Origin: Clostridiales bacterium
Lineage (GTDB): Bacteria; Bacillota; Clostridia; Christensenellales; Pumilibacteraceae
Length of the DNA: 64,000 nucleotides
Assembly (NCBI GenBank): GCA_022508505.1
Contig: JAFLVC010000002.1
Location: 62,001-126,000, forward strand
Direction of reading: 5' to 3'
Part shown: positions 1-64,000 of the stretch, piece after piece
Layout of the letters: every line of letters begins with the position of its first letter
Numbering within the stretch: the stretch's first letter is position 1
Notes under the pieces: generated by a model
Told to the model about the DNA's origin: nothing
What the model saw: only the letters and a program-made list of their open reading frames with translations
Database searches by the model: none
Made by a program: the position numbers and the translations under genes

Positions 1-1
1 C

Positions 2-175
2 ACGCTGTCGGGCAGCAAGCGGTTCATTTCGATATCGATAAAGCCCGAGGTTGTCGACCCCGACGACGTGGAAATGCTCGAGGACCTCATCACCGCCGCG
101 GCTAACGAGGCGTATGCCGAGGCCGACGAGCTCGTCAAGAACAGCCCGCTCAGCAAGCTCGGCGGCGCGTTTTAA
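2..175 (+). CDS. YbaB/EbfC nucleoid-associated protein, C-terminal part
   Basis: Open frame entering from the left edge, 57 codons and a TAA. The visible tail reads ISIKPEVVDPDDVEMLEDL followed by a helical, alanine- and glutamate-rich end, the signature C-terminus of YbaB/EbfC proteins. These are small dimeric tweezer-shaped DNA-binding proteins that coat the nucleoid. The stop codon shares one base with the recR start (TAATG), the usual ybaB-recR arrangement, usually preceded by dnaX. The start and N-terminal half lie outside the window, so only the family can be called. Confidence 0.9.
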   Translation, partial: TLSGSKRFISISIKPEVVDPDDVEMLEDLITAAANEAYAEADELVKNSPLSKLGGAF

Positions 176-759
176 TGAAAGAAATCAAGAGTATTTCGGC
201 GCTTGCGGCGTGCTTTTCGCAGCTGCCGGGCGTGGGGCGCAAAACGGCGCTCCGTTATGCGTATGCGGTCGTCGATATGTCCGAAGAACAGGTCGACGGC
301 TTTTGCGTTGCGCTAAACGACGTCAAGGACAGCGTGCGGTTCTGCTCGGTGTGCGGCAACTTTACCGACGCCGAGGTGTGCGACCTTTGCAGGACGAGAA
401 AGTCCGATAAAATCTGCGTCGTCGCGTATCCCAAGGACGTCGCCGCAATTGAAAAATCGGGCGCGTTCGACGGCGCGTACCACGTACTGCACGGCACGCT
501 CTCGCCGATGTCGGGAAGAACGCCCGACGACCTCAATATCAAATCGCTCATGGCGCGGCTGGACGGCGTAGACGAAGTGATCGTCGCGACCAACCCCGAC
601 GTTGAGGGCGAGGCGACGGCGGTGTACCTCGCGCGGCTCATCAAGCCTATGGGTATAAAGGTTACGCGCATAGCGCAGGGTATATCAATGGGTAGCGAGC
701 TCGAATACGCCGACGCGGTGACGCTGTCGCAAGCACTCGGAAGAAGAACACTGCTTTAG
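175..759 (+). CDS. recR: Recombination mediator RecR
   Basis: 194 residues, normal length for RecR. RecR works with RecO (and RecF) to load RecA on SSB-coated single-stranded gaps in the cytoplasm. Visible in order: helix-hairpin-helix near the N-terminus (LPGVGRKTALRYA), a four-cysteine zinc finger (C57, C60, C69, C72; CSVC...CDLC), then a Toprim domain with ATNPDVEGEATAVYL and the conserved end TRIAQGISMGSELEYADAVT. Start ATG overlaps the ybaB stop by one base, so the pair is translationally coupled. A strong terminator follows within 12 nt of the stop. Confidence 0.97.
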   Translation: MKEIKSISALAACFSQLPGVGRKTALRYAYAVVDMSEEQVDGFCVALNDVKDSVRFCSVCGNFTDAEVCDLCRTRKSDKICVVAYPKDVAAIEKSGAFDGAYHVLHGTLSPMSGRTPDDLNIKSLMARLDGVDEVIVATNPDVEGEATAVYLARLIKPMGIKVTRIAQGISMGSELEYADAVTLSQALGRRTLL

Positions 760-770
760 AATGAAAACAA

Positions 771-806
771 AAAACACTCTCTCGAAAAACATCGAGAGAG
801 TGTTTT
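771..806 (+). terminator. Terminator of ybaB-recR
   Basis: Perfect 15-bp stem (AAAACACTCTCTCGA pairs with TCGAGAGAGTGTTTT), short loop, T-tract on the exit side. The A-tract on the other side also lets it serve the convergent macrodomain gene. Confidence 0.9.
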
Positions 807-826
807 AAAATGCGCCTATAATGAAC

Positions 827-1336
827 TTATTTCTCAAGAGATTGATTAACCGTTATAGAAAGCATATAGGTATCGTAGTCATACAAAATAAGCGATATCT
901 CGATGCCACTTGACAAATATTCTTTGAGCGTCGAAATCGCCACTTCAAGCGCCTCTTTTTTGGGATAGCCGTATACTCCGGCTGAGATGAGAGGGAATGC
1001 AATGCTTTTTATGCCGTGTTCTATAGCAATGTCCATAGAATGTTTATAACAGCTTGCAAGCAGTTCCTTTTCGCCATTTTCACCGCCATACCAAATCGGT
1101 CCGACCGTGTGAATGACATATTTGGCAGGCAGTTTATAACCACTCGTAATTTTTGCTTCGCCTGTTTGACAACCGCCGAGTGTTCTGCACTCTTCTAAGA
1201 GAGCAGGTCCGGCCGCCCTATGAATTGCTCCGTCTACACCGCCGCCGCCGAGTAAACTCTTATTAGCAGCGTTGACAATTGCATCCGCAGTAAAGGTTGT
1301 TATATCGCCTTGTACTAATTTTATTTTATTCTCCAT
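827..1336 (-). CDS. Macrodomain protein (ADP-ribose / O-acetyl-ADP-ribose hydrolase type)
   Basis: 169 residues, a full single macrodomain of the MacroD/YmdB class. Such proteins bind ADP-ribose and remove it from modified proteins or from O-acetyl-ADP-ribose. Seen: the ligand loop [24 protein letters not shown] near residues 21-43, the [16 protein letters not shown] strand region, and the phosphate loop [11 protein letters not shown]. The start is set by a good Shine-Dalgarno (AAGGAGC) just upstream on the minus strand. It stands alone, convergent with recR. The C-terminal helix is a little shorter than in E. coli YmdB. The family call is firm; the in vivo substrate is unknown. Confidence 0.93.
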
Positions 1337-1446
1337 CGAACTGCTCCTTAAAAACTATCATTTTGTTCGAATCTATTATATCATAATCGGTATCTTTTGT
1401 AAATATCCTGAAAGACGAAACTCAAATCATATCATGCGGTGCGGCT

Positions 1447-1737
1447 AAGATAAGAGATAAGAAGTAAGAATGAATAATGAGGGATAGTCCCTCAGTCTGC
1501 CGCAAGCGGCAGCCGGGTCTTACACAGGGGAGCCTAATAAAGCGGAAGCGCGGTCAAATGCCGCGCTTTTCAGATTCTTCGCTGCCGCGCAGAATAACCT
1601 TCGTTTGCTTCGTAGGATATAGTAATGGTGCGACTCGTCGGGCGTAACAAAAAATGAATAACGGCAGTACATACACGACGGGAAACGGGCTATGCCTGTG
1701 TCATTCTGAGCGGAGCGTCAGCGGAGTCGAAGAATCT
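1447..1737. repeat. Mosaic of four short intergenic repeat types
   Basis: The 1337-1831 gap holds no gene. It is built from pieces that recur elsewhere in the window: 1447-1479 GATAAGAGATAAGAA...TGAATAAT (also at 7232-7272); 1486-1534 CCCTCAGTC...CAGGGGAGCC (also 13240-13300, 13331-13383, 33517-33580); 1546-1570 hairpin AAGCGCGG/CCGCGCTT with T-tract (also 13395-13423, 60071-60097); 1627-1679 CTCGTCGGGCGTAACA...ACGGCAGT...ACACGACG (dispersed family, see other entries); 1700-1737 TCATTCTGAGCGGAGCG...GTCGAAGAATC, a degenerate relative of which lies at 13533-13563. Confidence 0.8.
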
Positions 1738-1779
1738 GTTTGTCGGCAATAAAAAAATCGAAAAATGCTGCGTAAATAA

Positions 1780-1808
1780 TTGCAAAGTCTTAAAATGTAT
1801 GATATACT
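1780..1808 (+). promoter_or_regulatory. Sigma-A promoter of tRNA-Thr
   Basis: TTGCAA (1780-1785), 17-nt spacer, TATACT (1803-1808); tRNA begins 24 nt further on. Confidence 0.75.
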
Positions 1809-1831
1809 AAATCTCAGTCAAGAAAAGGCTT

Positions 1832-1907
1832 GCTACTGTGGCTCAGTTGGTAGAGCAGCTGATTCGTAATCAGCAGGTCGGCGGTTCGAGTCCGCCCAGT
1901 AGCTCCA
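1832..1907 (+). tRNA. tRNA-Thr (anticodon CGT), CCA encoded
   Basis: 76-nt cloverleaf. Acceptor stem GCTACTG pairs with CAGTAGC; D arm GCTC...GAGC; anticodon stem GCTGA/TCAGC with loop TTCGTAA, anticodon CGT (reads ACG); T arm GGCGGTTCGAGTCCGCC. The 3' CCA is encoded. A Rho-independent terminator follows directly. A damaged second copy lies at 1971-2057. Confidence 0.96.
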
Positions 1908-1941
1908 AAAACAGGTAATTGTATTTACGATTACCTGTTTT
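1908..1941 (+). terminator. Terminator of tRNA-Thr
   Basis: Perfect 12-bp stem AAAACAGGTAAT / ATTACCTGTTTT followed by T residues, starting right after CCA. Confidence 0.9.
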
Positions 1942-1970
1942 TACTTATTCACTCTTTATTGAGTTTATTT

Positions 1971-2057
1971 AGCTCGAAGAGCAGCTGATTCGTAATACTC
2001 GCTTCGCTCGTGCTACGTAGCAGCAGATCGGCGGTTCGAGTCCGCCCGGTAGCTCCC
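1971..2057 (+). pseudogene. Broken tRNA-Thr duplicate with an insertion in the anticodon arm
   Basis: The stretch copies the tRNA-Thr upstream: AGCAGCTGATTCGTAAT, then CAGCAGATCGGCGGTTCGAG and the 3' acceptor strand CGGTAGC. It lacks the 5' acceptor strand, has a shortened D loop, ends CCC instead of CCA, and has a 24-nt insertion at 1997-2020 just after the anticodon loop. The insertion brings a perfect palindrome TGCTACGTAGCA (2011-2022). It cannot fold into a tRNA because no strand matches CGGTAGC upstream. It keeps its own terminator (2058-2089), so the whole tRNA-plus-terminator unit was duplicated and then decayed. Confidence 0.88.
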
Positions 2058-2089
2058 AAAATCGGTAATCTATCGTGATTGCCGATTTT
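2058..2089 (+). terminator. Terminator after the tRNA-Thr pseudogene
   Basis: Stem AAAATCGGTAATC / GATTGCCGATTTT (13 bp with one G-T pair) and a long T-tract; analogous in place to the terminator of the intact tRNA. Confidence 0.88.
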
Positions 2090-2152
2090 CTTTTTTTGAT
2101 TGGAAGTGCAGCAGGCGGGGCGCGAAAGAAAAGCTGAATTTTTTCGAAGTAC

Positions 2153-2181
2153 TTGACAGGGCTATAGCATAGTGATAAAAT
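2153..2181 (+). promoter_or_regulatory. Sigma-A promoter of the zinc-ribbon gene
   Basis: TTGACA (2153-2158), 17-nt spacer, TAAAAT (2176-2181); 42 nt before the ATG at 2224. Confidence 0.8.
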
Positions 2182-2223
2182 CTATACATACAAACAATAT
2201 TTGTTGCACATAGCGAGGAAAAA

Positions 2224-3732
2224 ATGCCAGACAACGACAACGTGACAAATAGCGGCGTGCGGCTGTGCGAGACGTGCGGAGAGCCGCTCGACGAGGACGC
2301 AAAGTTCTGTATGCGCTGCGGCGCGGCGGCGCCCGTGCCGAGCGAGCGGAAAAAGCTTTGCGGCACGTGCGGCACGGAGCTCAATGATTCCGCTAAGTTC
2401 TGCAAGAGTTGCGGCGCGGCTGTACTCCCTTCCGAGCCGGAGCAGGCAAAGTACTGTAGCGGCTGCGGAGAGCCGCTTAACGACGGCGCTAAGTTTTGCA
2501 GAAAGTGCGGTACGCCCGCAGGCGCTATCGGGCCCGATGTTTTCGGCAGCGCGCCCGTTCAGGGCGGTGCGGGCGGTGCGGCGGTCGACAGCGTTACCGC
2601 AAAAAAGCGCAATATTGCCGCGATACTGTATCTCGTCGGCGCGTGTCTTAGCGCAATTCTCGGCCTCATCTTTTTGTGCACGCCGTTTATGACGGTCACC
2701 ATCGAGACGTCCTATACTGTGATGCCCTCGGTCGGCTCGACGAGGACGTCGGTTTCGCAAAACGGTCTGACGCTTATCGGCGTCATGTTCGGCGGGTCGA
2801 GCGACCTTGTCGAAGCGGGCGTCAACGCCGACCTTTTGCGCTGGGCGGGGTGGCTCACGTTCGGGTTTATCATCGCTATCATCGACCACATCGTCTGCAT
2901 TTCGCTCAACGTTTCGCGTTACCGCAAGGGCGAGCGGCCGTACAACGTCGTGCAGTCAAACGTCGCAATGCTGATTGCGAGCCTCGGTCTTCTCATAGTC
3001 GGGTGCATAGCGAGGGGGCAGGTCAGCGATTGGTACGACACTCAAGTCGCGGCGTTGGGCTCGCTCATCATAGAATACGGCATTAACATTTCGCTCTCGA
3101 CGTACCTCGGATTTGTCGGCGTGTTCGTCATGTCGATTCTCGGCACGGGCTGCGCGGTGACCGCTTACGCGTACAGCAACAGAGCCTTCCCGCCGCGCGA
3201 AAAGAAAGCCAAAAAGACGGGCAACGTCTTGAAGATTTTTATAACCGACATCGTGTGCGCCGTCGCTATCTGCGTCGCGGCTGTCGCGCCCGTCATCGGC
3301 ATGATGGGCTACAACTACGCCAAAGAGATTTCGGTGAGCGTGGGCGACAGCGGCAAGGCCGGACTTGTCTGTGACGACACCTACGGCGGAGCAAACGTCG
3401 GCGCGACGGTGTTCAAGCTGGAAGACATGACGTACGGCGGCAACTATGTGTTCAGAATAGATACTACCGACGTCGGGGAATACGCGCTCGTCGGGTGCCT
3501 TGTGCTCGTGCCTTACGAAAAAGTCAAAGGTCTCGATGCGAGCGAGATAATCGGCAATCTCGAGAAAATCTATCTTACCATAAACACGGAGGACGGCGTC
3601 GGAACCGGCTATGCGGAGCTGTACTTTACAAACTCCTACAGCTACGACGAATTAGCGGTAGTGGTCGGGTTCCAGGCGAGGGGCGAGATGAAGGTCAATT
3701 ACAAGTATTCGTTCAAGCAGGTGAATCGATAA
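2224..3732 (+). CDS. Membrane protein with three N-terminal zinc ribbons
   Basis: 502 residues. Residues 15-32, 46-63 and 78-95 are three tandem CxxC...CxxC zinc ribbons (CETCG/CMRCG, CGTCG/CKSCG, CSGCG/CRKCG), each with the NDxAKFC pattern of bacterial zinc_ribbon_2 proteins. After a Gly/Ala linker come about five hydrophobic segments (first near residue 128, last near 345) and a roughly 130-residue hydrophilic tail, probably outside the cell. Start chosen at ATG after GCGAGGA. It is monocistronic with its own promoter and terminator. No enzymatic motif is visible; such ribbon-plus-membrane proteins are common and uncharacterised in Firmicutes. A smaller relative in design lies at 32808-33230. 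Confidence 0.85.
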   Translation: MPDNDNVTNSGVRLCETCGEPLDEDAKFCMRCGAAAPVPSERKKLCGTCGTELNDSAKFCKSCGAAVLPSEPEQAKYCSGCGEPLNDGAKFCRKCGTPAGAIGPDVFGSAPVQGGAGGAAVDSVTAKKRNIAAILYLVGACLSAILGLIFLCTPFMTVTIETSYTVMPSVGSTRTSVSQNGLTLIGVMFGGSSDLVEAGVNADLLRWAGWLTFGFIIAIIDHIVCISLNVSRYRKGERPYNVVQSNVAMLIASLGLLIVGCIARGQVSDWYDTQVAALGSLIIEYGINISLSTYLGFVGVFVMSILGTGCAVTAYAYSNRAFPPREKKAKKTGNVLKIFITDIVCAVAICVAAVAPVIGMMGYNYAKEISVSVGDSGKAGLVCDDTYGGANVGATVFKLEDMTYGGNYVFRIDTTDVGEYALVGCLVLVPYEKVKGLDASEIIGNLEKIYLTINTEDGVGTGYAELYFTNSYSYDELAVVVGFQARGEMKVNYKYSFKQVNR

Positions 3733-3743
3733 TATCCGAAAAC

Positions 3744-3783
3744 AAGCGGGCATGTAGGGCGTAAGCTTTATGTGCCCGCTTTT
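3744..3783 (+). terminator. Terminator of the zinc-ribbon gene
   Basis: AAGCGGGCA / TGCCCGCTT stem with a long loop and T-rich exit, 12 nt after the stop. Confidence 0.8.
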
Positions 3784-3798
3784 CGTTTTGCAATATTG

Positions 3799-3827
3799 TT
3801 GACAACGCTTTTGCTTTAATGTACAAT
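3799..3827 (+). promoter_or_regulatory. Promoter of the ecf operon; transcript predicted leaderless
   Basis: TTGACA (3799-3804), exactly 17 nt, TACAAT (3822-3827). Transcription should start near 3834-3835, only 4-5 nt before the ecfA1 ATG at 3839, leaving no room for a Shine-Dalgarno; none is seen. Confidence 0.82.
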
Positions 3828-3838
3828 ATTTTCGAAAA

Positions 3839-4834
3839 ATGCCTTTACTCGAATTCAAAAACGTAGACTACGCATATCCTTCGGGCGACAGCGACTTTAT
3901 TCAGGCGCTGTGCGCGGCAAGCCTTTCCGTCGAGCGCGGCGAGTTTGTCGCGCTTGTCGGCTGCAACGGCTCGGGCAAGTCGACGCTTGCACGGCTTGCC
4001 AACGGTCTGCTTTTGCCCGACCGCGGCGACGTCCTCGTCGACGGCATGACGACCGTCGACAAGGCCAACCTCTACGAAATTCGCAAAAAGATAGGCGTCG
4101 TTTTCCAAAACCCAGACAACCAAATGGTGACGACAATCGTCGAGGACGATATTGCGTTCGGACCCGAAAACCTCGGGCTTCCGCCCGCTGAAATCCGCGA
4201 GCGCGTCGATTGGGCTCTTCGGTGCGTAGGCATGAGCGAGCACGCAAAGAGCGGGCCGTTTAGGCTTTCGGGCGGGCAGAAGCAACGCATAGCAATTGCG
4301 GGGGTGCTCGCAATCAAGCCCGAGCTCATGATACTCGACGAGGCGACGGGCATGCTCGATCCCGACGGGCGGCGCGAAGTGATGGAGGTCGTAAAGCGGC
4401 TCAACCGCGAGGAGGGCCGCGCCGTCATCATGATAACCCACTTCATGGAAGAGGCGGCGGAGGCCGACAGAATAATCATTCTAAACGGCGGCAAGGTGGT
4501 CGCCGACGGCGGCAGGGAGCTTTTCAAAACGCCCGAGGTCTTTACGACCGCAGGGCTCGATCTGCCGCTTCCCGTGCGCCTTTCGTCGGCGCTTCGCGCG
4601 CGCGGCATAGACGTCGGCAACCCCATAAATATAGACGAGTTCGTCGCGGCGGCGGCGGCAAGGATCAAGGGCGAAGCAATCCCGCAGCAGATAATAGACA
4701 ACAATGAAAAAGACGGCGGCGCGGAAGAAGTCGGCGGACAAAAAGATAATGCGCTCGATACCGAAAACGCGGTAGAAGAAGAGAACGCGGAAGGTGCCGA
4801 AAACGCCGACGGCGAGGAGGGGCGAGATGATTAA
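3839..4834 (+). CDS. ecfA1: Energy-coupling factor ATPase EcfA1
   Basis: 331 residues. First ATPase of the ECF (group II) vitamin/cofactor transporter; with EcfA2 and EcfT it powers interchangeable S-components at the membrane. Seen: Walker A GCNGSGKST, Q-loop VVFQNPDNQMVT, signature LSGGQKQRIAIAG, Walker B with LMILDEATGMLDP (the DEAT...MLDP form typical of EcfA1), H-loop MITHFMEE. The start is fixed by the family N-terminus (LLEFKNVDYAYP) although there is no ribosome-binding site. An unusual acidic Glu/Asn/Gly tail of about 45 residues follows the ABC domain. Overlaps ecfA2 by 8 nt. Confidence 0.95.
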   Translation: MPLLEFKNVDYAYPSGDSDFIQALCAASLSVERGEFVALVGCNGSGKSTLARLANGLLLPDRGDVLVDGMTTVDKANLYEIRKKIGVVFQNPDNQMVTTIVEDDIAFGPENLGLPPAEIRERVDWALRCVGMSEHAKSGPFRLSGGQKQRIAIAGVLAIKPELMILDEATGMLDPDGRREVMEVVKRLNREEGRAVIMITHFMEEAAEADRIIILNGGKVVADGGRELFKTPEVFTTAGLDLPLPVRLSSALRARGIDVGNPINIDEFVAAAAARIKGEAIPQQIIDNNEKDGGAEEVGGQKDNALDTENAVEEENAEGAENADGEEGRDD

Positions 4835-5678
4835 GGTCGAACGTCTTTCCTACGTGTACAGTCCCAAAACGCCGTTTACGACGCAGGCGCTTTTCGACGT
4901 CAATCTCGAAATATCGGACGGCGATTTCTTCGGCATTATCGGAAGCACCGGCGCGGGCAAGTCGACGCTCGTCAGTCATTTCAACGCGTTGACAAGGGTG
5001 CAGAAAAAGAGCGGCACGGTGCTCGTCGACGACATCGATCTTTCGGCGAAAAAGCTCGATTTCAAAAAGCTTCGCTCCAAGGTCGGCATGGTTTTTCAGT
5101 ATCCCGAGCATCAGCTTTTTGACGACACCGTCGAAAAGGACGTCAGGTTCGGACCCAAAAACCTCGGCGCGAGCACGGAAGAACAGTACGCGCTCGCCAA
5201 ACAGGCGATTGAGCTCGTCGGATTGGATTACGACGGGATAAAGGACCGCTCGCCATTCGAGCTTTCCGGCGGGCAGAAAAGGCGGGTTGCGCTCGCGGGC
5301 GTTATAGCCATGAAGCCGGAGGTGCTCATTCTCGACGAGCCGACGGCGGGGCTCGATCCCGTCGGCAAGCGCGACATTATGGAACTCATTGTCCGTATCA
5401 AGTCGGTGTGTCCGACGGTCGTCATGATCTCGCACAACATGGACGAGATTGCGCGGTACTGCAACAAGATAGCCGTCATGAGCCGCGGCAGAGTCGTCGG
5501 CGTGTTCACGCCGCGCGAGCTGTTCGGAAGCCGCGAAAAGTTGGAAGAAGGCAACGTGCGGCTGCCGCTCGTCACCGAGATTGCGTCGCGGCTTTGCGAG
5601 GTCGCCGACATTCCGCACGACGTACTTACGGAGGACGAGCTTTTAGAAGCAATCGTAAAGGCGGTGGAAAATGCGTGA
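4827..5678 (+). CDS. ecfA2: Energy-coupling factor ATPase EcfA2
   Basis: 283 residues from ATG 4827, which is preceded by GAGGAGGGGC; the longer frame upstream only re-reads the ecfA1 tail. Second ATPase of the ECF module. Seen: Walker A GSTGAGKST, Q-loop MVFQYPEHQLFDDTV, signature LSGGQKRRVALAG, Walker B VLILDEPTAGLDP, H-loop MISHNMDE. The FQYPEHQLF Q-loop is the EcfA2 hallmark. It lies between ecfA1 and ecfT with overlaps on both sides, so the three are made together. Confidence 0.96.
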   Translation: MIKVERLSYVYSPKTPFTTQALFDVNLEISDGDFFGIIGSTGAGKSTLVSHFNALTRVQKKSGTVLVDDIDLSAKKLDFKKLRSKVGMVFQYPEHQLFDDTVEKDVRFGPKNLGASTEEQYALAKQAIELVGLDYDGIKDRSPFELSGGQKRRVALAGVIAMKPEVLILDEPTAGLDPVGKRDIMELIVRIKSVCPTVVMISHNMDEIARYCNKIAVMSRGRVVGVFTPRELFGSREKLEEGNVRLPLVTEIASRLCEVADIPHDVLTEDELLEAIVKAVENA

Positions 5679-6510
5679 CGTGACGATAGGTCAGTACTAT
5701 CCGTCGGGCTCGCTCGTTCACCGCGCCGACCCTCGGTTTAAGCTAATCATCATGCTGTTGTACCTCGTCATGGTGTTCTTTTGCGACAGCTTTTTCTCGT
5801 TCGGATTTTTGACCTTCTTTTTGATAGTGACGATAATCATGTCGCGCGTGCCGCCTTTGAAGGTGTTGCGCGGTTTGCGGTTTATTATTATCATCGTTTT
5901 GATAACGACTGTTTTGATGATGATATTCTACGTCGACGACGGATCGGAGCCGCTCGCCGAGTGGGGAATATTCCACATCTATCTGGGCGGCATTTACGCT
6001 TCGATTAAGCTCGCGTGGCGGCTGCTTTTGTTGATACTCATGCCGACGCTTTTGACGTTGACCTCGACGCCGACCGAGCTTTGCGACGGGCTTGAGAGCC
6101 TGCTGTCGCCGCTCAAAAAGCTTCACTTCCCTGTACACGAGCTCGCGCTCATCATGAGCATTGCGCTTAGGCTCGTCCCCACGCTGATCGAAGAAACGGA
6201 TAAGATTATGAACGCGCAAAAGGCGCGCGGCGCACAGTTCGAGTCAAAGAACCCGTTCAAAAAGATAAAGGCGATGCTTCCCGTGCTCATTCCGCTTTTT
6301 GTGTCCAGCTTCCGCCGCGCAGACGACCTCGCCGACGCGATGGACAGTCGGTGCTACCGCGGCGCAAAGGGCAGGACGCGCATGAACAAGCTCCGTTGTC
6401 ATATCGGCGACATTTTGGCTCTGCTTGCCTGGTGTGCGATATTCGTGTGCATACTCTTCCTCAACTACAACTGGTTCGGGTGGGAGTTCATCACCCTCTT
6501 GGGGGTGTAG
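5671..6510 (+). CDS. ecfT: Energy-coupling factor transmembrane protein EcfT
   Basis: 279 residues. Membrane scaffold that joins the two ATPases to an S-component. Visible: hydrophobic segments near residues 25-60 and 68-85, more in the middle and a last one near 245-265; the two cytoplasmic coupling motifs KARGAQFES and DAMDSRCYRGAKGRTR, whose Ala-Arg-Gly core docks into the ATPases. Overlaps ecfA2 by 8 nt. No S-component is adjacent, as expected of a general-purpose module; the S-component at 49638-50225 is a plausible client. Confidence 0.96.
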   Translation: MRDVTIGQYYPSGSLVHRADPRFKLIIMLLYLVMVFFCDSFFSFGFLTFFLIVTIIMSRVPPLKVLRGLRFIIIIVLITTVLMMIFYVDDGSEPLAEWGIFHIYLGGIYASIKLAWRLLLLILMPTLLTLTSTPTELCDGLESLLSPLKKLHFPVHELALIMSIALRLVPTLIEETDKIMNAQKARGAQFESKNPFKKIKAMLPVLIPLFVSSFRRADDLADAMDSRCYRGAKGRTRMNKLRCHIGDILALLAWCAIFVCILFLNYNWFGWEFITLLGV

Positions 6511-6512
6511 CC

Positions 6513-7232
6513 GTGCGGTACAAAATTACATTGTCATACGACGGCGCGTCGTTTTGCGGTTGGCAGAGTCAGCCGAGCGGAGGAAGCGTTCAGGACGCCG
6601 TCGAGGCCGCCGTGCAAAAGCTGTTCGGGTGTAAAGCCGCCGTCGTCGGCTCGGGACGGACGGACGCAGGCGTGCACGCGCTCGCTCAGGTCGCGCATTT
6701 CGACAGCGAAAAGGTGCTGCCGCTCAAAAACGTCGTCGGCGGGCTCAATGCGTATCTTCCCGACGCCGTGCGCGTGACGGAAGCGGAATGCGTCGACGGT
6801 ACGTTCGACGCGCGAAAGAGCGTCAAGAAAAAGACGTATATGTATATTATGTATGACGGCACCGTGACGCCGCTACTCGAAACGCGCGCACTCAAAGTTG
6901 ACGAGCTCGACGAGGTCGCCATGAACAGGGCTTGCGCAGAGCTGGTCGGAACGCACGATTTTGCTACGTTCAAGGCGGCGGGGAGCAGCGCAAAAACTTC
7001 GGTGCGCACCGTGTTCGACGCGCACGTGGAAAGAAAAGGAAGGCTGTATCTCTTTTTCATAACGGCGGACGGGTTTTTGTACAACATGGTCAGGATTATA
7101 ACGGCGCAGCTCGTAAAGATCGGCGGCGGCGAAGAGGTAGATATAAAAGCGCTTATGGAAAAGCGCGACCGCACCGCCGCAAAGGAGACCGCGCCGGCTA
7201 AGGGGCTGTACTTGTATAGGGTAGAATATTAG
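6513..7232 (+). CDS. truA: tRNA pseudouridine(38-40) synthase TruA
   Basis: 239 residues from GTG 6513, two bases after the ecfT stop with GGGGGTG just upstream. Converts U38-U40 in the anticodon arm of many tRNAs to pseudouridine. Seen: N-terminal MRYKITLSYDGASFCGWQ, catalytic motif GRTDAGVHA with Asp51, and KKTYMYIMYDG in the second half. Length is slightly below E. coli TruA but usual for Firmicutes. ecfA1-ecfA2-ecfT-truA is the standard order next to the ribosomal protein region. Confidence 0.95.
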   Translation: MRYKITLSYDGASFCGWQSQPSGGSVQDAVEAAVQKLFGCKAAVVGSGRTDAGVHALAQVAHFDSEKVLPLKNVVGGLNAYLPDAVRVTEAECVDGTFDARKSVKKKTYMYIMYDGTVTPLLETRALKVDELDEVAMNRACAELVGTHDFATFKAAGSSAKTSVRTVFDAHVERKGRLYLFFITADGFLYNMVRIITAQLVKIGGGEEVDIKALMEKRDRTAAKETAPAKGLYLYRVEY

Positions 7233-7363
7233 ATAATAGATAAGAAATAAGAGATAAGAATGAATAATTAAGGTCTCGCGCGGAGCGCGAAGTATTAAAT
7301 AGTGCGGCGAAGCCGCGACCGCAATTATTATCTATTATCTATTCATTATTATCTATTATCTAA
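7232..7363. repeat. Small inverted-repeat element (MITE-like) after truA
   Basis: Ends are TAGATAATAGATAA and its complement TTATCTATTATCTA (imperfect, about 14 bp). Inside are two GC hairpins, TCGCGC/GCGCGA and GCGGC/GCCGC, and the TGAATAAT motif also found at 1447-1479. It fills most of the truA-rpmG gap and encodes nothing. Confidence 0.7.
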
Positions 7364-7398
7364 GCCCCATTTTTCTTTCGAAAAATGAGGCGAAACGC

Positions 7399-7427
7399 TT
7401 GACAACCTATTCTTTATATGATAATCT
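7399..7427 (+). promoter_or_regulatory. Promoter of the rpmG-secE-nusG operon
   Basis: TTGACA at 7399-7404 followed 17 nt later by TAATCT (or GATAAT two bases earlier). The -10 element is weaker than others in the window. Confidence 0.6.
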
Positions 7428-7480
7428 TATAAAGCACCGCAATAGACGGTGTTTTATTTAGTGCGCTTTCGGAGGGCATG

Positions 7481-7639
7481 ATGGAACCTAAAAACGTAAG
7501 AATAACGCTCGAGTGCACAGAGTGCAAGCAGCGCAATTACGACACGACCAAGAACAAGAAGAACGACCCCGACAGGATCGAGCTCAAGAAGTACTGCCGT
7601 TTCTGCAAGAAACGCACCGTTCATAAGGAAGCCAAATAA
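7481..7639 (+). CDS. rpmG: 50S ribosomal protein bL33, zinc-binding form
   Basis: 52 residues. Two in-frame ATGs abut (7478 and 7481); the second has the better spacing to GGAGG (7471-7475). Reads [20 protein letters not shown] ... [16 protein letters not shown], so both CxxC pairs of the C+ (zinc-binding) bL33 paralogue are present. It precedes secE by one base, the normal order rpmG-secE-nusG. Confidence 0.95.
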
Positions 7640-7640
7640 C

Positions 7641-7925
7641 ATGGCGGACGCGAAGGAAAAGAAAGAGAAAAAGAAAAAGGAGCCCGGCAAAGTTCGGCGC
7701 TGGTTTAAGGACTTTTTCTCCGAGCTCAAAAAGGTTACTTGGCCGACTTTTTCCAAGGTGGTCAAAAATACCGGAATCGTGCTTCTGATTACGGTCATCT
7801 TTTTGCTTGTCCTCATGCTGTTCGACTTCGCGCTCGGCGAATTCCACGGCTATCTGATAGGCAATATCCCGACCAACTATGCGGTCGCGGCGCTTAAGAC
7901 TTTTGGCGGAGGAGGGTTGCTATGA
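7641..7925 (+). CDS. secE: Preprotein translocase subunit SecE
   Basis: 94 residues. Essential clamp of the SecYEG channel in the cytoplasmic membrane. Lysine-rich N-terminus, then FFSELKKVTWPTFSKVVKNT, the invariant SecE amphipathic helix, then one membrane span (GIVLLITVIFLLVLMLFDFA). The C-terminal extension of about 30 residues ending in Gly-rich GGGGLL is longer than usual. Overlaps nusG by 4 nt. Confidence 0.96.
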   Translation: MADAKEKKEKKKKEPGKVRRWFKDFFSELKKVTWPTFSKVVKNTGIVLLITVIFLLVLMLFDFALGEFHGYLIGNIPTNYAVAALKTFGGGGLL

Positions 7926-8458
7926 CCGAAAACGAACTCCCCGAAGCTAAGTGGTACATCCTTCACACCTATTCCGGCTACGAGAACCTTGTAAAGGTCA
8001 ATCTCGAAACGGCATTCCAAAAAAATAACATAGAGGACAGGCTTATCGACGTTCGCATCCCCATGGAGGACGTCGTCGAGGAAAAGAACGGCAAGCGCAA
8101 GATCGTGCACCGCAGAATGTTTCCCTCGTACGTGCTTGTCAAAATGATATATACGCGCGACATGTGGCACCTCATTACGGGCACCCGCGGCGTCACCGGC
8201 TTTGTCGGTCCGCAGGGTAAACCGACGCCGCTCACCGACGAAGAGATTCGCCGCATGCAGCTCGAAAAGGTCACGATCAAGACAGACTTTGCGGTAGGCG
8301 ACAGCATCCGCGTCGTAAACGGCCCGCTCACCGACATGACCGGCGAGATAAAGAGCATCAACACGACGACAGGCAAGTGCTCGGTTGAGATCAACATGTT
8401 CGGCCGCATGACGCCCGCGGAGCTGGATACTTACCAAATCGAAAAGATCGATTTATAA
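7922..8458 (+). CDS. nusG: Transcription termination/antitermination protein NusG
   Basis: 178 residues, standard length. NGN domain starts AKWYILHTYSGYENLVKVNL; the RNA-polymerase contact segment includes HRRMFPSYVLVKM and TRGVTGFVG; a C-terminal KOW domain is at FAVGDSIRVVNGPLTDMTGEI. Modulates pausing and links RNA polymerase to the ribosome or Rho. Start ATG overlaps the secE stop. Confidence 0.97.
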   Translation: MTENELPEAKWYILHTYSGYENLVKVNLETAFQKNNIEDRLIDVRIPMEDVVEEKNGKRKIVHRRMFPSYVLVKMIYTRDMWHLITGTRGVTGFVGPQGKPTPLTDEEIRRMQLEKVTIKTDFAVGDSIRVVNGPLTDMTGEIKSINTTTGKCSVEINMFGRMTPAELDTYQIEKIDL

Positions 8459-8563
8459 AGCCTTTTGCCGACCGACGAAACGCGGCAAACAACAAAGTTA
8501 CTAAACGGGAGAGGACAACCTCGAATGTACCGCGATTGTAAATAAATTTACAAGGAGAACAAC
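8459..8563 (+). promoter_or_regulatory. Untranslated leader before rplK
   Basis: 105-nt gap between nusG and rplK with a small hairpin GAGG-ACAA-CCTC (8512-8523) inside GGGAGAGGACAACCTCG and an RBS AAGGAG before rplK. Such nusG-rplK leaders often carry a ribosomal protein binding site; the assignment here is by position only. Confidence 0.4.
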
Positions 8564-8989
8564 ATGGCAAAGAAACTGAACGCAGTTGTAAAACTGCAGC
8601 TCCCTGCCGGCAAAGCCACCCCGGGACCTCCCGTAGGCTCCAGTCTCGGCCCGCACGGCATCAACATTCCGGGCTTCGTTAAAGAGTTCAACGAGCGCAC
8701 CCGCGACAAGGAAGGGCTCATCATCCCCGTGGTCATGAGCATTTATTCCGACCGTTCGTTCACGTTCGTACTCAAGAGCCCGCCCGCAGCCGTCCTCATC
8801 AAGAAGGCGCTCGGGCTTGAATCGGCTTCCGCAAAACCCAACCGCGACAAGGTCGGCAAGATAACCAAGGCGCAGATCGAGGAAATCGCCAAGATCAAAA
8901 TGGCAGACCTCAACGCCGGCTCGCTCGAAACCGCTATGTCGATGGTTGCAGGCACCGCTCGTTCGATGGGCGTTTTGGTGGAGGACTGA
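8564..8989 (+). CDS. rplK: 50S ribosomal protein uL11
   Basis: 141 residues, exact family length. N-terminal domain [20 protein letters not shown] with the proline-rich factor-binding loop, C-terminal rRNA-binding domain ending [10 protein letters not shown]. Part of the GTPase-associated centre of the 50S subunit. Strong AAGGAG ribosome site. Confidence 0.98.
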
Positions 8990-8990
8990 T

Positions 8991-9677
8991 ATGAAACACG
9001 GAAAGAGATATACAGCCGCCCTCGCAGCTATCGAGACGGGCAAGGCCTACGACGTAGGCGAGGCGTTCGGCAAGATTGAAGAAATCGCAACCGCTAAGTT
9101 CGACGAGACCATTGAGGCTCACGTCAAGCTCGGCGTCGACCCCCGTCAGGCCGACCAGCAGGTCCGCGGCACCGTCGTTCTTCCCAACGGAACGGGTAAG
9201 GACGTCCGAGTGCTCGTAATCGCCAAGGGCGAAAAAGCGGATATAGCGCAAAAGTCGGGCGCTGACATCGTCGGCGCGGAGGACATCATCGCCAAGATTC
9301 AGAACGAGAACTACCTCGACTTCGACGTGGTCATCACCACTCCCGACATGATGGGCCAGCTCGGCCGCGTCGCGCGTATCCTCGGTCCCCGCGGCTTGAT
9401 GCCCAGTCCCAAATCAGGCACGATCACGCAGGACATCGCAAAGGCGATCGCCGATACCAAGGCCGGTAAGGTCGAGTACAGGGTTGACAAGACCTCGATC
9501 GTACACTGCATCATCGGCAAAAAGAGCTTCGGCGCGGATAAGCTCAAGGAAAACTTCGAAACGCTTATCGACGCGATCATCAAGGCCAAGCCCGCCGCGG
9601 CAAAGGGAACGTATTTAAGAAGCGTTTACGTAGCTCCCGCTATGGGCCCCGGCATCAAGGTCAACGTAAGAGGCTAA
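8991..9677 (+). CDS. rplA: 50S ribosomal protein uL1
   Basis: 228 residues from ATG 8991, one base after the rplK stop, with GGAGG inside the end of rpl[21 protein letters not shown] start, the [14 protein letters not shown] motif, and the L1 signature [20 protein letters not shown]. Forms the mobile L1 stalk and often represses its own operon by binding the leader mRNA. Confidence 0.98.
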
Positions 9678-9982
9678 AATACTACAACAGCGGTTGTGTG
9701 CGGAATGCGCTCGCAACCGAACGACTGCCGATACGGCAGTAACCAACGACAAAGTGGCGTAGAGATATTCCTTACGACACAAAACTCGTCGGGTGTAACA
9801 AGACTTTCCATCGGCAAAGTCCACACACGACAATTAAAAATAGCCTAAGACACAAGCGGAAACTTAAAGGGCGAAAGCCCACTTGTCGAGGCGCGGAAAG
9901 AAGGTACCTATATAGGTGCGGATTTTTGCGGCGCTCGACGAGGGCGCCGCTTTAAAATGGAAAAATCTTCAAGGAGGTTAAA
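9678..9982 (+). ncRNA. L10 (rplJ) leader RNA with an embedded dispersed repeat
   Basis: 305-nt gap upstream of rplJ. The 3' half holds CCTAAGACACAAGCGG, CACTTGTCGAGGCGCGG and GGTACCTATATAGGTGCGG, which resemble the conserved blocks of the Firmicute L10 leader that L10-L12 binds to repress rplJL. A terminator-like hairpin at 9928-9950 follows. The 5' half (9742-9832) is a copy of the dispersed CTCGTCGGG repeat (GACACAAAACTCGTCGGGTG). A covariance-model search would settle the leader call. Confidence 0.7.
9928..9950 (+). terminator. Conditional terminator in the rplJ leader
   Basis: GCGGCGC / GCGCCGC 7-bp stem then TTT, 32 nt before the rplJ ATG; likely the attenuator of L10 autoregulation. 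Confidence 0.65.
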
Positions 9983-10471
9983 ATGTCGAAGAACAACATA
10001 GAGCAGAGAAAGGCATACGTTGCGGAAGTAACCGAAAAGATAAACAAATCGTCGTCGGTCGTGCTTGTCGACTACCGCGGAATAAACGTCGAGCAGGACA
10101 CGGCAATGCGCAAAGCGCTCCGCGAAGCGGGCGTTGAGTACCGCGTAATCAAGAACAGCGCATTGTCTCGCGCGTTCGAAGCGACGGGCAACACCGGCTA
10201 TGACGACGCGTTTGTCGGTCCGACGGCGGCGGCGTTCGGCGGCGACGACCCGATCGCACCGTGCAGGGTTCTCAACGAGTACGCAGGCAAGACTCCGCTC
10301 TCTATCAAATGCGCAGTCGTGGAAGGCAAGAAGTTCGACGCGAACGGCGTAAAAGCGCTCGCGAACATCCCCGACAAAAAGACACTGCTCGCCATGCTCC
10401 TCGGGCTCCTCACAAGCCCCATGCGCTCGCTCGCTATTGCGGTCAGCGAGGTCGCGAAAAAGAAAGCCTAA
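9983..10471 (+). CDS. rplJ: 50S ribosomal protein uL10
   Basis: 162 residues. Base of the L7/L12 stalk. Reads MSKNNIEQRKAYVAEVTEKI, then SSSVVLVDYRGINVEQ and a C-terminal helix that binds L12 dimers (LTSPMRSLAIAVSEVAKKKA). RBS AAGGAGG is near perfect. Expected to repress its own operon through the leader upstream. Confidence 0.97.
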   Translation: MSKNNIEQRKAYVAEVTEKINKSSSVVLVDYRGINVEQDTAMRKALREAGVEYRVIKNSALSRAFEATGNTGYDDAFVGPTAAAFGGDDPIAPCRVLNEYAGKTPLSIKCAVVEGKKFDANGVKALANIPDKKTLLAMLLGLLTSPMRSLAIAVSEVAKKKA

Positions 10472-10617
10472 TAGCATTACGGCTATGCTTTGGAATGTAA
10501 CAACGTCTTACAACTGAATAACACCGATTAAATCGGTCGCGTGGCGGCTAACGCCAAGAGCAACAGGGTGAGCTTTAAATCCCACAAAACAAAAAACCTA
10601 TAAGGAGTAAAAAAATC

Positions 10618-10992
10618 ATGGCAGATTTGGACAAGATGATCGAAGAGATCGAAAAAATGACAGTTCTCGAGCTTAACGACCTCGTAAAGAAGATCGAGGA
10701 GAAGTTCGGCGTATCGGCGGCGGCAATGGCGGTCGCAGCACCTGCGGCAGGCGCCGCGGCGGCTCCGGCGGCGGAAGAGCAGACCGAGTTCACGGTCGTT
10801 CTCAAGGAAGTCGGCCCCAACAAGATCCCCGTTATCAAGGTCGTTCGCGAGCTTACCTCGCTCGGCCTCGGCGAAGCGAAAGCCCTCGTCGACGGCGCGC
10901 CTTCGACCATCAAGGAGAACGTCTCCAAGAACGAAGCCGAAGAGATCGCCAACAAGTTCAAAGAAGTCGGCGCAACCGTCGAACTCAAGTAA
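10618..10992 (+). CDS. rplL: 50S ribosomal protein bL12 (L7/L12)
   Basis: 124 residues. N-terminal dimerisation part ([20 protein letters not shown]), an Ala-rich hinge near residues 40-60, and the C-terminal factor-binding domain ([20 protein letters not shown] ... [13 protein letters not shown]). 146 nt separate it from rplJ; that gap holds a small hairpin (CCGATT/AATCGG) and an AAGGAG site. The gene has a clean terminator behind it. Confidence 0.98.
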
Positions 10993-11020
10993 TTTCGAAC
11001 AGTCAATACAAATTGTCAAG

Positions 11021-11050
11021 AAAATCCCCGAGAAAATCTCGGGGATTTTT
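11021..11050 (+). terminator. Terminator of the rplJL operon
   Basis: AAATCCCCGAGA / TCTCGGGGATTT perfect 12-bp stem, T-tract. Confidence 0.92.
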
Positions 11051-11067
11051 CAATCACAGATTGAATT

Positions 11068-11245
11068 TTGTCGTGTGTTTACTGCCGTTGACAGAACAAG
11101 ATTGCGCCCGACGAGTTGCATTATTGAATTAAGCGCGAGCAATCACAGATTGAATTTTGTCGTGCAGGCACAGCCTGTTTCTTCTCGTGTGTTGACTGCG
11201 ACGGCGATATGAGGTTACGCCCGACGAAGAGCATGACATAACGGT
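11068..11245 (-). repeat. Two inverted copies of the CTCGTCGGG dispersed repeat
   Basis: The 10993-11344 gap has no gene. Read on the minus strand, 11068-11120 gives CAACTCGTCGGGCGCAA then ACGGCAGTAAACACACGACA, and 11157-11245 gives TTCGTCGGGCGTAACC then GCAGTCAACACACGAG. Both are followed on the minus strand by AAAATTCAATCTGTGATT, so the pair is itself a direct duplication of about 88 bp. Same family as 1627-1679, 9742-9832 and 24496-24685. Confidence 0.82.
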
Positions 11246-11281
11246 TTTTTTGACTCCGCGCTTCGCCGGGGCAAGCCGGGG

Positions 11282-11310
11282 TTGCTTTTTCGGTTTCGAT
11301 GTGCTATAAT
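11282..11310 (+). promoter_or_regulatory. Promoter of the EFR1-type ferredoxin gene
   Basis: TTGCTT (11282-11287), 17 nt, TATAAT (11305-11310). The stretch TGCTATAATA...GCGATAAACTGTAATTT...CGGAGAA recurs upstream of pnuC at 46577-46617. Confidence 0.8.
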
Positions 11311-11344
11311 AGTCAGCGATAAACTGTAATTTAACGGAGAAAAA

Positions 11345-12091
11345 ATGATAGGCATTTTATATTTCAGCTCGACAGGTAATAGCCTATATATTGCGGAAAA
11401 GATAAAAGAAACAATCGGCGGTCAAATCATCTATATTCCTAATTACAGCGGAAACGGAAATGAGTTTGAAAAAATAATTATCGTAACGCCGATTTATTCA
11501 TACGGTATGCCGCGCCATGTCTTTGATTTATTGCCGCGCCTCGATAGCACTAAGGAGCTTACAATCGTTCAAAATTACGGGGGTATGGTCGGCGGAGCTG
11601 ATTATTATGTGTATAACTATGCTCTGCAAAACGGGCTGAATATTAAAAGCGTATATACAATCAAAATGCCCGAAAACTTTACTCTGACTTTTACAGTGCC
11701 TAAATTTTATTTGAAAAGTGTTTTGAAGAACGCGGATAAACGCATTGAGAAAGTTATCGCAAGTATTGTAAACGGTGAAACATCTATTCCCGGGAAGAAA
11801 CGGACAAAAGAAGCCAAGTACCTTAAAAATAAAGCTAATTGGCATATTATCGGCAATCGGTTTTCAGTCAACGAAAACTGCGTTCAATGCGGTAAATGTA
11901 TAAGAGTCTGTCCTGTAAATAATATCGCTTTGGTTGATAACAAAATTGTCTTTGCAGACGACTGTGTAGCTTGTTTGGGCTGTTATCATAGGTGTCCTCA
12001 AAAAGCTATTGTGTATCTTAAAAAGAAGAAAAAATACAGATATATAAACCCAAATATTGACGAGAATTTAATTGGCAAAAATATAGACTGA
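11345..12091 (+). CDS. EFR1-family ferrodoxin (flavodoxin fold plus two 4Fe-4S sites)
   Basis: 248 residues. N-terminal flavodoxin-like FMN region (MIGILYFSSTGNSLYIAEKI, with the T/S-x-T-G-N phosphate loop; then PIYSYGMPRHVFDLL), a basic linker, and a C-terminal bacterial ferredoxin with two CxxCxxCxxxC clusters (CVQCGKCIRVCP and CVACLGCYHRCP). Likely shuttles electrons between ferredoxin-type donors and flavin substrates in the cytoplasm. Codon use is clearly more AT-rich than the ribosomal genes before it, suggesting a later arrival. Followed by another flavoprotein gene after 24 nt. Confidence 0.88.
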   Translation: MIGILYFSSTGNSLYIAEKIKETIGGQIIYIPNYSGNGNEFEKIIIVTPIYSYGMPRHVFDLLPRLDSTKELTIVQNYGGMVGGADYYVYNYALQNGLNIKSVYTIKMPENFTLTFTVPKFYLKSVLKNADKRIEKVIASIVNGETSIPGKKRTKEAKYLKNKANWHIIGNRFSVNENCVQCGKCIRVCPVNNIALVDNKIVFADDCVACLGCYHRCPQKAIVYLKKKKKYRYINPNIDENLIGKNID

Positions 12092-12115
12092 ATTTCAATT
12101 TTTAGGAAAACGTAC

Positions 12116-12832
12116 ATGAAAATAACAGTAATAAACGGAACGGAGAAACGAGGTGTTACATATCAGCTGAAGGAGATTTTTTTGCGGAATTTTCGGGGCG
12201 CCGACGTTACCGAGTTCTATCTTCCCAAGGACTGCCCGTCTTTTTGCGTGGGCTGCACGAATTGCTTTTTGAAAGGCGAGAACAGCTGTAAAGACTTCGA
12301 ATACATAAGCGCGATTGAAAAGTCGCTTATTGAATCCGATTTAATCGTCATGACTTCGCCCGCATACGTCATGCACGCGACGGGCGCAATGAAAGCATTG
12401 TTAGACCATTTTGCTTATCGGTGGATGCCGCACAGACCTGCGCCCGAAATGTTCGGCAAGCGCGCGGTAATAATTACGCAATGTCTCGGCGCAGGCGCAA
12501 AGTCAACCGCAAAAGATATAAAGCACAGCTTGTCTTGGTGGGGAATTTCAAAAATAGGCGTATTTTGCAGTTCGCTTATGAGCGACATCGTATGGGATAA
12601 GCTTTCCGAAAAAAAGCGTAAAAAACTGACCGATAAAATAAACGGTCTTGCGCGCCGATATGCTAAAATCAATTATGCAAAGCCCGCCCATGTAAAGCTC
12701 ATGACTAAAATCAAGTTTATGTTTTGCCGCTTAATACAAAAGAAAGTGCGCAAAAGCGGCGCTGCGGGGCTCGACAACGAATATTGGGACAATAACGGTT
12801 GGCTCGGTAAAAGTCGGCCGTGGAAAAGCTGA
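12116..12832 (+). CDS. Flavodoxin-family NAD(P)H-dependent oxidoreductase
   Basis: 238 residues. Starts MKITVINGTEKRGVTYQLKE, the FMN-binding loop of NADPH-dependent FMN reductases, then CPSFCVGCTNCFLKGENSC, a cysteine patch frequent in iron-sulphur flavoproteins, and SPAYVMHATGAMKALLDHF. The basic C-terminal third is not typical of the shorter reductases. Probably reduces flavin or a small electron acceptor; substrate unknown. Weak ribosome site (TAGGAAA), so likely depends on the gene upstream. Confidence 0.8.
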   Translation: MKITVINGTEKRGVTYQLKEIFLRNFRGADVTEFYLPKDCPSFCVGCTNCFLKGENSCKDFEYISAIEKSLIESDLIVMTSPAYVMHATGAMKALLDHFAYRWMPHRPAPEMFGKRAVIITQCLGAGAKSTAKDIKHSLSWWGISKIGVFCSSLMSDIVWDKLSEKKRKKLTDKINGLARRYAKINYAKPAHVKLMTKIKFMFCRLIQKKVRKSGAAGLDNEYWDNNGWLGKSRPWKS

Positions 12833-12875
12833 CGCGCCGAATACTGTCGGATAACTTCAATTTAGGAGGTCAATT

Positions 12876-13223
12876 ATGAAAAAATGGTACGACGAGGAAT
12901 ACGAGTGGGAAATCGAGGTTAAAGGTTTCTTACGCGGCAACAAAACGGAAGGGTATTGCCGAAACGGCGAGGAAATCGGCGACAAATATACGTGTACGTA
13001 CGGCTGTCCCGTAAATTCGCAAGGTCAGGGGATTTGCTCCAAGGTCATGATGATTATGTTTCCGATTATGGAAGCGGTGCGAAGCGGCGGCGATCTGGAA
13101 AATATCGGCGGCGACGGCAAGTACACAAAGGACGTCGTTTGTCCCGACGGCTGCGTGCTGTTTCGTATGACGGCAAAAAAGCTCGGCAATGAAAATTTCT
13201 ATAAGGGCAAGTTTTGGGGGTGA
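12876..13223 (+). CDS. TIGR04076-family small cysteine-rich protein
   Basis: 115 residues with a strong AGGAGG ribosome site. Sequence begins MKKWYDEEYEWEIEVKGFL and carries CRNGEEIGDKYTCTYGCPVN ... GICSKVM ... CPDGCVLFRMTA, the conserved cysteine and glycine pattern of TIGR04076 proteins. Function of the family is not known; members sit near redox genes, as here after two flavoproteins. No membrane segments or signal peptide. Confidence 0.75.
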   Translation: MKKWYDEEYEWEIEVKGFLRGNKTEGYCRNGEEIGDKYTCTYGCPVNSQGQGICSKVMMIMFPIMEAVRSGGDLENIGGDGKYTKDVVCPDGCVLFRMTAKKLGNENFYKGKFWG

Positions 13224-13239
13224 CAACTCACATAAATTC

Positions 13240-13563
13240 AAGGGGAATTCACATCCCCTCAGTCGCCTAAAGGCGACAGCTCCCCTTATTAAGGGGAGCC
13301 TGATTGAGGTAATAGTGAATAGTGAAAAACAGTCCCTCAGTCGGCTCCTTCGTCGCCGACAGCTCCACTTACACAGGGGAGCCGAATAAAAAGGAAGCGC
13401 GGGATTGAATGACCGCGCTTTTTACGGCTAACGCATAGATCCCTCGGCTTCGCTCGGGATGATGGGGAAAGGACGTTGCCGCGACGATTGTGTGTTTCAT
13501 AGTATTGTGGCAGCTGCGCACTATTTCTATCATTTCGACCGGAGCGAAGAGAAGCGGAGAAAT
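13240..13563. repeat. Cluster of CCCCTCAGTC and related intergenic repeats
   Basis: The 13224-13675 gap has no gene. 13240-13300 and 13331-13383 are two copies of the CCCTCAGTC-hairpin-AGCTCC...GGGGAGCC repeat, each with a different short hairpin inside (CGCCTAAAGGCG in one, GGCTCCTTCGTCGCC in the other). 13395-13423 is the AAGCGCGG/CCGCGCTT hairpin. 13533-13563 is a degenerate CATTTCGACCGGAGCG...GAGAAATC unit. Confidence 0.8.
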
Positions 13564-13606
13564 CACGGCGCGTAAGTGCAGCACTTACTGCTAAACAATA
13601 TAATTA

Positions 13607-13638
13607 TGGCGTCTGTGATTTTCATATCACAAACGCCA
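13607..13638 (-). terminator. Terminator of the 13676 gene
   Basis: TGGCGTCTGTGAT / ATCACAAACGCCA stem with one mismatch, just downstream of the minus-strand stop. Confidence 0.7.
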
Positions 13639-13675
13639 CACGGTGCTTTATTTTTGATTAAAATTCGCATTAAAC

Positions 13676-14773
13676 TCATGTAAACAAGCGCGCCGCTTCA
13701 AAAACATTTATAAGTTGTTCGCTTGGCGCAGAGGACTTTTCTATCAGTGCGTTATTCAGTTCAACCGCCGATGTCAAATGTGAGATTTTAGAAGATAACC
13801 GTGCACCGACAGCCTCAACGGTTGCGCAAAGTTGCGCCGTACAAATTTGCATGGCGGCAATCAATCTACTTGTTTGCTCAATAATAGTTTTACAAATCTG
13901 CGTCGCGGCCTGCTGCATGGCGTTGACAATTCGATTTGTGCGCACCTCTTCATCTACATAATGCAGGGCTTCTTTCATATTATCCACCCTGCGTGTTTCG
14001 AGCGCAAAAATAATATAATCAATGTATTTCCAATCGCGCTCGTCGAGCAAAGAATCGAATTCCTGTTGCAATGCCTTATGAATAATATCGCATTCCGTCC
14101 GCAACGCTTTTATATCCCTGTCCCTTTGGGCAATCAAATCTTTTGCGCGCTCTTTATATGCGGGCAAGCCGTCTATAATTTTTTGTAGATTGATTATCTC
14201 CTTTTTAAACCGCGGACGACGGAACAGTCCTTTTTTATACGACATAAGCATTTGCATATGTCTGTCAATATGTTCCGCGGCTTCGTCAGTACAAACCCAC
14301 GTCATAATCATTTCCCGAATGTCCGCCGCAGGGATATAATTATGCTTGGCTGTTATATTGAATACTTCTCTGGTGACATCGTCTCCGGAAACACCGCGTG
14401 TAGCTTCCACATATTGTCTGAAAGCAGGGAAGAATCTTATTTTTTTAAATAATTCGCCAAAAACTTCGTATCCGGGCTTAAAAACATAACTGTTAATGTC
14501 GTTAATATTGAAATTATGCTCATAAGCTATGCCCTCGCCGTGACAATTGTTCATATGCCAATAATGACTGAAACGGTCATATTGCGGAGTGTCGAATATG
14601 GCAATACCATTAGTCCAAAATTCGCCGCCGTTGCTTAAAACCTCGGATAAATCCTTTAGCTTCTCCAAAAACTCCAACTGTCTGTCGAATATCTTATCGG
14701 TCAAATGCGCCATAACCGACAGTCCGGCTCTCAACGTGTACAGTCTGTTTATAATTTCTTTTGCTTCATCCAT
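13676..14773 (-). CDS. Uncharacterised helical protein
   Basis: 365 residues, not recognised. Mostly alpha-helical and charged: residues about 1-50 contain a helix with KLKDLSEVLSNGGEFW, the middle has aromatic-rich QYDRFSHYWHMNNCHGEGIAYEH, and residues about 180-340 look like coiled coil (ERAKDLIAQRDRDIKALRTE ... NAMQQAATQICKTIIEQTSRL). No signal peptide, no membrane span, no catalytic motif. Start is supported by GAGGG upstream. It is monocistronic; its promoter overlaps an 18-bp perfect palindrome, so it is probably under a dedicated repressor. Confidence 0.8.
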   Translation of the reverse strand: MDEAKEIINRLYTLRAGLSVMAHLTDKIFDRQLEFLEKLKDLSEVLSNGGEFWTNGIAIFDTPQYDRFSHYWHMNNCHGEGIAYEHNFNINDINSYVFKPGYEVFGELFKKIRFFPAFRQYVEATRGVSGDDVTREVFNITAKHNYIPAADIREMIMTWVCTDEAAEHIDRHMQMLMSYKKGLFRRPRFKKEIINLQKIIDGLPAYKERAKDLIAQRDRDIKALRTECDIIHKALQQEFDSLLDERDWKYIDYIIFALETRRVDNMKEALHYVDEEVRTNRIVNAMQQAATQICKTIIEQTSRLIAAMQICTAQLCATVEAVGARLSSKISHLTSAVELNNALIEKSSAPSEQLINVFEAARLFT

Positions 14774-14844
14774 GTTTTCCCTCGAATATATGTTATTGGC
14801 GGTTTCTCTTTTTCTCGGTGATTTACACCGTGATAAATTAATAT

Positions 14845-14889
14845 AATAATTTCGAAATTATTGTAGCATAACTCATTCGGGTATGTCAA
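14845..14889 (-). promoter_or_regulatory. Promoter with an 18-bp palindromic operator
   Basis: On the minus strand TTGACA (14889-14884), 18 nt, TACAAT (14865-14860). The perfect palindrome AATAATTTCGAAATTATT (14845-14862) overlaps the end of the -10 box and the start site, the usual place for repressor binding. It faces the uncharacterised gene at 13676-14773. Confidence 0.75.
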
Positions 14890-14951
14890 TCATTGTATTA
14901 TTCGACATGAAGATTCTCGCCGTGGAAAATGCATCGGTCGTTTTTGTGCGG

Positions 14952-16541
14952 TTATTCTTGTTGCACTTCCAATATCTCGCGGACTTCGGAGTTGAAGGCT
15001 TCGGGATCGACGTTTTCGGCGCGGATTGTAAGTTTGTCGCCCGGGCGGAGCACGGTCTCGCCGTCGGGCACGAGCGACGCGCCGTCGCGCACCAAATCGG
15101 TCACGAGCGAGTTGTACGGCCACAGTATATTTCTTATGCGCTTGAACGCTATGGGCGAGTCGTCACGGAGCACGCCGACGGCAATCGAGTTTTGCGCCGA
15201 CGGCGGCAGCGGCGCTCTTGCGACCATTTTTTCAAGCATGTGCTCGTACAGCGGTTCTGTCTTTGTAAGCTCGGCAATCACCGTCGCCGCGCCCACCGCA
15301 ATCACGCACGGCAAGAGGTTTGCAAAGCTTGCGGTCAGCTCGATAGACAGCGCAATCGCCGTTATCGGCGCGCGCACCGACGACGCGAAGTAGGCGCACA
15401 CGCACAGCATTATGATATTCGCGCTGTACGCTTCGCTCATGCCGCACGCGACACAGGCCTTTGCCGCAATCGTTCCGATTATTCCGCCGATTGCTATCAT
15501 TGGCAGGAACAGCCCACCCGTCGCACCCGAGCCGCTCGCGACCGCCGTCATGATAAACCGCACGACGAGAATGACGACGAGCAGCCATACGGCGGTATTA
15601 GTCCCCACCGACGCGAACGTCGCTTCGCCGCTTCCCGCGAGCTTGTACAGCGACAGGCCGCACACCGCGGCAAGGAGAAAAGCGGGTAGGAGCCGCAGAG
15701 TATTGCTTTTTATCTTTCCGAACAGCTTGGACAAGACGCCGATTATGCGGTTGAAGCCCGCGCCGACGGCCGCGCACACGCCGCCGCAGATTATCGCCGC
15801 GCCGCACACCGCGAGCGTGTCGGTTATCGACTTGAACGGCGTTTGCTTTAGTCCCGGCAGCAGGCAAAACCCCGCGCTCACTCCGAGTTCATGCAGGTAC
15901 GGTATCTGCCCGAACCCCCAAAACGCGAGCTGAGAGGTTATTACCGCCGCGATCACCGCGGACAGCGCCGAGGCGATTATGCCGGGCGAAAACCGCCTGT
16001 GCGTTTCCTCAAACGCGAAGCATATTCCCGTCAGCGGCGCGTTGAACGCCACGGCGAGCCCTGCGCTCGCGCCGCCCGTTATAAGATACCGTTTGAGCTC
16101 GGTGGGGCGTTTAGCGGTTTTTCCAACGCCGTCGCCGATCAGCGCACCCACGCCGATAGACGGGCCCTCGCTACCGAGCGGCATTCCGCAGGCAAATGAC
16201 AGCAAGCTTCCCGCAATAAGCGACGCCGCCGTCGAAAGCCACTTGACGCGCAGCATTCCGCGCGCGCTTCCTTCGGCGAGCGGGATTCCGCTGCCTTTGG
16301 CGCTCGGGCAAAGCGTCTGTATGACCGCCATAAGCAGGCAGCACAAAATAACGAGAATAAGTATGCACACGACGGCGAGCGCGCCGTCACGCGCCTCGTA
16401 CATGCCGAACGCAAACTCCAACACGACTTTCGAGCATATCAAAAACAGCGTCAAAAACGCGCCGCAGATTATTCCGGTTATCAGACCGAATATGATGGGA
16501 GAGAGCAGAGATCTCCCGAAGTTTCTCTTGAACGTGCTCAT
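14952..16541 (-). CDS. ClC-family chloride/proton antiporter with RCK_C-like tail
   Basis: 529 residues. Seen: GSGIP (83-87), GSEGPSIG (123-130) with gating Glu125, the proton-pathway pair Glu178-Glu179 in FAFEETHRR, and GSGATGGLFLP. Presence of both glutamates argues for Cl-/H+ exchange rather than a channel. The last 70 residues (LVTDLVRDGASLVPDGETVL ... DKLTIRAEN) form a TrkA-C/RCK_C-like ligand-binding domain. Start overlaps the preceding gene by 4 nt. Last gene of a five-gene operon. Confidence 0.94.
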   Translation of the reverse strand: MSTFKRNFGRSLLSPIIFGLITGIICGAFLTLFLICSKVVLEFAFGMYEARDGALAVVCILILVILCCLLMAVIQTLCPSAKGSGIPLAEGSARGMLRVKWLSTAASLIAGSLLSFACGMPLGSEGPSIGVGALIGDGVGKTAKRPTELKRYLITGGASAGLAVAFNAPLTGICFAFEETHRRFSPGIIASALSAVIAAVITSQLAFWGFGQIPYLHELGVSAGFCLLPGLKQTPFKSITDTLAVCGAAIICGGVCAAVGAGFNRIIGVLSKLFGKIKSNTLRLLPAFLLAAVCGLSLYKLAGSGEATFASVGTNTAVWLLVVILVVRFIMTAVASGSGATGGLFLPMIAIGGIIGTIAAKACVACGMSEAYSANIIMLCVCAYFASSVRAPITAIALSIELTASFANLLPCVIAVGAATVIAELTKTEPLYEHMLEKMVARAPLPPSAQNSIAVGVLRDDSPIAFKRIRNILWPYNSLVTDLVRDGASLVPDGETVLRPGDKLTIRAENVDPEAFNSEVREILEVQQE

Positions 16542-16969
16542 TTTTTACTGTTCTTGCCCGTCGACTTTTTCTTGTTCTTTTTTGTCGTCTTTTGGGGTGC
16601 GTCGTTCGCTTTTTCGGGCGCGTTGCCGATGACGACCGTCGGCACTCTGTCGAGCGCGGTGTCCGCTTTTTTCTGCTTTTTGGGAGCCTTTGCCGGCGCG
16701 ACCTCGTTCGCACCGTCGAGCGGCACTGTGGGAATGCCGTCGTCGCTCGCGCCTACATCTGTTTTGCGAGGCTTGCTTTTCGCTTTATTTTTCTCGGACG
16801 CGTCGGGTGCCTCTTGCTGTTTTTCGTCCTTAATGAAGAAAAAGTCGCGGAAGCGCTTCCAAGTAAACAGCATTATGATAAACGCCAAAAGCAGGGCGGT
16901 AAGCATTACGAACACGACGAGCGCAATAGTTACGCCGCTCGCTTCTGCGCACAAAAGCGCCGCGCTCAC
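16538..16969 (-). CDS. Small single-span membrane protein with charged tail
   Basis: 143 residues from GTG 16969, chosen because GGAGGAATT precedes it and because the stop of the gene before overlaps it as GTGA; the longer frame only re-reads that gene. One strong membrane span near residues 13-38 (TIALVVFVMLTALLLAFIIM) then a highly charged Lys/Ala/Pro-rich cytoplasmic tail ending KKNKKKSTGKNSKK. No known domain. Its fixed place between the LTA-synthase-like enzyme and the ClC antiporter, with 4-nt overlaps on both sides, suggests an accessory role in that operon. Confidence 0.75.
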   Translation of the reverse strand: MSAALLCAEASGVTIALVVFVMLTALLLAFIIMLFTWKRFRDFFFIKDEKQQEAPDASEKNKAKSKPRKTDVGASDDGIPTVPLDGANEVAPAKAPKKQKKADTALDRVPTVVIGNAPEKANDAPQKTTKKNKKKSTGKNSKK

Positions 16970-19110
16970 AATTCCTCCGAGGCTGCTTGAAGGGCTTTGA
17001 GCTTTTCGTAGTACACCTTTCCGCGCTCGCCCTTGAAGAAGTCGCCTGCGAATATTCTGTTGATATGCGAAATCTTTTCCAAAAGCTCCAAGCACTTTTG
17101 CTCGATCTCTTCTATGTCGGCGTCTTCCGCCTGATATATGATATGGTCGAGCGAGTTGAAGTATATTTTATCGGTCATGAATTTGTCGTAAGCCCTTGAA
17201 TACAGCACCGACTCTTCGTCCGAGAATGCGCTGACGCCGTGCATGAGGTTTTTGAACCCGCGTATGCCGAGAACGTCTAAAATTGTCGGCATTATGTCGA
17301 CAACGCAGGTGAACTTTTCGATAAAGTAGGCATTGCTCGTGCCGTCGACGCCGCCGTGATTGTTGCCGCCCAAGTTCTTAGTGCCTATCTTCATCATGAC
17401 GGGAACGCGGTACAGCTCGGTGTAGTTTATTGCGTCGAACGAGTAGATGTCCTTGACGTAGTTGCTTACGCCCTGATAGTAGCAGTTGTGGTCGCCGTAC
17501 ATTGTTACAATCGTGCGGTCGGCGAGCTTTAAGCGTTTGCCGTCCGCGCCCGTCACGGGGTTGCCGTCACTGTCGAGATAGTCGGTATTATCGAGATAGT
17601 CGAGCATGATGCCGACCGCCTTGTCGAGGTCCATGCCCGCCGCTACGTAGTAGCGCAGCGAGTTGCCGTCCTCGTCGTCCTCGTCGAAGGGAAGAATGCC
17701 GAGCTCGTCCATTCTCGCGTAGTTGTCTTTGAGATTTTCGCGGTAGGCGTATTGGCCGTGCTGTGTTATCGTCGTTATGAAGGTGTTGAACGGTCTGCCC
17801 GCGGGGAACATTCTCGTCTTGCAATATTCCATCATCAGCGAGTCGAGGTTGCGCTCGCCGAGTCCCGTCTCGTCGACTTCGAAGCCCATGTCCTCGACCG
17901 GCGTAAAGCTCTCGAAGCCGAGCGCGTTGACGTGGTGGACGTTGCGGTTGTAGAACGTCCTCGTGCCGTCGTGGAAGGAATTGCTCTCTATGCCGTACAG
18001 GCTTTTGAGCGTGTTGGGTAGGCTGAACGGCAGGGTGTTCGTCGGATACGTGTTGTTGATATATTCGTAAAGCGGGTAGTTGCCGATTATAGCTTTGTTC
18101 TCCGAAATGTCGGTTTTGTCGAGCGAGTGCGCGTTGTTGAATACGACCGTCGATTCGCTGTCGTACAGGCGGTACAGATTGGGGAAGAGCTTGCGCAGGT
18201 TTGCCTGAATTTCGGCTTTGGACGCGGCGCGTTCTTCTTCGGTCAGTCCGACTATCTGCTTGGCAAAGCCGTAGGGATAATTTTCCTCGTCCATGAGGAA
18301 AGTAAACCATTCGAAGCTTTCGCACAGTATCGTCACTACGTTGTAATCCTTTGCTACGCCGAACATTTCGGTCGGCTCGGTCGACACCGCATAGATAAAG
18401 TCGCCGAGCTCGCCCGTGTCGCCCATGTCGATATCCGAAAACCACCAGCCGCGCGCGAGCTCGTTGGTGAAGTTGCCTATTATGCCCTTGTTGGAATACG
18501 TGCCCGTCTCGTTGCGGTACAGGCGGAAGCTGAGGTCGTTCGCGTTGTTTTGATAGTTGTCGAAGTACAAAAGCATGGCGTCCGCACCGATGCAGAAGGC
18601 GAGGACGGCGGAGGTGATTATCATTGCCGATTTTGTACTATTCGGCTCCGGCATGTACTTTTTGAGCATGACGCCGAGAGTGCAGTAGACGGAAATGATT
18701 ATACCCGACACGAACACGAAGGTAAAGCTTATCGGAAGGCTTTCGACTATCATCATTGCGTCGTTTCGAAGCCCGAACATCGCATAGTCGAAAACGGTAC
18801 CGCCCGTGCTGTCGAATATGACGATGAATATGAAGTCGAGAACGAAGTTGGCGGCGAGCGCCGTTACGAACAGCGCGTAACGCACCTTGCCGTTTTTGAG
18901 GTATATCGAAATTATGCAGGGGATTGCTATAAATGTAAAGTAAAGCCACGGCTCGGTCATGTAAAACCTGCCGCTCGTTACGGCGACTCCCGTAAGCTCG
19001 ATTAGTATCGCCGCGACGATATATCCGAGCATAAGGTAGTTCCTTTTTGCAAACGCGAGGATAGCTTTGCCTATCGCGTCGAGCTTGCTTTTTACTGCCG
19101 CTTTATCCAT
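16966..19110 (-). CDS. LTA-synthase-like phosphoglycerol transferase (sulfatase fold)
   Basis: 714 residues from ATG 19110, which shares its A with the stop of the gene before (TGATG). N-terminal part has about five membrane spans, the rest is an extracellular alkaline-phosphatase-like domain. Metal and nucleophile motifs match LtaS: VVTILCESFEWF (metal Glu), HSLDKTDISENK (nucleophile Thr in KT), TMYGDHNCYY (metal Asp-His) and NNHGG. Such enzymes move glycerol-phosphate from phosphatidylglycerol onto glycolipid or polysaccharide. An insert-rich central part makes it longer than LtaS (about 650). The exact polymer cannot be told from sequence. Confidence 0.88.
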   Translation of the reverse strand: MDKAAVKSKLDAIGKAILAFAKRNYLMLGYIVAAILIELTGVAVTSGRFYMTEPWLYFTFIAIPCIISIYLKNGKVRYALFVTALAANFVLDFIFIVIFDSTGGTVFDYAMFGLRNDAMMIVESLPISFTFVFVSGIIISVYCTLGVMLKKYMPEPNSTKSAMIITSAVLAFCIGADAMLLYFDNYQNNANDLSFRLYRNETGTYSNKGIIGNFTNELARGWWFSDIDMGDTGELGDFIYAVSTEPTEMFGVAKDYNVVTILCESFEWFTFLMDEENYPYGFAKQIVGLTEEERAASKAEIQANLRKLFPNLYRLYDSESTVVFNNAHSLDKTDISENKAIIGNYPLYEYINNTYPTNTLPFSLPNTLKSLYGIESNSFHDGTRTFYNRNVHHVNALGFESFTPVEDMGFEVDETGLGERNLDSLMMEYCKTRMFPAGRPFNTFITTITQHGQYAYRENLKDNYARMDELGILPFDEDDEDGNSLRYYVAAGMDLDKAVGIMLDYLDNTDYLDSDGNPVTGADGKRLKLADRTIVTMYGDHNCYYQGVSNYVKDIYSFDAINYTELYRVPVMMKIGTKNLGGNNHGGVDGTSNAYFIEKFTCVVDIMPTILDVLGIRGFKNLMHGVSAFSDEESVLYSRAYDKFMTDKIYFNSLDHIIYQAEDADIEEIEQKCLELLEKISHINRIFAGDFFKGERGKVYYEKLKALQAASEEL

Positions 19111-19883
19111 CAAAGCACCATCACTATTACGGACGCCCAATAGCTTACGTGGAAGCCGCGCCCCGTCAGCATGTATATCGCCGCATACGCGTACGTCATG
19201 AAGTAGTAATGCAGCGGATAGAGATGATTTGTCGTCGCGTACTCGAAAAGAAGTTCGAAAAGCCCGTACACCGTCACGAGGAATATCGCGCCCCACGGTA
19301 TAGTGTACTTTGCCGGAATTAGCGTGCTCATTGCGTTTTGCACGAGCGCCGCCGCCGCAAAGCCCAGCCACATGTGGAAGGCGTAATAGAAGTATACCGC
19401 TATATTGGTGAGCGCCGTCGCCATCGTCACGCCCACGCCCATTTCCTTTTGGACCTTGAACGTAAATCCGAACGTCGAGTTGACGATGAGCACCGCCGCC
19501 GCCGCGACGGCTATCGCGCCGAGCGCGCGGGCGATTGAGACGCCGTGTTCTTTGCGCTTAAACAGCCTGACCTCGCAGTAATGCTTGATGAAGATGTTGA
19601 GTGCTATTATAAAGCCGGTGCAAAGCAGACCGAGGACGATGTAGTAGACGATTTCGGACAGCGTGCCGTAATAGATGTAGTCCCAGACCGGCTCGAACAG
19701 CCATAATAGCCGCGTCATCAGCATAAAGGCTACCGTCACGCCCGCCGCGCCGAGCATGATAAAAGCGCGGCGCTTGTCCTCTTTTGCGACGCTTTTGTAC
19801 GCCGACTTAAAGTCGGGATATTTGTGTTCGCCCGTTCCGCCGCCGCTTTCGACAAAACGGTCTTGGTCTTTTGTTGCCGCCAT
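19110..19883 (-). CDS. Uncharacterised polytopic membrane protein
   Basis: 257 residues. Hydrophilic N-terminus of about 40 residues, then about six membrane spans (for example IMLGAAGVTVAFMLMTRLLW, IVYYIVLGLLCTGFIIALNI, GAIAVAAAAVLIVNSTFGF). No family recognised. It sits between a P-loop kinase gene (ATG abuts that stop) and the LTA-synthase-like gene (shares one base), so a function in the same envelope pathway, perhaps as flippase or partner, is a reasonable guess but unproven. Confidence 0.75.
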   Translation of the reverse strand: MAATKDQDRFVESGGGTGEHKYPDFKSAYKSVAKEDKRRAFIMLGAAGVTVAFMLMTRLLWLFEPVWDYIYYGTLSEIVYYIVLGLLCTGFIIALNIFIKHYCEVRLFKRKEHGVSIARALGAIAVAAAAVLIVNSTFGFTFKVQKEMGVGVTMATALTNIAVYFYYAFHMWLGFAAAALVQNAMSTLIPAKYTIPWGAIFLVTVYGLFELLFEYATTNHLYPLHYYFMTYAYAAIYMLTGRGFHVSYWASVIVMVL

Positions 19884-20471
19884 TTAGTCGCCTTCGAGAA
19901 TGGGAATGATGTCGTGCATCGATTTTAAGTATTCGGCCTCCGACGAGTTGTAGAACAAAAGCAGGTCGTCGTTTACGTCGGGGTCGTCGAGTTCCTTGGG
20001 TATCGAAAAGTCCACCGTCTTTACGTACTGCTCCCAGTGGGTTATCTTGTAGACGTCGCGGTCGGAATTGCGGCGAATCATGCGTTCGCGGCACACCTCG
20101 GGCGAGGTTACTACCCAAATTATGACAAGCTTTGCGCCGTATGTGGCAAGCTTTGCTTTGAGCTTTGCGATGTACTCGGCGTCGCGTATCTCGCGGGTGA
20201 ACGGCGCGTTGATGAGCACGATGTCGTCGTACACGAGCGCCTCGAACGCAAGGTCGAGTATTACGTCGTATTCGTAGTCGCGGATGTTCTCCTCGAAAAA
20301 GTCGGAGCTTCTGTCGTACGGTTTTTTTGCGACGCGAAAAATCTGCTTGGACAGCGGAATGAGCGTGTCCTTGTCCAAGTACACAACGTGCTTAAGGTTT
20401 TTTGCAAGCTGCTTGGAAATATATGTCTTTCCGCACGCGGGCGGAGAAGAGACTATAATCATCTTTTTCAT
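19884..20471 (-). CDS. P-loop kinase-like ATPase
   Basis: 195 residues. Walker A SSPPACGKTY (residues 8-17), then YLDKDTLIPLS, a pattern of zeta-toxin/AAA_33-type small-molecule kinases; a second acidic motif VILDLAFEALVYDDIVLINA and a lid region CRERMIRRNSDRD rich in arginine. It heads the operon. The ATG lies about 5 nt from the predicted transcription start with no Shine-Dalgarno, so it is probably read from a leaderless mRNA. Phosphoryl acceptor unknown. Confidence 0.8.
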   Translation of the reverse strand: MKKMIIVSSPPACGKTYISKQLAKNLKHVVYLDKDTLIPLSKQIFRVAKKPYDRSSDFFEENIRDYEYDVILDLAFEALVYDDIVLINAPFTREIRDAEYIAKLKAKLATYGAKLVIIWVVTSPEVCRERMIRRNSDRDVYKITHWEQYVKTVDFSIPKELDDPDVNDDLLLFYNSSEAEYLKSMHDIIPILEGD

Positions 20472-20482
20472 CGCTATTCAGT

Positions 20483-20512
20483 ATTTTAACAAATACTTAT
20501 TATATATGTCAA
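20483..20512 (-). promoter_or_regulatory. Promoter of the kinase-LTA-ClC operon; predicted leaderless
   Basis: Minus strand TTGACA (20512-20507), 18 nt, TAAAAT (20488-20483); 11 nt separate the -10 from the ATG at 20471, giving a leader of about 4-5 nt. Confidence 0.75.
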
Positions 20513-20558
20513 GCGTAAAAAGATAAATGGGGGATTTGCCGCCGCTGTTTATTTTAAA

Positions 20559-20579
20559 AACCGCGGTTTATCCGCGGTT
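20559..20579. terminator. GC-rich hairpin between divergent operons
   Basis: AACCGCGG / CCGCGGTT, 8-bp perfect stem with 5-nt loop between the kinase promoter and the glgB promoter. No T-tract on the plus strand beyond TTCTTGGG, so it may be a structural repeat rather than a terminator. Confidence 0.4.
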
Positions 20580-20672
20580 CTTGGGTTTTCGTGCGGAGTT
20601 TTATGGTTTTGCTTTTCGTCACAAAAACGCTTTTCATGCGGCTAAAATCTTTTGAAATTTTCATGTAATGGC

Positions 20673-20701
20673 TTGATATTTTCCTTTTGATGATGTATAA
20701 T
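20673..20701 (+). promoter_or_regulatory. Promoter of glgB
   Basis: TTGATA (20673-20678), 17 nt, TATAAT (20696-20701); about 38 nt leader to ATG 20747. Confidence 0.82.
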
Positions 20702-20746
20702 TTCAATGAGGTAATTTTCACCGAAAAACAAGCAGGGAGACAGCTT

Positions 20747-22885
20747 ATGGACACTATGTTGCTTGACGCGTATCACCATGGCGATATGTTCGATGCCTAC
20801 AAATATTTGGGGTGTCATTTCGATAAGAAGAAGGGCGAGGCGACCTTCCGCGTGTGGTCTACGCGCGCGACGGCTATTGCCGTTATCGGCGACTTCAACG
20901 GCTGGGATATAAACGCCCACCGCATGACCAAGATAACCGAAGCGGGCATTTGGGAGGTTACTATCCCCGGCGTCAAGCTTTACGACAACTACAAGTTCTA
21001 CATAGAAAACGGGTTCTCGCACCCAATCTACAAGTGCGATCCGTTCGCTTTCCACCGCGAGACCTTTGAGGGCACCAACGCAAAGGTTGTCGACATCGAC
21101 AGCTTTAAGTGGACGGACGGCGAGTACCTCGAGAAAAAGAGCGAGCCGTACAGCGCGCCGATGAGCATTTACGAGGCGCACATAGCGTCCTGGCGCAGGT
21201 ACGCCGACGGCAATACCTTCGACTACCGCAAGTTCGCCGACGAGATGGGCGACTATCTCAAAGAGCTCGGCTACACCCACTTAGAGCTCATGGGAATTGC
21301 CGAATATCCGTTCGACGGTTCGTGGGGCTATCAGGTTACCGGCTACTACGCGCCGACAAGCCGTTTCGGCACGCCCGAGGACTTTATGTACCTCGTAAAC
21401 AAGATGCACTCGCTCGGCATAGGCGTCATACTCGACTGGGTGCCCGGGCACTTCCCCAAGAACGGCGACGGCCTGTACGAGTTTGACGGCGGGCCGCTGT
21501 ACGAGCACAGCGATCCGCTCCGCATGGAGCATAAGGAGTGGGGGACGCGCTGCTTCGATTACGGCAGGAACGAAGTGCGGAACTTCCTCATCAGCAACGC
21601 GTTCTATTGGCTCGACAAGTACCACATCGACGGCTTGAGAGTGGACGCGGTCGCGAGCATGCTGTATCTCGATTACGGCAGGTACGAGTGGCGTCCCAAC
21701 ATCTACGGCGGAAACGAGAACTTGGAGGCGGTCGACTTTTTGCGCCGTCTCAATACCGCGGTGTTTGCAAAGTACCCCAAGGCGCTCATGATAGCCGAGG
21801 AATCGACGGCATGGGGCGGCGTTTCGCGCCCCGTCGACATGGGCGGTCTCGGGTTTAACTTCAAGTGGAACATGGGCTGGATGAACGATACGCTCAAATA
21901 CATAAAGACAGATCCCGTTTTCCGCAAGTACCACCACAACACGATTACATTCTCGATGATATACGCGTTCACCGAGAACTTCATTCTGCCCATTTCGCAC
22001 GACGAGGTCGTGTACGGCAAGGGCTCGCTTATCAACAAGATGCCCGGCGACTACGACATGAAGTTTGCCGGCATACGAAACTTCCTCGTCTACATGTTCT
22101 CGCACCCCGGCAAAAAGCTGTTGTTTATGGGCGCGGAGCTCGGTCAGTTCAACGAGTGGAACTTCTCAAAAGAGCTCGATTGGAGCATTCTCGACTATCC
22201 CGCGCACGCCGACCTCAAAAAGTTTGTTGCGACGGTCAACGGCATTTACAAAAACTATCCCGCAATGCACCAGATCGACTACGATTGGCGCGGCTTCGAA
22301 TGGCTTGTCGCAGACGACTATCTCCAAAATATCTTGGTGTACGAGCGCCGCGACAGCGAGGATAACCGCATGGTCGCAATCATCAACTTCTCGCCCGTAG
22401 CGCACGAGCACTACCGCTTCGGCGCGCACGAGGGCGAGTACACCGAGCTTCTCCGCACCGAGATCTTCAAGTGGACTCAGTCGGGCAGAAAGTACAAGAC
22501 CGACAAAATAGAGGCGCACAGCAAGGAATGTTCGCTCGAGATCGACGTGCCGCCCATGGCAGGCATTCTGCTGTACTGCCCGTCGGCTGAGAAAAACGAA
22601 AAGCCCGCCAAAAAGGAAGAGAAGCCTGTAGAAAAGAAAGAGGAAAAGAAGGCGACCGAAAAGGTCGAAAAGAAGGCGGAGAAGAAGGAAGAAAAACCCG
22701 CCGAGAAGAAAACGGCAACGAAGAAGTCTGCGGCAAAGAAGCCGGCGGCCGGTGCCGAAAAAGCTGCGAAGCCGACTGAAAAGAAAGCGGCGGAAAAGAA
22801 GCCCGCGGCAAAACCGACGGAGAAAAAGCCTGCCGAAAAGAAAACGGCGACTAAAAAGCCGACGGCGAAAAAAACGAGTAAATAA
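20747..22885 (+). CDS. glgB: 1,4-alpha-glucan branching enzyme with histone-H1-like tail
   Basis: 712 residues from ATG 20747 (AGGGAGA upstream); in-frame ATGs further up lie inside the leader. Adds alpha-1,6 branches to glycogen. N-terminal CBM48 (EATFRVWSTRATAIAVIGDF), then the GH13 barrel with GLRVDAVASM (nucleophile Asp), MIAEEST (acid/base Glu) and LPISHDEVVYG (transition-state Asp). After the C-terminal beta domain, from about residue 620, comes a 90-residue tail of Lys, Ala, Glu and Pro in AEKKPAAK-type repeats. That tail is not part of normal GlgB and resembles histone H1/HU tails; it may be a translated low-complexity extension or a binding module. Confidence 0.95.
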   Translation: MDTMLLDAYHHGDMFDAYKYLGCHFDKKKGEATFRVWSTRATAIAVIGDFNGWDINAHRMTKITEAGIWEVTIPGVKLYDNYKFYIENGFSHPIYKCDPFAFHRETFEGTNAKVVDIDSFKWTDGEYLEKKSEPYSAPMSIYEAHIASWRRYADGNTFDYRKFADEMGDYLKELGYTHLELMGIAEYPFDGSWGYQVTGYYAPTSRFGTPEDFMYLVNKMHSLGIGVILDWVPGHFPKNGDGLYEFDGGPLYEHSDPLRMEHKEWGTRCFDYGRNEVRNFLISNAFYWLDKYHIDGLRVDAVASMLYLDYGRYEWRPNIYGGNENLEAVDFLRRLNTAVFAKYPKALMIAEESTAWGGVSRPVDMGGLGFNFKWNMGWMNDTLKYIKTDPVFRKYHHNTITFSMIYAFTENFILPISHDEVVYGKGSLINKMPGDYDMKFAGIRNFLVYMFSHPGKKLLFMGAELGQFNEWNFSKELDWSILDYPAHADLKKFVATVNGIYKNYPAMHQIDYDWRGFEWLVADDYLQNILVYERRDSEDNRMVAIINFSPVAHEHYRFGAHEGEYTELLRTEIFKWTQSGRKYKTDKIEAHSKECSLEIDVPPMAGILLYCPSAEKNEKPAKKEEKPVEKKEEKKATEKVEKKAEKKEEKPAEKKTATKKSAAKKPAAGAEKAAKPTEKKAAEKKPAAKPTEKKPAEKKTATKKPTAKKTSK

Positions 22886-22940
22886 CGCGCAAAATATTGC
22901 GTAGGAAAGCGCACTGCGCTTCAATGTTTGGAGGAATCAA

Positions 22941-24407
22941 ATGGCAACAAAAACAAAACCGGTAAAAGTTTTGTACGTGACGACAGAGGCGGCGCCGTTC
23001 GCCGCTACCGGCAACATGGGCGAGGTGTGCGGTGCGCTCCCGCTCGCGCTCAACAACACGAAAAAGGCGGACGCGCGGGTTATCATGCCGCTGTACGACG
23101 ACGTGGCGTTCAACTACAAGCACAAGATGACCTTTGTGTGCAACATCACGGTCACGCTTAGCTGGCGCAATCAGTACTGCGGACTTTTCGAGATGGACCA
23201 CGAGGGAGTCAAGTTCTACTTCGTCGACAACGAGTACTACTTCAAGCGCCCCAAGCTGTACGGCTATTACGACGACGCCGAGCGGTTTGCGTTCTTCTGC
23301 AAAGCCGTTCTCGAGCTTTTGCCGCACATGGATTTTAAGCCCGACATTCTCAACAGCAACGACCATTTGACGGCGCTCGTGCCCGTGTACTACTCGCTCG
23401 AGTACCGCGACAGGCCGGGCTACGGCGGGATAAAGAACGTCTTTACCATTCACGACATAAACTATCAAGGCGTGTACCCGTCGGTCATTGCGGGCGACGT
23501 TTTCGGCATATCGGAGGAAAACCTCAACGTCGTAGAGTTTAACGGCAACATCAACCTCGTAAAAGGCGCGATCGTCACCTGCGACAAGATCACGACCATG
23601 TCGCCGCAGTACGCGAAAGAGATTAGGCTTCCCGAGTTTTCGGGCGGGCTTGACGGGCTTCTCATCGAGCACCGTGCAAAGGCGTACGGCATTCTCAACG
23701 GCATCGACGTCGAAAAGTTCGATCCCAAGACGTCGCCGTCGCTGTTCAAAAACTACGACGCCGACTCGCTCGAGTTCAAAAAGAAGAACAAGGTCGAGCT
23801 GCAGCGCATGCTCTCGCTTCCCGAGGATCCCGACGTGCCGCTCGTCTGCATGATAGGGCGCATGGTCGCGTACAAGGGCTACGACCTCTTGAGAAAGTCG
23901 ATAAACAAGGTCAGCCCCGAGGGCAACATTCTCGACACCAACATCCAGCTCATTGTCATGGGGCAGGGCGACGCCGACATCGAAGGGTACTTTGCGCACG
24001 TGCAAAAGATGTACGACCGCAGAGTGCGCGCACTCATCACCTACAACACCGACCTCATGATAAAGGTTTTGGCGGCGGCGGACATCTGCATCATGCCGTC
24101 GCGCACCGAGCCGTGCGGCCTTACGCAGATGTACGCGTGCAGATTCGGCACGGTGCCTATCGTCCGCGCAACGGGCGGGCTCCTCGACTCCATCAAGGAC
24201 TGCGAGAAAACGCCCAACGGCAACGGCTTTATGTTCGAGGAGTACGATTCCGACGTCATGGACAAGACGATTACGAGAGCGGTTTCGCTGTTCTACTACC
24301 ACAAGGACGAATGGCGCGAGATACAAAAGCGCGGCATGGCTTGCGACTTCTCGTGGGGCCGCGCCGCAGAAAGACACGTCGAGCTGTACAAATCCTTGAT
24401 AGCATAA
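22941..24407 (+). CDS. glgA: Glycogen synthase-like GT5 glycosyltransferase
   Basis: 488 residues, strong GGAGG site. GT-B fold of the bacterial GlgA family, expected to extend alpha-1,4-glucan from ADP-glucose. C-terminal half is canonical: MIGRMVAYKGYDLL (phosphate-binding Arg and Lys) and MPSRTEPCGLTQMYACRFGT. The N-terminal half is divergent: the K-T-G-G-L motif reads ATGNMGEV (no Lys), and the HDWH motif reads NDHL. These positions contact the donor phosphates and the acceptor in E. coli GlgA. It may be a subfamily with altered donor use or a regulatory paralogue. Follows glgB by 55 nt. Confidence 0.88.
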   Translation: MATKTKPVKVLYVTTEAAPFAATGNMGEVCGALPLALNNTKKADARVIMPLYDDVAFNYKHKMTFVCNITVTLSWRNQYCGLFEMDHEGVKFYFVDNEYYFKRPKLYGYYDDAERFAFFCKAVLELLPHMDFKPDILNSNDHLTALVPVYYSLEYRDRPGYGGIKNVFTIHDINYQGVYPSVIAGDVFGISEENLNVVEFNGNINLVKGAIVTCDKITTMSPQYAKEIRLPEFSGGLDGLLIEHRAKAYGILNGIDVEKFDPKTSPSLFKNYDADSLEFKKKNKVELQRMLSLPEDPDVPLVCMIGRMVAYKGYDLLRKSINKVSPEGNILDTNIQLIVMGQGDADIEGYFAHVQKMYDRRVRALITYNTDLMIKVLAAADICIMPSRTEPCGLTQMYACRFGTVPIVRATGGLLDSIKDCEKTPNGNGFMFEEYDSDVMDKTITRAVSLFYYHKDEWREIQKRGMACDFSWGRAAERHVELYKSLIA

Positions 24408-24495
24408 CGAAAGAAATACGAAAAAGTATTAAGCGAACGCCGCACACGCCGTCGCGCTTTAAAAGTGCGCAAAAAATCAACAACCAACGATAACA

Positions 24496-24685
24496 ACGTT
24501 CAGAATGGCGTCGAGATATTTTTATCGACACGACATTATTCGAGCGCAACAAACAACCACTAACGGCAGTTTATATACGACACTAAAAAAACGTTCAGAG
24601 TGGCGTCGAGATATTTCTAACGACACAAAACTCCTCGAGCGCAACAAACAACCACTAACGGCAGTCAATATACGACACTGAAAAA
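24496..24685 (+). repeat. Two tandem 95-bp units of the dispersed repeat before glgP
   Basis: Units 24496-24590 and 24591-24685 each read ACGTTCAGA.TGGCGTCGAG, ...GACAC..., CGAGCGCAACAAACAACCAC, TAACGGCAGT..ATATACGACACT. They fill most of the glgA-glgP gap (24408-24695). Same family as the copies at 1627, 9742, 11068 and 11157, here in their longest form. Confidence 0.88.
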
Positions 24686-24695
24686 AGGAGATAGC

Positions 24696-27122
24696 ATGAA
24701 TAAGACAACCAATGAAGTGCAGGAACTGATACTTGACAAGCTCGCGCGATACTTTGCGATAACGCCCGGGCAGGCGACCGAAGAGCAGATTTACAAGGCC
24801 GCGTCATTGGTCGTGCGCGACATTCTGCTTCAGAAAAAGCAGGAGAACAACGCGCGCATAGCGGAAGGCAAATACAAACGCGTGTACTATCTGTGCATGG
24901 AGTTTTTGATCGGCCGCTCGTTAAAGAACAACCTGTTCAACCTCGGACTGACCGAGCAGTTTGACAAGTGCTTGAAAAAGATGGGCTTCTCGCTCGAATC
25001 GATTTTTGAAAAGGAATCGGACGCAGGCCTCGGCAACGGCGGCCTCGGCAGGCTCGCGAGCTGCTTTATGGACAGCCTTGCGACGCTCAACTATCCGGCG
25101 ATGGGCTTTACCATTAGGTATGAGTACGGTTTGTTCAGACAGCGCATAGTCGACAACCAGCAGGTCGAGCTACCCGACATGTGGCTGCCGAGCGGCGAGG
25201 TGTGGATGATGCCGCGCTCCGACAAGCGCTTTACCGTCAACTTCGGCGGCCGCGTCGAAGAGTTTATGGACGGCGGCAGAATGCGCGTTCGCTACGTCGA
25301 CTGCCAACAGATAGACGCGCTCGCGTACGACGTCATGATAAGCGGTTACGGCGACACGTCGGGAATCAGCGTGCTTAGGCTGTGGTCGGCGACGTCGACG
25401 ACGCAGTTCGACATGCGCTCTTTCTCGCAGGGCGACTACGAAAAGGCGATGCAGCGCGAGAACGAAGCGGAGCTCATAAGCAAGGTGCTCTATCCCTCCG
25501 ACGACCACAGCCAGGGCAAGCAGCTGAGACTGCAGCAGGAATACTTCCTCGTTTCGGCGTCGCTGCAGAGCATAATCAAGGATCATTTGCGCCTGTATAA
25601 GAGCTTGAAAAACCTGCCCGAAAAGGCGGCTATCCACGCGAACGACACGCACCCCGCGCTCGCAATACCAGAGCTCATGAGACTACTTATGGACGTTCAC
25701 GACTTTTCGTGGGACGAGGCGTGGGATATTACGTGCCGCACGGTCAATTACACCAACCACACCGTCATGGCGGAAGCGCTCGAAAAGTGGGACGAGAATA
25801 TGTTCAGAACGGTGCTTCCGCGCATTTATGCGATTACGTGCGAGATCAACCGCAGATTTATCGTCGCAATGACCGACAGACAGGTTGACGGCGGCAAGAT
25901 TGCCAACATGCAGGTCATAAACAACAACCAGGTCAAAATGGCAAACCTGTGCGTCATCGGCTCGCAAAAGGTAAACGGCGTGTCGGCGCTTCACAGCGAC
26001 ATAATCAAGGACACGATATTCAGCGACTTTAACGGCGTGTATCCCGACAGGTTCACAAACGTCACGAACGGCATAACGCATCGCCGCTGGCTCATTCAGT
26101 CCAACCCGCTTTTGTCGTCGCTCATCGAAGAGCTCATCGGTCCCGATTTCTACACCAAGCCCGAAACGCTCAGCGGTCTAAACAAGTTCACGGCCGACAA
26201 GGCGGTGCTCGACCGCATAGGCGATATCAAACAGCAGAACAAAAAGGCATACGCCGACTACATCAAAAAGACGACGGGCTTCGTGCTCAACCCCGAATCG
26301 CGGTTCGACACGCAGATCAAGCGCCTGCACGAGTACAAGCGTCAGCTCCTTAACGTCCTCAAGATCGTACATTACTACCTCGACCTTTTGGACAATCCCA
26401 ACAAGAACGTGACGCCGCAGACCTTTATTTTCGGCGCAAAGGCGGCGGGCGGATACATGCACGCAAAGCGCATAATTCAGCTCATCAACTGCCTGAGCGC
26501 CGAGATCCAGAAGAACCCCAAAATCAAGAAAAAGCTGGACGTCATGTTCGTCGAAAACTACAACGTAACGCAGGCCGAGCACCTCATCCCCGCGTCCGAG
26601 GTCAGCGAGCAGATTTCGCTCGCCGGCAAGGAAGCGTCGGGCACGAGTAACATGAAGTTCATGATAAACGGCGCGGTAACCCTCGGCACCTGGGACGGTG
26701 CAAACGTCGAGATAGGCGAAAACGTGGGCGACGACAACATCTTCATCTTCGGCATACGCACGGAAGAGGTAGAGCGTGCTTGGCGCGCAGGCTATCGGTC
26801 GTCCACCATTTACACGCACAACGACGAGATCAAGAGCGTTGTCGACAGGCTGAGGATAGGCTTTGACGGCGAGAGCTTTGCCGACGTCGCAGAGTACCTC
26901 ATTCAGGGCAACTACAACGTCGCAGACCCGTACATGTGCCTTCTCGACTTCGACGATTACAAGAACGCCGCGGCGCGTATGGACGAGGCGTACAAGAACA
27001 AGGACAGGTGGAACAAGATGGCGCTCGTCAATATCGCGCAGTCCGGCATATTCTCGTCCGACCGTTCGATACACGACTACGCCAAAAATATCTGGAAGCT
27101 TAAACGCGTCAAAAAAGCATAG
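24696..27122 (+). CDS. glgP: Glycogen phosphorylase
   Basis: 808 residues, normal GT35 length. Releases glucose-1-phosphate from glycogen ends using PLP. Seen: YYLCMEFLIGRSLKNNL near residue 65, GLGNGGLGRLASCFMDSLAT, the HANDTHPALAIPELMRLLMD segment, KRLHEYKRQLLN, and the PLP-lysine motif SGTSNMKFMINGAVTLGT. RBS AAAGGAG. Its leader contains the 95-bp tandem repeat, so its expression may differ from glgB-glgA. Confidence 0.97.
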   Translation: MNKTTNEVQELILDKLARYFAITPGQATEEQIYKAASLVVRDILLQKKQENNARIAEGKYKRVYYLCMEFLIGRSLKNNLFNLGLTEQFDKCLKKMGFSLESIFEKESDAGLGNGGLGRLASCFMDSLATLNYPAMGFTIRYEYGLFRQRIVDNQQVELPDMWLPSGEVWMMPRSDKRFTVNFGGRVEEFMDGGRMRVRYVDCQQIDALAYDVMISGYGDTSGISVLRLWSATSTTQFDMRSFSQGDYEKAMQRENEAELISKVLYPSDDHSQGKQLRLQQEYFLVSASLQSIIKDHLRLYKSLKNLPEKAAIHANDTHPALAIPELMRLLMDVHDFSWDEAWDITCRTVNYTNHTVMAEALEKWDENMFRTVLPRIYAITCEINRRFIVAMTDRQVDGGKIANMQVINNNQVKMANLCVIGSQKVNGVSALHSDIIKDTIFSDFNGVYPDRFTNVTNGITHRRWLIQSNPLLSSLIEELIGPDFYTKPETLSGLNKFTADKAVLDRIGDIKQQNKKAYADYIKKTTGFVLNPESRFDTQIKRLHEYKRQLLNVLKIVHYYLDLLDNPNKNVTPQTFIFGAKAAGGYMHAKRIIQLINCLSAEIQKNPKIKKKLDVMFVENYNVTQAEHLIPASEVSEQISLAGKEASGTSNMKFMINGAVTLGTWDGANVEIGENVGDDNIFIFGIRTEEVERAWRAGYRSSTIYTHNDEIKSVVDRLRIGFDGESFADVAEYLIQGNYNVADPYMCLLDFDDYKNAAARMDEAYKNKDRWNKMALVNIAQSGIFSSDRSIHDYAKNIWKLKRVKKA

Positions 27123-27131
27123 ACAAAAGCA

Positions 27132-27151
27132 GTCCCCGAACAGTCGGGGAC
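27132..27151 (+). terminator. Terminator of glgP
   Basis: GTCCCCGA-ACAG-TCGGGGAC perfect 8-bp stem followed by TTTG; the T-tract is short. Confidence 0.75.
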
Positions 27152-27183
27152 TTTGCTATTAAACTCGAAGTAAGGAGTTATAT

Positions 27184-29064
27184 ATGAAAAAGCAAGTGTC
27201 ATTTTTCCCCAACTGCAAAAAGTGCAAAACGCCGACGGGCGCCGCGACGGTGAATGAACCGATAAGCTTTACGTTCAAGTTTACGCGGCCGCAAAACCCG
27301 TCCGAGGTCTTTCTCGTCCTCACCAAGGACGGCGAGGACGCAGTGCGCTACCCGATGAACCTCGTCAGCGACGAGGATGACGAATACACCTATTCGATAA
27401 CGATCAAGGTTACCTCGTCGGGGTTGTATTTTTACCACTTCGACATTCAGAACGAAGAGCAGCTCTTCCGCGTGGGAAGCGGCGCAGACCTTCACGCCCT
27501 CCTCGGCAAGGGCGGCGATTGGCAGCTGACCGTCACCGAGGACGCGTACGCGCCCACCGCGCTCGACGGCGGCGTCATGTACGAGATCATGCCCGACAGG
27601 TTCTTTATCGGCGGCGAGCGGCTTTCGACAAAGCCGTACGCCGTGTACCGCGACGATTGGGGCGGCGTTCCCGAATACCGCGCCGACGAGGGCGGCAAGG
27701 TCAAGAACGTCGACTTTTTCGGCGGCAACCTCAAGGGTATAACCAAAAAATTGACTTACCTCAAAAATCTCGGCGTAACCTGTATTTACCTTACGCCCAT
27801 ATTCGAGGCGCACAGCAACCACAAGTACGACCCCGGCAATTACATGAAAATCGATCCCGACTTCGGCACCGAGGACGACCTCAAGGACCTCATCAAAAAG
27901 GCGAAAAAGCGCGGCATTTCGATTATTCTCGACGGCGTGTTCTCGCACACCGGCGACGACAGCATTTATTTCAACAAGTACGGCACTTACGACAGCACGG
28001 GCGCTTACGCGTCGGTCAAGTCGCCGTACTATCCTTGGTACAAGTTCAACAATTGGCCTGACGGCTACGAGTGCAGATACAATATCGACATCATGCCGGA
28101 TACAGATTGCAACAACGCGATGTTCGACGAGTTCGTGGCGGGGCCCGAGGGCGTAATACGCAAGTGGACGCGGCTGGGCTTAGGCGGCTGGCGGCTTGAC
28201 GTAGCCGAGCTACTCCCCGACGAGTTTATAGCGCGCTGCGTTCGCGCCGCAAAGTCCGAAAACGCGGACGCCGTCGTGTACGGCGAGGTATTCCTCGACG
28301 CGTCCAACATGGTGGTAAACGGCGAGCGCAGGCGGTTTATCACCGACAAAAAGCTCGATTCGGTGACCAACTATCCGTTCAAGGAGGACATTCTCAACTT
28401 CGTGCGCTGCGGCGACGGCGAGAGGCTGAATAACACCGTCGGGTTTGTAATCAACAACTACCCCAAGCGCGCGGTGGACTCCCTCATGAATATTCTCGAC
28501 AACCACGACACCGCGCGCCTCATGACCGTTCTCGGCGAGAACAGCAAGGTGGAGTGCCGCGAGGACAAGGCGGATGCAAAGGTCATGAACGTTGACGACA
28601 CGGTAAAGCTCGTCAAAATGGCGACCGCACTCCAATACACTCTGCCCGGCATTCCGTGCGTGTACTACGGCGACGAGGTCGGCATGGAGGGATTTGAGGA
28701 TCCGTTCAACCGCAAGTGCTACCCTTGGGGCGGCGGCAACAAGGAGCTGCTGCGCTGGTACAAAAAGTTGGGAGCGCTTAGGACAAACGAGCGCGAGATT
28801 TTCGCCCACGGCAGATACTGCGGCATCGACGCGCAGCACGGCGTCATGTTCTTTAAGCGCAAGACCGAAAACGGCACGGTTTATGTCGTCGTCAACAATT
28901 CTGGAAGCGAGTACGAGCCCGTTCTTCCGCAGGGCGAGTACACCGAGCTCTTGACTTATAAGCCGTTTTCGGGCGTCGTCGCCGACAAGTCTGTCGCCGT
29001 CGTAAAGCTCACCGCCGATACCGTAATTCCCGAAAAGAAGAAGGCGAAGTCAAAGAAAAAGTAA
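27184..29064 (+). CDS. GH13 cyclomaltodextrinase/neopullulanase-type enzyme, cytoplasmic
   Basis: 626 residues. N-terminal beta domain (about 1-125, with FYFHF-like YFYHFDIQ) then a GH13 barrel: DGVFSHTG, GGWRLDVAELLP (nucleophile Asp), VVYGEVFLD (acid/base Glu) and NILDNHDTARL. No signal peptide, so it should act on internal maltodextrins. A short C-terminal Lys tail (EKKKAKSKKK) echoes the glgB tail. Fits trimming of branched dextrins left by GlgP, taking the place of a debranching enzyme, which is not seen here. AAGGAG ribosome site. Confidence 0.9.
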   Translation: MKKQVSFFPNCKKCKTPTGAATVNEPISFTFKFTRPQNPSEVFLVLTKDGEDAVRYPMNLVSDEDDEYTYSITIKVTSSGLYFYHFDIQNEEQLFRVGSGADLHALLGKGGDWQLTVTEDAYAPTALDGGVMYEIMPDRFFIGGERLSTKPYAVYRDDWGGVPEYRADEGGKVKNVDFFGGNLKGITKKLTYLKNLGVTCIYLTPIFEAHSNHKYDPGNYMKIDPDFGTEDDLKDLIKKAKKRGISIILDGVFSHTGDDSIYFNKYGTYDSTGAYASVKSPYYPWYKFNNWPDGYECRYNIDIMPDTDCNNAMFDEFVAGPEGVIRKWTRLGLGGWRLDVAELLPDEFIARCVRAAKSENADAVVYGEVFLDASNMVVNGERRRFITDKKLDSVTNYPFKEDILNFVRCGDGERLNNTVGFVINNYPKRAVDSLMNILDNHDTARLMTVLGENSKVECREDKADAKVMNVDDTVKLVKMATALQYTLPGIPCVYYGDEVGMEGFEDPFNRKCYPWGGGNKELLRWYKKLGALRTNEREIFAHGRYCGIDAQHGVMFFKRKTENGTVYVVVNNSGSEYEPVLPQGEYTELLTYKPFSGVVADKSVAVVKLTADTVIPEKKKAKSKKK

Positions 29065-29088
29065 TATAATTAAGAACATAAAAGTCAG

Positions 29089-29116
29089 GAAAAGCCGCGC
29101 GACAGTGCGGCTTTTC
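29089..29116 (+). terminator. Terminator of the GH13 gene
   Basis: GAAAAGCCGC / GCGGCTTTTC perfect 10-bp stem. Confidence 0.85.
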
Positions 29117-29199
29117 TGTTTGCGTTATATTCGACGAAGTATGTGACGAAACCGGTTTTTCGCTTTGCTTGGAATATTTATAATTTAGGCTTAATCTTG

Positions 29200-29245
29200 T
29201 TGACAAATTATCAAAGGCAGTCTATAATATCGTTGAAAAATCAAC
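29200..29245 (+). promoter_or_regulatory. marR promoter with GTTGA-N4-TCAAC operator
   Basis: TTGACA (29200-29205), 17 nt, TATAAT (29223-29228). The palindrome GTTGAAAAATCAAC (29232-29245) covers the predicted start site, consistent with autorepression by the MarR protein encoded next. The same palindrome flanks the degV promoter. Confidence 0.85.
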
Positions 29246-29260
29246 AAAAGGAGAACGGTA

Positions 29261-29749
29261 ATGGACGACACTAAAAAGGAAAAAGTCGGCGAGAATATCG
29301 GGCAGAGCATAAGGTTTGAAAAGTTTACTTCGCTTATTCTCAGAATAAATAGGTCGGTGCAGAGGATAAAGAGCGAGGAGATGGCGCCGCACGGACTTAC
29401 GGGCGTTCACGTCAACTGTTTGTACTATCTCGTGACGAGCGAGCGCGGAATGTCGCAAGCGGAGCTCACGCGCGTGTGCCGCGAGGACAAGGCGTACATA
29501 AGCCGCGCCGTCGCTGAGCTAACCAAGCTCGGCATGATTGAGCTCAAGGGCGGCGACACAAAAAAGTACAAGTCTACCATTATGCTCACCGAGTACGGAA
29601 GAGAAGTAGCGCTCAGAACGCGCACCGCCGTCGACAGGGCGGTCGCCGCCGGAAGCGCGGGGCTTACCGACGAGGACAGGGAGGTGCTGTACCGTTGTCT
29701 CGAAACGGTTTCCGACAACCTCGAAAAATACACCGTTGAGGAGCTTTGA
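29261..29749 (+). CDS. MarR-family transcriptional regulator
   Basis: 162 residues, AAAAGGAG ribosome site. Winged-helix DNA-binding core: TGVHVNCLYYLVTSERGMSQ, AELTRVCREDKAYISRAVAE (recognition helix) and LKGGDTKKYKSTIMLTEYG (wing). MarR dimers bind short palindromes and are released by ligand or oxidation. First gene of marR-adh-aldh; the operator over its start site suggests autoregulation. The TTGA-N4-TCAA half-sites resemble those of MarR regulators such as FabT, which would fit with degV (a FakB-like fatty-acid binder) as a second target. Confidence 0.92.
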   Translation: MDDTKKEKVGENIGQSIRFEKFTSLILRINRSVQRIKSEEMAPHGLTGVHVNCLYYLVTSERGMSQAELTRVCREDKAYISRAVAELTKLGMIELKGGDTKKYKSTIMLTEYGREVALRTRTAVDRAVAAGSAGLTDEDREVLYRCLETVSDNLEKYTVEEL

Positions 29750-29751
29750 CG

Positions 29752-30960
29752 ATGAATATATTTTTTCGGGCGTACTGCCGCATTTTTCAAGGCGTGTTCA
29801 AAATCGCCCTGCCGCTCTTGCCGTACAAGGATCCGCAGATAAAGCGGAGCATAACAGACATTCCGAGCGCGCTGAAGGATAAAGGTCTTTCGCACCCGCT
29901 CGTTGTGACCGACGCGTCGCTCTTTTCGTGCGGCGCGGTCGATCCGTTGCTTTCGGCGTTAGATGAGAGCGGAGTTAAGTACTCGATATACAAGGACGTT
30001 GTCGCAAACCCGACGACGGCAAACGTCGCCGCCGCTCTTGAGATTTACAAAGCGGACGGCTGCGACTGCATAATCGCGTTCGGCGGAGGCTCGCCGATGG
30101 ACACGGCTAAGGCGGTCGGAGCGCGCGTCGCGCGGCCCAAAAAGTCGCTCGGCAAGATGAAGGGCATTCTCAAGGTCAGAAAGAAAATACCGTTTCTTAT
30201 CGCCGTGCCGACCACCTGCGGAACGGGAAGCGAGACGACGCTCGCGGCGGTCATCGTCGACGCCGAGACTCGGCACAAGTACGCAATCAACGATTTTCCG
30301 CTCATCCCCAAGGTGGCGGTGCTCGATCCGAGCGTATTGAAGGGCTTGCCCGACAGGCTTGTCGCATATACGGGGCTCGACGCACTGACGCACGCCGTAG
30401 AGGCGTTTATAGGAAGAAGCACGACAAGGTCGACGCGTAAAGACGCGCTCGGTGCGATGAAGCTTGTTTTTGAAAACCTCGTCGCCGCCGTCGACGGGGA
30501 TATGGACGCGCGGGCGAAAATGCTGGACGCGGCACACCTTGCGGGCAGAGCGTTTTCCAAGTCGTACGTCGGATACGTTCACGCCCTTGCGCACGCGCTC
30601 GGCGGAAAGTACGACGTGCCGCACGGTTTTGCCAACGCGGTGCTGCTGCCCGTCGTTCTCGGCGCGTACGGCAAAAAGGTGTATAAAAAGCTCGCAAAGG
30701 CGGCCAAGTTCTGCGGACTTGCGGATAAAGACGCGGAGAAGTCGACTGCCGCAAAGGCGTTTCTCGTCAAGCTGATTGAGCTCGAGACAAAGCTCGACAT
30801 TCCGCACGGCTTCGACTGCATACGGCGCGAGGATATAAAAGAGCTTGCCGCGCACGCCGCAAAGGAAGCCAATCCGCTGTACCCCGTGCCCGTTCTGTGG
30901 GACGAGAAAAAGCTCGCCGCGATTTACGAAAAGGTCATGCTCGGCGCGAAAGCGCAATAA
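29752..30960 (+). CDS. Iron-containing alcohol dehydrogenase
   Basis: 402 residues from ATG 29752, two bases after the marR stop with GAGGAG inside marR. Group III Fe-ADH fold: NAD-binding GGGSPMDTAKAVG, PTTCGTGSETT, and metal ligands in GLDALTHAVEAFIG and HALAHALGGKYDVPHG. Interconverts an alcohol and its aldehyde with NAD(P)H in the cytoplasm. The N-terminus has an extra hydrophobic stretch (MNIFFRAYCRIFQGVFKIAL) of about 25 residues also seen in related clostridial enzymes. Paired with an aldehyde dehydrogenase. Confidence 0.92.
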   Translation: MNIFFRAYCRIFQGVFKIALPLLPYKDPQIKRSITDIPSALKDKGLSHPLVVTDASLFSCGAVDPLLSALDESGVKYSIYKDVVANPTTANVAAALEIYKADGCDCIIAFGGGSPMDTAKAVGARVARPKKSLGKMKGILKVRKKIPFLIAVPTTCGTGSETTLAAVIVDAETRHKYAINDFPLIPKVAVLDPSVLKGLPDRLVAYTGLDALTHAVEAFIGRSTTRSTRKDALGAMKLVFENLVAAVDGDMDARAKMLDAAHLAGRAFSKSYVGYVHALAHALGGKYDVPHGFANAVLLPVVLGAYGKKVYKKLAKAAKFCGLADKDAEKSTAAKAFLVKLIELETKLDIPHGFDCIRREDIKELAAHAAKEANPLYPVPVLWDEKKLAAIYEKVMLGAKAQ

Positions 30961-30975
30961 TTAAAGGAGATTAAA

Positions 30976-32352
30976 ATGACGCAAGAACAGATACAACAAA
31001 TAGTCGAAGGGCAGCGCGAGTATTTTGCGAGCGGCGCGACGCTCGATATAAAGACGCGCAAAAAGCTTTTGAAAGCGCTTCACGCGAGCGTCCACGCGCA
31101 CGAAAAGGACATTGCCGACGCGCTTTATAAGGATCTCGGCAAGGGCGCGGACGAGAGCTATATGTGCGAGAGCGGACTCGTACTTTCCGAAATCACGCAC
31201 CTAATTAAGAAGATTAAAAAATACGCAAAGCCCAAGCGCAAAAGAACGCCTATCGCGCACTACTTTTCAAAGAGCTACGAATTGCCGAGCCCGCGCGGCA
31301 ACGTACTCGTAATGAGCCCGTGGAACTACCCGTTCCTGCTCTCCATGGATCCGCTCGCAGAAGCGGTCGCGGCTGGCAATACCGTAATATTAAAGACGAG
31401 CAGGTACAGTCCCGCAACCGCCGACATTATAGCAAAGATTGTGGGCGAGGTGTTCGACGAGCGGCACGTCGCGGCGATTTCGGGCGGGCGCGAGGTCAAT
31501 GACATCCTGACCGACAGTGTTTTCGATTATATATTCTTTACGGGCGGCAAGACCGTCGGCAAAATTGTCTACGAAAAGGCGGCAAAGAACATGACGCCCG
31601 TCACATTGGAGCTCGGCGGAAAGAGCCCGCTTATAGTCGATAAGACGGCTAACATCAAGCTCGCCGCACGTCGTATAGTGTGGGGCAAGCTGATTAACGC
31701 CGGACAGACTTGCGTCGCGCCCGACTATCTGTGGTGCGACCGCTCGATAAAGGACAAGCTTGTCCAAGCGATTATCAAGGAAATCGAAAAACAATACCCC
31801 GATGCTCTTAACGACGATACTTACGGCAAAATCATAACCGAGCGGCACTTCGAGCGAGTTACAGGGCTTATAGATAAGGAAAAGGTCGTGTACGGCGGCG
31901 CGAGCAATGCAGAGACTCGCAAGATACAGCCGACGATTATGGATAACGTCACGTTTGCCGACGCCGTTATGGGCGAGGAGATATTCGGCCCCATTCTTCC
32001 CGTCATGACGTTCGACAGTCTTGACGAGGTGATTAAAAAGGTGAACGAAATGCCGTCGCCGCTCGCACTGTACTTCTTCTCGTCAAACAAGAAGGCGATA
32101 AACCGCGTGATGCGCGTCGCGCGCTTCGGCGGCGGTTGCGTGAACGACGTCGTAATTCACCTTGCGACCAGCAATATGGGCTTCGGCGGCTTCGGCGCGA
32201 GCGGAATCGGCTCGTACCACGGCAAGAAAGGCTTCGACACGTTCAGCCACGTAAAGAGCATTGTCGATAAGAAAACTTTTGCCGACCTGCCTTTCCGCTA
32301 CCGTCCTTATACCAAGATCAAAAGCGGATTAGTGAAAAAGTTTTTAAAATAA
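30976..32352 (+). CDS. NAD(P)-dependent aldehyde dehydrogenase, ALDH3-like
   Basis: 458 residues, the shorter class-3 size. Catalytic Glu212 in LELGGKSP and Cys246 in NAGQTCVAPDYL; PWNYPFLLSMDPLAEAVAAG for cofactor entry; GGCVNDVVIHLATSNMGFGG near the end. The C-terminal segment after KSIVDKK (about 30 residues, basic) resembles the membrane-associating tail of ALDH3 fatty-aldehyde enzymes. With the Fe-ADH it would carry an alcohol to a carboxylic acid or back; long-chain substrates are plausible given the shared regulator with degV. Confidence 0.92.
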   Translation: MTQEQIQQIVEGQREYFASGATLDIKTRKKLLKALHASVHAHEKDIADALYKDLGKGADESYMCESGLVLSEITHLIKKIKKYAKPKRKRTPIAHYFSKSYELPSPRGNVLVMSPWNYPFLLSMDPLAEAVAAGNTVILKTSRYSPATADIIAKIVGEVFDERHVAAISGGREVNDILTDSVFDYIFFTGGKTVGKIVYEKAAKNMTPVTLELGGKSPLIVDKTANIKLAARRIVWGKLINAGQTCVAPDYLWCDRSIKDKLVQAIIKEIEKQYPDALNDDTYGKIITERHFERVTGLIDKEKVVYGGASNAETRKIQPTIMDNVTFADAVMGEEIFGPILPVMTFDSLDEVIKKVNEMPSPLALYFFSSNKKAINRVMRVARFGGGCVNDVVIHLATSNMGFGGFGASGIGSYHGKKGFDTFSHVKSIVDKKTFADLPFRYRPYTKIKSGLVKKFLK

Positions 32353-32397
32353 TCAAAATAAATAGCGCCGTTAATGGGTGTTTGTGATAGGGAATAT

Positions 32398-32434
32398 AAT
32401 CGGTATTATACCGTGGCGGTATAATACCGATTTT
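32398..32434 (+). terminator. Terminator of marR-adh-aldh
   Basis: Perfect 15-bp stem with 5-nt loop GTGGC, then TTTTGTTTT. Confidence 0.9.
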
Positions 32435-32699
32435 GTTTTCGCCGTAAATTCGCTCTTGCAAGCAAGCGAATTTACTCCTCAAATCACAAACACCCAATGA
32501 AATTCGCCTAACGGCGAGTGAAATAACTGCGTTATGAAATATCCCTGACGGGATATGAAATATGCTACGCATATTGAAAGGCGAATTTTATTTCATGTTG
32601 CATTAGCAACATTTCATATTTAGCCAAAGGGCTAAATATTTCATTGTTTGCTTGCAAACAATTTCATTCGTCAAACTGGATTTATCCTTTCAAAACATA

Positions 32700-32740
32700 G
32701 CACACTATACTTTGTTTCCAAAGTGTAGTGTGCTTTTTCG
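32700..32740. terminator. Terminator-like hairpin before the convergent zinc-ribbon gene
   Basis: AGCACACTATACTTTG / CAAAGTGTAGTGTGCT (16 bp, one G-T) with T-tract on the plus strand. Confidence 0.75.
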
Positions 32741-32807
32741 TTCACGGATAAATCCCTATGAAAGACCCCCAAACGACGGCGCTATTTCATATAAAAGGTT
32801 TTCTACT

Positions 32808-33230
32808 TTACAGCAACCGCTCTCCGCACTTGCGGCAGAACTTTTCGCCGCCGATACTCTGCGCTCCGCAGGCAGGGCAGAATGAGGTTTCTTTGTCGTC
32901 CGCCTTTTTGTTCTCGACAGGCGGAGTTGTGTCCGTAGCGGCAGGCGTGGCGGCAGGGCTTGCCGCGTAGCTCGACCTGTCGCGCTTCATCATCTTTACA
33001 TCGCAGTAAAGCGCAATCAGCATGCGCTCGAGCAGCCATTGCAAAAAGCTGTAAACAGGCCCCAGAATGACCATAATCAAAAACGCCATACTGACGTTGA
33101 CGCAGCCGGCTATTCCGAACACCAAGAAGAATGCGCACTCCAAGCCGAATAGGGCATGCGAAACTATGTGCGCGCATTTTAGCAGCTTGTCGTCCGATTG
33201 ATTTATGTATGTGTTTTTGTAAAGATTCAT
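32808..33230 (-). CDS. Two-span membrane protein with C-terminal zinc ribbon
   Basis: 140 residues, start supported by GAGGTG. Two hydrophobic spans (ALFGLECAFFLVFGIAGCVN and MAFLIMVILGPVYSFLQWLL), a low-complexity Ala/Thr/Pro linker, and a C-terminal zinc ribbon CPACGAQSIGGEKFCRKCGE. Mirror-image architecture of the ribbon-first protein at 2224-3732. Function unknown; ribbons of this type often mediate protein contacts at the membrane. Confidence 0.8.
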   Translation of the reverse strand: MNLYKNTYINQSDDKLLKCAHIVSHALFGLECAFFLVFGIAGCVNVSMAFLIMVILGPVYSFLQWLLERMLIALYCDVKMMKRDRSSYAASPAATPAATDTTPPVENKKADDKETSFCPACGAQSIGGEKFCRKCGERLL

Positions 33231-33281
33231 AATTTCACCTCGTGTATATTATATAACGGCATTCGCGTTTTGTCAATAGGA

Positions 33282-33458
33282 GTTAGCAATTGCTAACTTT
33301 TTTGAAAAATCGGGGTAAAAACGCTTGACATAAAACAAATACACCGCTATAATGAAGTAGTCGGTTGCACATTGCGAACCAAAGTTGCGCATTGCGAACT
33401 GTCGGCGAATAGATTGACAAAGCAATTTTTTTTGAGGCGCGGTTCGCATTTGCTAACT
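33282..33458. promoter_or_regulatory. Orphan promoter with TTGCKAAC motif array
   Basis: Perfect palindrome GTTAGCAATTGCTAAC (33282-33297), then TTGACA (33325-33330), 17 nt, TATAAT (33348-33353), then a 16-bp direct repeat GTTGCRCATTGCGAAC at 33364 and 33384, and a further TTTGCTAAC near 33450. No ORF with a ribosome site begins downstream before feoA at 33722, so the transcript is either a long feoA leader or a small RNA ending at the T-tract near 33430. Confidence 0.6.
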
Positions 33459-33516
33459 CGGGACGGGGCGACGACAATGTTCTCGGTCGCCTAAAGGCGG
33501 CAGGTTGCACTTCTAA

Positions 33517-33690
33517 AGGGAATTTCACATCCCCTCAGTCGGCTCCTTCGTCGCCGCCAGCTCCCCTTATTAAGGGGAGCCTGAGCAAATCAACAGAGCG
33601 GCACACGATGATTATAGCAACGTCTCGCTGTCCCCTTTTAATGCGACAGCATTCAAAGGGGAAAGTGCCCCATAGGGGCGAAAGGGGTTA
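33517..33690. repeat. CCCCTCAGTC repeat and GGGG/CCCC hairpins before feoA
   Basis: 33517-33580 is a fourth copy of the CCCTCAGTC...AAGGGGAGCC repeat with TTATTAAGGGGAGCC end as at 13240-13300. 33633-33662 (CCCCTTTT...AAAGGGG) and 33667-33680 (GCCCC-ATA-GGGGC) are further hairpins. Confidence 0.75.
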
Positions 33691-33721
33691 ATCACAGTAA
33701 AATAAATGATTGGTGTACAAT

Positions 33722-33955
33722 ATGGACAAATTACTATCCGAACTTAATATCGGCGAGAGCGGCGTGGTCGCCAAGGTCGCGGGCGAGGGCAGGCTGAGAA
33801 GAAGGCTGTTCGATATGGGCATTACGCCGGGCGCGGCGATTACTCTCCGCAAGGTGGCGCCGCTCGGCGATCCTATGGAGGTCAACCTGCGCGGCTACGA
33901 GCTGACGCTTAGAAGAAGCGAGGCCGAGCTCGTGACGGTAGAGGTGACGCAATGA
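33722..33955 (+). CDS. feoA: Ferrous iron transport protein FeoA
   Basis: 77 residues, SH3-like. Reads SELNIGESGVVAKVAGEGRL ... RRLFDMGITPGAAITLRKVAPLGDPMEVNLRGYELTLRR, the complete FeoA core. Works with FeoB in Fe(II) uptake. The start is uncertain: ATG 33722 is preceded directly by TACAAT and no Shine-Dalgarno; TTG 33710 and GTG 33713 are in-frame alternatives. Stop overlaps feoB by 4 nt. Confidence 0.92.
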   Translation: MDKLLSELNIGESGVVAKVAGEGRLRRRLFDMGITPGAAITLRKVAPLGDPMEVNLRGYELTLRRSEAELVTVEVTQ

Positions 33956-36315
33956 AAACATTTGCTTTGGCGGGCAATCCCAACAGCGGAAAGACTACGC
34001 TGTTTAACGCGCTTACCGGCGCTTCGGCGCACGTCGGCAACTGGCCGGGCGTTACGGTCGACAAGCGCGAGGGCGTTTACAAAAAGGGAAGCGAGCCCGT
34101 CGATATCGTCGATCTTCCCGGAATATACTCGCTTTCGCCGTACACACCCGAAGAGGTCATTTCGCGAAACTACATACTCGACTCCAAGCCGCACGGCATA
34201 ATCAATATCGTCGACGCGACTAACCTCGAGCGCAATCTGTATCTCACGACGCAGATTCTCGAAATGGACGTTCCCGTCATCGTTGCGCTAAACATGATAG
34301 ACGAGGTGGAACGGTCGGGCGACAAGATAGACGTCAAGGCGCTTGAAAGCGCGCTCGGCGTGCCCGTCGTCGCGGTGTCGGCGCTGACAGGCAAGGGCAT
34401 AAAGGAGCTCATGGCGCGCGCCATAGCGCTTCCCACCGAGCGAAAGGGCGAGACGGTGCTGAAATCCTTGTCAAAAGAGATAGACTTTCTCACCGAGTTC
34501 TTTTACGGCAAAGAGGTGCCGTCGCCCATGTTCCACGCGATCAAGCTGTTGGAGCGCGACGAGATAGAGATTAAGCACCGCGGCGCGGAGGATGCCCTAA
34601 ATGCGGCTTTGGAAAAGAGCGCCGAGGACGAAGAGGTCGCGGCGACTGCAGAGCCTATCGATTACGAGGCGTACATTGCCGACGCGCGGTACAAGTACAT
34701 CACCGAAAAGCTGTCGCCTGCGAAAATAAAAGGCGCGCCGAGCGGAACGCTTACCAAGTCGGACAAAATAGATAAGGTGCTGACCCACCGCGTGTGGGCG
34801 ATTCCCATCTTTATCGTCATAATGTTTTTCATATTCCACCTGACGTTCTCCGAAAACCTGTTCTATCTGAACGGTTTTACAGAGGGACAGGCGTGGATGC
34901 CGACGCTCGTCGAGTGCGGGCTCGCCAAAGAAATAGACGGCACGGTGGTGTATAACAACTTCGGCGTAGAGCTGCTCGCCGTCATTTACGACGGTGCGTT
35001 GTTCTCGCCTGGCGTGATACTGACTAACTTTTTGAACCTCTTTCTCGACCACATTTCGAGCGGCATAGTGACGCTCATGGAGCAGGGCGGCGCGGCGGCG
35101 TGGGCGGTCGGGCTTGTCGGCGACGGCGTGCTCGGCGGCATATTCGCGGTGCTCGGCTTCCTGCCGCAAATACTCGTGCTGTTCCTGTTCTTCTCCATAC
35201 TCGAGGACTCGGGGTACATGGCGCGTATCGCGTTCGTGCTCGACAGAATTTTCCGCCGCTTCGGCGTGTCGGGCAGGGCGTTCATGCCAATGATCATGGG
35301 CTTCGGCTGCTCGGTGCCCGCGGCGATAAACACGCGGACGCTCGCAGACGAAAAGGAGCGAACGGCGACCATTCGCGTGATACCGTTCTTCTCGTGCGGC
35401 GCTAAGCTACCAATACTTACGGCGGTCGCGGGAAGTATAGTCGCGGCGTTCGGGGTCGGCAACGCCGACGCGATAACATTCTTGATGTACCTGCTTGGAA
35501 TTTGCGCCGCCGTCGTTTCGCTTCTTCTCATGCGGAACACGACGCTCAAAGGCGAGATTCCGCCGTTTATCATGGAGCTTCCCGCTTACCACGCGCCGCG
35601 ATTCCGCAACCTCATGATACACCTTTGGGATAAGGCCAAGCACTTTATCAAAAAGGCGTTTACCGTCATATTCGCGTCGACTGTGATTATTTGGCTGTTC
35701 TCGCACCTCAATTGGCGGTGGCACTACCTTCCCGACGAGCAAATGCAAGACTCCATTATCGCGTCGATAGGAATGTTTATTCAGCCGATGTTTACGCCGC
35801 TCGGCTTCGGCTCGCAGCTCGGGGCTTTCGGCTGGGTGTTCGCCGTCGCGGCGATAACGGGGCTAATTGCAAAGGAGAACGTCATTGCGACGTTTACCAC
35901 GCTCGCGATATGTATAGGCGCGTATTTCGGCGCGGGCACCGAGGAGGGCATAGCGGAAACGGCAAGCCTTATCACCGCCATACAGGGCACGACGGGAATA
36001 TCCACACAGGCGTTTACCGCCGCGCTCATATCGTTTATCGCGTTTAACATGACGACCATTCCGTGCTTTGCGGCGTGCGCGACGGCGAAGGGCGAGCTTC
36101 AAAAGGGCAAGTTCAAGTGGACGGTTCTGTTCTGGCTATCGTCGAGCTACATAATTTCCGCCATGGTGTACACAATAGGCGCGTTCGTGTGGCCGCTCGC
36201 CGTGTGGATTGCCGCAATCGCCGCGGTCACGGCGCTCATCGTTCTTCGCAACACGGGAAAGTTCGACATCACCAAAATCTTTAAAAGAAAGCGTAAAGGA
36301 GAAACCGAAAAATGA
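33952..36315 (+). CDS. feoB: Ferrous iron transporter FeoB
   Basis: 787 residues. N-terminal G-protein: G1 GNPNSGKTTLFNALTG, switch NWPGVTV, DLPGIYSLSPYTPEE, NMID; a GDI-like helical region to about residue 260; then the membrane transporter with two Gate motifs, containing LEDSGYMARIAFVLDRIFRR and GCSVPA. Moves Fe(II) across the cytoplasmic membrane in anaerobes. Overlaps both neighbours by 4 nt. An insert around residues 205-240 (acidic, EKSAEDEEVAATAEP) is lineage-specific. Confidence 0.97.
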   Translation: MKTFALAGNPNSGKTTLFNALTGASAHVGNWPGVTVDKREGVYKKGSEPVDIVDLPGIYSLSPYTPEEVISRNYILDSKPHGIINIVDATNLERNLYLTTQILEMDVPVIVALNMIDEVERSGDKIDVKALESALGVPVVAVSALTGKGIKELMARAIALPTERKGETVLKSLSKEIDFLTEFFYGKEVPSPMFHAIKLLERDEIEIKHRGAEDALNAALEKSAEDEEVAATAEPIDYEAYIADARYKYITEKLSPAKIKGAPSGTLTKSDKIDKVLTHRVWAIPIFIVIMFFIFHLTFSENLFYLNGFTEGQAWMPTLVECGLAKEIDGTVVYNNFGVELLAVIYDGALFSPGVILTNFLNLFLDHISSGIVTLMEQGGAAAWAVGLVGDGVLGGIFAVLGFLPQILVLFLFFSILEDSGYMARIAFVLDRIFRRFGVSGRAFMPMIMGFGCSVPAAINTRTLADEKERTATIRVIPFFSCGAKLPILTAVAGSIVAAFGVGNADAITFLMYLLGICAAVVSLLLMRNTTLKGEIPPFIMELPAYHAPRFRNLMIHLWDKAKHFIKKAFTVIFASTVIIWLFSHLNWRWHYLPDEQMQDSIIASIGMFIQPMFTPLGFGSQLGAFGWVFAVAAITGLIAKENVIATFTTLAICIGAYFGAGTEEGIAETASLITAIQGTTGISTQAFTAALISFIAFNMTTIPCFAACATAKGELQKGKFKWTVLFWLSSSYIISAMVYTIGAFVWPLAVWIAAIAAVTALIVLRNTGKFDITKIFKRKRKGETEK

Positions 36316-36539
36316 AACCGATTGACATAGCAATTATTGTCATAGTCTCGGTGTTGTTTTTGGCGGCGCTCGGCTACGCGATATACAGAAAGGTCAAGCA
36401 CAAGGGCTGTTGCGATTGCGGCAGCGATTGCGGCGCGTGCAACGGTTGCAAAGGCTGCGGCGCACACGACGGCCAAAACGAAAAACCAGATTGTTGTTGC
36501 TGCTGCGGAGTGAACGCCCCCGACCAATCGGAAAAGTAG
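36312..36539 (+). CDS. FeoB-associated cysteine-rich membrane protein
   Basis: 75 residues. One N-terminal membrane span (IDIAIIVIVSVLFLAALGYA) followed by KGCCDCGSDCGACNGCKGCG and a second cluster DCCCCCG. Matches the FeoB-associated Cys-rich membrane protein family that replaces FeoC in Firmicutes. The cysteines may bind iron or sense it next to FeoB. ATGA overlap with feoB; terminator follows. Confidence 0.9.
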   Translation: MKPIDIAIIVIVSVLFLAALGYAIYRKVKHKGCCDCGSDCGACNGCKGCGAHDGQNEKPDCCCCCGVNAPDQSEK

Positions 36540-36566
36540 GGATTTTCTAATCAAAAAAACATACAC

Positions 36567-36602
36567 AAAAAGAGCTCGAGCGGAACAGTTCGAGCTCTTT
36601 TT
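36567..36602 (+). terminator. Terminator of the feo operon
   Basis: AAAAAGAGCTCGA / TCGAGCTCTTTTT perfect 13-bp stem. Confidence 0.92.
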
Positions 36603-36622
36603 ATCGTCTAAACTTGCAAATC

Positions 36623-36694
36623 GTTGAAAAATCAACCAAAATGTTTGACAAATTGTGATGATTAAGATATATTAGAGCAAGTTGATTTATCAAC
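36623..36694 (+). promoter_or_regulatory. degV promoter flanked by two GTTGA-N4-TCAAC operators
   Basis: Operator 1 GTTGAAAAATCAAC (36623-36636) lies just upstream of TTGACA (36645-36650); 17 nt; TATATT (36668-36673); operator 2 GTTGATTTATCAAC (36681-36694) covers the start site. Centre-to-centre distance is 58 bp. Operator 1 is identical to the site at the marR promoter. A seven-codon frame MAVEEYR (36698-36721) ends three bases before the degV ATG and could couple translation. Confidence 0.87.
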
Positions 36695-36724
36695 AAAATG
36701 GCAGTTGAGGAATATCGGTAACTT

Positions 36725-37573
36725 ATGATTAAGCTTCTGGTGGATTCGGCGTCCGACGTCGAAAAGGACGAAGCGGACGAGCTCGGTATAGAGTTGATTC
36801 CGATAAAGGTGTGTTTCGGCGACGAGGAGTATTCGGACGGATTCGATTTGTCGCACAGGGAGTTTTTCGAAAAGCTCATAGAGAGCGGAATATATCCGCA
36901 GACAAGTCAGATTAACGAGTTCGGCTGGGAAGAAAAATTCGGCGAGCTTACGAGAGACGGCAGCGAGGTGATAGCGATTACGCTTTCGTCAAAGCTTTCG
37001 GGAACGTACGTTTGCGCCGCGAGTGCGGCAAAGAAGTTCGGCGGCAAGGTTTACGTCGTTGACAGCGTCAATGCGTGCATAGGCGAACGCATTCTGTTGC
37101 AGTACGCGATAAAGCTTGTCAAGGAAAACAAGCTGACCGCCAAAGAAATTGTCAAAGAGCTCGACGACAAAAAGACAAAGATTCAGCTCATTGCCGTCAT
37201 GGACACGCTTAAATATCTCAGAAAGGGCGGACGGATTTCTTCGGTTGCCGCATTTGCCGGAGAAATGATGTCCATTAAGCCCGTTATTGCCGTTGTCAAG
37301 GGCGAGATAAAAGTGCTTGGAAAAGCAATCGGCTCCAAGCGCGGCAACAATCGTCTCAATCAACTGATAGAACAGTGCGGCGGCATAGACTTCGACATGC
37401 CGTACGCGCTCGGGTATTCGGGGCTTTCGGACGAATACCTGCAAAAATATCTCAAAGACAGTGAACACCTTTGGAAGGGTAAAACCGACAGTCTTCCTTC
37501 GTACCTCGTCGGGAGCACTATCGGCACGCACGTAGGACCCAACGTCGTTGCGGTCGCATTCTTTGCAAAATAA
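36725..37573 (+). CDS. DegV/FakB-type fatty-acid-binding protein
   Basis: 282 residues, full length. DegV proteins bind a fatty acid between two domains; FakB members present it to the kinase FakA for phosphorylation. Seen: N-terminal IKLLVDSASDVEKDEADELG, PQTSQINEFGWEEKF, ITLSSKLSGTYVCAASAA, VMDTLKYLRKGGRISSVAAF and the end STIGTHVGPNVVAVAFFAK. No close Shine-Dalgarno (GAGG is 14 nt away), see the mini-ORF in the promoter entry. Followed one base later by the dehydratase-like genes, an unusual partner. Confidence 0.93.
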   Translation: MIKLLVDSASDVEKDEADELGIELIPIKVCFGDEEYSDGFDLSHREFFEKLIESGIYPQTSQINEFGWEEKFGELTRDGSEVIAITLSSKLSGTYVCAASAAKKFGGKVYVVDSVNACIGERILLQYAIKLVKENKLTAKEIVKELDDKKTKIQLIAVMDTLKYLRKGGRISSVAAFAGEMMSIKPVIAVVKGEIKVLGKAIGSKRGNNRLNQLIEQCGGIDFDMPYALGYSGLSDEYLQKYLKDSEHLWKGKTDSLPSYLVGSTIGTHVGPNVVAVAFFAK

Positions 37574-37574
37574 C

Positions 37575-38489
37575 ATGAAGATAGGAATACCCAGAGCGCT
37601 TTTATACTACAAGAACGAGAAGTTTTGGCCGACGTTCTTCGACGAGATAGGCGTAGATTACATAATAAGTCCGGAGACCGACCGCAAGATAATCGAGTGC
37701 GGGGCTAACCTCGCAATCGACGAGACGTGTTTGCCGACCAAGATTTTTCTCGGGCACGTCGACTGGCTGATAGATAAGTGCGATTACATCTTCGTGCCGC
37801 GCGTCGGATACCGCTTCGGCTACGAGACGTGCACCAAGTTTCAGGCACAGACCGATCTCGTCGCAAACACATTCCGCGGCAAAAAACCGAAGCTGCTGTT
37901 TTACAATATCGACGACAAGAAGGCGTATCGCGAGCGCAAAGCCGTTTACAAAATGGGCAAGTTCCTCAAAATCAAGCGTTCGCAGATAAAGTACGCGTAC
38001 ATAATGGCAAAACAGGCGCAGATGTTTTTCGAGCTGTTTCGAAGGCAAAAAGAGGAGGCGAGGCTTTCCGAGAGCAAAAAGCTTAAAATTCTTCTCGTCG
38101 CGCATGCCTACAACATAGCCGATAAATACATAGGCAAGCCCATAATTAAGGCGGTCAAGGCGCTCGGCTGCGAGCCGATTATTGCCGAATACTTTGACGA
38201 GAGCGAGTGCATTCGCGCGTCGCAGAGCGTGACGGCAACTATGCCGTGGGCATACAACAGACATCTCGTCGGAGCAATCGAACTACACAAGGACGAGGTG
38301 GACGGCATAGTGCTTTTGACGACCTTCCCGTGCGGCACCGACAGCATGGTGAACGACCTCATCGTTCGCACATACAAAAGCGTGCCGATCATAACGCTTA
38401 CAGTCGACACTCAGGACGGCACTGCCGGAATGGAGACGCGGTTAGAGAGCTTTGTCGATATCTTGACGCTGAGGCAGGAGAACAAATGA
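37575..38489 (+). CDS. Acyl-CoA dehydratase activase-related protein (DUF2229-like)
   Basis: 304 residues from ATG 37575, one base after the degV stop. Reads MKIGIPRALLYYKNEKFWPT, then ETCLPTKIFLGHVDWLIDK, FVPRVGYRFGYETCTKF and TTFPCGTDSMVND. This matches the N-terminal dehydratase-like part of the large clostridial CoA-activase-related proteins (about 1400 residues when fused). Conserved cysteines suit an Fe-S site. Overlaps the next gene by 4 nt. Chemistry unknown; see the finding on the split system. Confidence 0.82.
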   Translation: MKIGIPRALLYYKNEKFWPTFFDEIGVDYIISPETDRKIIECGANLAIDETCLPTKIFLGHVDWLIDKCDYIFVPRVGYRFGYETCTKFQAQTDLVANTFRGKKPKLLFYNIDDKKAYRERKAVYKMGKFLKIKRSQIKYAYIMAKQAQMFFELFRRQKEEARLSESKKLKILLVAHAYNIADKYIGKPIIKAVKALGCEPIIAEYFDESECIRASQSVTATMPWAYNRHLVGAIELHKDEVDGIVLLTTFPCGTDSMVNDLIVRTYKSVPIITLTVDTQDGTAGMETRLESFVDILTLRQENK

Positions 38490-39550
38490 ACAACGAAATT
38501 GTGGCGTGCTTTCCGCAGTTTGCCAACTACGCATACGCCTTTAAATATCTCTTTGAAAAGGGCTTCGGAGTTAAATACCTTCTTCCTCCGCCCATAACGA
38601 AGCGGACAATGGAGCTCGGCAGCGAGAACAGCCCCGACTACGTCTGTTCGCCGTTTAAGTATTGCCTCGGCTGTCATATCGAGGCGCTCGAACTCGGCAC
38701 AAACTGCCTTGCGCAGATTTTGGGCCCCTGTCGGCTCAACTACTACGGCGAGCTCAGCGAGCGCATTCTTCGCGATATGGGGTATGAATTTCAATACTTC
38801 AACATGGCGGCGATAAATTGGCACTCGCGAAAATCCATAATCGAAAATTTTAAGATTATCAATCCCGATCTATCGATTGTTCGGCTTTTGAGCGCGCTTC
38901 CGACTTCGCTCGCAATCATAAAAATGCTCGATAAGTTTGAGAACTATGTGCGGCACAACATCGGGTTCGAGGCAGAAAACGGCGAGTTCGACCGCACCTA
39001 CAAGGAGTTTTTACAAAAGCTCGCGGACATAGAGAGCGGCAAACAGCTGAAAGCGCTCAAAAAAGAGTATTGGCAAAAGCTTAATTCAATCAAGCTGAAC
39101 AAGCCGACTAAGACAATCAAGGTTGGCATGATAGGCGATTACTACACCGTGCAAGAGCCGTTTGCAAACTACTTCATGGAAAAGGAGCTCGCCAAGTACG
39201 GTATGGAAATTTACCGCACCATGACGTTCACCAACTCCATAATTCACAGGCGCGGCAAGGAGAGCATAAGGATTGCCAAAAAGTACACCAAGTACGACAT
39301 CGGCGCGACGTCCAACTCGACGGTGGCGGAGGCAATCACGTTTGCGCGGGCAGGCTGCAGCGGCATAATACAGGTCAAGTCGTTCGGGTGCACGCCCGAA
39401 ACGGACGCGATGCCGATATTGCAAAACGTGAGCCGCGATTTAAACATTCCCATTCTGTATTTCAGCTTCGATTCGCAAACGAGCGAAACGGGTGTAAAGA
39501 CAAGGCTTGAGGCATTTTACGACATGGTCGAGGCAAGGAGCGGAAAATAA
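38486..39550 (+). CDS. 2-hydroxyacyl-CoA dehydratase/double-cubane-like protein
   Basis: 354 residues from ATG 38486 with AGGAG upstream; the longer frame re-reads the previous gene. HgdB-related fold: cysteine cluster CSPFKYCLGC (54-63), C74 and C82, middle helices with IESGKQLKALKKEYWQKL, then KVGMIGDYYTVQEPFANYFM and a C-terminal motif KSFGCTPETDAMPIL that parallels FPCGTDSMVND in the preceding protein. The two are probably distant paralogues that pair as a heterodimer around an Fe-S cluster fed by the activase behind them. Not obviously a classic substrate dehydratase: no CoA-transferase or ETF genes nearby. Confidence 0.82.
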   Translation: MNNEIVACFPQFANYAYAFKYLFEKGFGVKYLLPPPITKRTMELGSENSPDYVCSPFKYCLGCHIEALELGTNCLAQILGPCRLNYYGELSERILRDMGYEFQYFNMAAINWHSRKSIIENFKIINPDLSIVRLLSALPTSLAIIKMLDKFENYVRHNIGFEAENGEFDRTYKEFLQKLADIESGKQLKALKKEYWQKLNSIKLNKPTKTIKVGMIGDYYTVQEPFANYFMEKELAKYGMEIYRTMTFTNSIIHRRGKESIRIAKKYTKYDIGATSNSTVAEAITFARAGCSGIIQVKSFGCTPETDAMPILQNVSRDLNIPILYFSFDSQTSETGVKTRLEAFYDMVEARSGK

Positions 39551-39552
39551 TT

Positions 39553-40503
39553 ATGAAAGGCTATCTGGGTATTGATATAGGCTCGATTTCCACAAAGGGC
39601 GTGGTAATCGACGGCGAAAACAATATTCTCGCAAAGGAATATCTCTGGACGGAAGGCGACCCTATGGGCGCGGTCAAAAGGCTGTTGAAGGTTTTGGAAA
39701 AACAGCTCGCCGAAGACGTCAGGATTGTCGCCGTGGGCACGACGGGAAGCGCGCGAAAGCTTATAGGCGTCATGACAAACGCTTGCGTCGTCAAAAACGA
39801 GATAACCGCGCACGCAATTGGAACAACTACCGTCCATCCCGACGTCAACACGATTTTCGAAATAGGCGGGCAGGATTCCAAAATCATCATTATCGAAAAC
39901 GGGTTCGTTGTCGATTATGCGATGAACACGCTGTGTGCCGCCGGCACGGGCTCTTTTCTGTCGAGCCAGGCGCACAGGCTGGGAGTTTCGGTCGAGGACT
40001 TCGGCGAGATCGCGCTGGCTTCCAAAAAGCCAACCAACATCGCCGCGCGCTGCACCGTTTTTGCGGAGAGCGACCTCGTGCACAAGGCTCAGATCGGGCA
40101 TAAAAAAGAGGACATCATAGCGGGGCTTTGCAAGGCGGTCGTTACCAACTATCTCAACAACATCGGCAAGGGCAAAAAGATACGCGCGCCAATAGTTTTT
40201 CAGGGCGGCGTAAGCAAGAATATCGGCGTGAAAAAGGCTTTCGAGGACGCGGTCGGCAGCGAAGTTATCGTCGACGAGAACGGGCACCTTATGGGCGCGT
40301 TCGGCGTCGCCGTGCTCGCAAAGCGGAGCGGCAAGGAAAAACCGTTCTCGTTTGAAACCGCCGATATAGAGTTTAAAACGCGCGGCTTCGAGTGCGGCAA
40401 GTGCGCCAATCACTGTGAAATTATCTGCGTGTATAAAGAGGACGAGCTAATCGATTCTTGGGGCAACAAGTGCGATAACGGCGCGGTGAAAGCCTCAAAT
40501 TAA
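39553..40503 (+). CDS. ATP-dependent activase (ASKHA, BadF/HgdC family)
   Basis: 316 residues. Homodimeric activases of this family bind one 4Fe-4S between subunits and use ATP to push low-potential electrons into their partner. Seen: LGIDIGSISTKGVVIDGENN (phosphate 1), VGTTGSARKLIG, IFEIGGQDSKIIIIENG (phosphate 2), the cluster cysteine segment MNTLCAAGTGSFLSSQAHRL, ARCTVFAESDLV (second cysteine) and VFQGGVSKN. A C-terminal extension of about 45 residues holds CGKCANHCEIICVYK, an extra Fe-S-like site also found in the fused giants. Confidence 0.92.
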   Translation: MKGYLGIDIGSISTKGVVIDGENNILAKEYLWTEGDPMGAVKRLLKVLEKQLAEDVRIVAVGTTGSARKLIGVMTNACVVKNEITAHAIGTTTVHPDVNTIFEIGGQDSKIIIIENGFVVDYAMNTLCAAGTGSFLSSQAHRLGVSVEDFGEIALASKKPTNIAARCTVFAESDLVHKAQIGHKKEDIIAGLCKAVVTNYLNNIGKGKKIRAPIVFQGGVSKNIGVKKAFEDAVGSEVIVDENGHLMGAFGVAVLAKRSGKEKPFSFETADIEFKTRGFECGKCANHCEIICVYKEDELIDSWGNKCDNGAVKASN

Positions 40504-40524
40504 ATTGCGACCGTAAATTGTATG

Positions 40525-40555
40525 ACAGCCGAGACGACGCTCGGCTGTTTTTTTG
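40525..40555 (+). terminator. Terminator of the degV-activase operon
   Basis: ACAGCCGAG-ACGACG-CTCGGCTGT then seven T. Confidence 0.92.
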
Positions 40556-40575
40556 TTTCCGAGTAGAATATAGTA

Positions 40576-40722
40576 TAGACAACCGAAGAAAAAGATGTTA
40601 TAATATACGCAGTACGATTGCTTTGCAATCGTGGCGCTGTTCGCGCCTCGCGCTTAAAGCGCGACTGCGATATTGAATCACGGCGCAAAAATGCTTTTTC
40701 CCGGCAAGCATTTTTGCTTGTG
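40576..40722 (+). promoter_or_regulatory. sdaA promoter merged with the four-way-junction repeat, copy 1
   Basis: TAGACA (40576-40581), 17 nt, TATAAT (40599-40604). The repeat starts at the -10 box. 40602-40674 pairs completely: outer stem AATAT(A)CGCAGT / ACTGCGATATT, inner hairpins ACGATTGC/GCAATCGT, GGCGC/GCGCC and CGCGCT/AGCGCG with no unpaired junction bases except one T. A conserved tail GAATCACGGCGCAAAAATGC follows, whose end forms GCAAAAATGCTT / AAGCATTTTTGC (a 12-bp hairpin). Copy 2 is at 51992-52116 on the minus strand. Confidence 0.8.
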
Positions 40723-40747
40723 AAAGAATATACATGGAGAAACTACC

Positions 40748-41962
40748 ATGCAATCATTACGCGAATTGTACAGAATAGGCAGGGGACCGTCGAGCTCGCA
40801 CACCATGGGGCCGGAGCGCGCGTCGTATATCATGAAAGAACGTTTCCCGAAAGCGGATAAGTTTGTCGCGACGCTTTACGGCTCGCTTGCAATGACGGGC
40901 AAGGGGCACGGCACGGACGCCGTTATCGAGCAGGTGCTCGCGCCTACCGTTTGCGAGGTCGTGTTCGACACAGAGACGGAGTGCGACGTTCATCCCAACA
41001 CGATGGACATAGAGGCGTTCTCGGGCGGCAAAAGTCTCGGCAAGCACCGCTTTTACAGCGTGGGCGGCGGCGCGATCGAGATCGACGGGGAAAAGAGCGA
41101 AAAACCGAACACCGTCTATCCGCACCGCACCTTCAACGAGATAGCCGAGTACTGCAAGGCGAACAACCTCAGGCTGTACGAGTACGTCGGTCAGTGCGAG
41201 GGGCGGCAGATCTTCGAATACCTTTCCGCGGTGTGGGAGCGCATGAAGCAGACCATACACGAGGGGCTTATCGTGTCGGGCGTTTTGCCCGGCGTTCTCG
41301 GCACGCAGCGGCGCGCGCAGCAGCTGTTTAACCAACGCCACATCGACGAGTCGGCGCAGACCAAAGAAAACAGGCTCGTTTGCTCGTACGCCTTTGCGGT
41401 GGGCGAGCAGAACGCGTCGGGCGGGATTATCGTAACCGCTCCTACGTGCGGCGCGTGCGGCGTGGTGCCGTCCGTTCTAAAGTACATGCAGGAAACGCGC
41501 GGCTTTTCGGACGAGCATATCGTTCGCGCGCTCGCTACGGGCGGGCTCATAGGCAACCTCATAAAGCGCAACGCGTCGATAAGCGGCGCGGAGTGCGGCT
41601 GTCAGGCGGAGATCGGCTCGGCGTGCTCGATGGCGGCGGCGGCGCTTGCCGAGCTTTTCGAGATGGGGCTCGACCAGATAGAGTATGCCGCCGAGGTCGC
41701 CATGGAGCACCACTTGGGGCTGACCTGCGATCCTATTGCGGGGCTTGTTCAGATTCCGTGTATAGAGCGAAACGCGGTCGCCGCCATGCGCGCGATAAAC
41801 GCGCTGTCGCTTGCAAACTTTTTGGCGGGTTCGCGCAAAATAAGCTTTGATATCATCGTAAAAACCATGCTCAATACAGGCATGGATATCAAGAGCTGCT
41901 ACCGTGAAACGTCGGTCGGCGGGCTTGCCAAATACTACGAGATAGGCAAAAAACAACAGTAG
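40748..41962 (+). CDS. sdaA: L-serine ammonia-lyase, iron-sulphur type, single chain
   Basis: 404 residues with GGAG at proper spacing. Converts L-serine to pyruvate and ammonia using an oxygen-sensitive 4Fe-4S cluster. N-terminal beta domain starts with SLRELYRIGRGPSSSHTMGP; the alpha domain has APTCGACGVVPSVLKYMQET, SISGAECGCQAEIGSACSMA and IQIPCIERN-like QIPCIERNAVAA cysteine, the cluster ligands. Both halves are fused, unlike the two-subunit clostridial/Bacillus SdaAA-SdaAB. Its leader is the four-way-junction repeat. Confidence 0.94.
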   Translation: MQSLRELYRIGRGPSSSHTMGPERASYIMKERFPKADKFVATLYGSLAMTGKGHGTDAVIEQVLAPTVCEVVFDTETECDVHPNTMDIEAFSGGKSLGKHRFYSVGGGAIEIDGEKSEKPNTVYPHRTFNEIAEYCKANNLRLYEYVGQCEGRQIFEYLSAVWERMKQTIHEGLIVSGVLPGVLGTQRRAQQLFNQRHIDESAQTKENRLVCSYAFAVGEQNASGGIIVTAPTCGACGVVPSVLKYMQETRGFSDEHIVRALATGGLIGNLIKRNASISGAECGCQAEIGSACSMAAAALAELFEMGLDQIEYAAEVAMEHHLGLTCDPIAGLVQIPCIERNAVAAMRAINALSLANFLAGSRKISFDIIVKTMLNTGMDIKSCYRETSVGGLAKYYEIGKKQQ

Positions 41963-41976
41963 AAAAACGAGGACGG

Positions 41977-42855
41977 ATGAAAGAATACGACGTCATAATC
42001 ATAGGCGGAGGTCCTGCCGGTGCGTCCGCGGCGCTCTATGCCGCGCGCGGCGGGCTTTCGGTGTGCATAATCCATAACAGCGCGTCCGCGCTCGAAAAAG
42101 CGACCATTCAAAACTACTACGGCGCGGGCGATGTTTCGGGCGCGGAGCTCTATAAAACGGGGCTCAAGCAGGCATCTTCCGTCGGCGCGGAAGTGATTGA
42201 GGCGCAGGTGACTTTTGCTTCGCGCGGCGAGACGGACGGTTTCGAGGTCATGACGACAGCGGGCAAGTACAATTGTAAAAGGCTTGTCATAGCGACGGGC
42301 GCGAAGCGGCAGAGCCTCGACATTGAAGGCATAAAGGAATACGACGGCAAGGGCGTGAGCTACTGCGCCGTGTGCGACGCCTTCTTTTGCCGCAACAAGC
42401 GCGTCGCCGTCATAGGCGCGGGCGAGTACGCTAAGCACGAATACGACGAGCTTCTTAAGGTCGCTAAGGAAGTGCGACTACTTACAAACGGCGAGGCGGT
42501 ATCATTCGACGCGAGCGGCATGAACGTAGTGGACGGCAAACTTTCGCGCGTCGTGGGAAGCGACGGCAGAGTTTGCGCCGTGGAATTTGTCGGCGGGGAA
42601 ATATTAGAACTCGACGCGCTGTTCGTCGCGCTCGGCGTGATGGGAAGCGCGGCGATTGCTAAGAGCATGGGCGTAATGACAGACGAAAGCGGCGCGATTG
42701 CCGTCAATGAGTCGGGCATGACAAACGTAGACGGGCTGTATGCGGCGGGCGACTGCACGGCGGGTATAAAGCAGATTGCCCGCGCGGTAAACGACGGCAT
42801 GACCGTCGGGCTGAGTCTCATATCCGACATGAAGGGAAAAAGTGAAAAAAGGTAG
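41977..42855 (+). CDS. Thioredoxin-reductase-like FAD/NAD(P) oxidoreductase
   Basis: 292 residues. FAD loop IIGGGPAGASAALYAARGG, active-site CAVC (Cys130, Cys133) in GVSYCAVCDAFFCRNKRVAV, NAD(P) loop IGAGEYAKHE, and the terminal FAD motif GLYAAGDCTAGIKQIARAVN. Normally reduces thioredoxin; the CAVCDAFF motif (not CATCDG) and the GAGEYAKHEY NAD(P) loop suggest a paralogue with another partner, perhaps ferredoxin. About 20 residues shorter than E. coli TrxB. Ends overlapping the HAD gene. Confidence 0.9.
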   Translation: MKEYDVIIIGGGPAGASAALYAARGGLSVCIIHNSASALEKATIQNYYGAGDVSGAELYKTGLKQASSVGAEVIEAQVTFASRGETDGFEVMTTAGKYNCKRLVIATGAKRQSLDIEGIKEYDGKGVSYCAVCDAFFCRNKRVAVIGAGEYAKHEYDELLKVAKEVRLLTNGEAVSFDASGMNVVDGKLSRVVGSDGRVCAVEFVGGEILELDALFVALGVMGSAAIAKSMGVMTDESGAIAVNESGMTNVDGLYAAGDCTAGIKQIARAVNDGMTVGLSLISDMKGKSEKR

Positions 42856-43501
42856 CTCAATAAGCGGCGTAAAGGCCGCAATATTCGATCTCGACGGCAC
42901 GCTGTTTGACAGCACGCATTTGTGGGAGCAGATCGACGTCGACTTTTTGAAAAAGCGGGGGCTCGTTCCGACCGACGAGTACCGTCGCGCTCTCGGCGCG
43001 CTCGGCAACCGCGAGGGCGCGCATTTTACGGTCGATTACTATAAACTGAAGGATACGCCCGAAGAGCTCATGCGCGAGTGGGCGGGCATGGCGCTGTTCG
43101 CATACGAAAACAGCATCAAACTGTTCGACGGCGTCAAGGAATATCTGCTCGAAGTTAAGGGAAAGGGAATAGTGCTGATTGCGGTTACCAGCCTTGCAAA
43201 AGAGCTAGCAATCCCCGGGCTCAAAAGCAACGGCATACTGCACCTGTTCGACGATGTGATAACGGCGGACGAGACCAACCTGAGTAAGACCTCGCCGGAG
43301 ATTTACCTGCACGCCGCAACAATCGCGGGAGTGCCGCCTGCTTCCTGCGTGGCGTTCGACGACGTGGAGCGTGCGCTCCTTTCGGCGCGGGCGGCGGGCA
43401 TGACGACCGTTGGTATTCTGAACGAGGGAATACACAGCTGCGGCGATTGCGCCGACTACATAGTTACAAAGCTTTCCGAAGCGCCCAAGCTTTTGCCGTA
43501 G
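42842..43501 (+). CDS. HAD-superfamily hydrolase, phosphoglucomutase-like branch
   Basis: 219 residues from GTG 42842, overlapping the preceding gene by 14 nt. HAD motif I AAIFDLDGTLFDSTHLW, motif II IAVTSLAKE, motif III/IV with SKTSPEIYLHAATIAGVPPA and CVAFDDVERALLSARAAG. Helical cap between motifs I and II as in beta-phosphoglucomutase and phosphatase relatives. Acts on small phosphorylated metabolites; substrate not predictable. Coupled to the flavoprotein gene. Confidence 0.88.
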   Translation: MKKGSSISGVKAAIFDLDGTLFDSTHLWEQIDVDFLKKRGLVPTDEYRRALGALGNREGAHFTVDYYKLKDTPEELMREWAGMALFAYENSIKLFDGVKEYLLEVKGKGIVLIAVTSLAKELAIPGLKSNGILHLFDDVITADETNLSKTSPEIYLHAATIAGVPPASCVAFDDVERALLSARAAGMTTVGILNEGIHSCGDCADYIVTKLSEAPKLLP

Positions 43502-43523
43502 CGTTGCGGGTAGTCACCAAGTA

Positions 43524-44063
43524 TCAATCGGGTTCTATAATATCGTCTATAAATTCGTCTTTAACGGTATAGGAATGCAGATGCGCCATGCCGTTTTTGT
43601 CTATCATGTAGAACTTATTGCCGTCCTCCCACGTGCAGTCGGCTATGCGGTCGTAGCCGTCGAAAAATGCGGACAGGTCGGCTTTTGTTATGCCGCTTTT
43701 AAGCTGATCCGATAGCATGGCGTACGCCGAGGTCATGTCGCCGTTTTTTACGAGCGAAAACAGCCGCGCTATCGGCGAGGACGGCGGCGGCAGCGGTTGG
43801 GCGTTGCCGTACACTATTATGTAGCGCGGCGCGAGGGTGAGCAGAAAGTGGTCGGGCCCTAACCGCACGCCCGTCGCGAGCTCGCCGTTGAAGTTTTCGG
43901 CGCCGGTCAGCTTTACCGTGTATGGGAGCAGCGTGTGCTTTAGCGGCAGCGCCGTTATGTACACGACGTCGAACTCCGACATCGTCAGGCGGTCGGCGCG
44001 CTCGTGAAAGCAGCCGTTTATCATGTATACACATTCGAATTCGCTTTTTATATGCAGTTCCAT
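43524..44063 (-). CDS. Uncharacterised protein
   Basis: 179 residues, not recognised. No signal peptide or membrane span. N-terminal beta-rich part (MELHIKSEFECVYMINGCFH, VVYITALPLKHTLLPYTVKL), a proline patch QPLPPPSSP, and a helical second half with an FDGYDRIADCTW motif. Codon use matches neighbours. TATATT lies 6 nt before the ATG and no Shine-Dalgarno is visible, so translation may also be leaderless, but no good -35 box supports it. Confidence 0.7.
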   Translation of the reverse strand: MELHIKSEFECVYMINGCFHERADRLTMSEFDVVYITALPLKHTLLPYTVKLTGAENFNGELATGVRLGPDHFLLTLAPRYIIVYGNAQPLPPPSSPIARLFSLVKNGDMTSAYAMLSDQLKSGITKADLSAFFDGYDRIADCTWEDGNKFYMIDKNGMAHLHSYTVKDEFIDDIIEPD

Positions 44064-44165
44064 ACCGAAAATATATGTTTAAATTTTGCGTTCTATGTAT
44101 ATTTGTTTCTCTTTACGTCAATTATCGTGTGAGGCGATTAGACCGCCGATATAAGGAGACTGTAT

Positions 44166-44738
44166 ATGAACAATTCGAGCTGGACAATCGAACAGACCAA
44201 AAAGCTTTTCGCGCTTTGCGACAAGGCGAAAAAGCAGGGGACGAGTTTATCCTCGGCGTTTTCCGAAATGGCAAGGTTGACCGACCGCTCCGTCAATTCG
44301 GTGCGAAACTATTACTACGGTCAGGCAAAGACATTCGAGCTCGTGCCCGAGATTGCGGCGAAGCTGGGCATAAAGAGCACAAAGATAAAGCGCGACGCAT
44401 TCGTGCCGTTCGAGGCGGGCGAGATACGCGAGCTCATCGAAAAGGTGCTCGTCGGAAAGGCGAACGGCAAGTCAATCCGCGCCACCATTTTCGAAATGGC
44501 AAACGGCGACGCAAAGGTGGCGCTTAGGCTTCAGAACAAGTACCGTTCGGTGCTGCGCTCGCACCGCGACGAGGTCGAGGCCGTCATGAACGAGCTTTCA
44601 GAGCGCGGCGTTTCGTACGTCAACCCCTATTCTCGCGCCGATAAAAACGACAACTTCGTGCGGCTCACCGAGTACATCGCGTCCCTCGATTCGTCGAAGG
44701 TCGGAAGCTTTCTGTCGCTCATCGAAAAGCTGAAGTAG
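44166..44738 (+). CDS. Predicted DNA-binding protein with Myb/SANT-like domain
   Basis: 190 residues, AAGGAG ribosome site. N-terminal WTIEQTKKLFALCDKAKKQGTSLSSAFSEMA...RLTDRSVNSVRNYYYGQ has the tryptophan-helix-turn-helix pattern of Myb/SANT domains such as RsfA-type sporulation regulators. A second, weaker helical domain lies around residues 75-140 (EAGEIRELIEKVLVGKANGK ... NKYRSVLRSHRDEVE). Could regulate transcription or bind DNA structurally; no target is evident. The call rests on pattern only. Confidence 0.65.
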   Translation: MNNSSWTIEQTKKLFALCDKAKKQGTSLSSAFSEMARLTDRSVNSVRNYYYGQAKTFELVPEIAAKLGIKSTKIKRDAFVPFEAGEIRELIEKVLVGKANGKSIRATIFEMANGDAKVALRLQNKYRSVLRSHRDEVEAVMNELSERGVSYVNPYSRADKNDNFVRLTEYIASLDSSKVGSFLSLIEKLK

Positions 44739-44837
44739 CAATTTTTCTACTATGAGCGAGCTTAACGCAGCAAGAGCCCAAAACAGCACGCTATCGTGTG
44801 TGTTTTATTGGGGTTGGGAGAATGTACAATCAAACGC

Positions 44838-44866
44838 TTGATATTTTTTCTCCCCCGTAGTATAAT
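44838..44866 (+). promoter_or_regulatory. Promoter of nudix-asparaginase operon
   Basis: TTGATA (44838-44843), 17 nt, TATAAT (44861-44866), then GGGGAG before ATG 44899. Confidence 0.82.
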
Positions 44867-44898
44867 GATAAAAACATCTGCTATGGGGAGCTTGCATC

Positions 44899-45513
44899 AT
44901 GGGTTCGGCTATCGACAAAAACGGAATGACGGAGGCGCAGTTTTTGCGCGAGTACGACGTTACCCGTTATTTTCGTCCGTCCGTGACGACCGACGCCGTG
45001 CTCTGCCGCATATCGAGCGGCGGGGGCAGGGTGCTTCTAATCAAGCGCGGCGGACATCCTTACCTTGGGTGCTGGGCGTTCCCCGGCGGGTTTGTCGAAA
45101 AGGATGAGCCCTGCGAGGTCACCGCCTCCCGCGAGCTCGAGGAAGAGACGGGGATCAAAAATCTTGCGCTCCGTCAGCTCGTGACGGTTTCTACGCCCGG
45201 TCGCGATCCGCGCTGGCGCAACATCACCGTCGTGTACTATGCGCTTCTTGACGGCGACGTCGAGGCCGCTGCAGGCGACGATGCGGATAACGCCGAATGG
45301 TTTGACTTTTCTGTAGAGGCGAGCGGCGACTTTGTGAAGCTTGCGTTCTCGTCCGAAAAGGAGAGCTTTTGCGAGGAACTCAAAATCGTGCGCGACGCTT
45401 TCGGCAATATCGATTTAAACAACACCGTCGTCACGAAACGAGGCAAAATGGCGTTTGACCACGCCAAAATCGTCTGCTATCTGTATGAAGCGGCAAAGCG
45501 AGGCATAAGATGA
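44899..45513 (+). CDS. Nudix hydrolase
   Basis: 204 residues. Nudix box [20 protein letters not shown] followed by ETGI is complete (G-x5-E-x7-REL-x-EE-x-G-I). Preceded by [18 protein letters not shown] as in ADP-ribose and NrtR-like Nudix proteins. The C-terminal region ([20 protein letters not shown] ... [15 protein letters not shown]) resembles the short winged-helix-lacking tail of ADP-ribose pyrophosphatases. Likely clears ADP-ribose or a related nucleotide; overlaps the asparaginase gene by 4 nt. Confidence 0.9.
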
Positions 45514-46418
45514 AAATTGCACTTGTAGCAACGGGCGGCACTATAGGAAGCCGCAAGGACACTGACGGAATTATAAAGCTTTCGCGCGCCGCGACCGATC
45601 AGATAGCGTCTATCGTGGGCGCAGATTCTGTGTTCGATTCACTGTCTACGCACAGCGAGCGCATGAAGCTGAAGGACCTCAATACCTTCCGCAGGATAAT
45701 GCAGGACGCGCTCGCCACACACCCGGACGGGATTATCGTCACGCACGGCACCGACACACTCGCGTTTTCGTCGGCGTATCTCGCGTATGCGTTTTGCGAC
45801 ACGCGTATCCCCATCGTGATATGCTCGTCCGATCTGCCGCTCACCGAGCGCGACAGCAACGGCTTCGATATACTTCATTCCGCCAAGGTGTTTTTGCAAA
45901 ACAGAAAGGCGGGCGTGTTTGCAGTGTACAAAAACCCGGGCTACGCGCCGCAGGTTCACCACGGCGCAAGGCTGTTGCCGGCGCACCTGCACGAGCACTT
46001 TTATCACTCGCTCGGCGATTGGTCGTTTAACGACACGGGGCTCATGCACGGCATGGACTTTGACCTCTGCGGCGGCAAAGTTCTGCTCATAAACCCGTAC
46101 ATAGGTCTCGACTACTCGGTGTTCAACATCGACGGTTACGCGGCGATCGTTCAGAGCGGATACCACTCGGGCACGGTCAACTATGACGACTTTAACGCTT
46201 TTGCGAGCAAGTATCCCAATATCCCCATGTTCATGACGGCGGGGCGCAGAAAGTACGACGGCCCCGATTTTGTGCCTAACATCATTCAGTGCCACGGCAT
46301 AACGCAGACCGCCCTTTACATAAAGCTACTTATAGCGATTAAAAATACCGTAAAGGATTTGCCGTCGTTCGTCCTCAAAAACGCCTGCGGCGAAATCGTC
46401 GATCCCGATAAGTATTAA
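45510..46418 (+). CDS. ansA: L-asparaginase (type I-like)
   Basis: 302 residues. Hydrolyses asparagine to aspartate and ammonia in the cytoplasm (no signal peptide). First catalytic Thr in [11 protein letters not shown], second in [20 protein letters not shown]. Shorter than E. coli AnsA (338) and with an atypical histidine-rich middle [20 protein letters not shown]. Translation coupled to the Nudix gene by ATGA. A terminator-like hairpin lies at 46491-46513. Confidence 0.87.
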
Positions 46419-46490
46419 ACCGTATTTTAAAAACCTTCGCTTTATCGCAGTTCACAAATGGAATTCGGGTGAAACGAAACTAATAATCGG

Positions 46491-46520
46491 GCGTGGCAAA
46501 AGCCGCGCCTTTTCCGTGCT
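46491..46520 (+). repeat. 30-bp direct repeat, left copy (terminator hairpin)
   Basis: GCGTGGCAAAAGCCGCGCCT continuing TTTCCGTGCT. The first part folds as GGCGTGGC-AAAA-GCCGCGCC-TTTT, an intrinsic terminator. An identical 30-bp copy is at 48064-48093; the two bracket the AT-rich pnuC block. Confidence 0.85.
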
Positions 46521-46557
46521 ATCTTGTGAAGATAAACTTTAGTATTTATAGCTTAGG

Positions 46558-46617
46558 TTGCATTTCCTCTTTTGATATGCTATAATATTTGTGCGATAAA
46601 CAGTAATTTGGCGGAGA
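46558..46617 (+). promoter_or_regulatory. Orphan promoter copied from the EFR1 gene type
   Basis: TTGCAT (46558-46563), 17 nt, TATAAT (46581-46586), then GCGATAAACAGTAATTT and CGGAGAA, matching 11282-11337 over about 55 bp. At 11345 an ATG follows the CGGAGAA site; here none does, so this looks like a promoter and ribosome site left after loss of its gene. Confidence 0.7.
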
Positions 46618-46621
46618 ACAC

Positions 46622-46752
46622 TTGCCTTAAATTGTTTGTTGTGGTAAAATACATACATAACTGCCACCGGGTAGAGAAATGCTTGAGCATTCATTACGTA
46701 TCGTTAGGTCTTTGAAGATGCGTATTGAGTGCTTGTTTTTTTGGAGAAGATT
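46622..46752 (+). promoter_or_regulatory. pnuC promoter and structured leader
   Basis: TTGCCT (46622-46627), 17 nt, TAAAAT (46645-46650). The leader of about 95 nt holds CTGCCACCGGGTAG, hairpin AATGC-TTGA-GCATT (46678-46691) and stem TACGTATC / GATGCGTA (46695-46724, one G-T pair) then a T7 tract before GGAG. The layout suits a ligand-sensing leader such as an NAD-type riboswitch, but I cannot match it to a known motif. Confidence 0.5.
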
Positions 46753-47469
46753 ATGAAATTTAAATCCATAAAAGGCTATTTTTCAAAGGTTGAAATTGCT
46801 CTATGGGTTATTTCGGTATCGCTGATCATAATTTCATTTTCTGTATTCGACAGAAGAAACTATATAATTCTTGCCGCTTCGCTTATCGGGGCAACGTCGC
46901 TTATATTTAATGCAAAGGGCAATCCAATCGGACAAGTTTTAATTATCATATTCGGCATTTTATATGGCATTGTATCTTACACGTTTGCCTACTACGGCGA
47001 GATGATAACCTATCTCGGTATGACAGCGCCTATGGCAATCGTTGCGCTCATAGCTTGGCTCAAAAATCCGTATAACGGCAACAAAGCGGAAGTGAAAGTC
47101 AACCGATTAATGTGGAAAGAGATTATTCTCATGGCGGTATTGACCGTCGCCGTAACGATTGCGTTCTATTTCATTTTATGGTATTTTAATACTGCAAACC
47201 TTTTGCCGAGTACGCTCTCTGTTACGACAAGTTTTATCGCCGCATATCTCACGTTCAGACGAAGTCCGTATTTTGCGATTGTCTATGCCGCAAACGATAT
47301 TGTTCTCATCGTGTTATGGATATTGGCTACATTGACGGATATTTCCTATTTGTCGGTAACAATCTGTTTCGCTGTCTTTTTGGTTAATGATATCTATAGC
47401 TTTATAAATTGGCTGAAAATGCGGAAGCGACAACACAATCGGGAGGAAGCGCAATGTTCAGAGAAATGA
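46753..47469 (+). CDS. pnuC: PnuC-family nicotinamide riboside/vitamin transporter
   Basis: 238 residues from ATG 46753 (GGAG 6 nt upstream); the earlier ATG lies in the leader. Seven or so membrane spans with the PnuC pattern: ATSLIFNAKGNPIGQVLIII, FAYYGEMITYLGMTAPMAIV, AYLTFRRSPYFAIVYAANDI and a final span before INWLKMRKRQ. Facilitated uptake of nicotinamide riboside trapped by phosphorylation; riboflavin and thiamine relatives exist, so the vitamin is not certain. AT-rich codon use. Overlaps the next gene by 16 nt. Confidence 0.85.
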   Translation: MKFKSIKGYFSKVEIALWVISVSLIIISFSVFDRRNYIILAASLIGATSLIFNAKGNPIGQVLIIIFGILYGIVSYTFAYYGEMITYLGMTAPMAIVALIAWLKNPYNGNKAEVKVNRLMWKEIILMAVLTVAVTIAFYFILWYFNTANLLPSTLSVTTSFIAAYLTFRRSPYFAIVYAANDIVLIVLWILATLTDISYLSVTICFAVFLVNDIYSFINWLKMRKRQHNREEAQCSEK

Positions 47470-47948
47470 GAAGAAAAAATCAACGGCTTACCGAAACGGA
47501 ATGCGTTGAAATTCTGCATAGGAATACTGCCGGAGTGCTAGCCGTTCTGGGCGATGAGGGCTATCCATATGCCGTACCGATGAGTTACGTTTACGATGGG
47601 GAAGCTCTGTATTTTCACTGCGCGAAAAGCGGTCATAAACTTGACGCTATCAAGTCCTGCGACAAAGTATCTTTTTGCGTGATAGACCAAGACGAAGTCG
47701 TCCCGCAGAAATATACTACGCACTTTCGCAGTGTAGTTCTTTTTGGACGGGCGAGCATATTAAACAACGATGAAGAAGTGCTTTCCGCAATAGGGAAGTT
47801 AGCAATAAAATATCATCCGACCGATAGCAAGCGGAATCGTGATATAGCTATCAAAAAAGAATACTCTGCTATGTGTATCATAAAAATAGACATTGCCCAT
47901 ATGACGGGAAAAGAGTCCATTGAGCTTGTAAAAGCAAAGTATCGATAG
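47454..47948 (+). CDS. PPOX-family FMN-binding protein (NimA-like)
   Basis: 164 residues from ATG 47454 with GGGAGGAAG upstream. Split-barrel flavin-binding fold: MRRKNQRLTETECVEILHRN, GVLAVLGDEGYPYAVPMSYV, LYFHCAKSGHKLDAIKSCDK, VSFCVIDQDEVVPQKYTTHF. Typical of the 5-nitroimidazole reductase NimA and pyridoxamine-phosphate-oxidase-like proteins of anaerobes. Likely an FMN-dependent reductase. Translationally coupled to pnuC, perhaps because both serve nicotinamide/flavin metabolism. Confidence 0.87.
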   Translation: MFREMRRKNQRLTETECVEILHRNTAGVLAVLGDEGYPYAVPMSYVYDGEALYFHCAKSGHKLDAIKSCDKVSFCVIDQDEVVPQKYTTHFRSVVLFGRASILNNDEEVLSAIGKLAIKYHPTDSKRNRDIAIKKEYSAMCIIKIDIAHMTGKESIELVKAKYR

Positions 47949-48063
47949 CTCAATCGGCGTAGAGGCGAGTGCCGAGACGCTCTTGAAATATACACAAGAA
48001 AATTCTGTCAAGCAATAAAATCAAGCGACGCATGACATTAAAAATAGCTTTATTAAAGTTCTG

Positions 48064-48093
48064 GCGTGGCAAAAGCCGCGCCTTTTCCGTGCT
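48064..48093 (+). repeat. 30-bp direct repeat, right copy (terminator hairpin)
   Basis: Identical to 46491-46520; forms the terminator of the pnuC-PPOX pair. The flanking bases differ (GG before one, CTG before the other). Confidence 0.85.
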
Positions 48094-48182
48094 TTACATG
48101 TGTTGACGAAGAAAGCTTTTTTACGGAAACAACGGCAAGCGCAAGGGCGGCGGCAAGCATTATGCGCCTTTTACTTAAAAAG

Positions 48183-48989
48183 TCATGCGGCTTCCTCGCT
48201 CGGCAAGACGGTTATGATAAGCTTCTCCGACGGCTTGGAATTTTCGGTTATTCCTGCGCCGAGTTCTACTTTGTACAACAAAATCTCTTCGTTTTTACAC
48301 GGCTTTTTGGCTATAATCAAGTATACCGGATCGTATTCGATAAATTTGACTGTACGAACAATATCAAAGACGTCACTGTTGTACTTTATCCCTACGCAGT
48401 CTGCGTGTATTGCGAATTGTCTGCCGTTATAACCGTGCGGGCTTGGCACAACACGCAAAGCATATTCTCCCACGGTAAGCGTATACGTTTCCCAATGCAG
48501 TTCGTTCGCAGATATTACTACGTCCCGTGTGCTCGAAATATAATTCCACTTGTCGGGCGAAGTAGTCCAGCAGTCCTCGTCGCGGTCATAATTTGCGCCG
48601 CTATACAACGAACCCCTGACGCCGTCTATCAACGGATATTTCAATTCATCTTTCGCGGCCGATTTAAGTCCCAAAACCACCGCCAAAACTATGACTGCCG
48701 TAAACGCGACTGCGCACACGGTGGAGATTGTTATAAGCAGCTTGCGCGAGCGCGATATTATTTTGTTCTTTTGTACTATAACCTTTTCGGTGGGCGCGTC
48801 AGAATACAAGTCTTCCTTGCTCACGTCGAAGTACTCGCAAAGCAGTCGTAGCGATTCGTTGCTCGGTAATCCCAAACCGTTTTCCCATTTGGCGACGGCG
48901 CTGCGGCTTACGTAAATGCTTTCGGCAAGCTCGGACTGCGACACGCCTTTTTCGCCGCGTAGCTTTTTCAGCTTTTCGTTAAACTGCAT
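48183..48989 (-). CDS. XRE-family regulator with membrane anchor and sensor tail
   Basis: 268 residues from ATG 48989 (AAAGGAGGCC upstream). N-terminal HTH (KLKKLRGEKGVSQSELAESI, YVSRSAVAKWENGLGLPS), then a linker, one membrane span (LLITISTVCAVAFTAVIVLA) and an extracytoplasmic domain of about 145 residues (WTTSPDKWNYISSTRDVVIS). A one-component membrane-bound regulator sensing an outside or membrane signal. No adjacent minus-strand partner within 200 bp; target unknown. Confidence 0.85.
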   Translation of the reverse strand: MQFNEKLKKLRGEKGVSQSELAESIYVSRSAVAKWENGLGLPSNESLRLLCEYFDVSKEDLYSDAPTEKVIVQKNKIISRSRKLLITISTVCAVAFTAVIVLAVVLGLKSAAKDELKYPLIDGVRGSLYSGANYDRDEDCWTTSPDKWNYISSTRDVVISANELHWETYTLTVGEYALRVVPSPHGYNGRQFAIHADCVGIKYNSDVFDIVRTVKFIEYDPVYLIIAKKPCKNEEILLYKVELGAGITENSKPSEKLIITVLPSEEAA

Positions 48990-49231
48990 AACGGCCTCCT
49001 TTTTCGGTTGCGTATATTGTATCACATCCGCATGAAAAAAGTAAATACCGCACGCCGTTACTTTACCCGTTACGGCTGTTACTTTTGAATTTGCTTTGAA
49101 TTATGAACTGTGACTTTTTGTATGCAGTAAAAAACTCTCGGTTGTTCGAGAGCTTTTTGTCATAGCGAAGGTATCACTCATGTAGTGCATGCTTCTATAT
49201 TGGAAGCGCGAATATTTGCGAGGCTTTTGTA

Positions 49232-49645
49232 TTATGCGCGCATGGCTACGAGCTTGGCTTTTAATGCGGCGTACGCCTCGTCGGGATCGTCGATATTTAT
49301 GACCGTCTTTTCCATGGGGCAGATGTCGGTTCCGTCGCGGTTTATGATGCGGTCAACGAGCGTTTCGCACTCGTAAGCTATGCCGTGGCGGATTAGCACT
49401 TCTTCTGCGAGGCGGGAGAGCGTCTTTGCGTACACCGCCTTTATGCCGCATTTGACGAAAAGCAGCGCGGCAGCCTTTCCGACAACTATATCGGCAACCG
49501 AGTAGCATTTTAGGTCGACGCCGTCCAAGATAAACCCCATCATCGGAGCTATGCCGTGCTTATCGCTGTAAAGACATTCGCCGTCGCGGCACAGGCAGAT
49601 CGTGTGTCCGTCGAGGTTTTGCTTTGCTTTTTCAATATCAGTCAT
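49232..49645 (-). CDS. DUF1893 domain protein
   Basis: 137 residues. Matches DUF1893: TICLCRDGECLYSDKHGIAP, CYSVADIVVGKAAALLFVKC, VLIRHGIAYECETLVDRIIN and NRDGTDICPMEKTV. The family is uncharacterised; conserved cysteines and the VGKAAA motif suggest a small-molecule or cofactor role. Its ATG overlaps the stop of the S-component gene by 8 nt, a frequent pairing that hints at a link to the imported substrate. Confidence 0.85.
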   Translation of the reverse strand: MTDIEKAKQNLDGHTICLCRDGECLYSDKHGIAPMMGFILDGVDLKCYSVADIVVGKAAALLFVKCGIKAVYAKTLSRLAEEVLIRHGIAYECETLVDRIINRDGTDICPMEKTVINIDDPDEAYAALKAKLVAMRA

Positions 49646-50225
49646 TTTGGTTTTTGTCCCTGTCCAAAAGCAGTTTCAGTCCCATTACGATAAAAGGAAC
49701 GAGAGCCGCTTGCAATACCATTCCCAACAGTCCCGTCTGAATCTGCGCCCAGATGACTGCGGGGGTGAAAGGCGTCACCGCTTGAAATATGAGTACGAGA
49801 AGCATGAACGCAGTTCTTCCCGCTATTTGCGCGAGCAGCACCGCGGGGAAGGCGAGCCAGCCGTTTTGAGCTATCTTGTTTGCAAAAAGTCCGGACACCG
49901 CGCCGAACACGGCAAGCTCCGCCGCCATGAACGGAAGCCGCGCCGCCATCGGCATGGGGTTGCCTGCGGCAAGGGTGATGAGAAAGCTTACGACGGGCGA
50001 AGCGACGCCTATCGAAATCCCCCACAGCGAGCCGAGAAGGCATCCGCCGAGAAGCACGGGAAGGTACATGGGAAGCCACTGCACGCCGCCCGGTGCGCCG
50101 AGCGCCGCGTGTACAATCTGCGGCAAAGCGACCGCCAAGGCGACCAGCCCGAGCGAGACGAGACTTTTTACGGTGAGCTTGACTTTTAACGAGCAATTCT
50201 TTTTGATTAAAACGTTTTCAAGCAT
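49638..50225 (-). CDS. ECF transporter S-component
   Basis: 195 residues, TAAAGGAG site. Six membrane spans; MLENVLIKKNCSLKVKLTVK, then QWLPMYLPVLLGGCLLGSLW, GVASPVVSFLITLAAGNPMP and PFMAAELAVFGAVSGLFANK, the Pfam ECF-S pattern with the P-x-x-R/L-P-like surface that slides on EcfT. No EcfA/T genes next to it, so it should use the general module at 3839-6510. Substrate unknown; the DUF1893 partner may be a clue. Confidence 0.87.
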   Translation of the reverse strand: MLENVLIKKNCSLKVKLTVKSLVSLGLVALAVALPQIVHAALGAPGGVQWLPMYLPVLLGGCLLGSLWGISIGVASPVVSFLITLAAGNPMPMAARLPFMAAELAVFGAVSGLFANKIAQNGWLAFPAVLLAQIAGRTAFMLLVLIFQAVTPFTPAVIWAQIQTGLLGMVLQAALVPFIVMGLKLLLDRDKNQND

Positions 50226-50283
50226 GTTTATTCTCCTTTAAAATAATTATCGGGTTATGCGGTTTTTTTGTCCGACGATACCG

Positions 50284-51393
50284 TTACTTTTCGAATTCCT
50301 TTGCGACGTCTTCCAAGAGCTGTCTTATGGGCAGGTGCTGCGGGCACGACTTTTCGCACTTGCCGCACTTTATGCAGTCGGACGCTTTTCCGCCCGTTTT
50401 GGTGTGTATATCGGTGTAGTAGTAGTCGGCGTTCCAATCGTGGTGGATGTTTTTTGTGTTCATGCAGGCGAAAAGGTCGGGAATCTTTATCTGCTTCGGA
50501 CAGCCTTCCGTGCAGTAGCGGCAGGCGGTGCAGGGGATGAGGTTCATGCCCTTGAACACCGCGCACACATTTTGAACGGCTATCATTTCTCTTTCCGAAA
50601 GCGGCGTAAAGTCCTTCATGTACGAAATGTTGTCCGTCATCTGCGCCATGTTGCTCATGCCGGAGAGCACCATGAACATTCCCTCAAAGCCCGCCGCAAA
50701 GCGAATGGCGTAGCTCGCGGCGCTGTTATCCCCGAGCGCGTCGAAAAACTTTTTTGCGTCGTCGGGAAGGTTTACGAGCCTGCCGCCCCTGACCGGCTCC
50801 ATGACGATAATCGGCTTATTATGCTTGCGGCATACGTCGTAGCACTTTTTGGACTGTACCGCCGGATCGTCGTAGTCCACGTAGTTGAACTGTATTTGAA
50901 CGACTTCGACCTGCGGATACTCGGTGAGGATTCGGTCGAGTACGTCCGCCGTGTCGTGGAAGGATAAGCCGAAGTGCTTGATTTTGCCTTCCGCCTTTAG
51001 CTCTAACGCCGTCTCGTAGGCGCGGCACTTTTTGAAGTGCTCGAATACTTCCTTGCTCTGCGCGTGCATCAAATAGAAGTCGAAATAGTCGACGCCTAAG
51101 ATTTTGAGCTGTTTTTCGAAGAACGGGCGAATGTCGGACTGCGTGTTGAAATACGGCGCGGTCAGCTTGTTCGTCAGTATGTATTTGTCGCGCGGATAGC
51201 GAGCTACGAGACAGTCTGCAAGCGCCGTTTCGCTCAGCCCGTCGTGGTAGCCGTGCGCCGTGTCGAAATAGTTGAAGCCGTTTTCCATAAATGCGTCTAT
51301 CATTCTGTTGAACTCGGCGTAGTCGATTTTGTTCCCATTCATGGGTAGTCTCATGCAGCCGAAGCCTAATTTTTTATGTACGTTTTCAAACAT
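50284..51393 (-). CDS. Aldo/keto reductase with two C-terminal 4Fe-4S clusters
   Basis: 369 residues. AKR barrel (LGFGCMRLPMNG, FNYFDTAHGYHDGLSETALA with catalytic Tyr, YILTNKL with Lys, YLMHAQS with His) fused to a ferredoxin-like tail: CTACRYCTEGCPKQI and CIKCGKCEKSCP. Fe-S aldo/keto reductases of anaerobes probably take electrons from ferredoxin instead of NADPH. CAAGGAG site. Lies 20 nt behind the flavodoxin gene, a likely electron partner. Confidence 0.9.
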   Translation of the reverse strand: MFENVHKKLGFGCMRLPMNGNKIDYAEFNRMIDAFMENGFNYFDTAHGYHDGLSETALADCLVARYPRDKYILTNKLTAPYFNTQSDIRPFFEKQLKILGVDYFDFYLMHAQSKEVFEHFKKCRAYETALELKAEGKIKHFGLSFHDTADVLDRILTEYPQVEVVQIQFNYVDYDDPAVQSKKCYDVCRKHNKPIIVMEPVRGGRLVNLPDDAKKFFDALGDNSAASYAIRFAAGFEGMFMVLSGMSNMAQMTDNISYMKDFTPLSEREMIAVQNVCAVFKGMNLIPCTACRYCTEGCPKQIKIPDLFACMNTKNIHHDWNADYYYTDIHTKTGGKASDCIKCGKCEKSCPQHLPIRQLLEDVAKEFEK

Positions 51394-51413
51394 AATACTC
51401 TCCTTGGATTGCT

Positions 51414-51932
51414 TTAAGCTTCAACGCTTTTCTTTGCCCACTCGGCGACTTTCTTTTCGGACTGCGCCGCTTTCGCGCCGTGAATGGAAAGGCCGCGAAG
51501 CAGTGCGGCGCCCGGGCATATCATTTTCAGGTCGCGCTCGCTCAGGGAAAGCCCGCTACCTTCGTTGGTGCAAAACGGCGCGATTCTCTTGCCGACGAGG
51601 TTTAGCTTTTCCAATAGCGTGAACATTGCCATAGGCATCGTTCCCCACCAATTGGGGTAGCCGACGAATATGACGTCATAGCCGTCCAAGCTTTCGGGAT
51701 ACGCCTTGACTGCGGGGCGGGCGTTTGCGTTAAGCTCCTTTTGCGCCACGTCGATACATTCGTTATAGTCCTCGGGGTAGGGTTCTGCCGTCTCCACCTC
51801 GAACAGGTCGCCGCCGACCGCATTTTGAATGAACTCGGCGACAATTTCCGTATTACCCTTAGCAAGATTTTTGATGCTACCGTTGACGTAGTTCTGTCCT
51901 TTTCTCGAGTAGTACACGATTAGGTTTGCCAT
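51414..51932 (-). CDS. Flavodoxin
   Basis: 172 residues, AAGGAG site. FMN loop YYSRKGQNYVNGSI, isoalloxazine contacts GYPNWWGTMPMAMFTLLEKL and the end motif TNEGSGLSLSERDLK; flavodoxin_4 class. Small soluble electron carrier. Leader of the gene is the second copy of the four-way-junction repeat. First gene of a flavodoxin-AKR operon. Confidence 0.92.
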   Translation of the reverse strand: MANLIVYYSRKGQNYVNGSIKNLAKGNTEIVAEFIQNAVGGDLFEVETAEPYPEDYNECIDVAQKELNANARPAVKAYPESLDGYDVIFVGYPNWWGTMPMAMFTLLEKLNLVGKRIAPFCTNEGSGLSLSERDLKMICPGAALLRGLSIHGAKAAQSEKKVAEWAKKSVEA

Positions 51933-51991
51933 GGGTCAAGCTCCTTTTTGTATTGGAATTGCTTTAAGTCGCACCTTTCCGTACATTATAT

Positions 51992-52138
51992 CACAAGCAA
52001 AATATGCTTGCTTGCAATAGCATTTTTGCGCCGTGATTCAATATCGCAGTCGCGTGAATTACGCGAGGCGCGTCAGCGCCACGATTGCAACGCAATCGTT
52101 ACTGCGTATATTATAACACAAAGCCGCAATAATTTCAA
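51992..52138 (-). promoter_or_regulatory. Flavodoxin promoter merged with the four-way-junction repeat, copy 2
   Basis: Minus strand TTGAAA (52138-52133), 17 nt, TATAAT (52115-52110). The junction (52112-52040) has the same outer stem and hairpins ACGATTGC/GCAATCGT, GGCGC/GCGCC and CGCGT/ACGCG; the last pair of the third hairpin is C-G in copy 1 and T-A here, a compensatory change, while loops differ freely. The tail GAATCACGGCGCAAAAATGC is identical to copy 1. Confidence 0.8.
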
Positions 52139-52146
52139 GCATAAAG

Positions 52147-52178
52147 AAAAAGGACTTGCATAAAGTCAAGTCCTTTTT
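52147..52178 (-). terminator. Terminator of the giant secreted protein gene
   Basis: AAAAAGGACTTG / CAAGTCCTTTTT perfect 12-bp stem with 8-nt loop, 12 nt behind the stop. Confidence 0.9.
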
Positions 52179-52190
52179 GCCGTAGTTGTT

Positions 52191-55100
52191 TTATGCGGCT
52201 TGCGCGGCGTCGTAGGCGTCCTTCCAAATCCTCGTCCAAGGATTTTCGTTGCCGCCCGTTATGGGAAGTTCGCCTTTGAGAAGGTCTTCGAGCGATGTGT
52301 ACGTGACGTCCTTGCCGTCGAACACGAACGAGTTGTTCGACACGTACCAGTGGTCGTTGTAAATCGTCGCGTTGCCGAGCCCGCTCGAAACCATGTTGTA
52401 CGGGTCGCTCGTGTCGGCATTTCTGAGCGTCGCATTGAGCGACAGTACGACGACACTCGCAAACTTGGTATCTATCGAAGCGCCGGATATGTAGTTGTCT
52501 AGCAGATTGTCGTCGCCGTCGTTTGCGCCGGTGAGCGAGACGTTCAAGTCATTGAGACTGTTATTGCCCGTCAGCTCTTTTAAGCCTATCGTTATGCTGT
52601 GCTTGCCGTTATCGTAGGTGTAGCCCTTGAATACTGTCGCAATCGTAGGCGTAGCCACCGCTTTGCTTTCAGCCGTTATTGCGCTCGATATTGCCGATTG
52701 CAGGTTGATGCCGAATACGGTGAATTTTGTGCTCAGCGGTACGAGATAGAACAAGCATTCGTTCAAGAACTTTTCTATGTCGTTTGAAATCATGTACAGG
52801 AATTCGTCGACCGTGTATTGTGCGTACACGCGATTGCAGTTGAAGAACTTCTTCTTTGTGGGGAAGAGCCAGCTGCCGTACTTGATTTCTTCCTCGTTCC
52901 AGCTCTTTACGCCGTCTACGTACAGCATGTTGTCGTAGAAATACAGCCTTGTCGAGAGATCGCCGACGACAGTTGCGCTGAGCGCCGTGCAGTCTTTGAA
53001 ATTGAGCTCGACATACGCCGCCGTCTTGTATTCGGGCTCGTCGGGATCTTGCGCCTGTTCCGCGGTAAGCAAGCCCATTGCGATTCGCTCTTGCTTGCTG
53101 TACAGCTTGACCTTGACGTCGTAGTGTATGTCGACGGTTACCAAGTCGAGCCCGATTACGGATATATTGAGCGTAATAGTGTCGCTCGTGTCGACGCCGC
53201 CGATTCTAAACTCCATAAGGTTTGCCGTATTGAGAAGGTCAAACAACAAATGCTTGATATTTGAAAGGTCGGAGTAGGAGGTCTTGTTCTTTTCGTCGGT
53301 GACGTTGATGAGCGCGTTCATATCTGGCGCAATCACTACCTCTCCGCCCGAGGTGAAGTCGACGTCTATGTATTCGATTACAGCGGTGTTGACGTCGAGG
53401 TTTTTAATAGCCACGCCGTTTACGACGCCCTTGCCGCTCTCGTTTACGCCCTGCGACACCTTGAGCTCCGCCGTGCCTTTGCCCTTGGTCGTCAGGCTGT
53501 TGCTTACCGTCGCGCCAAGCTCGCCGCCGTCTGCCGTCAGCGAAATGCCGTTTACTATGTCGGAGAACTCGGGAACTTCTATTTCGGTGTACTCGTCGGG
53601 AAGTTCGGGCGCTTCCGGCGTCGCTTCCTCGTCCGATTTGAACCTGCCTATGGCGTTTGCGATATGCTCTTTGATTTGGTCGGTCGAGCCGAGCAGAGCG
53701 TTTATCTTTTCCTCGCGCGTGCCCGTCATGCCGTCGGGAGCGAGCACGAGATCCCATGCGCTCTTGACGTCGTCGAGTGCGTCGCCGAGGTTGATGAGAA
53801 GCGCTACGATATTTTCTATCGTGTCGCGTATGCCGTCCATGCCGACAATGTCGAGCGAGTCGAACACGCCGGAGTCTATGTCGACGCGGTACTCGGCGGG
53901 GATTATCAGATTGAGCGTTTCGTCATTTACGCCGAGAATCTTGAACACCGACGCGAGTATCTGCATGACCGAGCCGTAGTCGATCGATATGTTTTCGCCG
54001 TAGCCCGTCTTGGATTCCTTGTAGCTGAGGAAAGCGACCTTGTCGTACAGCGTGTCGCCGTAGTAGTAGCCCGAGAGAATATAGAAGGCGAGGGTGAGCG
54101 AGCCGCCGTTTTCGGACACGCCGTCGAGCTTGAGGTGCGCTTCGAGGTTGATGTCGTAGCCGCCCTTTTCGGTCTTGACGAGCTTGCCCTTGAGAACGGG
54201 GAGTGCCGCGCCGCCTTCGGTGACGCCGCCGACCGTAACCGTCTTGCCCGCGACCACGCTCTCGGTGCCGTCGTCGTTTTGGACCGTCTTGTCGTTTTCC
54301 TTGTACGAGAAGGCGAATGTGTCGATGCTGAACGTTATGTTGCCGTCCGCGTCGTGCGTGGTGAAGGTGTGAACGAGGTTGTTGACAAGCTCGATGTAGT
54401 CGATTATCGAAACGTACGCGTCGCTGTTTTCGGGAAGCGCTATGCCGAGCGTCTTTTCGCTTAAGTTCGGCGCGCCGATTGCGGCGTGTACGCTCATTCC
54501 CGCAATGCTCGTATCAATCGTTATTTCGGAGAGCGCAGACTTATCAAGTGTGAGCACGGGCGAGATGTCAATCACAAAGCCCGCGAGCGCAAAGCCGATT
54601 GTCGGAGTATTGCTGCGCATATAGAGGTTGAACATGTCGGCGAGCGTCTTTATCGCGCTCGGAGCGCCCTCGTAGTCGTGGAGCTTGCCGAATAGGAGTG
54701 CCGCCGCTTCGTCTATGCTCTTCGCATTGCCAAGCGACTTGAAGCGGTCTATAATGAGCCCGATGTCGTTGAACGCGCTTATTTCGTCGCTGTCCGAAAT
54801 TCCGAGAAGCACCGCGAGCTCGTCGCTGAGGTAGCGGGGCAGGTATTCGTCGAGAATGGCGTGTATGCGCGCAAGGTCGTTCGGTTCGCCCGAAACGGTG
54901 AACTTAAGCTTCATCTGCCCGAGCTTGATATACAGCACGCCGTTTAAGTATGTGATTTCTATCTTTTCGTCGAACAGCGTGAGGCTTACGCGAACCGCCA
55001 TAGTGTCGAAGTCAATCTCGGCTTTGCCGTCGATCGTCAGCTGCTTCATGTCGGCGGTTCTTACGAGCGCACCGAGGTTGATCGTCAAAGACTTCGCCGT

Positions 55101-58100
55101 CATGGCGTCCTCTACGAGCCTGACCACAGGCGCGAGGAAGTCGGTGAGGTCGGCGAGATCGATATATCCGTCCGTGTTGCCGATGCCGACGGTCTGCGCT
55201 TCGCGGCTCAAAATTTCTATGCCGACCGCGTACTTGGCGCCGTCGACTGTTTTTATCTTGGAAATTGCGCCGACTTCGTCGAGCTCGACGGTGAGGTCGA
55301 TGTCGAGCCGGATGTCGTTTTTATCATCGTCATCGGAGGTGTTCACCGCCGCGTCGACCGTCATGCCTGAAAGCGCGCCGTCGGTGAATGAGATGCCGAG
55401 CGTTATTATTGCGTCGATACCGACGGGGTTAAGGTCGGCGAGCACCGCAAAGCCGTAATCTGTGTGATAGAGCGAAATCTCGGCGGCGAGAAGCTTTTCT
55501 ATAGAGAACGCGTCGGAACTTACTTTTTGCAAAAGCTCGTCGAGAATGTCCTTGACCTGCGGGATAGCCGTCGTAACGCTTTCGAGCAGGGCGTTGAGGT
55601 CGGCTTCTGTCGTGCCGCACTTGAGCATAATCTCGCCGTTGTTGAGGTCGAGATACAGCACGTCGTCCTTGTAGATGACGGAGAGCGGAATGTCGCCTAT
55701 CATGACAATCGCTTTTACCGCAAGGTCGCTTTCCTCGGTGGGGAGGGCGAGCGTTATCTTGCCCGAAACATTTATGCCGAACAGCGTGACGTCTACGTCG
55801 AACTCAAAGCCTTCGGCAAGCACAAGCGGCATGACCGCGTCTATTACGGGCTTAAACTCGATAACCGATATGAAGTCTGCGTCGGGGACGGTTATGTTCG
55901 CGCCGCTCGCTATATTGTAAAGCTTTGCGGTGACAGTCTTGCCGTCCAAAGCCGTGTCGACGCGGACTTGCGAAAGGTCTGTCAAAGCGTTAAGTACGAG
56001 CGTTATGTCTTTGCCCGTAAACGGCGCGAGCGACACGCAAGCGTCGAGATTGCCGTCCGCTACAGAAAGCGATATCGCATTCAGCACGCTGTCGAGAAGA
56101 TCGCGGATTTGCTCTACCGTCGGGGCCTTCGCGTTTTCGAGCGCGCCCTTGATTGCGTCTTTTAGAGTGGTTTCGAGGTCGGCGACCATATCGAGCGCAT
56201 TTTCTATCGTCGGCATAAGCTCTGCGGGAATGACCGCGGCGAGGCTTTCGAGCATGGGTCGCACGTCGTCGAGCGAGGCGGTGAGCGCCGCGTTGACGGT
56301 GCCGCTTATCTCGATATAGACCGTTTTGCCGATTAATGTTACGGTTGCCGTGACGGCGGGCATGTAGTCTATGCCCGAAATGCTCGTCACGTCGAGCTTT
56401 AGTTTGAGGTTGTCGAGCCCGCCGTTAAGGTCGATTGCGAGTGTGCCGCCGAGCGCGACGTCGCCGTAGCTCGCGTAGAACTCTGCCGTCGCCGCTCGCG
56501 CTCCTATAAGCTCGGCAATCGCGTCGATCGTCGGGATGAATTCTTTTACGTCGCTGTACGAGTCGGGGCTGTCCACCGTTAAGCCGAGATCGTCGACCGA
56601 GCAGGGGACTATGTTGCAGTCGAGTCCGAACGTCACGCCCGCGTACTCGCCGCCGATAGATACGTCGCCCGTTTCCACGTTGATTGTAAGCGTGACCGAA
56701 GCGCCGGCTATTTCCGCTTTGAGGACGAGCTCGCTGTCTTTGACGGATACGTATTTGACCGCGTCGAGAATCGTCGGAACGAGCGCCGCTATATCGACGT
56801 CGACCTCGGGCATTTCCATATAAGGAGTGGCGAGGTCTATGCCGAACGCTTGGAGCAGCTTTTCGATATGCGGCACGAATAGGTCGATATCGGATACGTT
56901 GAGCTTGAACTTGACGTTGCCCAGCCCGATATACGCCGTGTCGCCGACGTATGCGACGTCGAGCGTTTGGTCGAGCGCGCCTATCTTGCCGACTGCGGCG
57001 ACCGCGACGTTTGCAATATCTATCTCGAAGTCGGCGCTTAGCGTTATTGTAGCGCCGTCAAAGCTCACATAGCCGTCAACGGTTGCCGTCAGCGCTTCCG
57101 CACTTGCGTAGTCGAGAATATAGGGGATGAGTCCCGGGATTTCGTTCGCGTCGATGTAGTTGACGGCGCGAACTTCCACCTCGCGCTTTTCGGGGAGCGT
57201 TATTTCGAGCGCCACCGCCGCGTCGAGCTTGATGTCGAGCACGTTGACGTTTGCCGAAAGCGCGAGCCCCGTCAGGGCGCTGCCGTCGCGCGTGAGCGTA
57301 ATTGTTATCGGTGCGCCGAGAATGCGCAGGCCGATTCTTATGGTGTGTTCGTCCGCCGAAAGGCTTTGGAGGGTGTTTATCCAATCGCCGACCGTCTCGG
57401 GCAAAAAGTCCTTCAGCCTGTCGAACGTGCTCGTGTCGAGGCTTACGTACTTGCTTATCTCATCGACGAGTGCGGGGACGTCGTCAGCCCTTGCCGTCAC
57501 GCCGATGTTGCCGATAGAGGCGTACAGCGCGTTATTTACGTACTGAACGGAAAGCTCTTGACCGAGGATTGTTACCGTGCCGTCGACCGTAACGCCGTCA
57601 AAGCCGTCGCGCGCAACGTACGCGTCGAGCGAAACCGTAGTGCCGTCGACGGTTATGTCGCCCTTGATTCCGTACGCTTCGTGGTCGAGCACCGTAGAGA
57701 TTGCGGCGGGCACGAAGTCGACGAGTGGCGAGAGGTCGACGTAGCTCTTGTCGGGCGTTTCGAATATGAGGTTTTTGGCGGGCTTGGCGGACAGTGCGAT
57801 CTTGATTCCGAACGCTTCGACAGTTGCCGAAACGCTTTCGAGGTCGTAGCTCTCGTTGTTTTTGAGAGTAATCGTCGCTTCGACCGTCGCAAGCCCCTCG
57901 AGCTTGAGCGGAATGTGAATGAATACGTTGTCGTCGTTCTTTTCACAGGTCATGCCCGCCATGAGGTCCTCGCCGAACAGCGAGCCTAAGTCGGGCAGGG
58001 TAACGCCCGACGCGAACATGTCCATAAGAGATTTTACCGCGGGATCGCTTATAAGCGCCGTGGCTTTGTCGACGGGGAGATACCCTTTTATGTCGTTTAG

Positions 58101-59402
58101 CGTTATGTATACGAGGTCGTCGTCAGGCCGGCCTACAGCCGCGCCCTTGCCGTATTCTATGTACAGGTCGTCGTAACGCGCCCTGATGTTGAGCGTTCCG
58201 ATATTGACCGACAGCTTGAGGTTTTTGAGATCGACAGAGCCGATAGAGAGGTTTGCCGAAAGGTCGAGGTTTTCGGCGCCGCTTATGTACTTGCCGAACG
58301 CGTACATCAGATAGTCGGCGGTCTCGAGCTCGGCAGGCGGGATATCGTCGCCGCCGCCGACGTCGCCCATGTGCGACTCGAAGAAGGCTTGCTCGGGCAG
58401 GACTATGTCCTTGTTGCCTATCTCGCTGAACGTCTCGGTGAGCGACGAGTTGCAGATAAGCGCGCCTATCCCCGGTATGTCGATGCCGTACGTCTCGCGC
58501 ACCGTTACCGATATGGGATACCAATTTTTGTCAATCTTGATCGTGACGACGACAGAGCCGTCGCTTTCCTTGCTGTAGTCTGGATTTTTGGACGAGCCCG
58601 CCATGGTGCGAGTCTCGTTGCGCGAGTACATCGTCGCGCTCACAGGATCGAGGGTGAGGGTATATTGGAAGTTGCCGTCCTTATCGGGCGTCAGCGACTC
58701 GGGATTGTAGAAGCCGTAGTCTTCGGCGTCTCCGTCGTCCGCTTCGCTCTGCTGTGCGTTGACAGCCTGCTTGGAGGAGGCGTTGTCGTCGCGCACCGAT
58801 TTTATCGTTATGCCGTAGTCCTTTTCGGGATCTTCGGTGACGGATAGAACCTGCTTTGTCAGCTCGTTGGGAACAAGCCCGTACAGCTCGCCGAATTTTG
58901 CCGATATGTCTTTTACGCTGTTGGCGTACTTGGCGGTCTTGCCGCTGACGCTCGTCGAGGGACGGTACAGAACGCGCGTGCCGTTTATGTATTTTTGTTC
59001 GGCGACGCTCTTTGCCCACGAGCTTGAAATCGATTCGGTGAAAATCTTGTCGCCCTTGACGACGCGGGTGTTGTACACGCTCTGGTTGTAGCTCATGCCC
59101 ATGCCGAGCTCTGCCGAAACGGTGCCGTTTGTGTATCCTCTGAAGTAGCGCGATGTGTAAAGCTTTTCGGCCGTGTACTTTACGTTGGATATGAGGTCGT
59201 GGTCCTCGGGCGTCGAGCCGTCCGTCGGAACGTCCGCATACATGCAGATGCGCTGACCGACTGCGGAATGCTTGGTGTTGTCCGAGTTGAGCCCCGAAAA
59301 TCCGGTCATAAGCGATACTGCGATGACCGTACATAACGTAAATATTATTGCCAGCCGACGCTTTGTGAACGTCGATCTGCTGCCTATCAGTTTGTTTCGC
59401 AT
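52191..59402 (-). CDS. Giant secreted repeat protein
   Basis: 2403 residues. N-terminal signal peptide or anchor (KRRLAIIFTLCTVIAVSLMT). The first 390 residues form a Ser/Tyr/Asn-rich head. After it a motif Y-x-(D/N)-x-x-(L/V)-Y-(I/L) recurs near residues 414, 617, 819, 1026, 1246, 1491, 1785 and 2157 (for example QYVNNALYASIGN, AYVGDTAYIGLGN, TYLNGVLYIKLGQ), spaced about 200-370 apart. Each unit alternates beta-strand pairs with an acidic helix (LVPTILDAV). Reminiscent of LolA/LppX-like beta sheets, unproven. No LPXTG or S-layer module at the C-terminus. Weak ribosome site; own promoter and terminator. Confidence 0.88.
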   Translation of the reverse strand: MRNKLIGSRSTFTKRRLAIIFTLCTVIAVSLMTGFSGLNSDNTKHSAVGQRICMYADVPTDGSTPEDHDLISNVKYTAEKLYTSRYFRGYTNGTVSAELGMGMSYNQSVYNTRVVKGDKIFTESISSSWAKSVAEQKYINGTRVLYRPSTSVSGKTAKYANSVKDISAKFGELYGLVPNELTKQVLSVTEDPEKDYGITIKSVRDDNASSKQAVNAQQSEADDGDAEDYGFYNPESLTPDKDGNFQYTLTLDPVSATMYSRNETRTMAGSSKNPDYSKESDGSVVVTIKIDKNWYPISVTVRETYGIDIPGIGALICNSSLTETFSEIGNKDIVLPEQAFFESHMGDVGGGDDIPPAELETADYLMYAFGKYISGAENLDLSANLSIGSVDLKNLKLSVNIGTLNIRARYDDLYIEYGKGAAVGRPDDDLVYITLNDIKGYLPVDKATALISDPAVKSLMDMFASGVTLPDLGSLFGEDLMAGMTCEKNDDNVFIHIPLKLEGLATVEATITLKNNESYDLESVSATVEAFGIKIALSAKPAKNLIFETPDKSYVDLSPLVDFVPAAISTVLDHEAYGIKGDITVDGTTVSLDAYVARDGFDGVTVDGTVTILGQELSVQYVNNALYASIGNIGVTARADDVPALVDEISKYVSLDTSTFDRLKDFLPETVGDWINTLQSLSADEHTIRIGLRILGAPITITLTRDGSALTGLALSANVNVLDIKLDAAVALEITLPEKREVEVRAVNYIDANEIPGLIPYILDYASAEALTATVDGYVSFDGATITLSADFEIDIANVAVAAVGKIGALDQTLDVAYVGDTAYIGLGNVKFKLNVSDIDLFVPHIEKLLQAFGIDLATPYMEMPEVDVDIAALVPTILDAVKYVSVKDSELVLKAEIAGASVTLTINVETGDVSIGGEYAGVTFGLDCNIVPCSVDDLGLTVDSPDSYSDVKEFIPTIDAIAELIGARAATAEFYASYGDVALGGTLAIDLNGGLDNLKLKLDVTSISGIDYMPAVTATVTLIGKTVYIEISGTVNAALTASLDDVRPMLESLAAVIPAELMPTIENALDMVADLETTLKDAIKGALENAKAPTVEQIRDLLDSVLNAISLSVADGNLDACVSLAPFTGKDITLVLNALTDLSQVRVDTALDGKTVTAKLYNIASGANITVPDADFISVIEFKPVIDAVMPLVLAEGFEFDVDVTLFGINVSGKITLALPTEESDLAVKAIVMIGDIPLSVIYKDDVLYLDLNNGEIMLKCGTTEADLNALLESVTTAIPQVKDILDELLQKVSSDAFSIEKLLAAEISLYHTDYGFAVLADLNPVGIDAIITLGISFTDGALSGMTVDAAVNTSDDDDKNDIRLDIDLTVELDEVGAISKIKTVDGAKYAVGIEILSREAQTVGIGNTDGYIDLADLTDFLAPVVRLVEDAMTAKSLTINLGALVRTADMKQLTIDGKAEIDFDTMAVRVSLTLFDEKIEITYLNGVLYIKLGQMKLKFTVSGEPNDLARIHAILDEYLPRYLSDELAVLLGISDSDEISAFNDIGLIIDRFKSLGNAKSIDEAAALLFGKLHDYEGAPSAIKTLADMFNLYMRSNTPTIGFALAGFVIDISPVLTLDKSALSEITIDTSIAGMSVHAAIGAPNLSEKTLGIALPENSDAYVSIIDYIELVNNLVHTFTTHDADGNITFSIDTFAFSYKENDKTVQNDDGTESVVAGKTVTVGGVTEGGAALPVLKGKLVKTEKGGYDINLEAHLKLDGVSENGGSLTLAFYILSGYYYGDTLYDKVAFLSYKESKTGYGENISIDYGSVMQILASVFKILGVNDETLNLIIPAEYRVDIDSGVFDSLDIVGMDGIRDTIENIVALLINLGDALDDVKSAWDLVLAPDGMTGTREEKINALLGSTDQIKEHIANAIGRFKSDEEATPEAPELPDEYTEIEVPEFSDIVNGISLTADGGELGATVSNSLTTKGKGTAELKVSQGVNESGKGVVNGVAIKNLDVNTAVIEYIDVDFTSGGEVVIAPDMNALINVTDEKNKTSYSDLSNIKHLLFDLLNTANLMEFRIGGVDTSDTITLNISVIGLDLVTVDIHYDVKVKLYSKQERIAMGLLTAEQAQDPDEPEYKTAAYVELNFKDCTALSATVVGDLSTRLYFYDNMLYVDGVKSWNEEEIKYGSWLFPTKKKFFNCNRVYAQYTVDEFLYMISNDIEKFLNECLFYLVPLSTKFTVFGINLQSAISSAITAESKAVATPTIATVFKGYTYDNGKHSITIGLKELTGNNSLNDLNVSLTGANDGDDNLLDNYISGASIDTKFASVVVLSLNATLRNADTSDPYNMVSSGLGNATIYNDHWYVSNNSFVFDGKDVTYTSLEDLLKGELPITGGNENPWTRIWKDAYDAAQAA

Positions 59403-59491
59403 TTATTTAACCTGTTAACGGTTGATTACTTTTTGATTCGGGCGGTAGCGTTCGGCGTTCGCCGATTTACCGTTTACTTTACCCTATGCCG

Positions 59492-59520
59492 ACATTCTAA
59501 CATTTTAATCACATTTTGTC
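59492..59520 (-). promoter_or_regulatory. Promoter of the giant gene
   Basis: Minus strand TTGACA (59520-59515), 17 nt, TAGAAT (59497-59492). The motif TTAAAATGTT occurs twice (over the -10 spacer and again upstream). The rest of 59403-59907 is AT-rich with no ORF; nothing else is recognised there except the tRNA promoter. Confidence 0.75.
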
Positions 59521-59867
59521 AATAATTTTCCAACATTTTAACACAATTTTGTTTAAAAACAGCCGATTTTGGGCTCAAAAAGGGGTTAAAAGTGATGTTT
59601 TTATCACAATATAACCGCGCGGTTTTTTTATCATAAGGAAATGTGAAAATCGCGGGATAAAATCATAACGATAAAGTTGTCAATATATACACAAATTTCT
59701 TTTTCGCATATACTATATATAGCGGTTTTTCGTTTTCGGGCGTTTTTGCAGTCAAACATGCGGGATAAATGTATAACTATCGGTATATATTTGTATAATT
59801 GTACATAATATGCGGCAAAAATCGGGGTTTATCGGGGAAAAGCGCGGCGGCGAAGGCGACAAAACGG

Positions 59868-59896
59868 TTGACAAACGGCAAAATGCGTGATATAAT
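59868..59896 (+). promoter_or_regulatory. Promoter of tRNA-fMet
   Basis: TTGACA (59868-59873), 17 nt, TATAAT (59891-59896), 11 nt before the tRNA. Confidence 0.85.
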
Positions 59897-59907
59897 GCGG
59901 GAAATGA

Positions 59908-59985
<78 letters not shown>

Positions 59986-59989
59986 AATC

Positions 59990-60017
59990 AAAAAAGGAGC
60001 CTTGAGCTCCTTTTTTT
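59990..60017 (+). terminator. Terminator of tRNA-fMet
   Basis: AAAAAAGGAGC / GCTCCTTTTTTT stem. Confidence 0.9.
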
Positions 60018-60095
60018 AATTTAATAAATGGCGGGGCTTGAACCCGACAGGGCGCGACCGTATAGAGAGGAAGCGCGGAATAGAGATGCCCGCGC

Positions 60096-60464
60096 TTATT
60101 CGCTTTCGCGCGATTTAAAGTTCAGGATTTTTCCGAGATAGGCGATGACGAGGGCGTTGTGGACGTCGGAGGCGGCGATGTTTGTTCCTACCATGTCGCT
60201 AAGAGCGCGGTGAAGATTGGGCGCGTTGTATGCGGCGTAAGATATGTCGCGCATGACGGACTTCGGCTTTGCGCGTCTCTCAGCCGCTATGCGGTCGTAG
60301 ATGTCGCATATCCTATTGCGGCCGCCGTCGCTCAGCAGTACGGCGTCGACGAGATAGTCAAAGCCCTTGAGATCGGCGCGAACGCCGAGGCGAAGTACCA
60401 GCATTTCCGCTTCGAGGCGGCGCGAGGGCGAGTATAAGCTTGAGCTGTCTGCGTTGTTTTCCAT
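60096..60464 (-). CDS. Stand-alone Spo0A C-terminal-like DNA-binding protein
   Basis: 122 residues. From about residue 24 it reads LRLGVRADLKGFDYLVDAVL ... YDRIAAERRAKPKSVMRDIS ... AAYNAPN, the six-helix effector domain of Spo0A (LGVPAHLKGYxYLREAI). The phospho-receiver domain is absent; the 23-residue N-terminus is unrelated. It may bind 0A-box-like DNA constitutively, or be regulated by level. The ATG is 6 nt after a TACAAT -10 box with a TTGAAT -35, so the mRNA is predicted leaderless. Confidence 0.8.
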   Translation of the reverse strand: MENNADSSSLYSPSRRLEAEMLVLRLGVRADLKGFDYLVDAVLLSDGGRNRICDIYDRIAAERRAKPKSVMRDISYAAYNAPNLHRALSDMVGTNIAASDVHNALVIAYLGKILNFKSRESE

Positions 60465-60499
60465 GCCCGTATTGTATAATCTTTTCCGACATTATTCAA
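60465..60499 (-). promoter_or_regulatory. Leaderless promoter of the Spo0A-like gene
   Basis: Minus strand TTGAAT (60499-60494), 17 nt, TACAAT (60476-60471), 6 nt, ATG. Start site should coincide with the ATG. Confidence 0.8.
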
Positions 60500-60610
60500 C
60501 ATTTTTCGCCCTCGCGCTATGTGTTTTTGCGCCGTGCAAAAACGACATTCCGAGCGCGGGTTTTGCATTTGTTCGGTCGTTTTGCGAAATGATTTTTTAA
60601 ATATTCACAG

Positions 60611-60639
60611 TTGACAGCGGTAGAAATTGCGGGTATAAT
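60611..60639 (+). promoter_or_regulatory. Promoter of the WYL regulator
   Basis: TTGACA (60611-60616), 17 nt, TATAAT (60634-60639); GGAGAGG before ATG 60671. Confidence 0.85.
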
Positions 60640-60670
60640 ACTGCTATCGGATAAATATACGGAGAGGAAA

Positions 60671-61648
60671 ATGGATAGTTTTGAACCGAAGAGGAACGCG
60701 CTTTTGCGCATTTGGCAGATTTTTCAAAAGTACAGCGACTGCGACCACCCGCTGACGCACGACGATATTTTGCGCTACCTTTCGCGCGACTACGGCATAG
60801 AGCTCGAAAGAAAGGCGGTGGGGCGCAATATCACCGCACTCAAAGAGGCGGGAGTGGAAATAGAGCCGTCAAAGCGCGGCAGCTATCTCGCTTACCGCGA
60901 GTTCGACGATTCCGAGCTTCGACTTCTAGTCGACGGTGTGCTCGCGAGCAAGCACATAACCGCCAAGTACTCGCAGGCGCTCATCGACAAGCTGTGCAAC
61001 CTTACGAGCGTACACTTTCGCTCGCACGTGAAAAACGTGTATTCGGTCGATCAGTGGAGTAAGTCCGAAAACAATCAGTTTTTTCTCAATATCTCCATAG
61101 TCGACGAGGCAATAGAGGGCGGAAAGAAAATCTCGTTCGACTACAACAAGTACGGCGCCGACAAAAAACTGCACAAGACAGCAACCCACACGGTGAGCCC
61201 ATATCAGATGATTTTGCACAATCAGCGCTACTATCTCATGGCGCTTTCGGACTCGCGTCAAAAAATAAGCTACTACCGCATGGACAAAATAACCGGCATG
61301 GAGATTTGCGAGGAGGCGGCGACGCCTATCCGCTCGGTCGAGGGATACGAGAGCGGAATCAACTACCGCGAGCTCGCTTCCGCATTCCCGTACATGTTTG
61401 CCGACAAGATAGAGCGCGTCGAGTTCTTTGTCGACGAGGACATGATAGATCAGGTAATTGATTGGTTCGGCGACCATATCGGAATAAGAAAGTCCGAAGG
61501 CAGACTCAAGGTGACTGTCAACGTCAGCCCGAGCGCAATGGTATATTGGGCGATGCAATATCTCAATTCGGTGGAGATTATTTCGCCGCCGTCGCTGCGC
61601 GAGCAAATAAGACAAAACCTCGAAAAAGGCGTCGAAAAGTACAAATAA
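60671..61648 (+). CDS. WYL-domain transcriptional regulator
   Basis: 325 residues from ATG 60671 (the longer frame reads through the promoter). N-terminal winged helix (KRNALLRIWQIFQKYSDCDH ... GIELERKAVGRNITALKEAG), central WYL domain (HTVSPYQMILHNQRYYLMAL, then ISYYRMDKITG), C-terminal WCX (VEFFVDEDMIDQVIDWFGDH). WYL proteins sense nucleotides or nucleic acids and control defence and stress genes. No phage or defence gene is next to it; it is monocistronic. Confidence 0.92.
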   Translation: MDSFEPKRNALLRIWQIFQKYSDCDHPLTHDDILRYLSRDYGIELERKAVGRNITALKEAGVEIEPSKRGSYLAYREFDDSELRLLVDGVLASKHITAKYSQALIDKLCNLTSVHFRSHVKNVYSVDQWSKSENNQFFLNISIVDEAIEGGKKISFDYNKYGADKKLHKTATHTVSPYQMILHNQRYYLMALSDSRQKISYYRMDKITGMEICEEAATPIRSVEGYESGINYRELASAFPYMFADKIERVEFFVDEDMIDQVIDWFGDHIGIRKSEGRLKVTVNVSPSAMVYWAMQYLNSVEIISPPSLREQIRQNLEKGVEKYK

Positions 61649-61661
61649 GAAAATAAAGAAG

Positions 61662-61693
61662 AAGAGCCGATTTTGCAATACAAATCGGTTCTT
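61662..61693. terminator. Bidirectional terminator between WYL and AKR genes
   Basis: AAGAGCCGATTT / AAATCGGTTCTT stem (one G-T), with A- and T-rich flanks; serves both convergent genes. Confidence 0.8.
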
Positions 61694-61697
61694 ATTT

Positions 61698-62633
61698 TTA
61701 ATGCAAGTCGATGTAGGCGGCTTCTTCCTCGGTGAGTTCTACGTCGAACGCATCGAGGTTTTGCTTCATGCGCGAAATCGACGTCGAGGTCATGATTGCA
61801 AAAGGTTTTATGTTATGCTTTAGCGTCCATGCGAGCGCGAGCTGAGCTACGGTGCAGCCCTTCTTTTCGGCTATCTCTCTTGCGCGTGTCAATCTTTCGA
61901 AGTTTTCTTTTGCCGTGAATGCGCGGCGCGGCCAGCCGTGCATGTCGCTCTTTTTGTGCACCCGTCCCGAAAAGAACCCGCACCCGAGCGTCGAATAGGG
62001 CATGACGGCGACGTCGCCGGTTTTGTACCACTCGCGGGCTTCTTCGTGCTTCGCGCCCGCGACGCTCACCGCGCCGTTGCCGAAGGGATCGCCCTTCATG
62101 TCGGCGAGCCCGAAGTACGGGCTCGAAACGGTGAACGGCACGAGGTTGTGCTTGTAGGCGTACTCGTTAGCCTCTTCTATGCGGCGGTGCGTCCAATTTG
62201 AGCCGCCGATCGCGCCCACCTTGCCGTCTGCAATGAGCGAGTTGAGAATTTCTACGAAAGTGCCCGCCTGTATGCGCGGGTTGTCGCGGTGCAGAAGGTA
62301 GATGTCGATATAGTCGGTCTTGAGCTCGCGGCAGGAGATAGAAAAGTCCTTTTTTATCGCGCGTTCGTTAAGGCGCGGAATGATGAGCGCGGGGTGTCCG
62401 CCCTTTGTTAAGATGACGAGCTTGTCGCGGTTGCCGCGCGACGCCATATAATTTCCGAGCGTCCGTTCCGCTTTTGCGTAAACGCGCGCCGTGTCGAATG
62501 CCGTAAAGCCGAGCCCGATAAGCTCGTCCAAAAATTCGCCGACGTCGTCGCCGCGCCTAAAGGCGGGGTTGGACGTGCCGAACACGAGCCGAGCGACCGG
62601 CTTATTTACGTTTTTAATTTGGGCGTATTCCAT
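61698..62633 (-). CDS. Aldo/keto reductase
   Basis: 311 residues. AKR barrel without Fe-S tail: GFTAFDTARVYAKAERTLGN (catalytic Asp and Tyr), VILTKGG (Lys), IDIYLLHRDNPRI (His), IGGSNWTHRRIEEAN. NAD(P)H-dependent reduction of an aldehyde or keto sugar. The start has no Shine-Dalgarno; TTGATT-17-TACACT ends 9 nt before the ATG. Divergent from the release-factor-like gene, with which it shares a 247-bp gap. Confidence 0.88.
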   Translation of the reverse strand: MEYAQIKNVNKPVARLVFGTSNPAFRRGDDVGEFLDELIGLGFTAFDTARVYAKAERTLGNYMASRGNRDKLVILTKGGHPALIIPRLNERAIKKDFSISCRELKTDYIDIYLLHRDNPRIQAGTFVEILNSLIADGKVGAIGGSNWTHRRIEEANEYAYKHNLVPFTVSSPYFGLADMKGDPFGNGAVSVAGAKHEEAREWYKTGDVAVMPYSTLGCGFFSGRVHKKSDMHGWPRRAFTAKENFERLTRAREIAEKKGCTVAQLALAWTLKHNIKPFAIMTSTSISRMKQNLDAFDVELTEEEAAYIDLH

Positions 62634-62642
62634 ATCGAAAAC

Positions 62643-62671
62643 AGTGTAGCATAACGCGCAAGCAAAATCAA
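62643..62671 (-). promoter_or_regulatory. Leaderless promoter of the AKR gene
   Basis: Minus strand TTGATT (62671-62666), 17 nt, TACACT (62648-62643); predicted leader about 2 nt. Confidence 0.65.
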
Positions 62672-62844
62672 GTCCGTATTTTGCGCGGGCGTTTTTCGAG
62701 CCGTTCTTTCAACTGTTCGATATTCAAAACGACAGGGCTGCACCCGCACGCGCCTGCCGCCGCCATGCAGGTCGTGTTTGTTCCGAAAATCTTATTGGGC
62801 GGTTCGACTTATATGTCAAGTAGTTTTCGTACCGCATGTCGTGT

Positions 62845-62873
62845 TTGACAGTTCGGGCGCGTTGTGGTATAAT
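62845..62873 (+). promoter_or_regulatory. Leaderless promoter of the release-factor-like gene
   Basis: TTGACA (62845-62850), exactly 17 nt, TATAAT (62868-62873), then TTTTCC and ATG at 62880: the start site falls on the A of the ATG. Confidence 0.9.
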
Positions 62874-62879
62874 TTTTCC

Positions 62880-63878
62880 ATGTACGGAATTTACGGCGAC
62901 ATCATAAGCGCGGCGGAAAAGGCGACGGCTGAGTTTTTCGAGACAGAGGAGCTTTTGGAATATCCCGAGGTTCAGGCGGACAAGGCGTACTACTTGTCCG
63001 TTTTGTCGAAGTACAACGGGCTGAAAGTTTTGAAGGACAAGCTCGCCGCGTTAAAGTCCGCGCTCAAAGAGGAGCGGGACGCATATTCGCTCTTAAGTGA
63101 AGCCGCGACCGCCGAAGAGCGCGACGCGCTTTACGCCGAGATTTTTTCTTTTAAACGCGACGCTTCGATTTTTGCCGCCGCCATATCCGATTTGCTCGGC
63201 TGTAAGCACGCAGTCGAGCGCGCGTATTTGCGGTTTAAGTTTTCCGCGGCGGCCGCTAAAATCGGCGCGCAGTTCAGCTCGCTCATAACGGATTATTTGA
63301 TTTTTCGCGGTGCAAAAATAGATGACGAAAAGAGCGAGACGAGCAAGGGGCATTTGAGCGAAATATCGTTCGTCGCGGAGGGCGAGGACATCACGACGCG
63401 CCTGTCGCCGCTCACGGGCGCGCACAAGGTTAATATTGCGGGCGGCAAGAGCGAGGAGCTGTGCTTTGCCGTGACGCCGCTCGGCGCGCCCGCCGAAATA
63501 GCCGAAAGCGACCTGCGAATAGACATCTTCCGCTCGAGCGGAGCGGGAGGCCAGCACATAAACAAGGTGGAGACGGCGGTGCGCGTGACGCATATCCCGA
63601 CGGGGCTTACAGTCACATGTCAGGACGAGCGCAGTCAGCTTTCCAACAAGAAGCGCGCCGTCGAGAACCTAAAAAAGAAGCTCCGTGACAGTGAAGAAAA
63701 AGCGGAAAAGGAGCGCGTCGACAAAGACGTGTATTCGCAGTTCCGCAAGAAGAATACGCCTATATCGTTTGATTGCACCAAGTCCACAATGACGGACGCG
63801 CGGCTCAATGCGTTTACGGACGTTCCCTTTCCGCTCTCCGATTTTTCGTCGTACGTCGACGGGTTGACGGTATTATGA
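62880..63878 (+). CDS. Class I release-factor paralogue lacking the codon-recognition segment
   Basis: 332 residues from ATG 62880. N-terminal PCRF-like helical domain ([20 protein letters not shown]), then domain 2/4, then the peptidyl-tRNA hydrolysis loop [20 protein letters not shown] with GGQ near residue 222 and [12 protein letters not shown]. In RF1/RF2 the sequence between the HRV motif and the LRID strand holds P-x-T or SPF; here it is [20 protein letters not shown], about 8 residues short and without either tripeptide. No in-frame early TGA as in prfB. It should hydrolyse peptidyl-tRNA but not read stop codons normally. Confidence 0.85.
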
Positions 63879-64000
63879 CAGAAAGGTTCACCGTAGATAC
63901 CGATAAAATCGCTCTGTCGTCTCAATGCACGGTTTACAAGACGGAGGGGTTTATAGCCAAGACGCGCAAGATCGTTGCGATCGACGCCTTTCTTTCGCGC
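63875..64000 (+). CDS. Unknown protein, N-terminal fragment
   Basis: 42 codons up to the right edge, starting at an ATG that overlaps the release-factor-like stop (ATGA). Begins [20 protein letters not shown]. Too short to assign. The coupling means it is made with the release-factor paralogue and may reveal its function. Confidence 0.6.

Follow-up and report, generated by a model that had tools for sequence, protein, structure and literature searches.

Two short folded blocks in a 64,000-nucleotide stretch of a Clostridiales genome (hereafter the window) are, judging from comparative sequence data, very probably copies of a non-autonomous mobile DNA element of about 130 bp, which inserts at the extended −10 box of host promoters. 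Their promoter position and sense orientation are best explained by a single lineage using the −10 box as its target. The blocks form what is called here family I of a wider superfamily, all subfamily names having been coined in this analysis.

The blocks were located where the earlier note had placed them, at 40599-40722 on the plus strand and 51992-52116 on the minus strand (Table 1), and both fold into a four-way junction, fully paired, with a hairpin on its 3′ side. The core consists of a closing stem bearing three arms and is followed by the long hairpin, which is included in the ~130 bp of the full repeat unit. From CGCAGT to ACTGCG the core spans 62 nt in each copy and is extended by five or six outer A/T pairs in both, in keeping with the same-length paired core of about 73 nt described previously. 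The reported C-G to T-A stem change is real and recurrent (CG in 10 and UA in 4 of the 14 aligned copies), and the spacing of TATAAT from a −35 box is likewise borne out, with TAGACA and TTGAAA each 17 bp upstream. The downstream genes were also correctly named as serine dehydratase and flavodoxin. At its right end, copy 1 has AAGAAT where copy 2 has a second TATAAT.

Table 1. Features of the two family I blocks and of a third, related element in the window.
Feature	Position	Strand	Basis
-35-like hexamer TAGACA, copy 1	40576..40581	+	17 bp 5′ of TATAAT
Left-end TATAAT, copy 1 (-10 box / insertion target)	40599..40604	+	sequence
Four-way-junction core CGCAGT..ACTGCG, copy 1	40608..40669	+	folding
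Conserved 3′ hairpin module TTGAATCAC..GTGA, copy 1	40673..40723	+	fold, aligned-copy pair analysis
L-serine dehydratase gene 3′ of copy 1	40748..41962	+	Pfam SDH_alpha/SDH_beta
-35-like hexamer TTGAAA, copy 2	52133..52138	-	17 bp 5′ of TATAAT
Left-end TATAAT, copy 2	52110..52115	-	sequence, spacing to -35
Four-way-junction core, copy 2 (read 52106-52045)	52045..52106	-	DNA fold z -5.15
Conserved 3′ hairpin module, copy 2	51991..52041	-	fold, aligned-copy pair analysis
Second TATAAT, right end of copy 2	51985..51990	-	sequence
Flavodoxin gene 3′ of copy 2	51414..51932	-	Pfam Flavodoxin_4
Third element, other subfamily: 3′ hairpin loop TCTTGCAAGCAA in common with the blocks, compensated stem, inside GGGTGTTTGTGAT..ATCACAAACACCC palindrome	32376..32496	+	

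The genome holds nine strong places, the query included, at E 2.9e-26 or better, so the repeat is not due to chance. Single copies may be flanked by TATAAT on both sides (L009), two copies stand head to tail in tandem with one TATAAT common to both (C9), and truncated copies also occur. The left TATAAT is invariant, with no change in 14/14 aligned copies; the right one is intact in just 6/14 (5/9 within this genome). The genes found 3′ of the copies are unrelated: Pfam identifies serine dehydratase, flavodoxin, ABC/FtsX, YitT, an LRR protein, NrdR and YicC, with a match absent for one of the eight downstream proteins. Seventeen of the 18 family I copies examined are nevertheless in sense orientation and 5′ of a gene, the exception (L184) lying between convergent genes.

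Among 17 family I copies, the −35-like match at a spacing of 17 averages 3.53 of 6 and reaches at least 4 in 8, against means of only 0.94-2.00 at spacings 14-16 and 18-20 and a background mean of 1.53, where 3.25% of 2400 positions score at least 4; the 18th copy has TTAACA at spacing 17. Orthologous regions in relatives give further evidence. At yicC, where the element of this genome sits exactly at the −10 with TATAAT flanking both sides, it is present in 0/18 regions and the −35/−10 pair in 18/18 (17 from the promoter scan, the 18th re-read separately). Because all 18 keep the same promoter without the element, the copies are read from these comparisons as insertions, into host promoters that had their −10 box before the element arrived. 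The element is also missing from all six sdaA regions, five of which have the promoter, and from all 15 regions of an ECF-like gene. Only 3/9 flavodoxin and 2/15 ECF regions passed the strict promoter test, weaker promoters still being readable at the ECF regions. A motif match was found in one of the nine flavodoxin regions (G007), where it is a family IV copy farther upstream. The suggestion of a mobile repeat bringing in a −10 box together with a cruciform came close to the data, except on the −10 box, which the host promoter had first. The left TATAAT itself may be the old host box, a duplicate, or a sequence brought in with the element.

According to the mechanism that we propose, family I would insert at the extended −10 box (TGnTATAAT), and this asymmetric motif would be part of the recognition, orientation and gene distance then simply following from the target. 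Transcription of the gene would still depend on the host −35 and the left TATAAT, and its mRNA would gain a structured 5′ UTR.

Does such a leader have a function of its own? One of the earlier note's two readings was a hitherto undescribed riboswitch or structured 5′ UTR class. Such a class, controlling the downstream genes through a common signal, would agree with the sense, upstream placement of nearly all family I copies and with a stable fold: z is −5.77 for copy 1 as RNA, and −5.15 for copy 2 as DNA, with 0/200 shuffles as good in each case. It would also agree with the 14 aligned copies, in which 7/49 pairs are changed on both sides against a shuffled mean of 2.5. Between the −10 and the expected start, however, only two pairs are so changed, each in one sequence and each broken by one other sequence, and the measure of further pair types gives no excess (20 vs 20.8 in shuffles). 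At the two blocks, every Rfam family stayed below its gathering score. With unrelated downstream genes, orthologues that keep the promoter without the element, a copy between convergent genes, and a sister subfamily that carries the conserved hairpin on the opposite strand even at the same promoter (see below), a riboswitch or UTR class was rejected and is very improbable. More credit, albeit still with considerable doubt, can be given to a mobile repeat retained at promoters mainly for its usefulness, as a stable 5′-terminal structure protecting the mRNA or insulating the promoter. The contrast between the invariant left TATAAT and the variable right one speaks for it, since transcription is then probably initiated from the left box, so that a closed stem comes first in the transcript. 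Target bias by itself nonetheless accounts for position and orientation, and tandem and truncated copies suggest tolerance. Given the strongly sense and 5′ placement of family I alone, some selected role may still accompany insertion at the −10 box.

The 3′ hairpin is the part that other subfamilies have in common, with a CAAG-type loop and a covarying stem, their 5′ parts and sites being different. It is made of a stem, a 2-nt bulge and TTG-CAAG-CAA; stem cells are Watson-Crick in 275/399 cases (shuffled mean 188, maximum 218), stems start with GC in most copies, and CGTC or CGGC is carried at the foot in 33 of 59 distinct hairpins. Read by eye, its basal stem shows complementarity of an element-internal sequence with the junction, TTGAATCAC with GTGATATAA in family I and TTGAAATAC with GTATTATAA in family III. 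Tentatively, the folding probably serves mobility as DNA, with some recombinase that would recognise the folded single strand or the cruciform.

Family III has this hairpin on the opposite strand, likewise at −10 boxes, with a −35 at spacing 17 in 11/17 non-internal copies. Its hairpins face the start of the left gene in 19/19 copies for which such a gene is called, none being called for the other 2/21. Families I and III even occupy the same promoters: at one −10, G004 carries family I and G019 carries family III, with genes 72% identical over 348 aa and matching upstream DNA; ahead of an ABC-type gene (90% identity over 289 aa), family I is present in G002 and family III in this genome, G000. 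Family III is reversed relative to family I at both. The earlier note had taken copies in both orientations relative to genes as the mark of a plain DNA repeat; the shared hairpin, reversed in the sister subfamily, comes close to this, and family I itself does not. Elsewhere, one copy of another subfamily lies inside a tRNA T-loop. For family II, a rule of insertion directly after stop codons was dropped, TAA closing a coding-like frame in only 5/22 copies with a recognised left end. The third element in the window adjoins a match to Gut-1 RNA (RF01706), which lies clear of the two blocks; no link beyond this adjacency was found. In all, 188 motif matches occur in 47/74 family genomes (control 10), and 150/396 genomes match in an order-level scan that counts family members in, mostly with one or two matches each as judged by eye. 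IMG/VR scans for viral carriers gave 0, 0 and 1 contig; on the latter (L189), as read by eye, the element starts at TGTGATATAAT and a start codon follows. Among the publications listed by searches of open-licence literature, none is on this repeat.

What, then, would move these elements? One possible but rather doubtful mover is a Y1 HUH transposase that other strains carry or that was lost here; the repeat would then be a non-autonomous element of the IS200/IS605 or REP type. Three features recall IS608, which is described with hairpin ends, guide-like complementarity and a target retained on the left (PMC5934647): the hairpin is subterminal and has a two-base bulge, a stretch within the element 5′ of it shows complementarity to the 3′ junction, and the left end retains the target motif. 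Y1_Tnp is however found in only 4/20 genus genomes, neither in this one nor in G008 with its 25 motif copies, and the four Y1 loci (L060-L063) have no TTGCAAGCAA within their 3 kb. TnpB was found in 0/20 genus genomes and reverse transcriptase in 3/20, the copy-rich G008 among them and this genome not; none of the three was found in this genome as a present-day mobiliser. When 1247 stop-to-stop frames were compared across loci for a common protein, one of the 25 clusters listed was that of the Y1 proteins, included deliberately (L060, L061, L063); the others, by eye, come from host genes or from frames that run through repeats. If a site-specific (tyrosine) recombinase integrated the element like a cassette, crossing over within TATAAT, this would fit the single copies flanked on both sides and the tandem copies sharing one core; yet, by eye, none of the listed clusters looks integrase-like, and such integration seems distinctly unlikely. 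Speculatively, and with low probability, the element could be a promoter-seeking folded single strand, which finds the −10 by base pairing through a DNA guide that matches TATAA and lies in its basal stem, and which inserts without loss of the promoter; by changing the guide, sister lineages would have retargeted the same hairpin to the other strand at the −10, to AATAA sites and to tRNA T-loops, and the mover would be an enzyme other than a known Y1 transposase.

The closest kinds among known systems are bcr1-type repeats, REPs and IS200/IS605 hairpins. The bcr1-type repeats (group A of the Bacillus cereus group) are 100-400 bp long, with many copies in one bacterial group, and their mobility is proposed to resemble site-specific recombination, with repetitions of the short motif TTTAT (PMC6542083). 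A short motif is likewise repeated here, flanking L009 and common to the C9 tandem, but the target is a host −10 box, with family I in promoters and in one orientation. REPs and the CGTC- and GTAG-tagged palindromes are short hairpins, some of them bulged, whose foot bears a tetranucleotide tag; REPs measure 20-40 bp and are mostly found 3′ of genes (PMC3733652; PMC8266576), and CGTC repeats have no dedicated transposase (PMC3733652). The CGTC/CGGC foot tag and the absence of a dedicated transposase resemble the present elements, whereas the unit has here an extra multi-branched 5′ part, family I sits in the −10, and stems mostly start with GC, CGTC repeats being described with AT pairs there. 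The bulged subterminal hairpin is shared with IS200/IS605, and the basal stem may be guide-like (complementarity read by eye, families I and III), pairing with the junction much as guide and cleavage sequences pair in IS200/IS605 ends; the differences are a genome lacking Y1 transposase and TATAAT on both sides. Like MITEs, the elements are small, non-coding, dispersed and flanked by a repeated target, with empty sites in relatives (yicC, 18/18), but the ends of aligned copies, compared by eye, show no clear terminal inverted repeats in families I-III.

Safe insertion is known for elements with other fixed sites, tRNA genes among them. An element with the −10 box as its safe harbour would give many unrelated genes a structured leader without silencing them, and could pass for a class of regulatory RNA. 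Since two subfamilies have taken the same promoter in opposite orientations, the choice of target can be put to the test; the hairpin common to the subfamilies offers a handle on the mobilising enzyme.

The two blocks that an earlier note had singled out lie in the sequence of the window where it placed them, and they belong to an element of about 130 bp, here called family I (see table). Their cores are of equal length, as claimed: the closing stem CGCAGT..ACTGCG around three arms spans 62 nt in each copy, and the proposed core of about 73 nt is reached when this stem gains five or six extra pairs. On the 3′ side of the four-way junction stands a second long hairpin, TTGAATCAC..GTGA. Folding gives -37 kcal/mol (z -5.15) for copy 2 as DNA, and -58.2 (z -5.77) for copy 1 as RNA.

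Elements and neighbouring features, with their positions
Feature	Position	Strand	Remark
Third element	window 32376-32496		superfamily member
Facing Gut-1 RNA matches (RF01706)	window 32495-32669		directly adjoin the third element
Family I, copy 1	window 40599-40722	plus	before serine dehydratase gene
Family I, copy 2	window 51992-52116	minus	before flavodoxin gene
ORF of 2403 residues	window 52191-59402	minus	looks repeat-rich by eye; may encode a large exported protein
Match to tRNA-Leu(UAA) pattern with family IV hairpin (L031/L216)	G061:C25:22248-22360		near contig end of draft, so assembly to be viewed with caution

A BLAST search with copy 1 against its own genome (1.89 Mb, 25 contigs, 96.84% complete) yields nine strong places, the query included, one of them adjoined by a partial unit; two of the copies stand in head-to-tail tandem, with one TATAAT common to both. 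All nine lie 5′ of an ORF in sense orientation. According to Pfam, the downstream genes encode serine dehydratase, flavodoxin, ABC/FtsX, YitT, an LRR protein, NrdR (followed, by reading, by FeoAB-like frames) and YicC, with no match for one small membrane protein, read as an ECF transporter subunit with a CoaX-like frame next. No pathway is common to the genes downstream of these nine copies.

The note had seen a -35 box at the right distance from TATAAT in both copies. Across 17 copies (the nine above plus L023-L025, L040, L041, L051, L184 and L185 from relatives), the hexamer 17 bp upstream of TATAAT matches TTGACA at a mean of 3.53 of 6 positions, with at least four matches in 8 copies, against means of 0.94-2.00 at spacings 14-16 and 18-20 and a background of 1.53 over 2400 upstream positions (3.25% with at least four). 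The tandem's second copy is without a -35-like hexamer; in the shortened family I copy of the related genome G004, which brings the number to 18, TTAACA stands at spacing 17. The note had also proposed checking position relative to start codons. In 17 of the 18 copies the element is sense and precedes a gene, the downstream frame being short (107 codons) in L041 and starting near the element's end, on the same strand, in L185. The exception is L184, flanked by genes that run towards it from both sides and neighboured by a terminator-like palindrome; this counts against a strict leader role such as a riboswitch or 5′ UTR class.

Four downstream proteins were then searched in 20 genus genomes with one joined query, and the DNA upstream of the fetched matches was read. 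For yicC, the element is found in 0 of 18 loci of other genomes (L137 included), and all 18 have TTGAAA/TTGATA about 17 bp upstream of TATAAT/TACAAT; in its own genome it sits exactly at the -10, as ..TTGATA-17-TATAAT|element|TATAAT... For sdaA, none of 6 relatives has the element and 5 have a promoter-like pair. It is likewise found in 0 of 15 relatives before the ECF-like gene, where 2 pass a strict promoter test and weaker -35/-10 pairs are readable. For flavodoxin, 3 of 9 loci have a promoter-like pair, and in one of the 9 a hairpin belonging to a different subfamily stands at some distance 5′ of the gene, further upstream. The element is thus an insertion into promoters that existed beforehand. 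Ahead of the ECF-like gene (loci L164-L178 and L018), a native leader, read by eye as CGGCTGTGGGCTAT..AGTCCAACAGAAGGAG, is conserved among relatives; across the four scanned sources it is not covered by any Rfam match at E 0.1 or better, and it is a candidate for a separate cis-regulatory RNA.

Two promoters are occupied by different subfamilies in different genomes. A peptidase-like gene (by reading; proteins 72% identical over 348 aa) has in both G004 and G019 the promoter CGCTTAACA..TGTTATAAT, preceded by matching upstream DNA, and its -10 carries a short family I in sense in G004 and a reversed element of a sister subfamily, family III, in G019. An ABC-type protein gene has family I upstream in G002 and family III in the genome of the window (proteins 90% over 289 aa, the locus end cutting one frame). 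Since two subfamilies occur in opposite directions at one -10 box, the box is the target. These promoters strengthened the case that family I is, very probably, a non-autonomous mobile DNA element inserting at the host -10 box.

In 14 family I copies, standard pairs make up 96.5% of pair cells, and 7 of 49 pairs have changed on both sides, against a shuffled mean of 2.5 (1 of 500 shuffles gets to 7) and 0-2 in slid versions of the pairing; further pair types show no excess (20 observed, 20.8 in shuffles). Transcripts would be expected to begin some 7 nt 3′ of the -10. Of the seven pairs, two immediately follow TATAAT and so precede that point: in L004 an A-U pair has become G-C, and in L006 a U-A pair has become C-G. 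Each compensation is seen in one sequence, and each pair is broken in another copy; they are a thin hint that the fold may matter as DNA. For the 3′ hairpin, stem positions are Watson-Crick in 275 of 399 cells over 57 distinct flank pairs (shuffled mean 188, maximum 218 in 1000). At least 6 of 7 stem pairs form in 34 flank pairs, where A-T/T-A and G-C/A-T exchanges occur while the loop, TTGCAAGCAA, stays the same; this constancy is partly due to the loop's place in the search pattern. The other 23 include degenerate copies and chance matches.

In relatives this hairpin recurs joined to different 5′ parts. With the pattern YNTTGCAAGCAAGC, 47 of the 74 family genomes give 188 matches in all (reversed-pattern control, 10); the genome of the window has 10 and G008 has 25 (control, 0 in both). 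Some matches fall inside genes by chance and are no elements (e.g. L064, L102, L122, L131). Family II (AATAAATTAGG..CTCGAATAA) is situated at AATAA sites, and the TAA ends a coding-like frame in 5 of the 22 copies having a recognised left end. Family III (17 loci, 21 hairpins) was chosen for a hairpin with a TATTATA-like end after it, so that its TATAAT in 21/21 partly reflects selection; independently of this, the hexamer at spacing 17 agrees with the -35 consensus at four or more positions in 11 of the 17 non-internal copies. With tandem units taken separately, a left-hand gene is called for 19 hairpins, all of which face its start, and for 2 none is called. Loci L118 and L117 (G001:C8 and G001:C6) hold tandem family III units with a period of about 130 bp and TATAAT at every junction.

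The ends are asymmetric, and the target motif stands at both sides, is shared in tandem and sets orientation; these features are consistent with a target-specific mobile element. The basal stems TTGAATCAC:GTGATATAA and TTGAAATAC:GTATTATAA recall the guide/cleavage pairing of IS608, and the bulged hairpin that of REPs, as excerpts of PMC5934647 and PMC8266576 describe them. Y1_Tnp is absent from the genome of the window and found in 4 of 20 genus genomes, no hairpin motif was found near those four loci, and TnpB occurs in 0 of 20; for these reasons the element is not filed as IS200/IS605-derived. Reverse transcriptase occurs in 3 of the 20, the genome of the window not among them; G008, the richest in copies, has one. 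Small mobile structured repeats are already known (bcr1, REP, MITE), and no report of a repeat directed at the -10 box was found in the open-licence library searched.

Tandem tRNA-Leu(UAA)-like genes in L204 (G025:C1) and L207 (G028:C35) have additional hairpin sequence in the D-arm region; ARAGORN makes no tRNA call for them, and they are possibly tRNA-derived repeats. In G061 a family IV hairpin lies within the T-loop of the draft's sole match to the tRNA-Leu(UAA) pattern, which ARAGORN calls once about 70 nt are removed in silico. If this tRNA is functional, the insert would need to be removed from the RNA.
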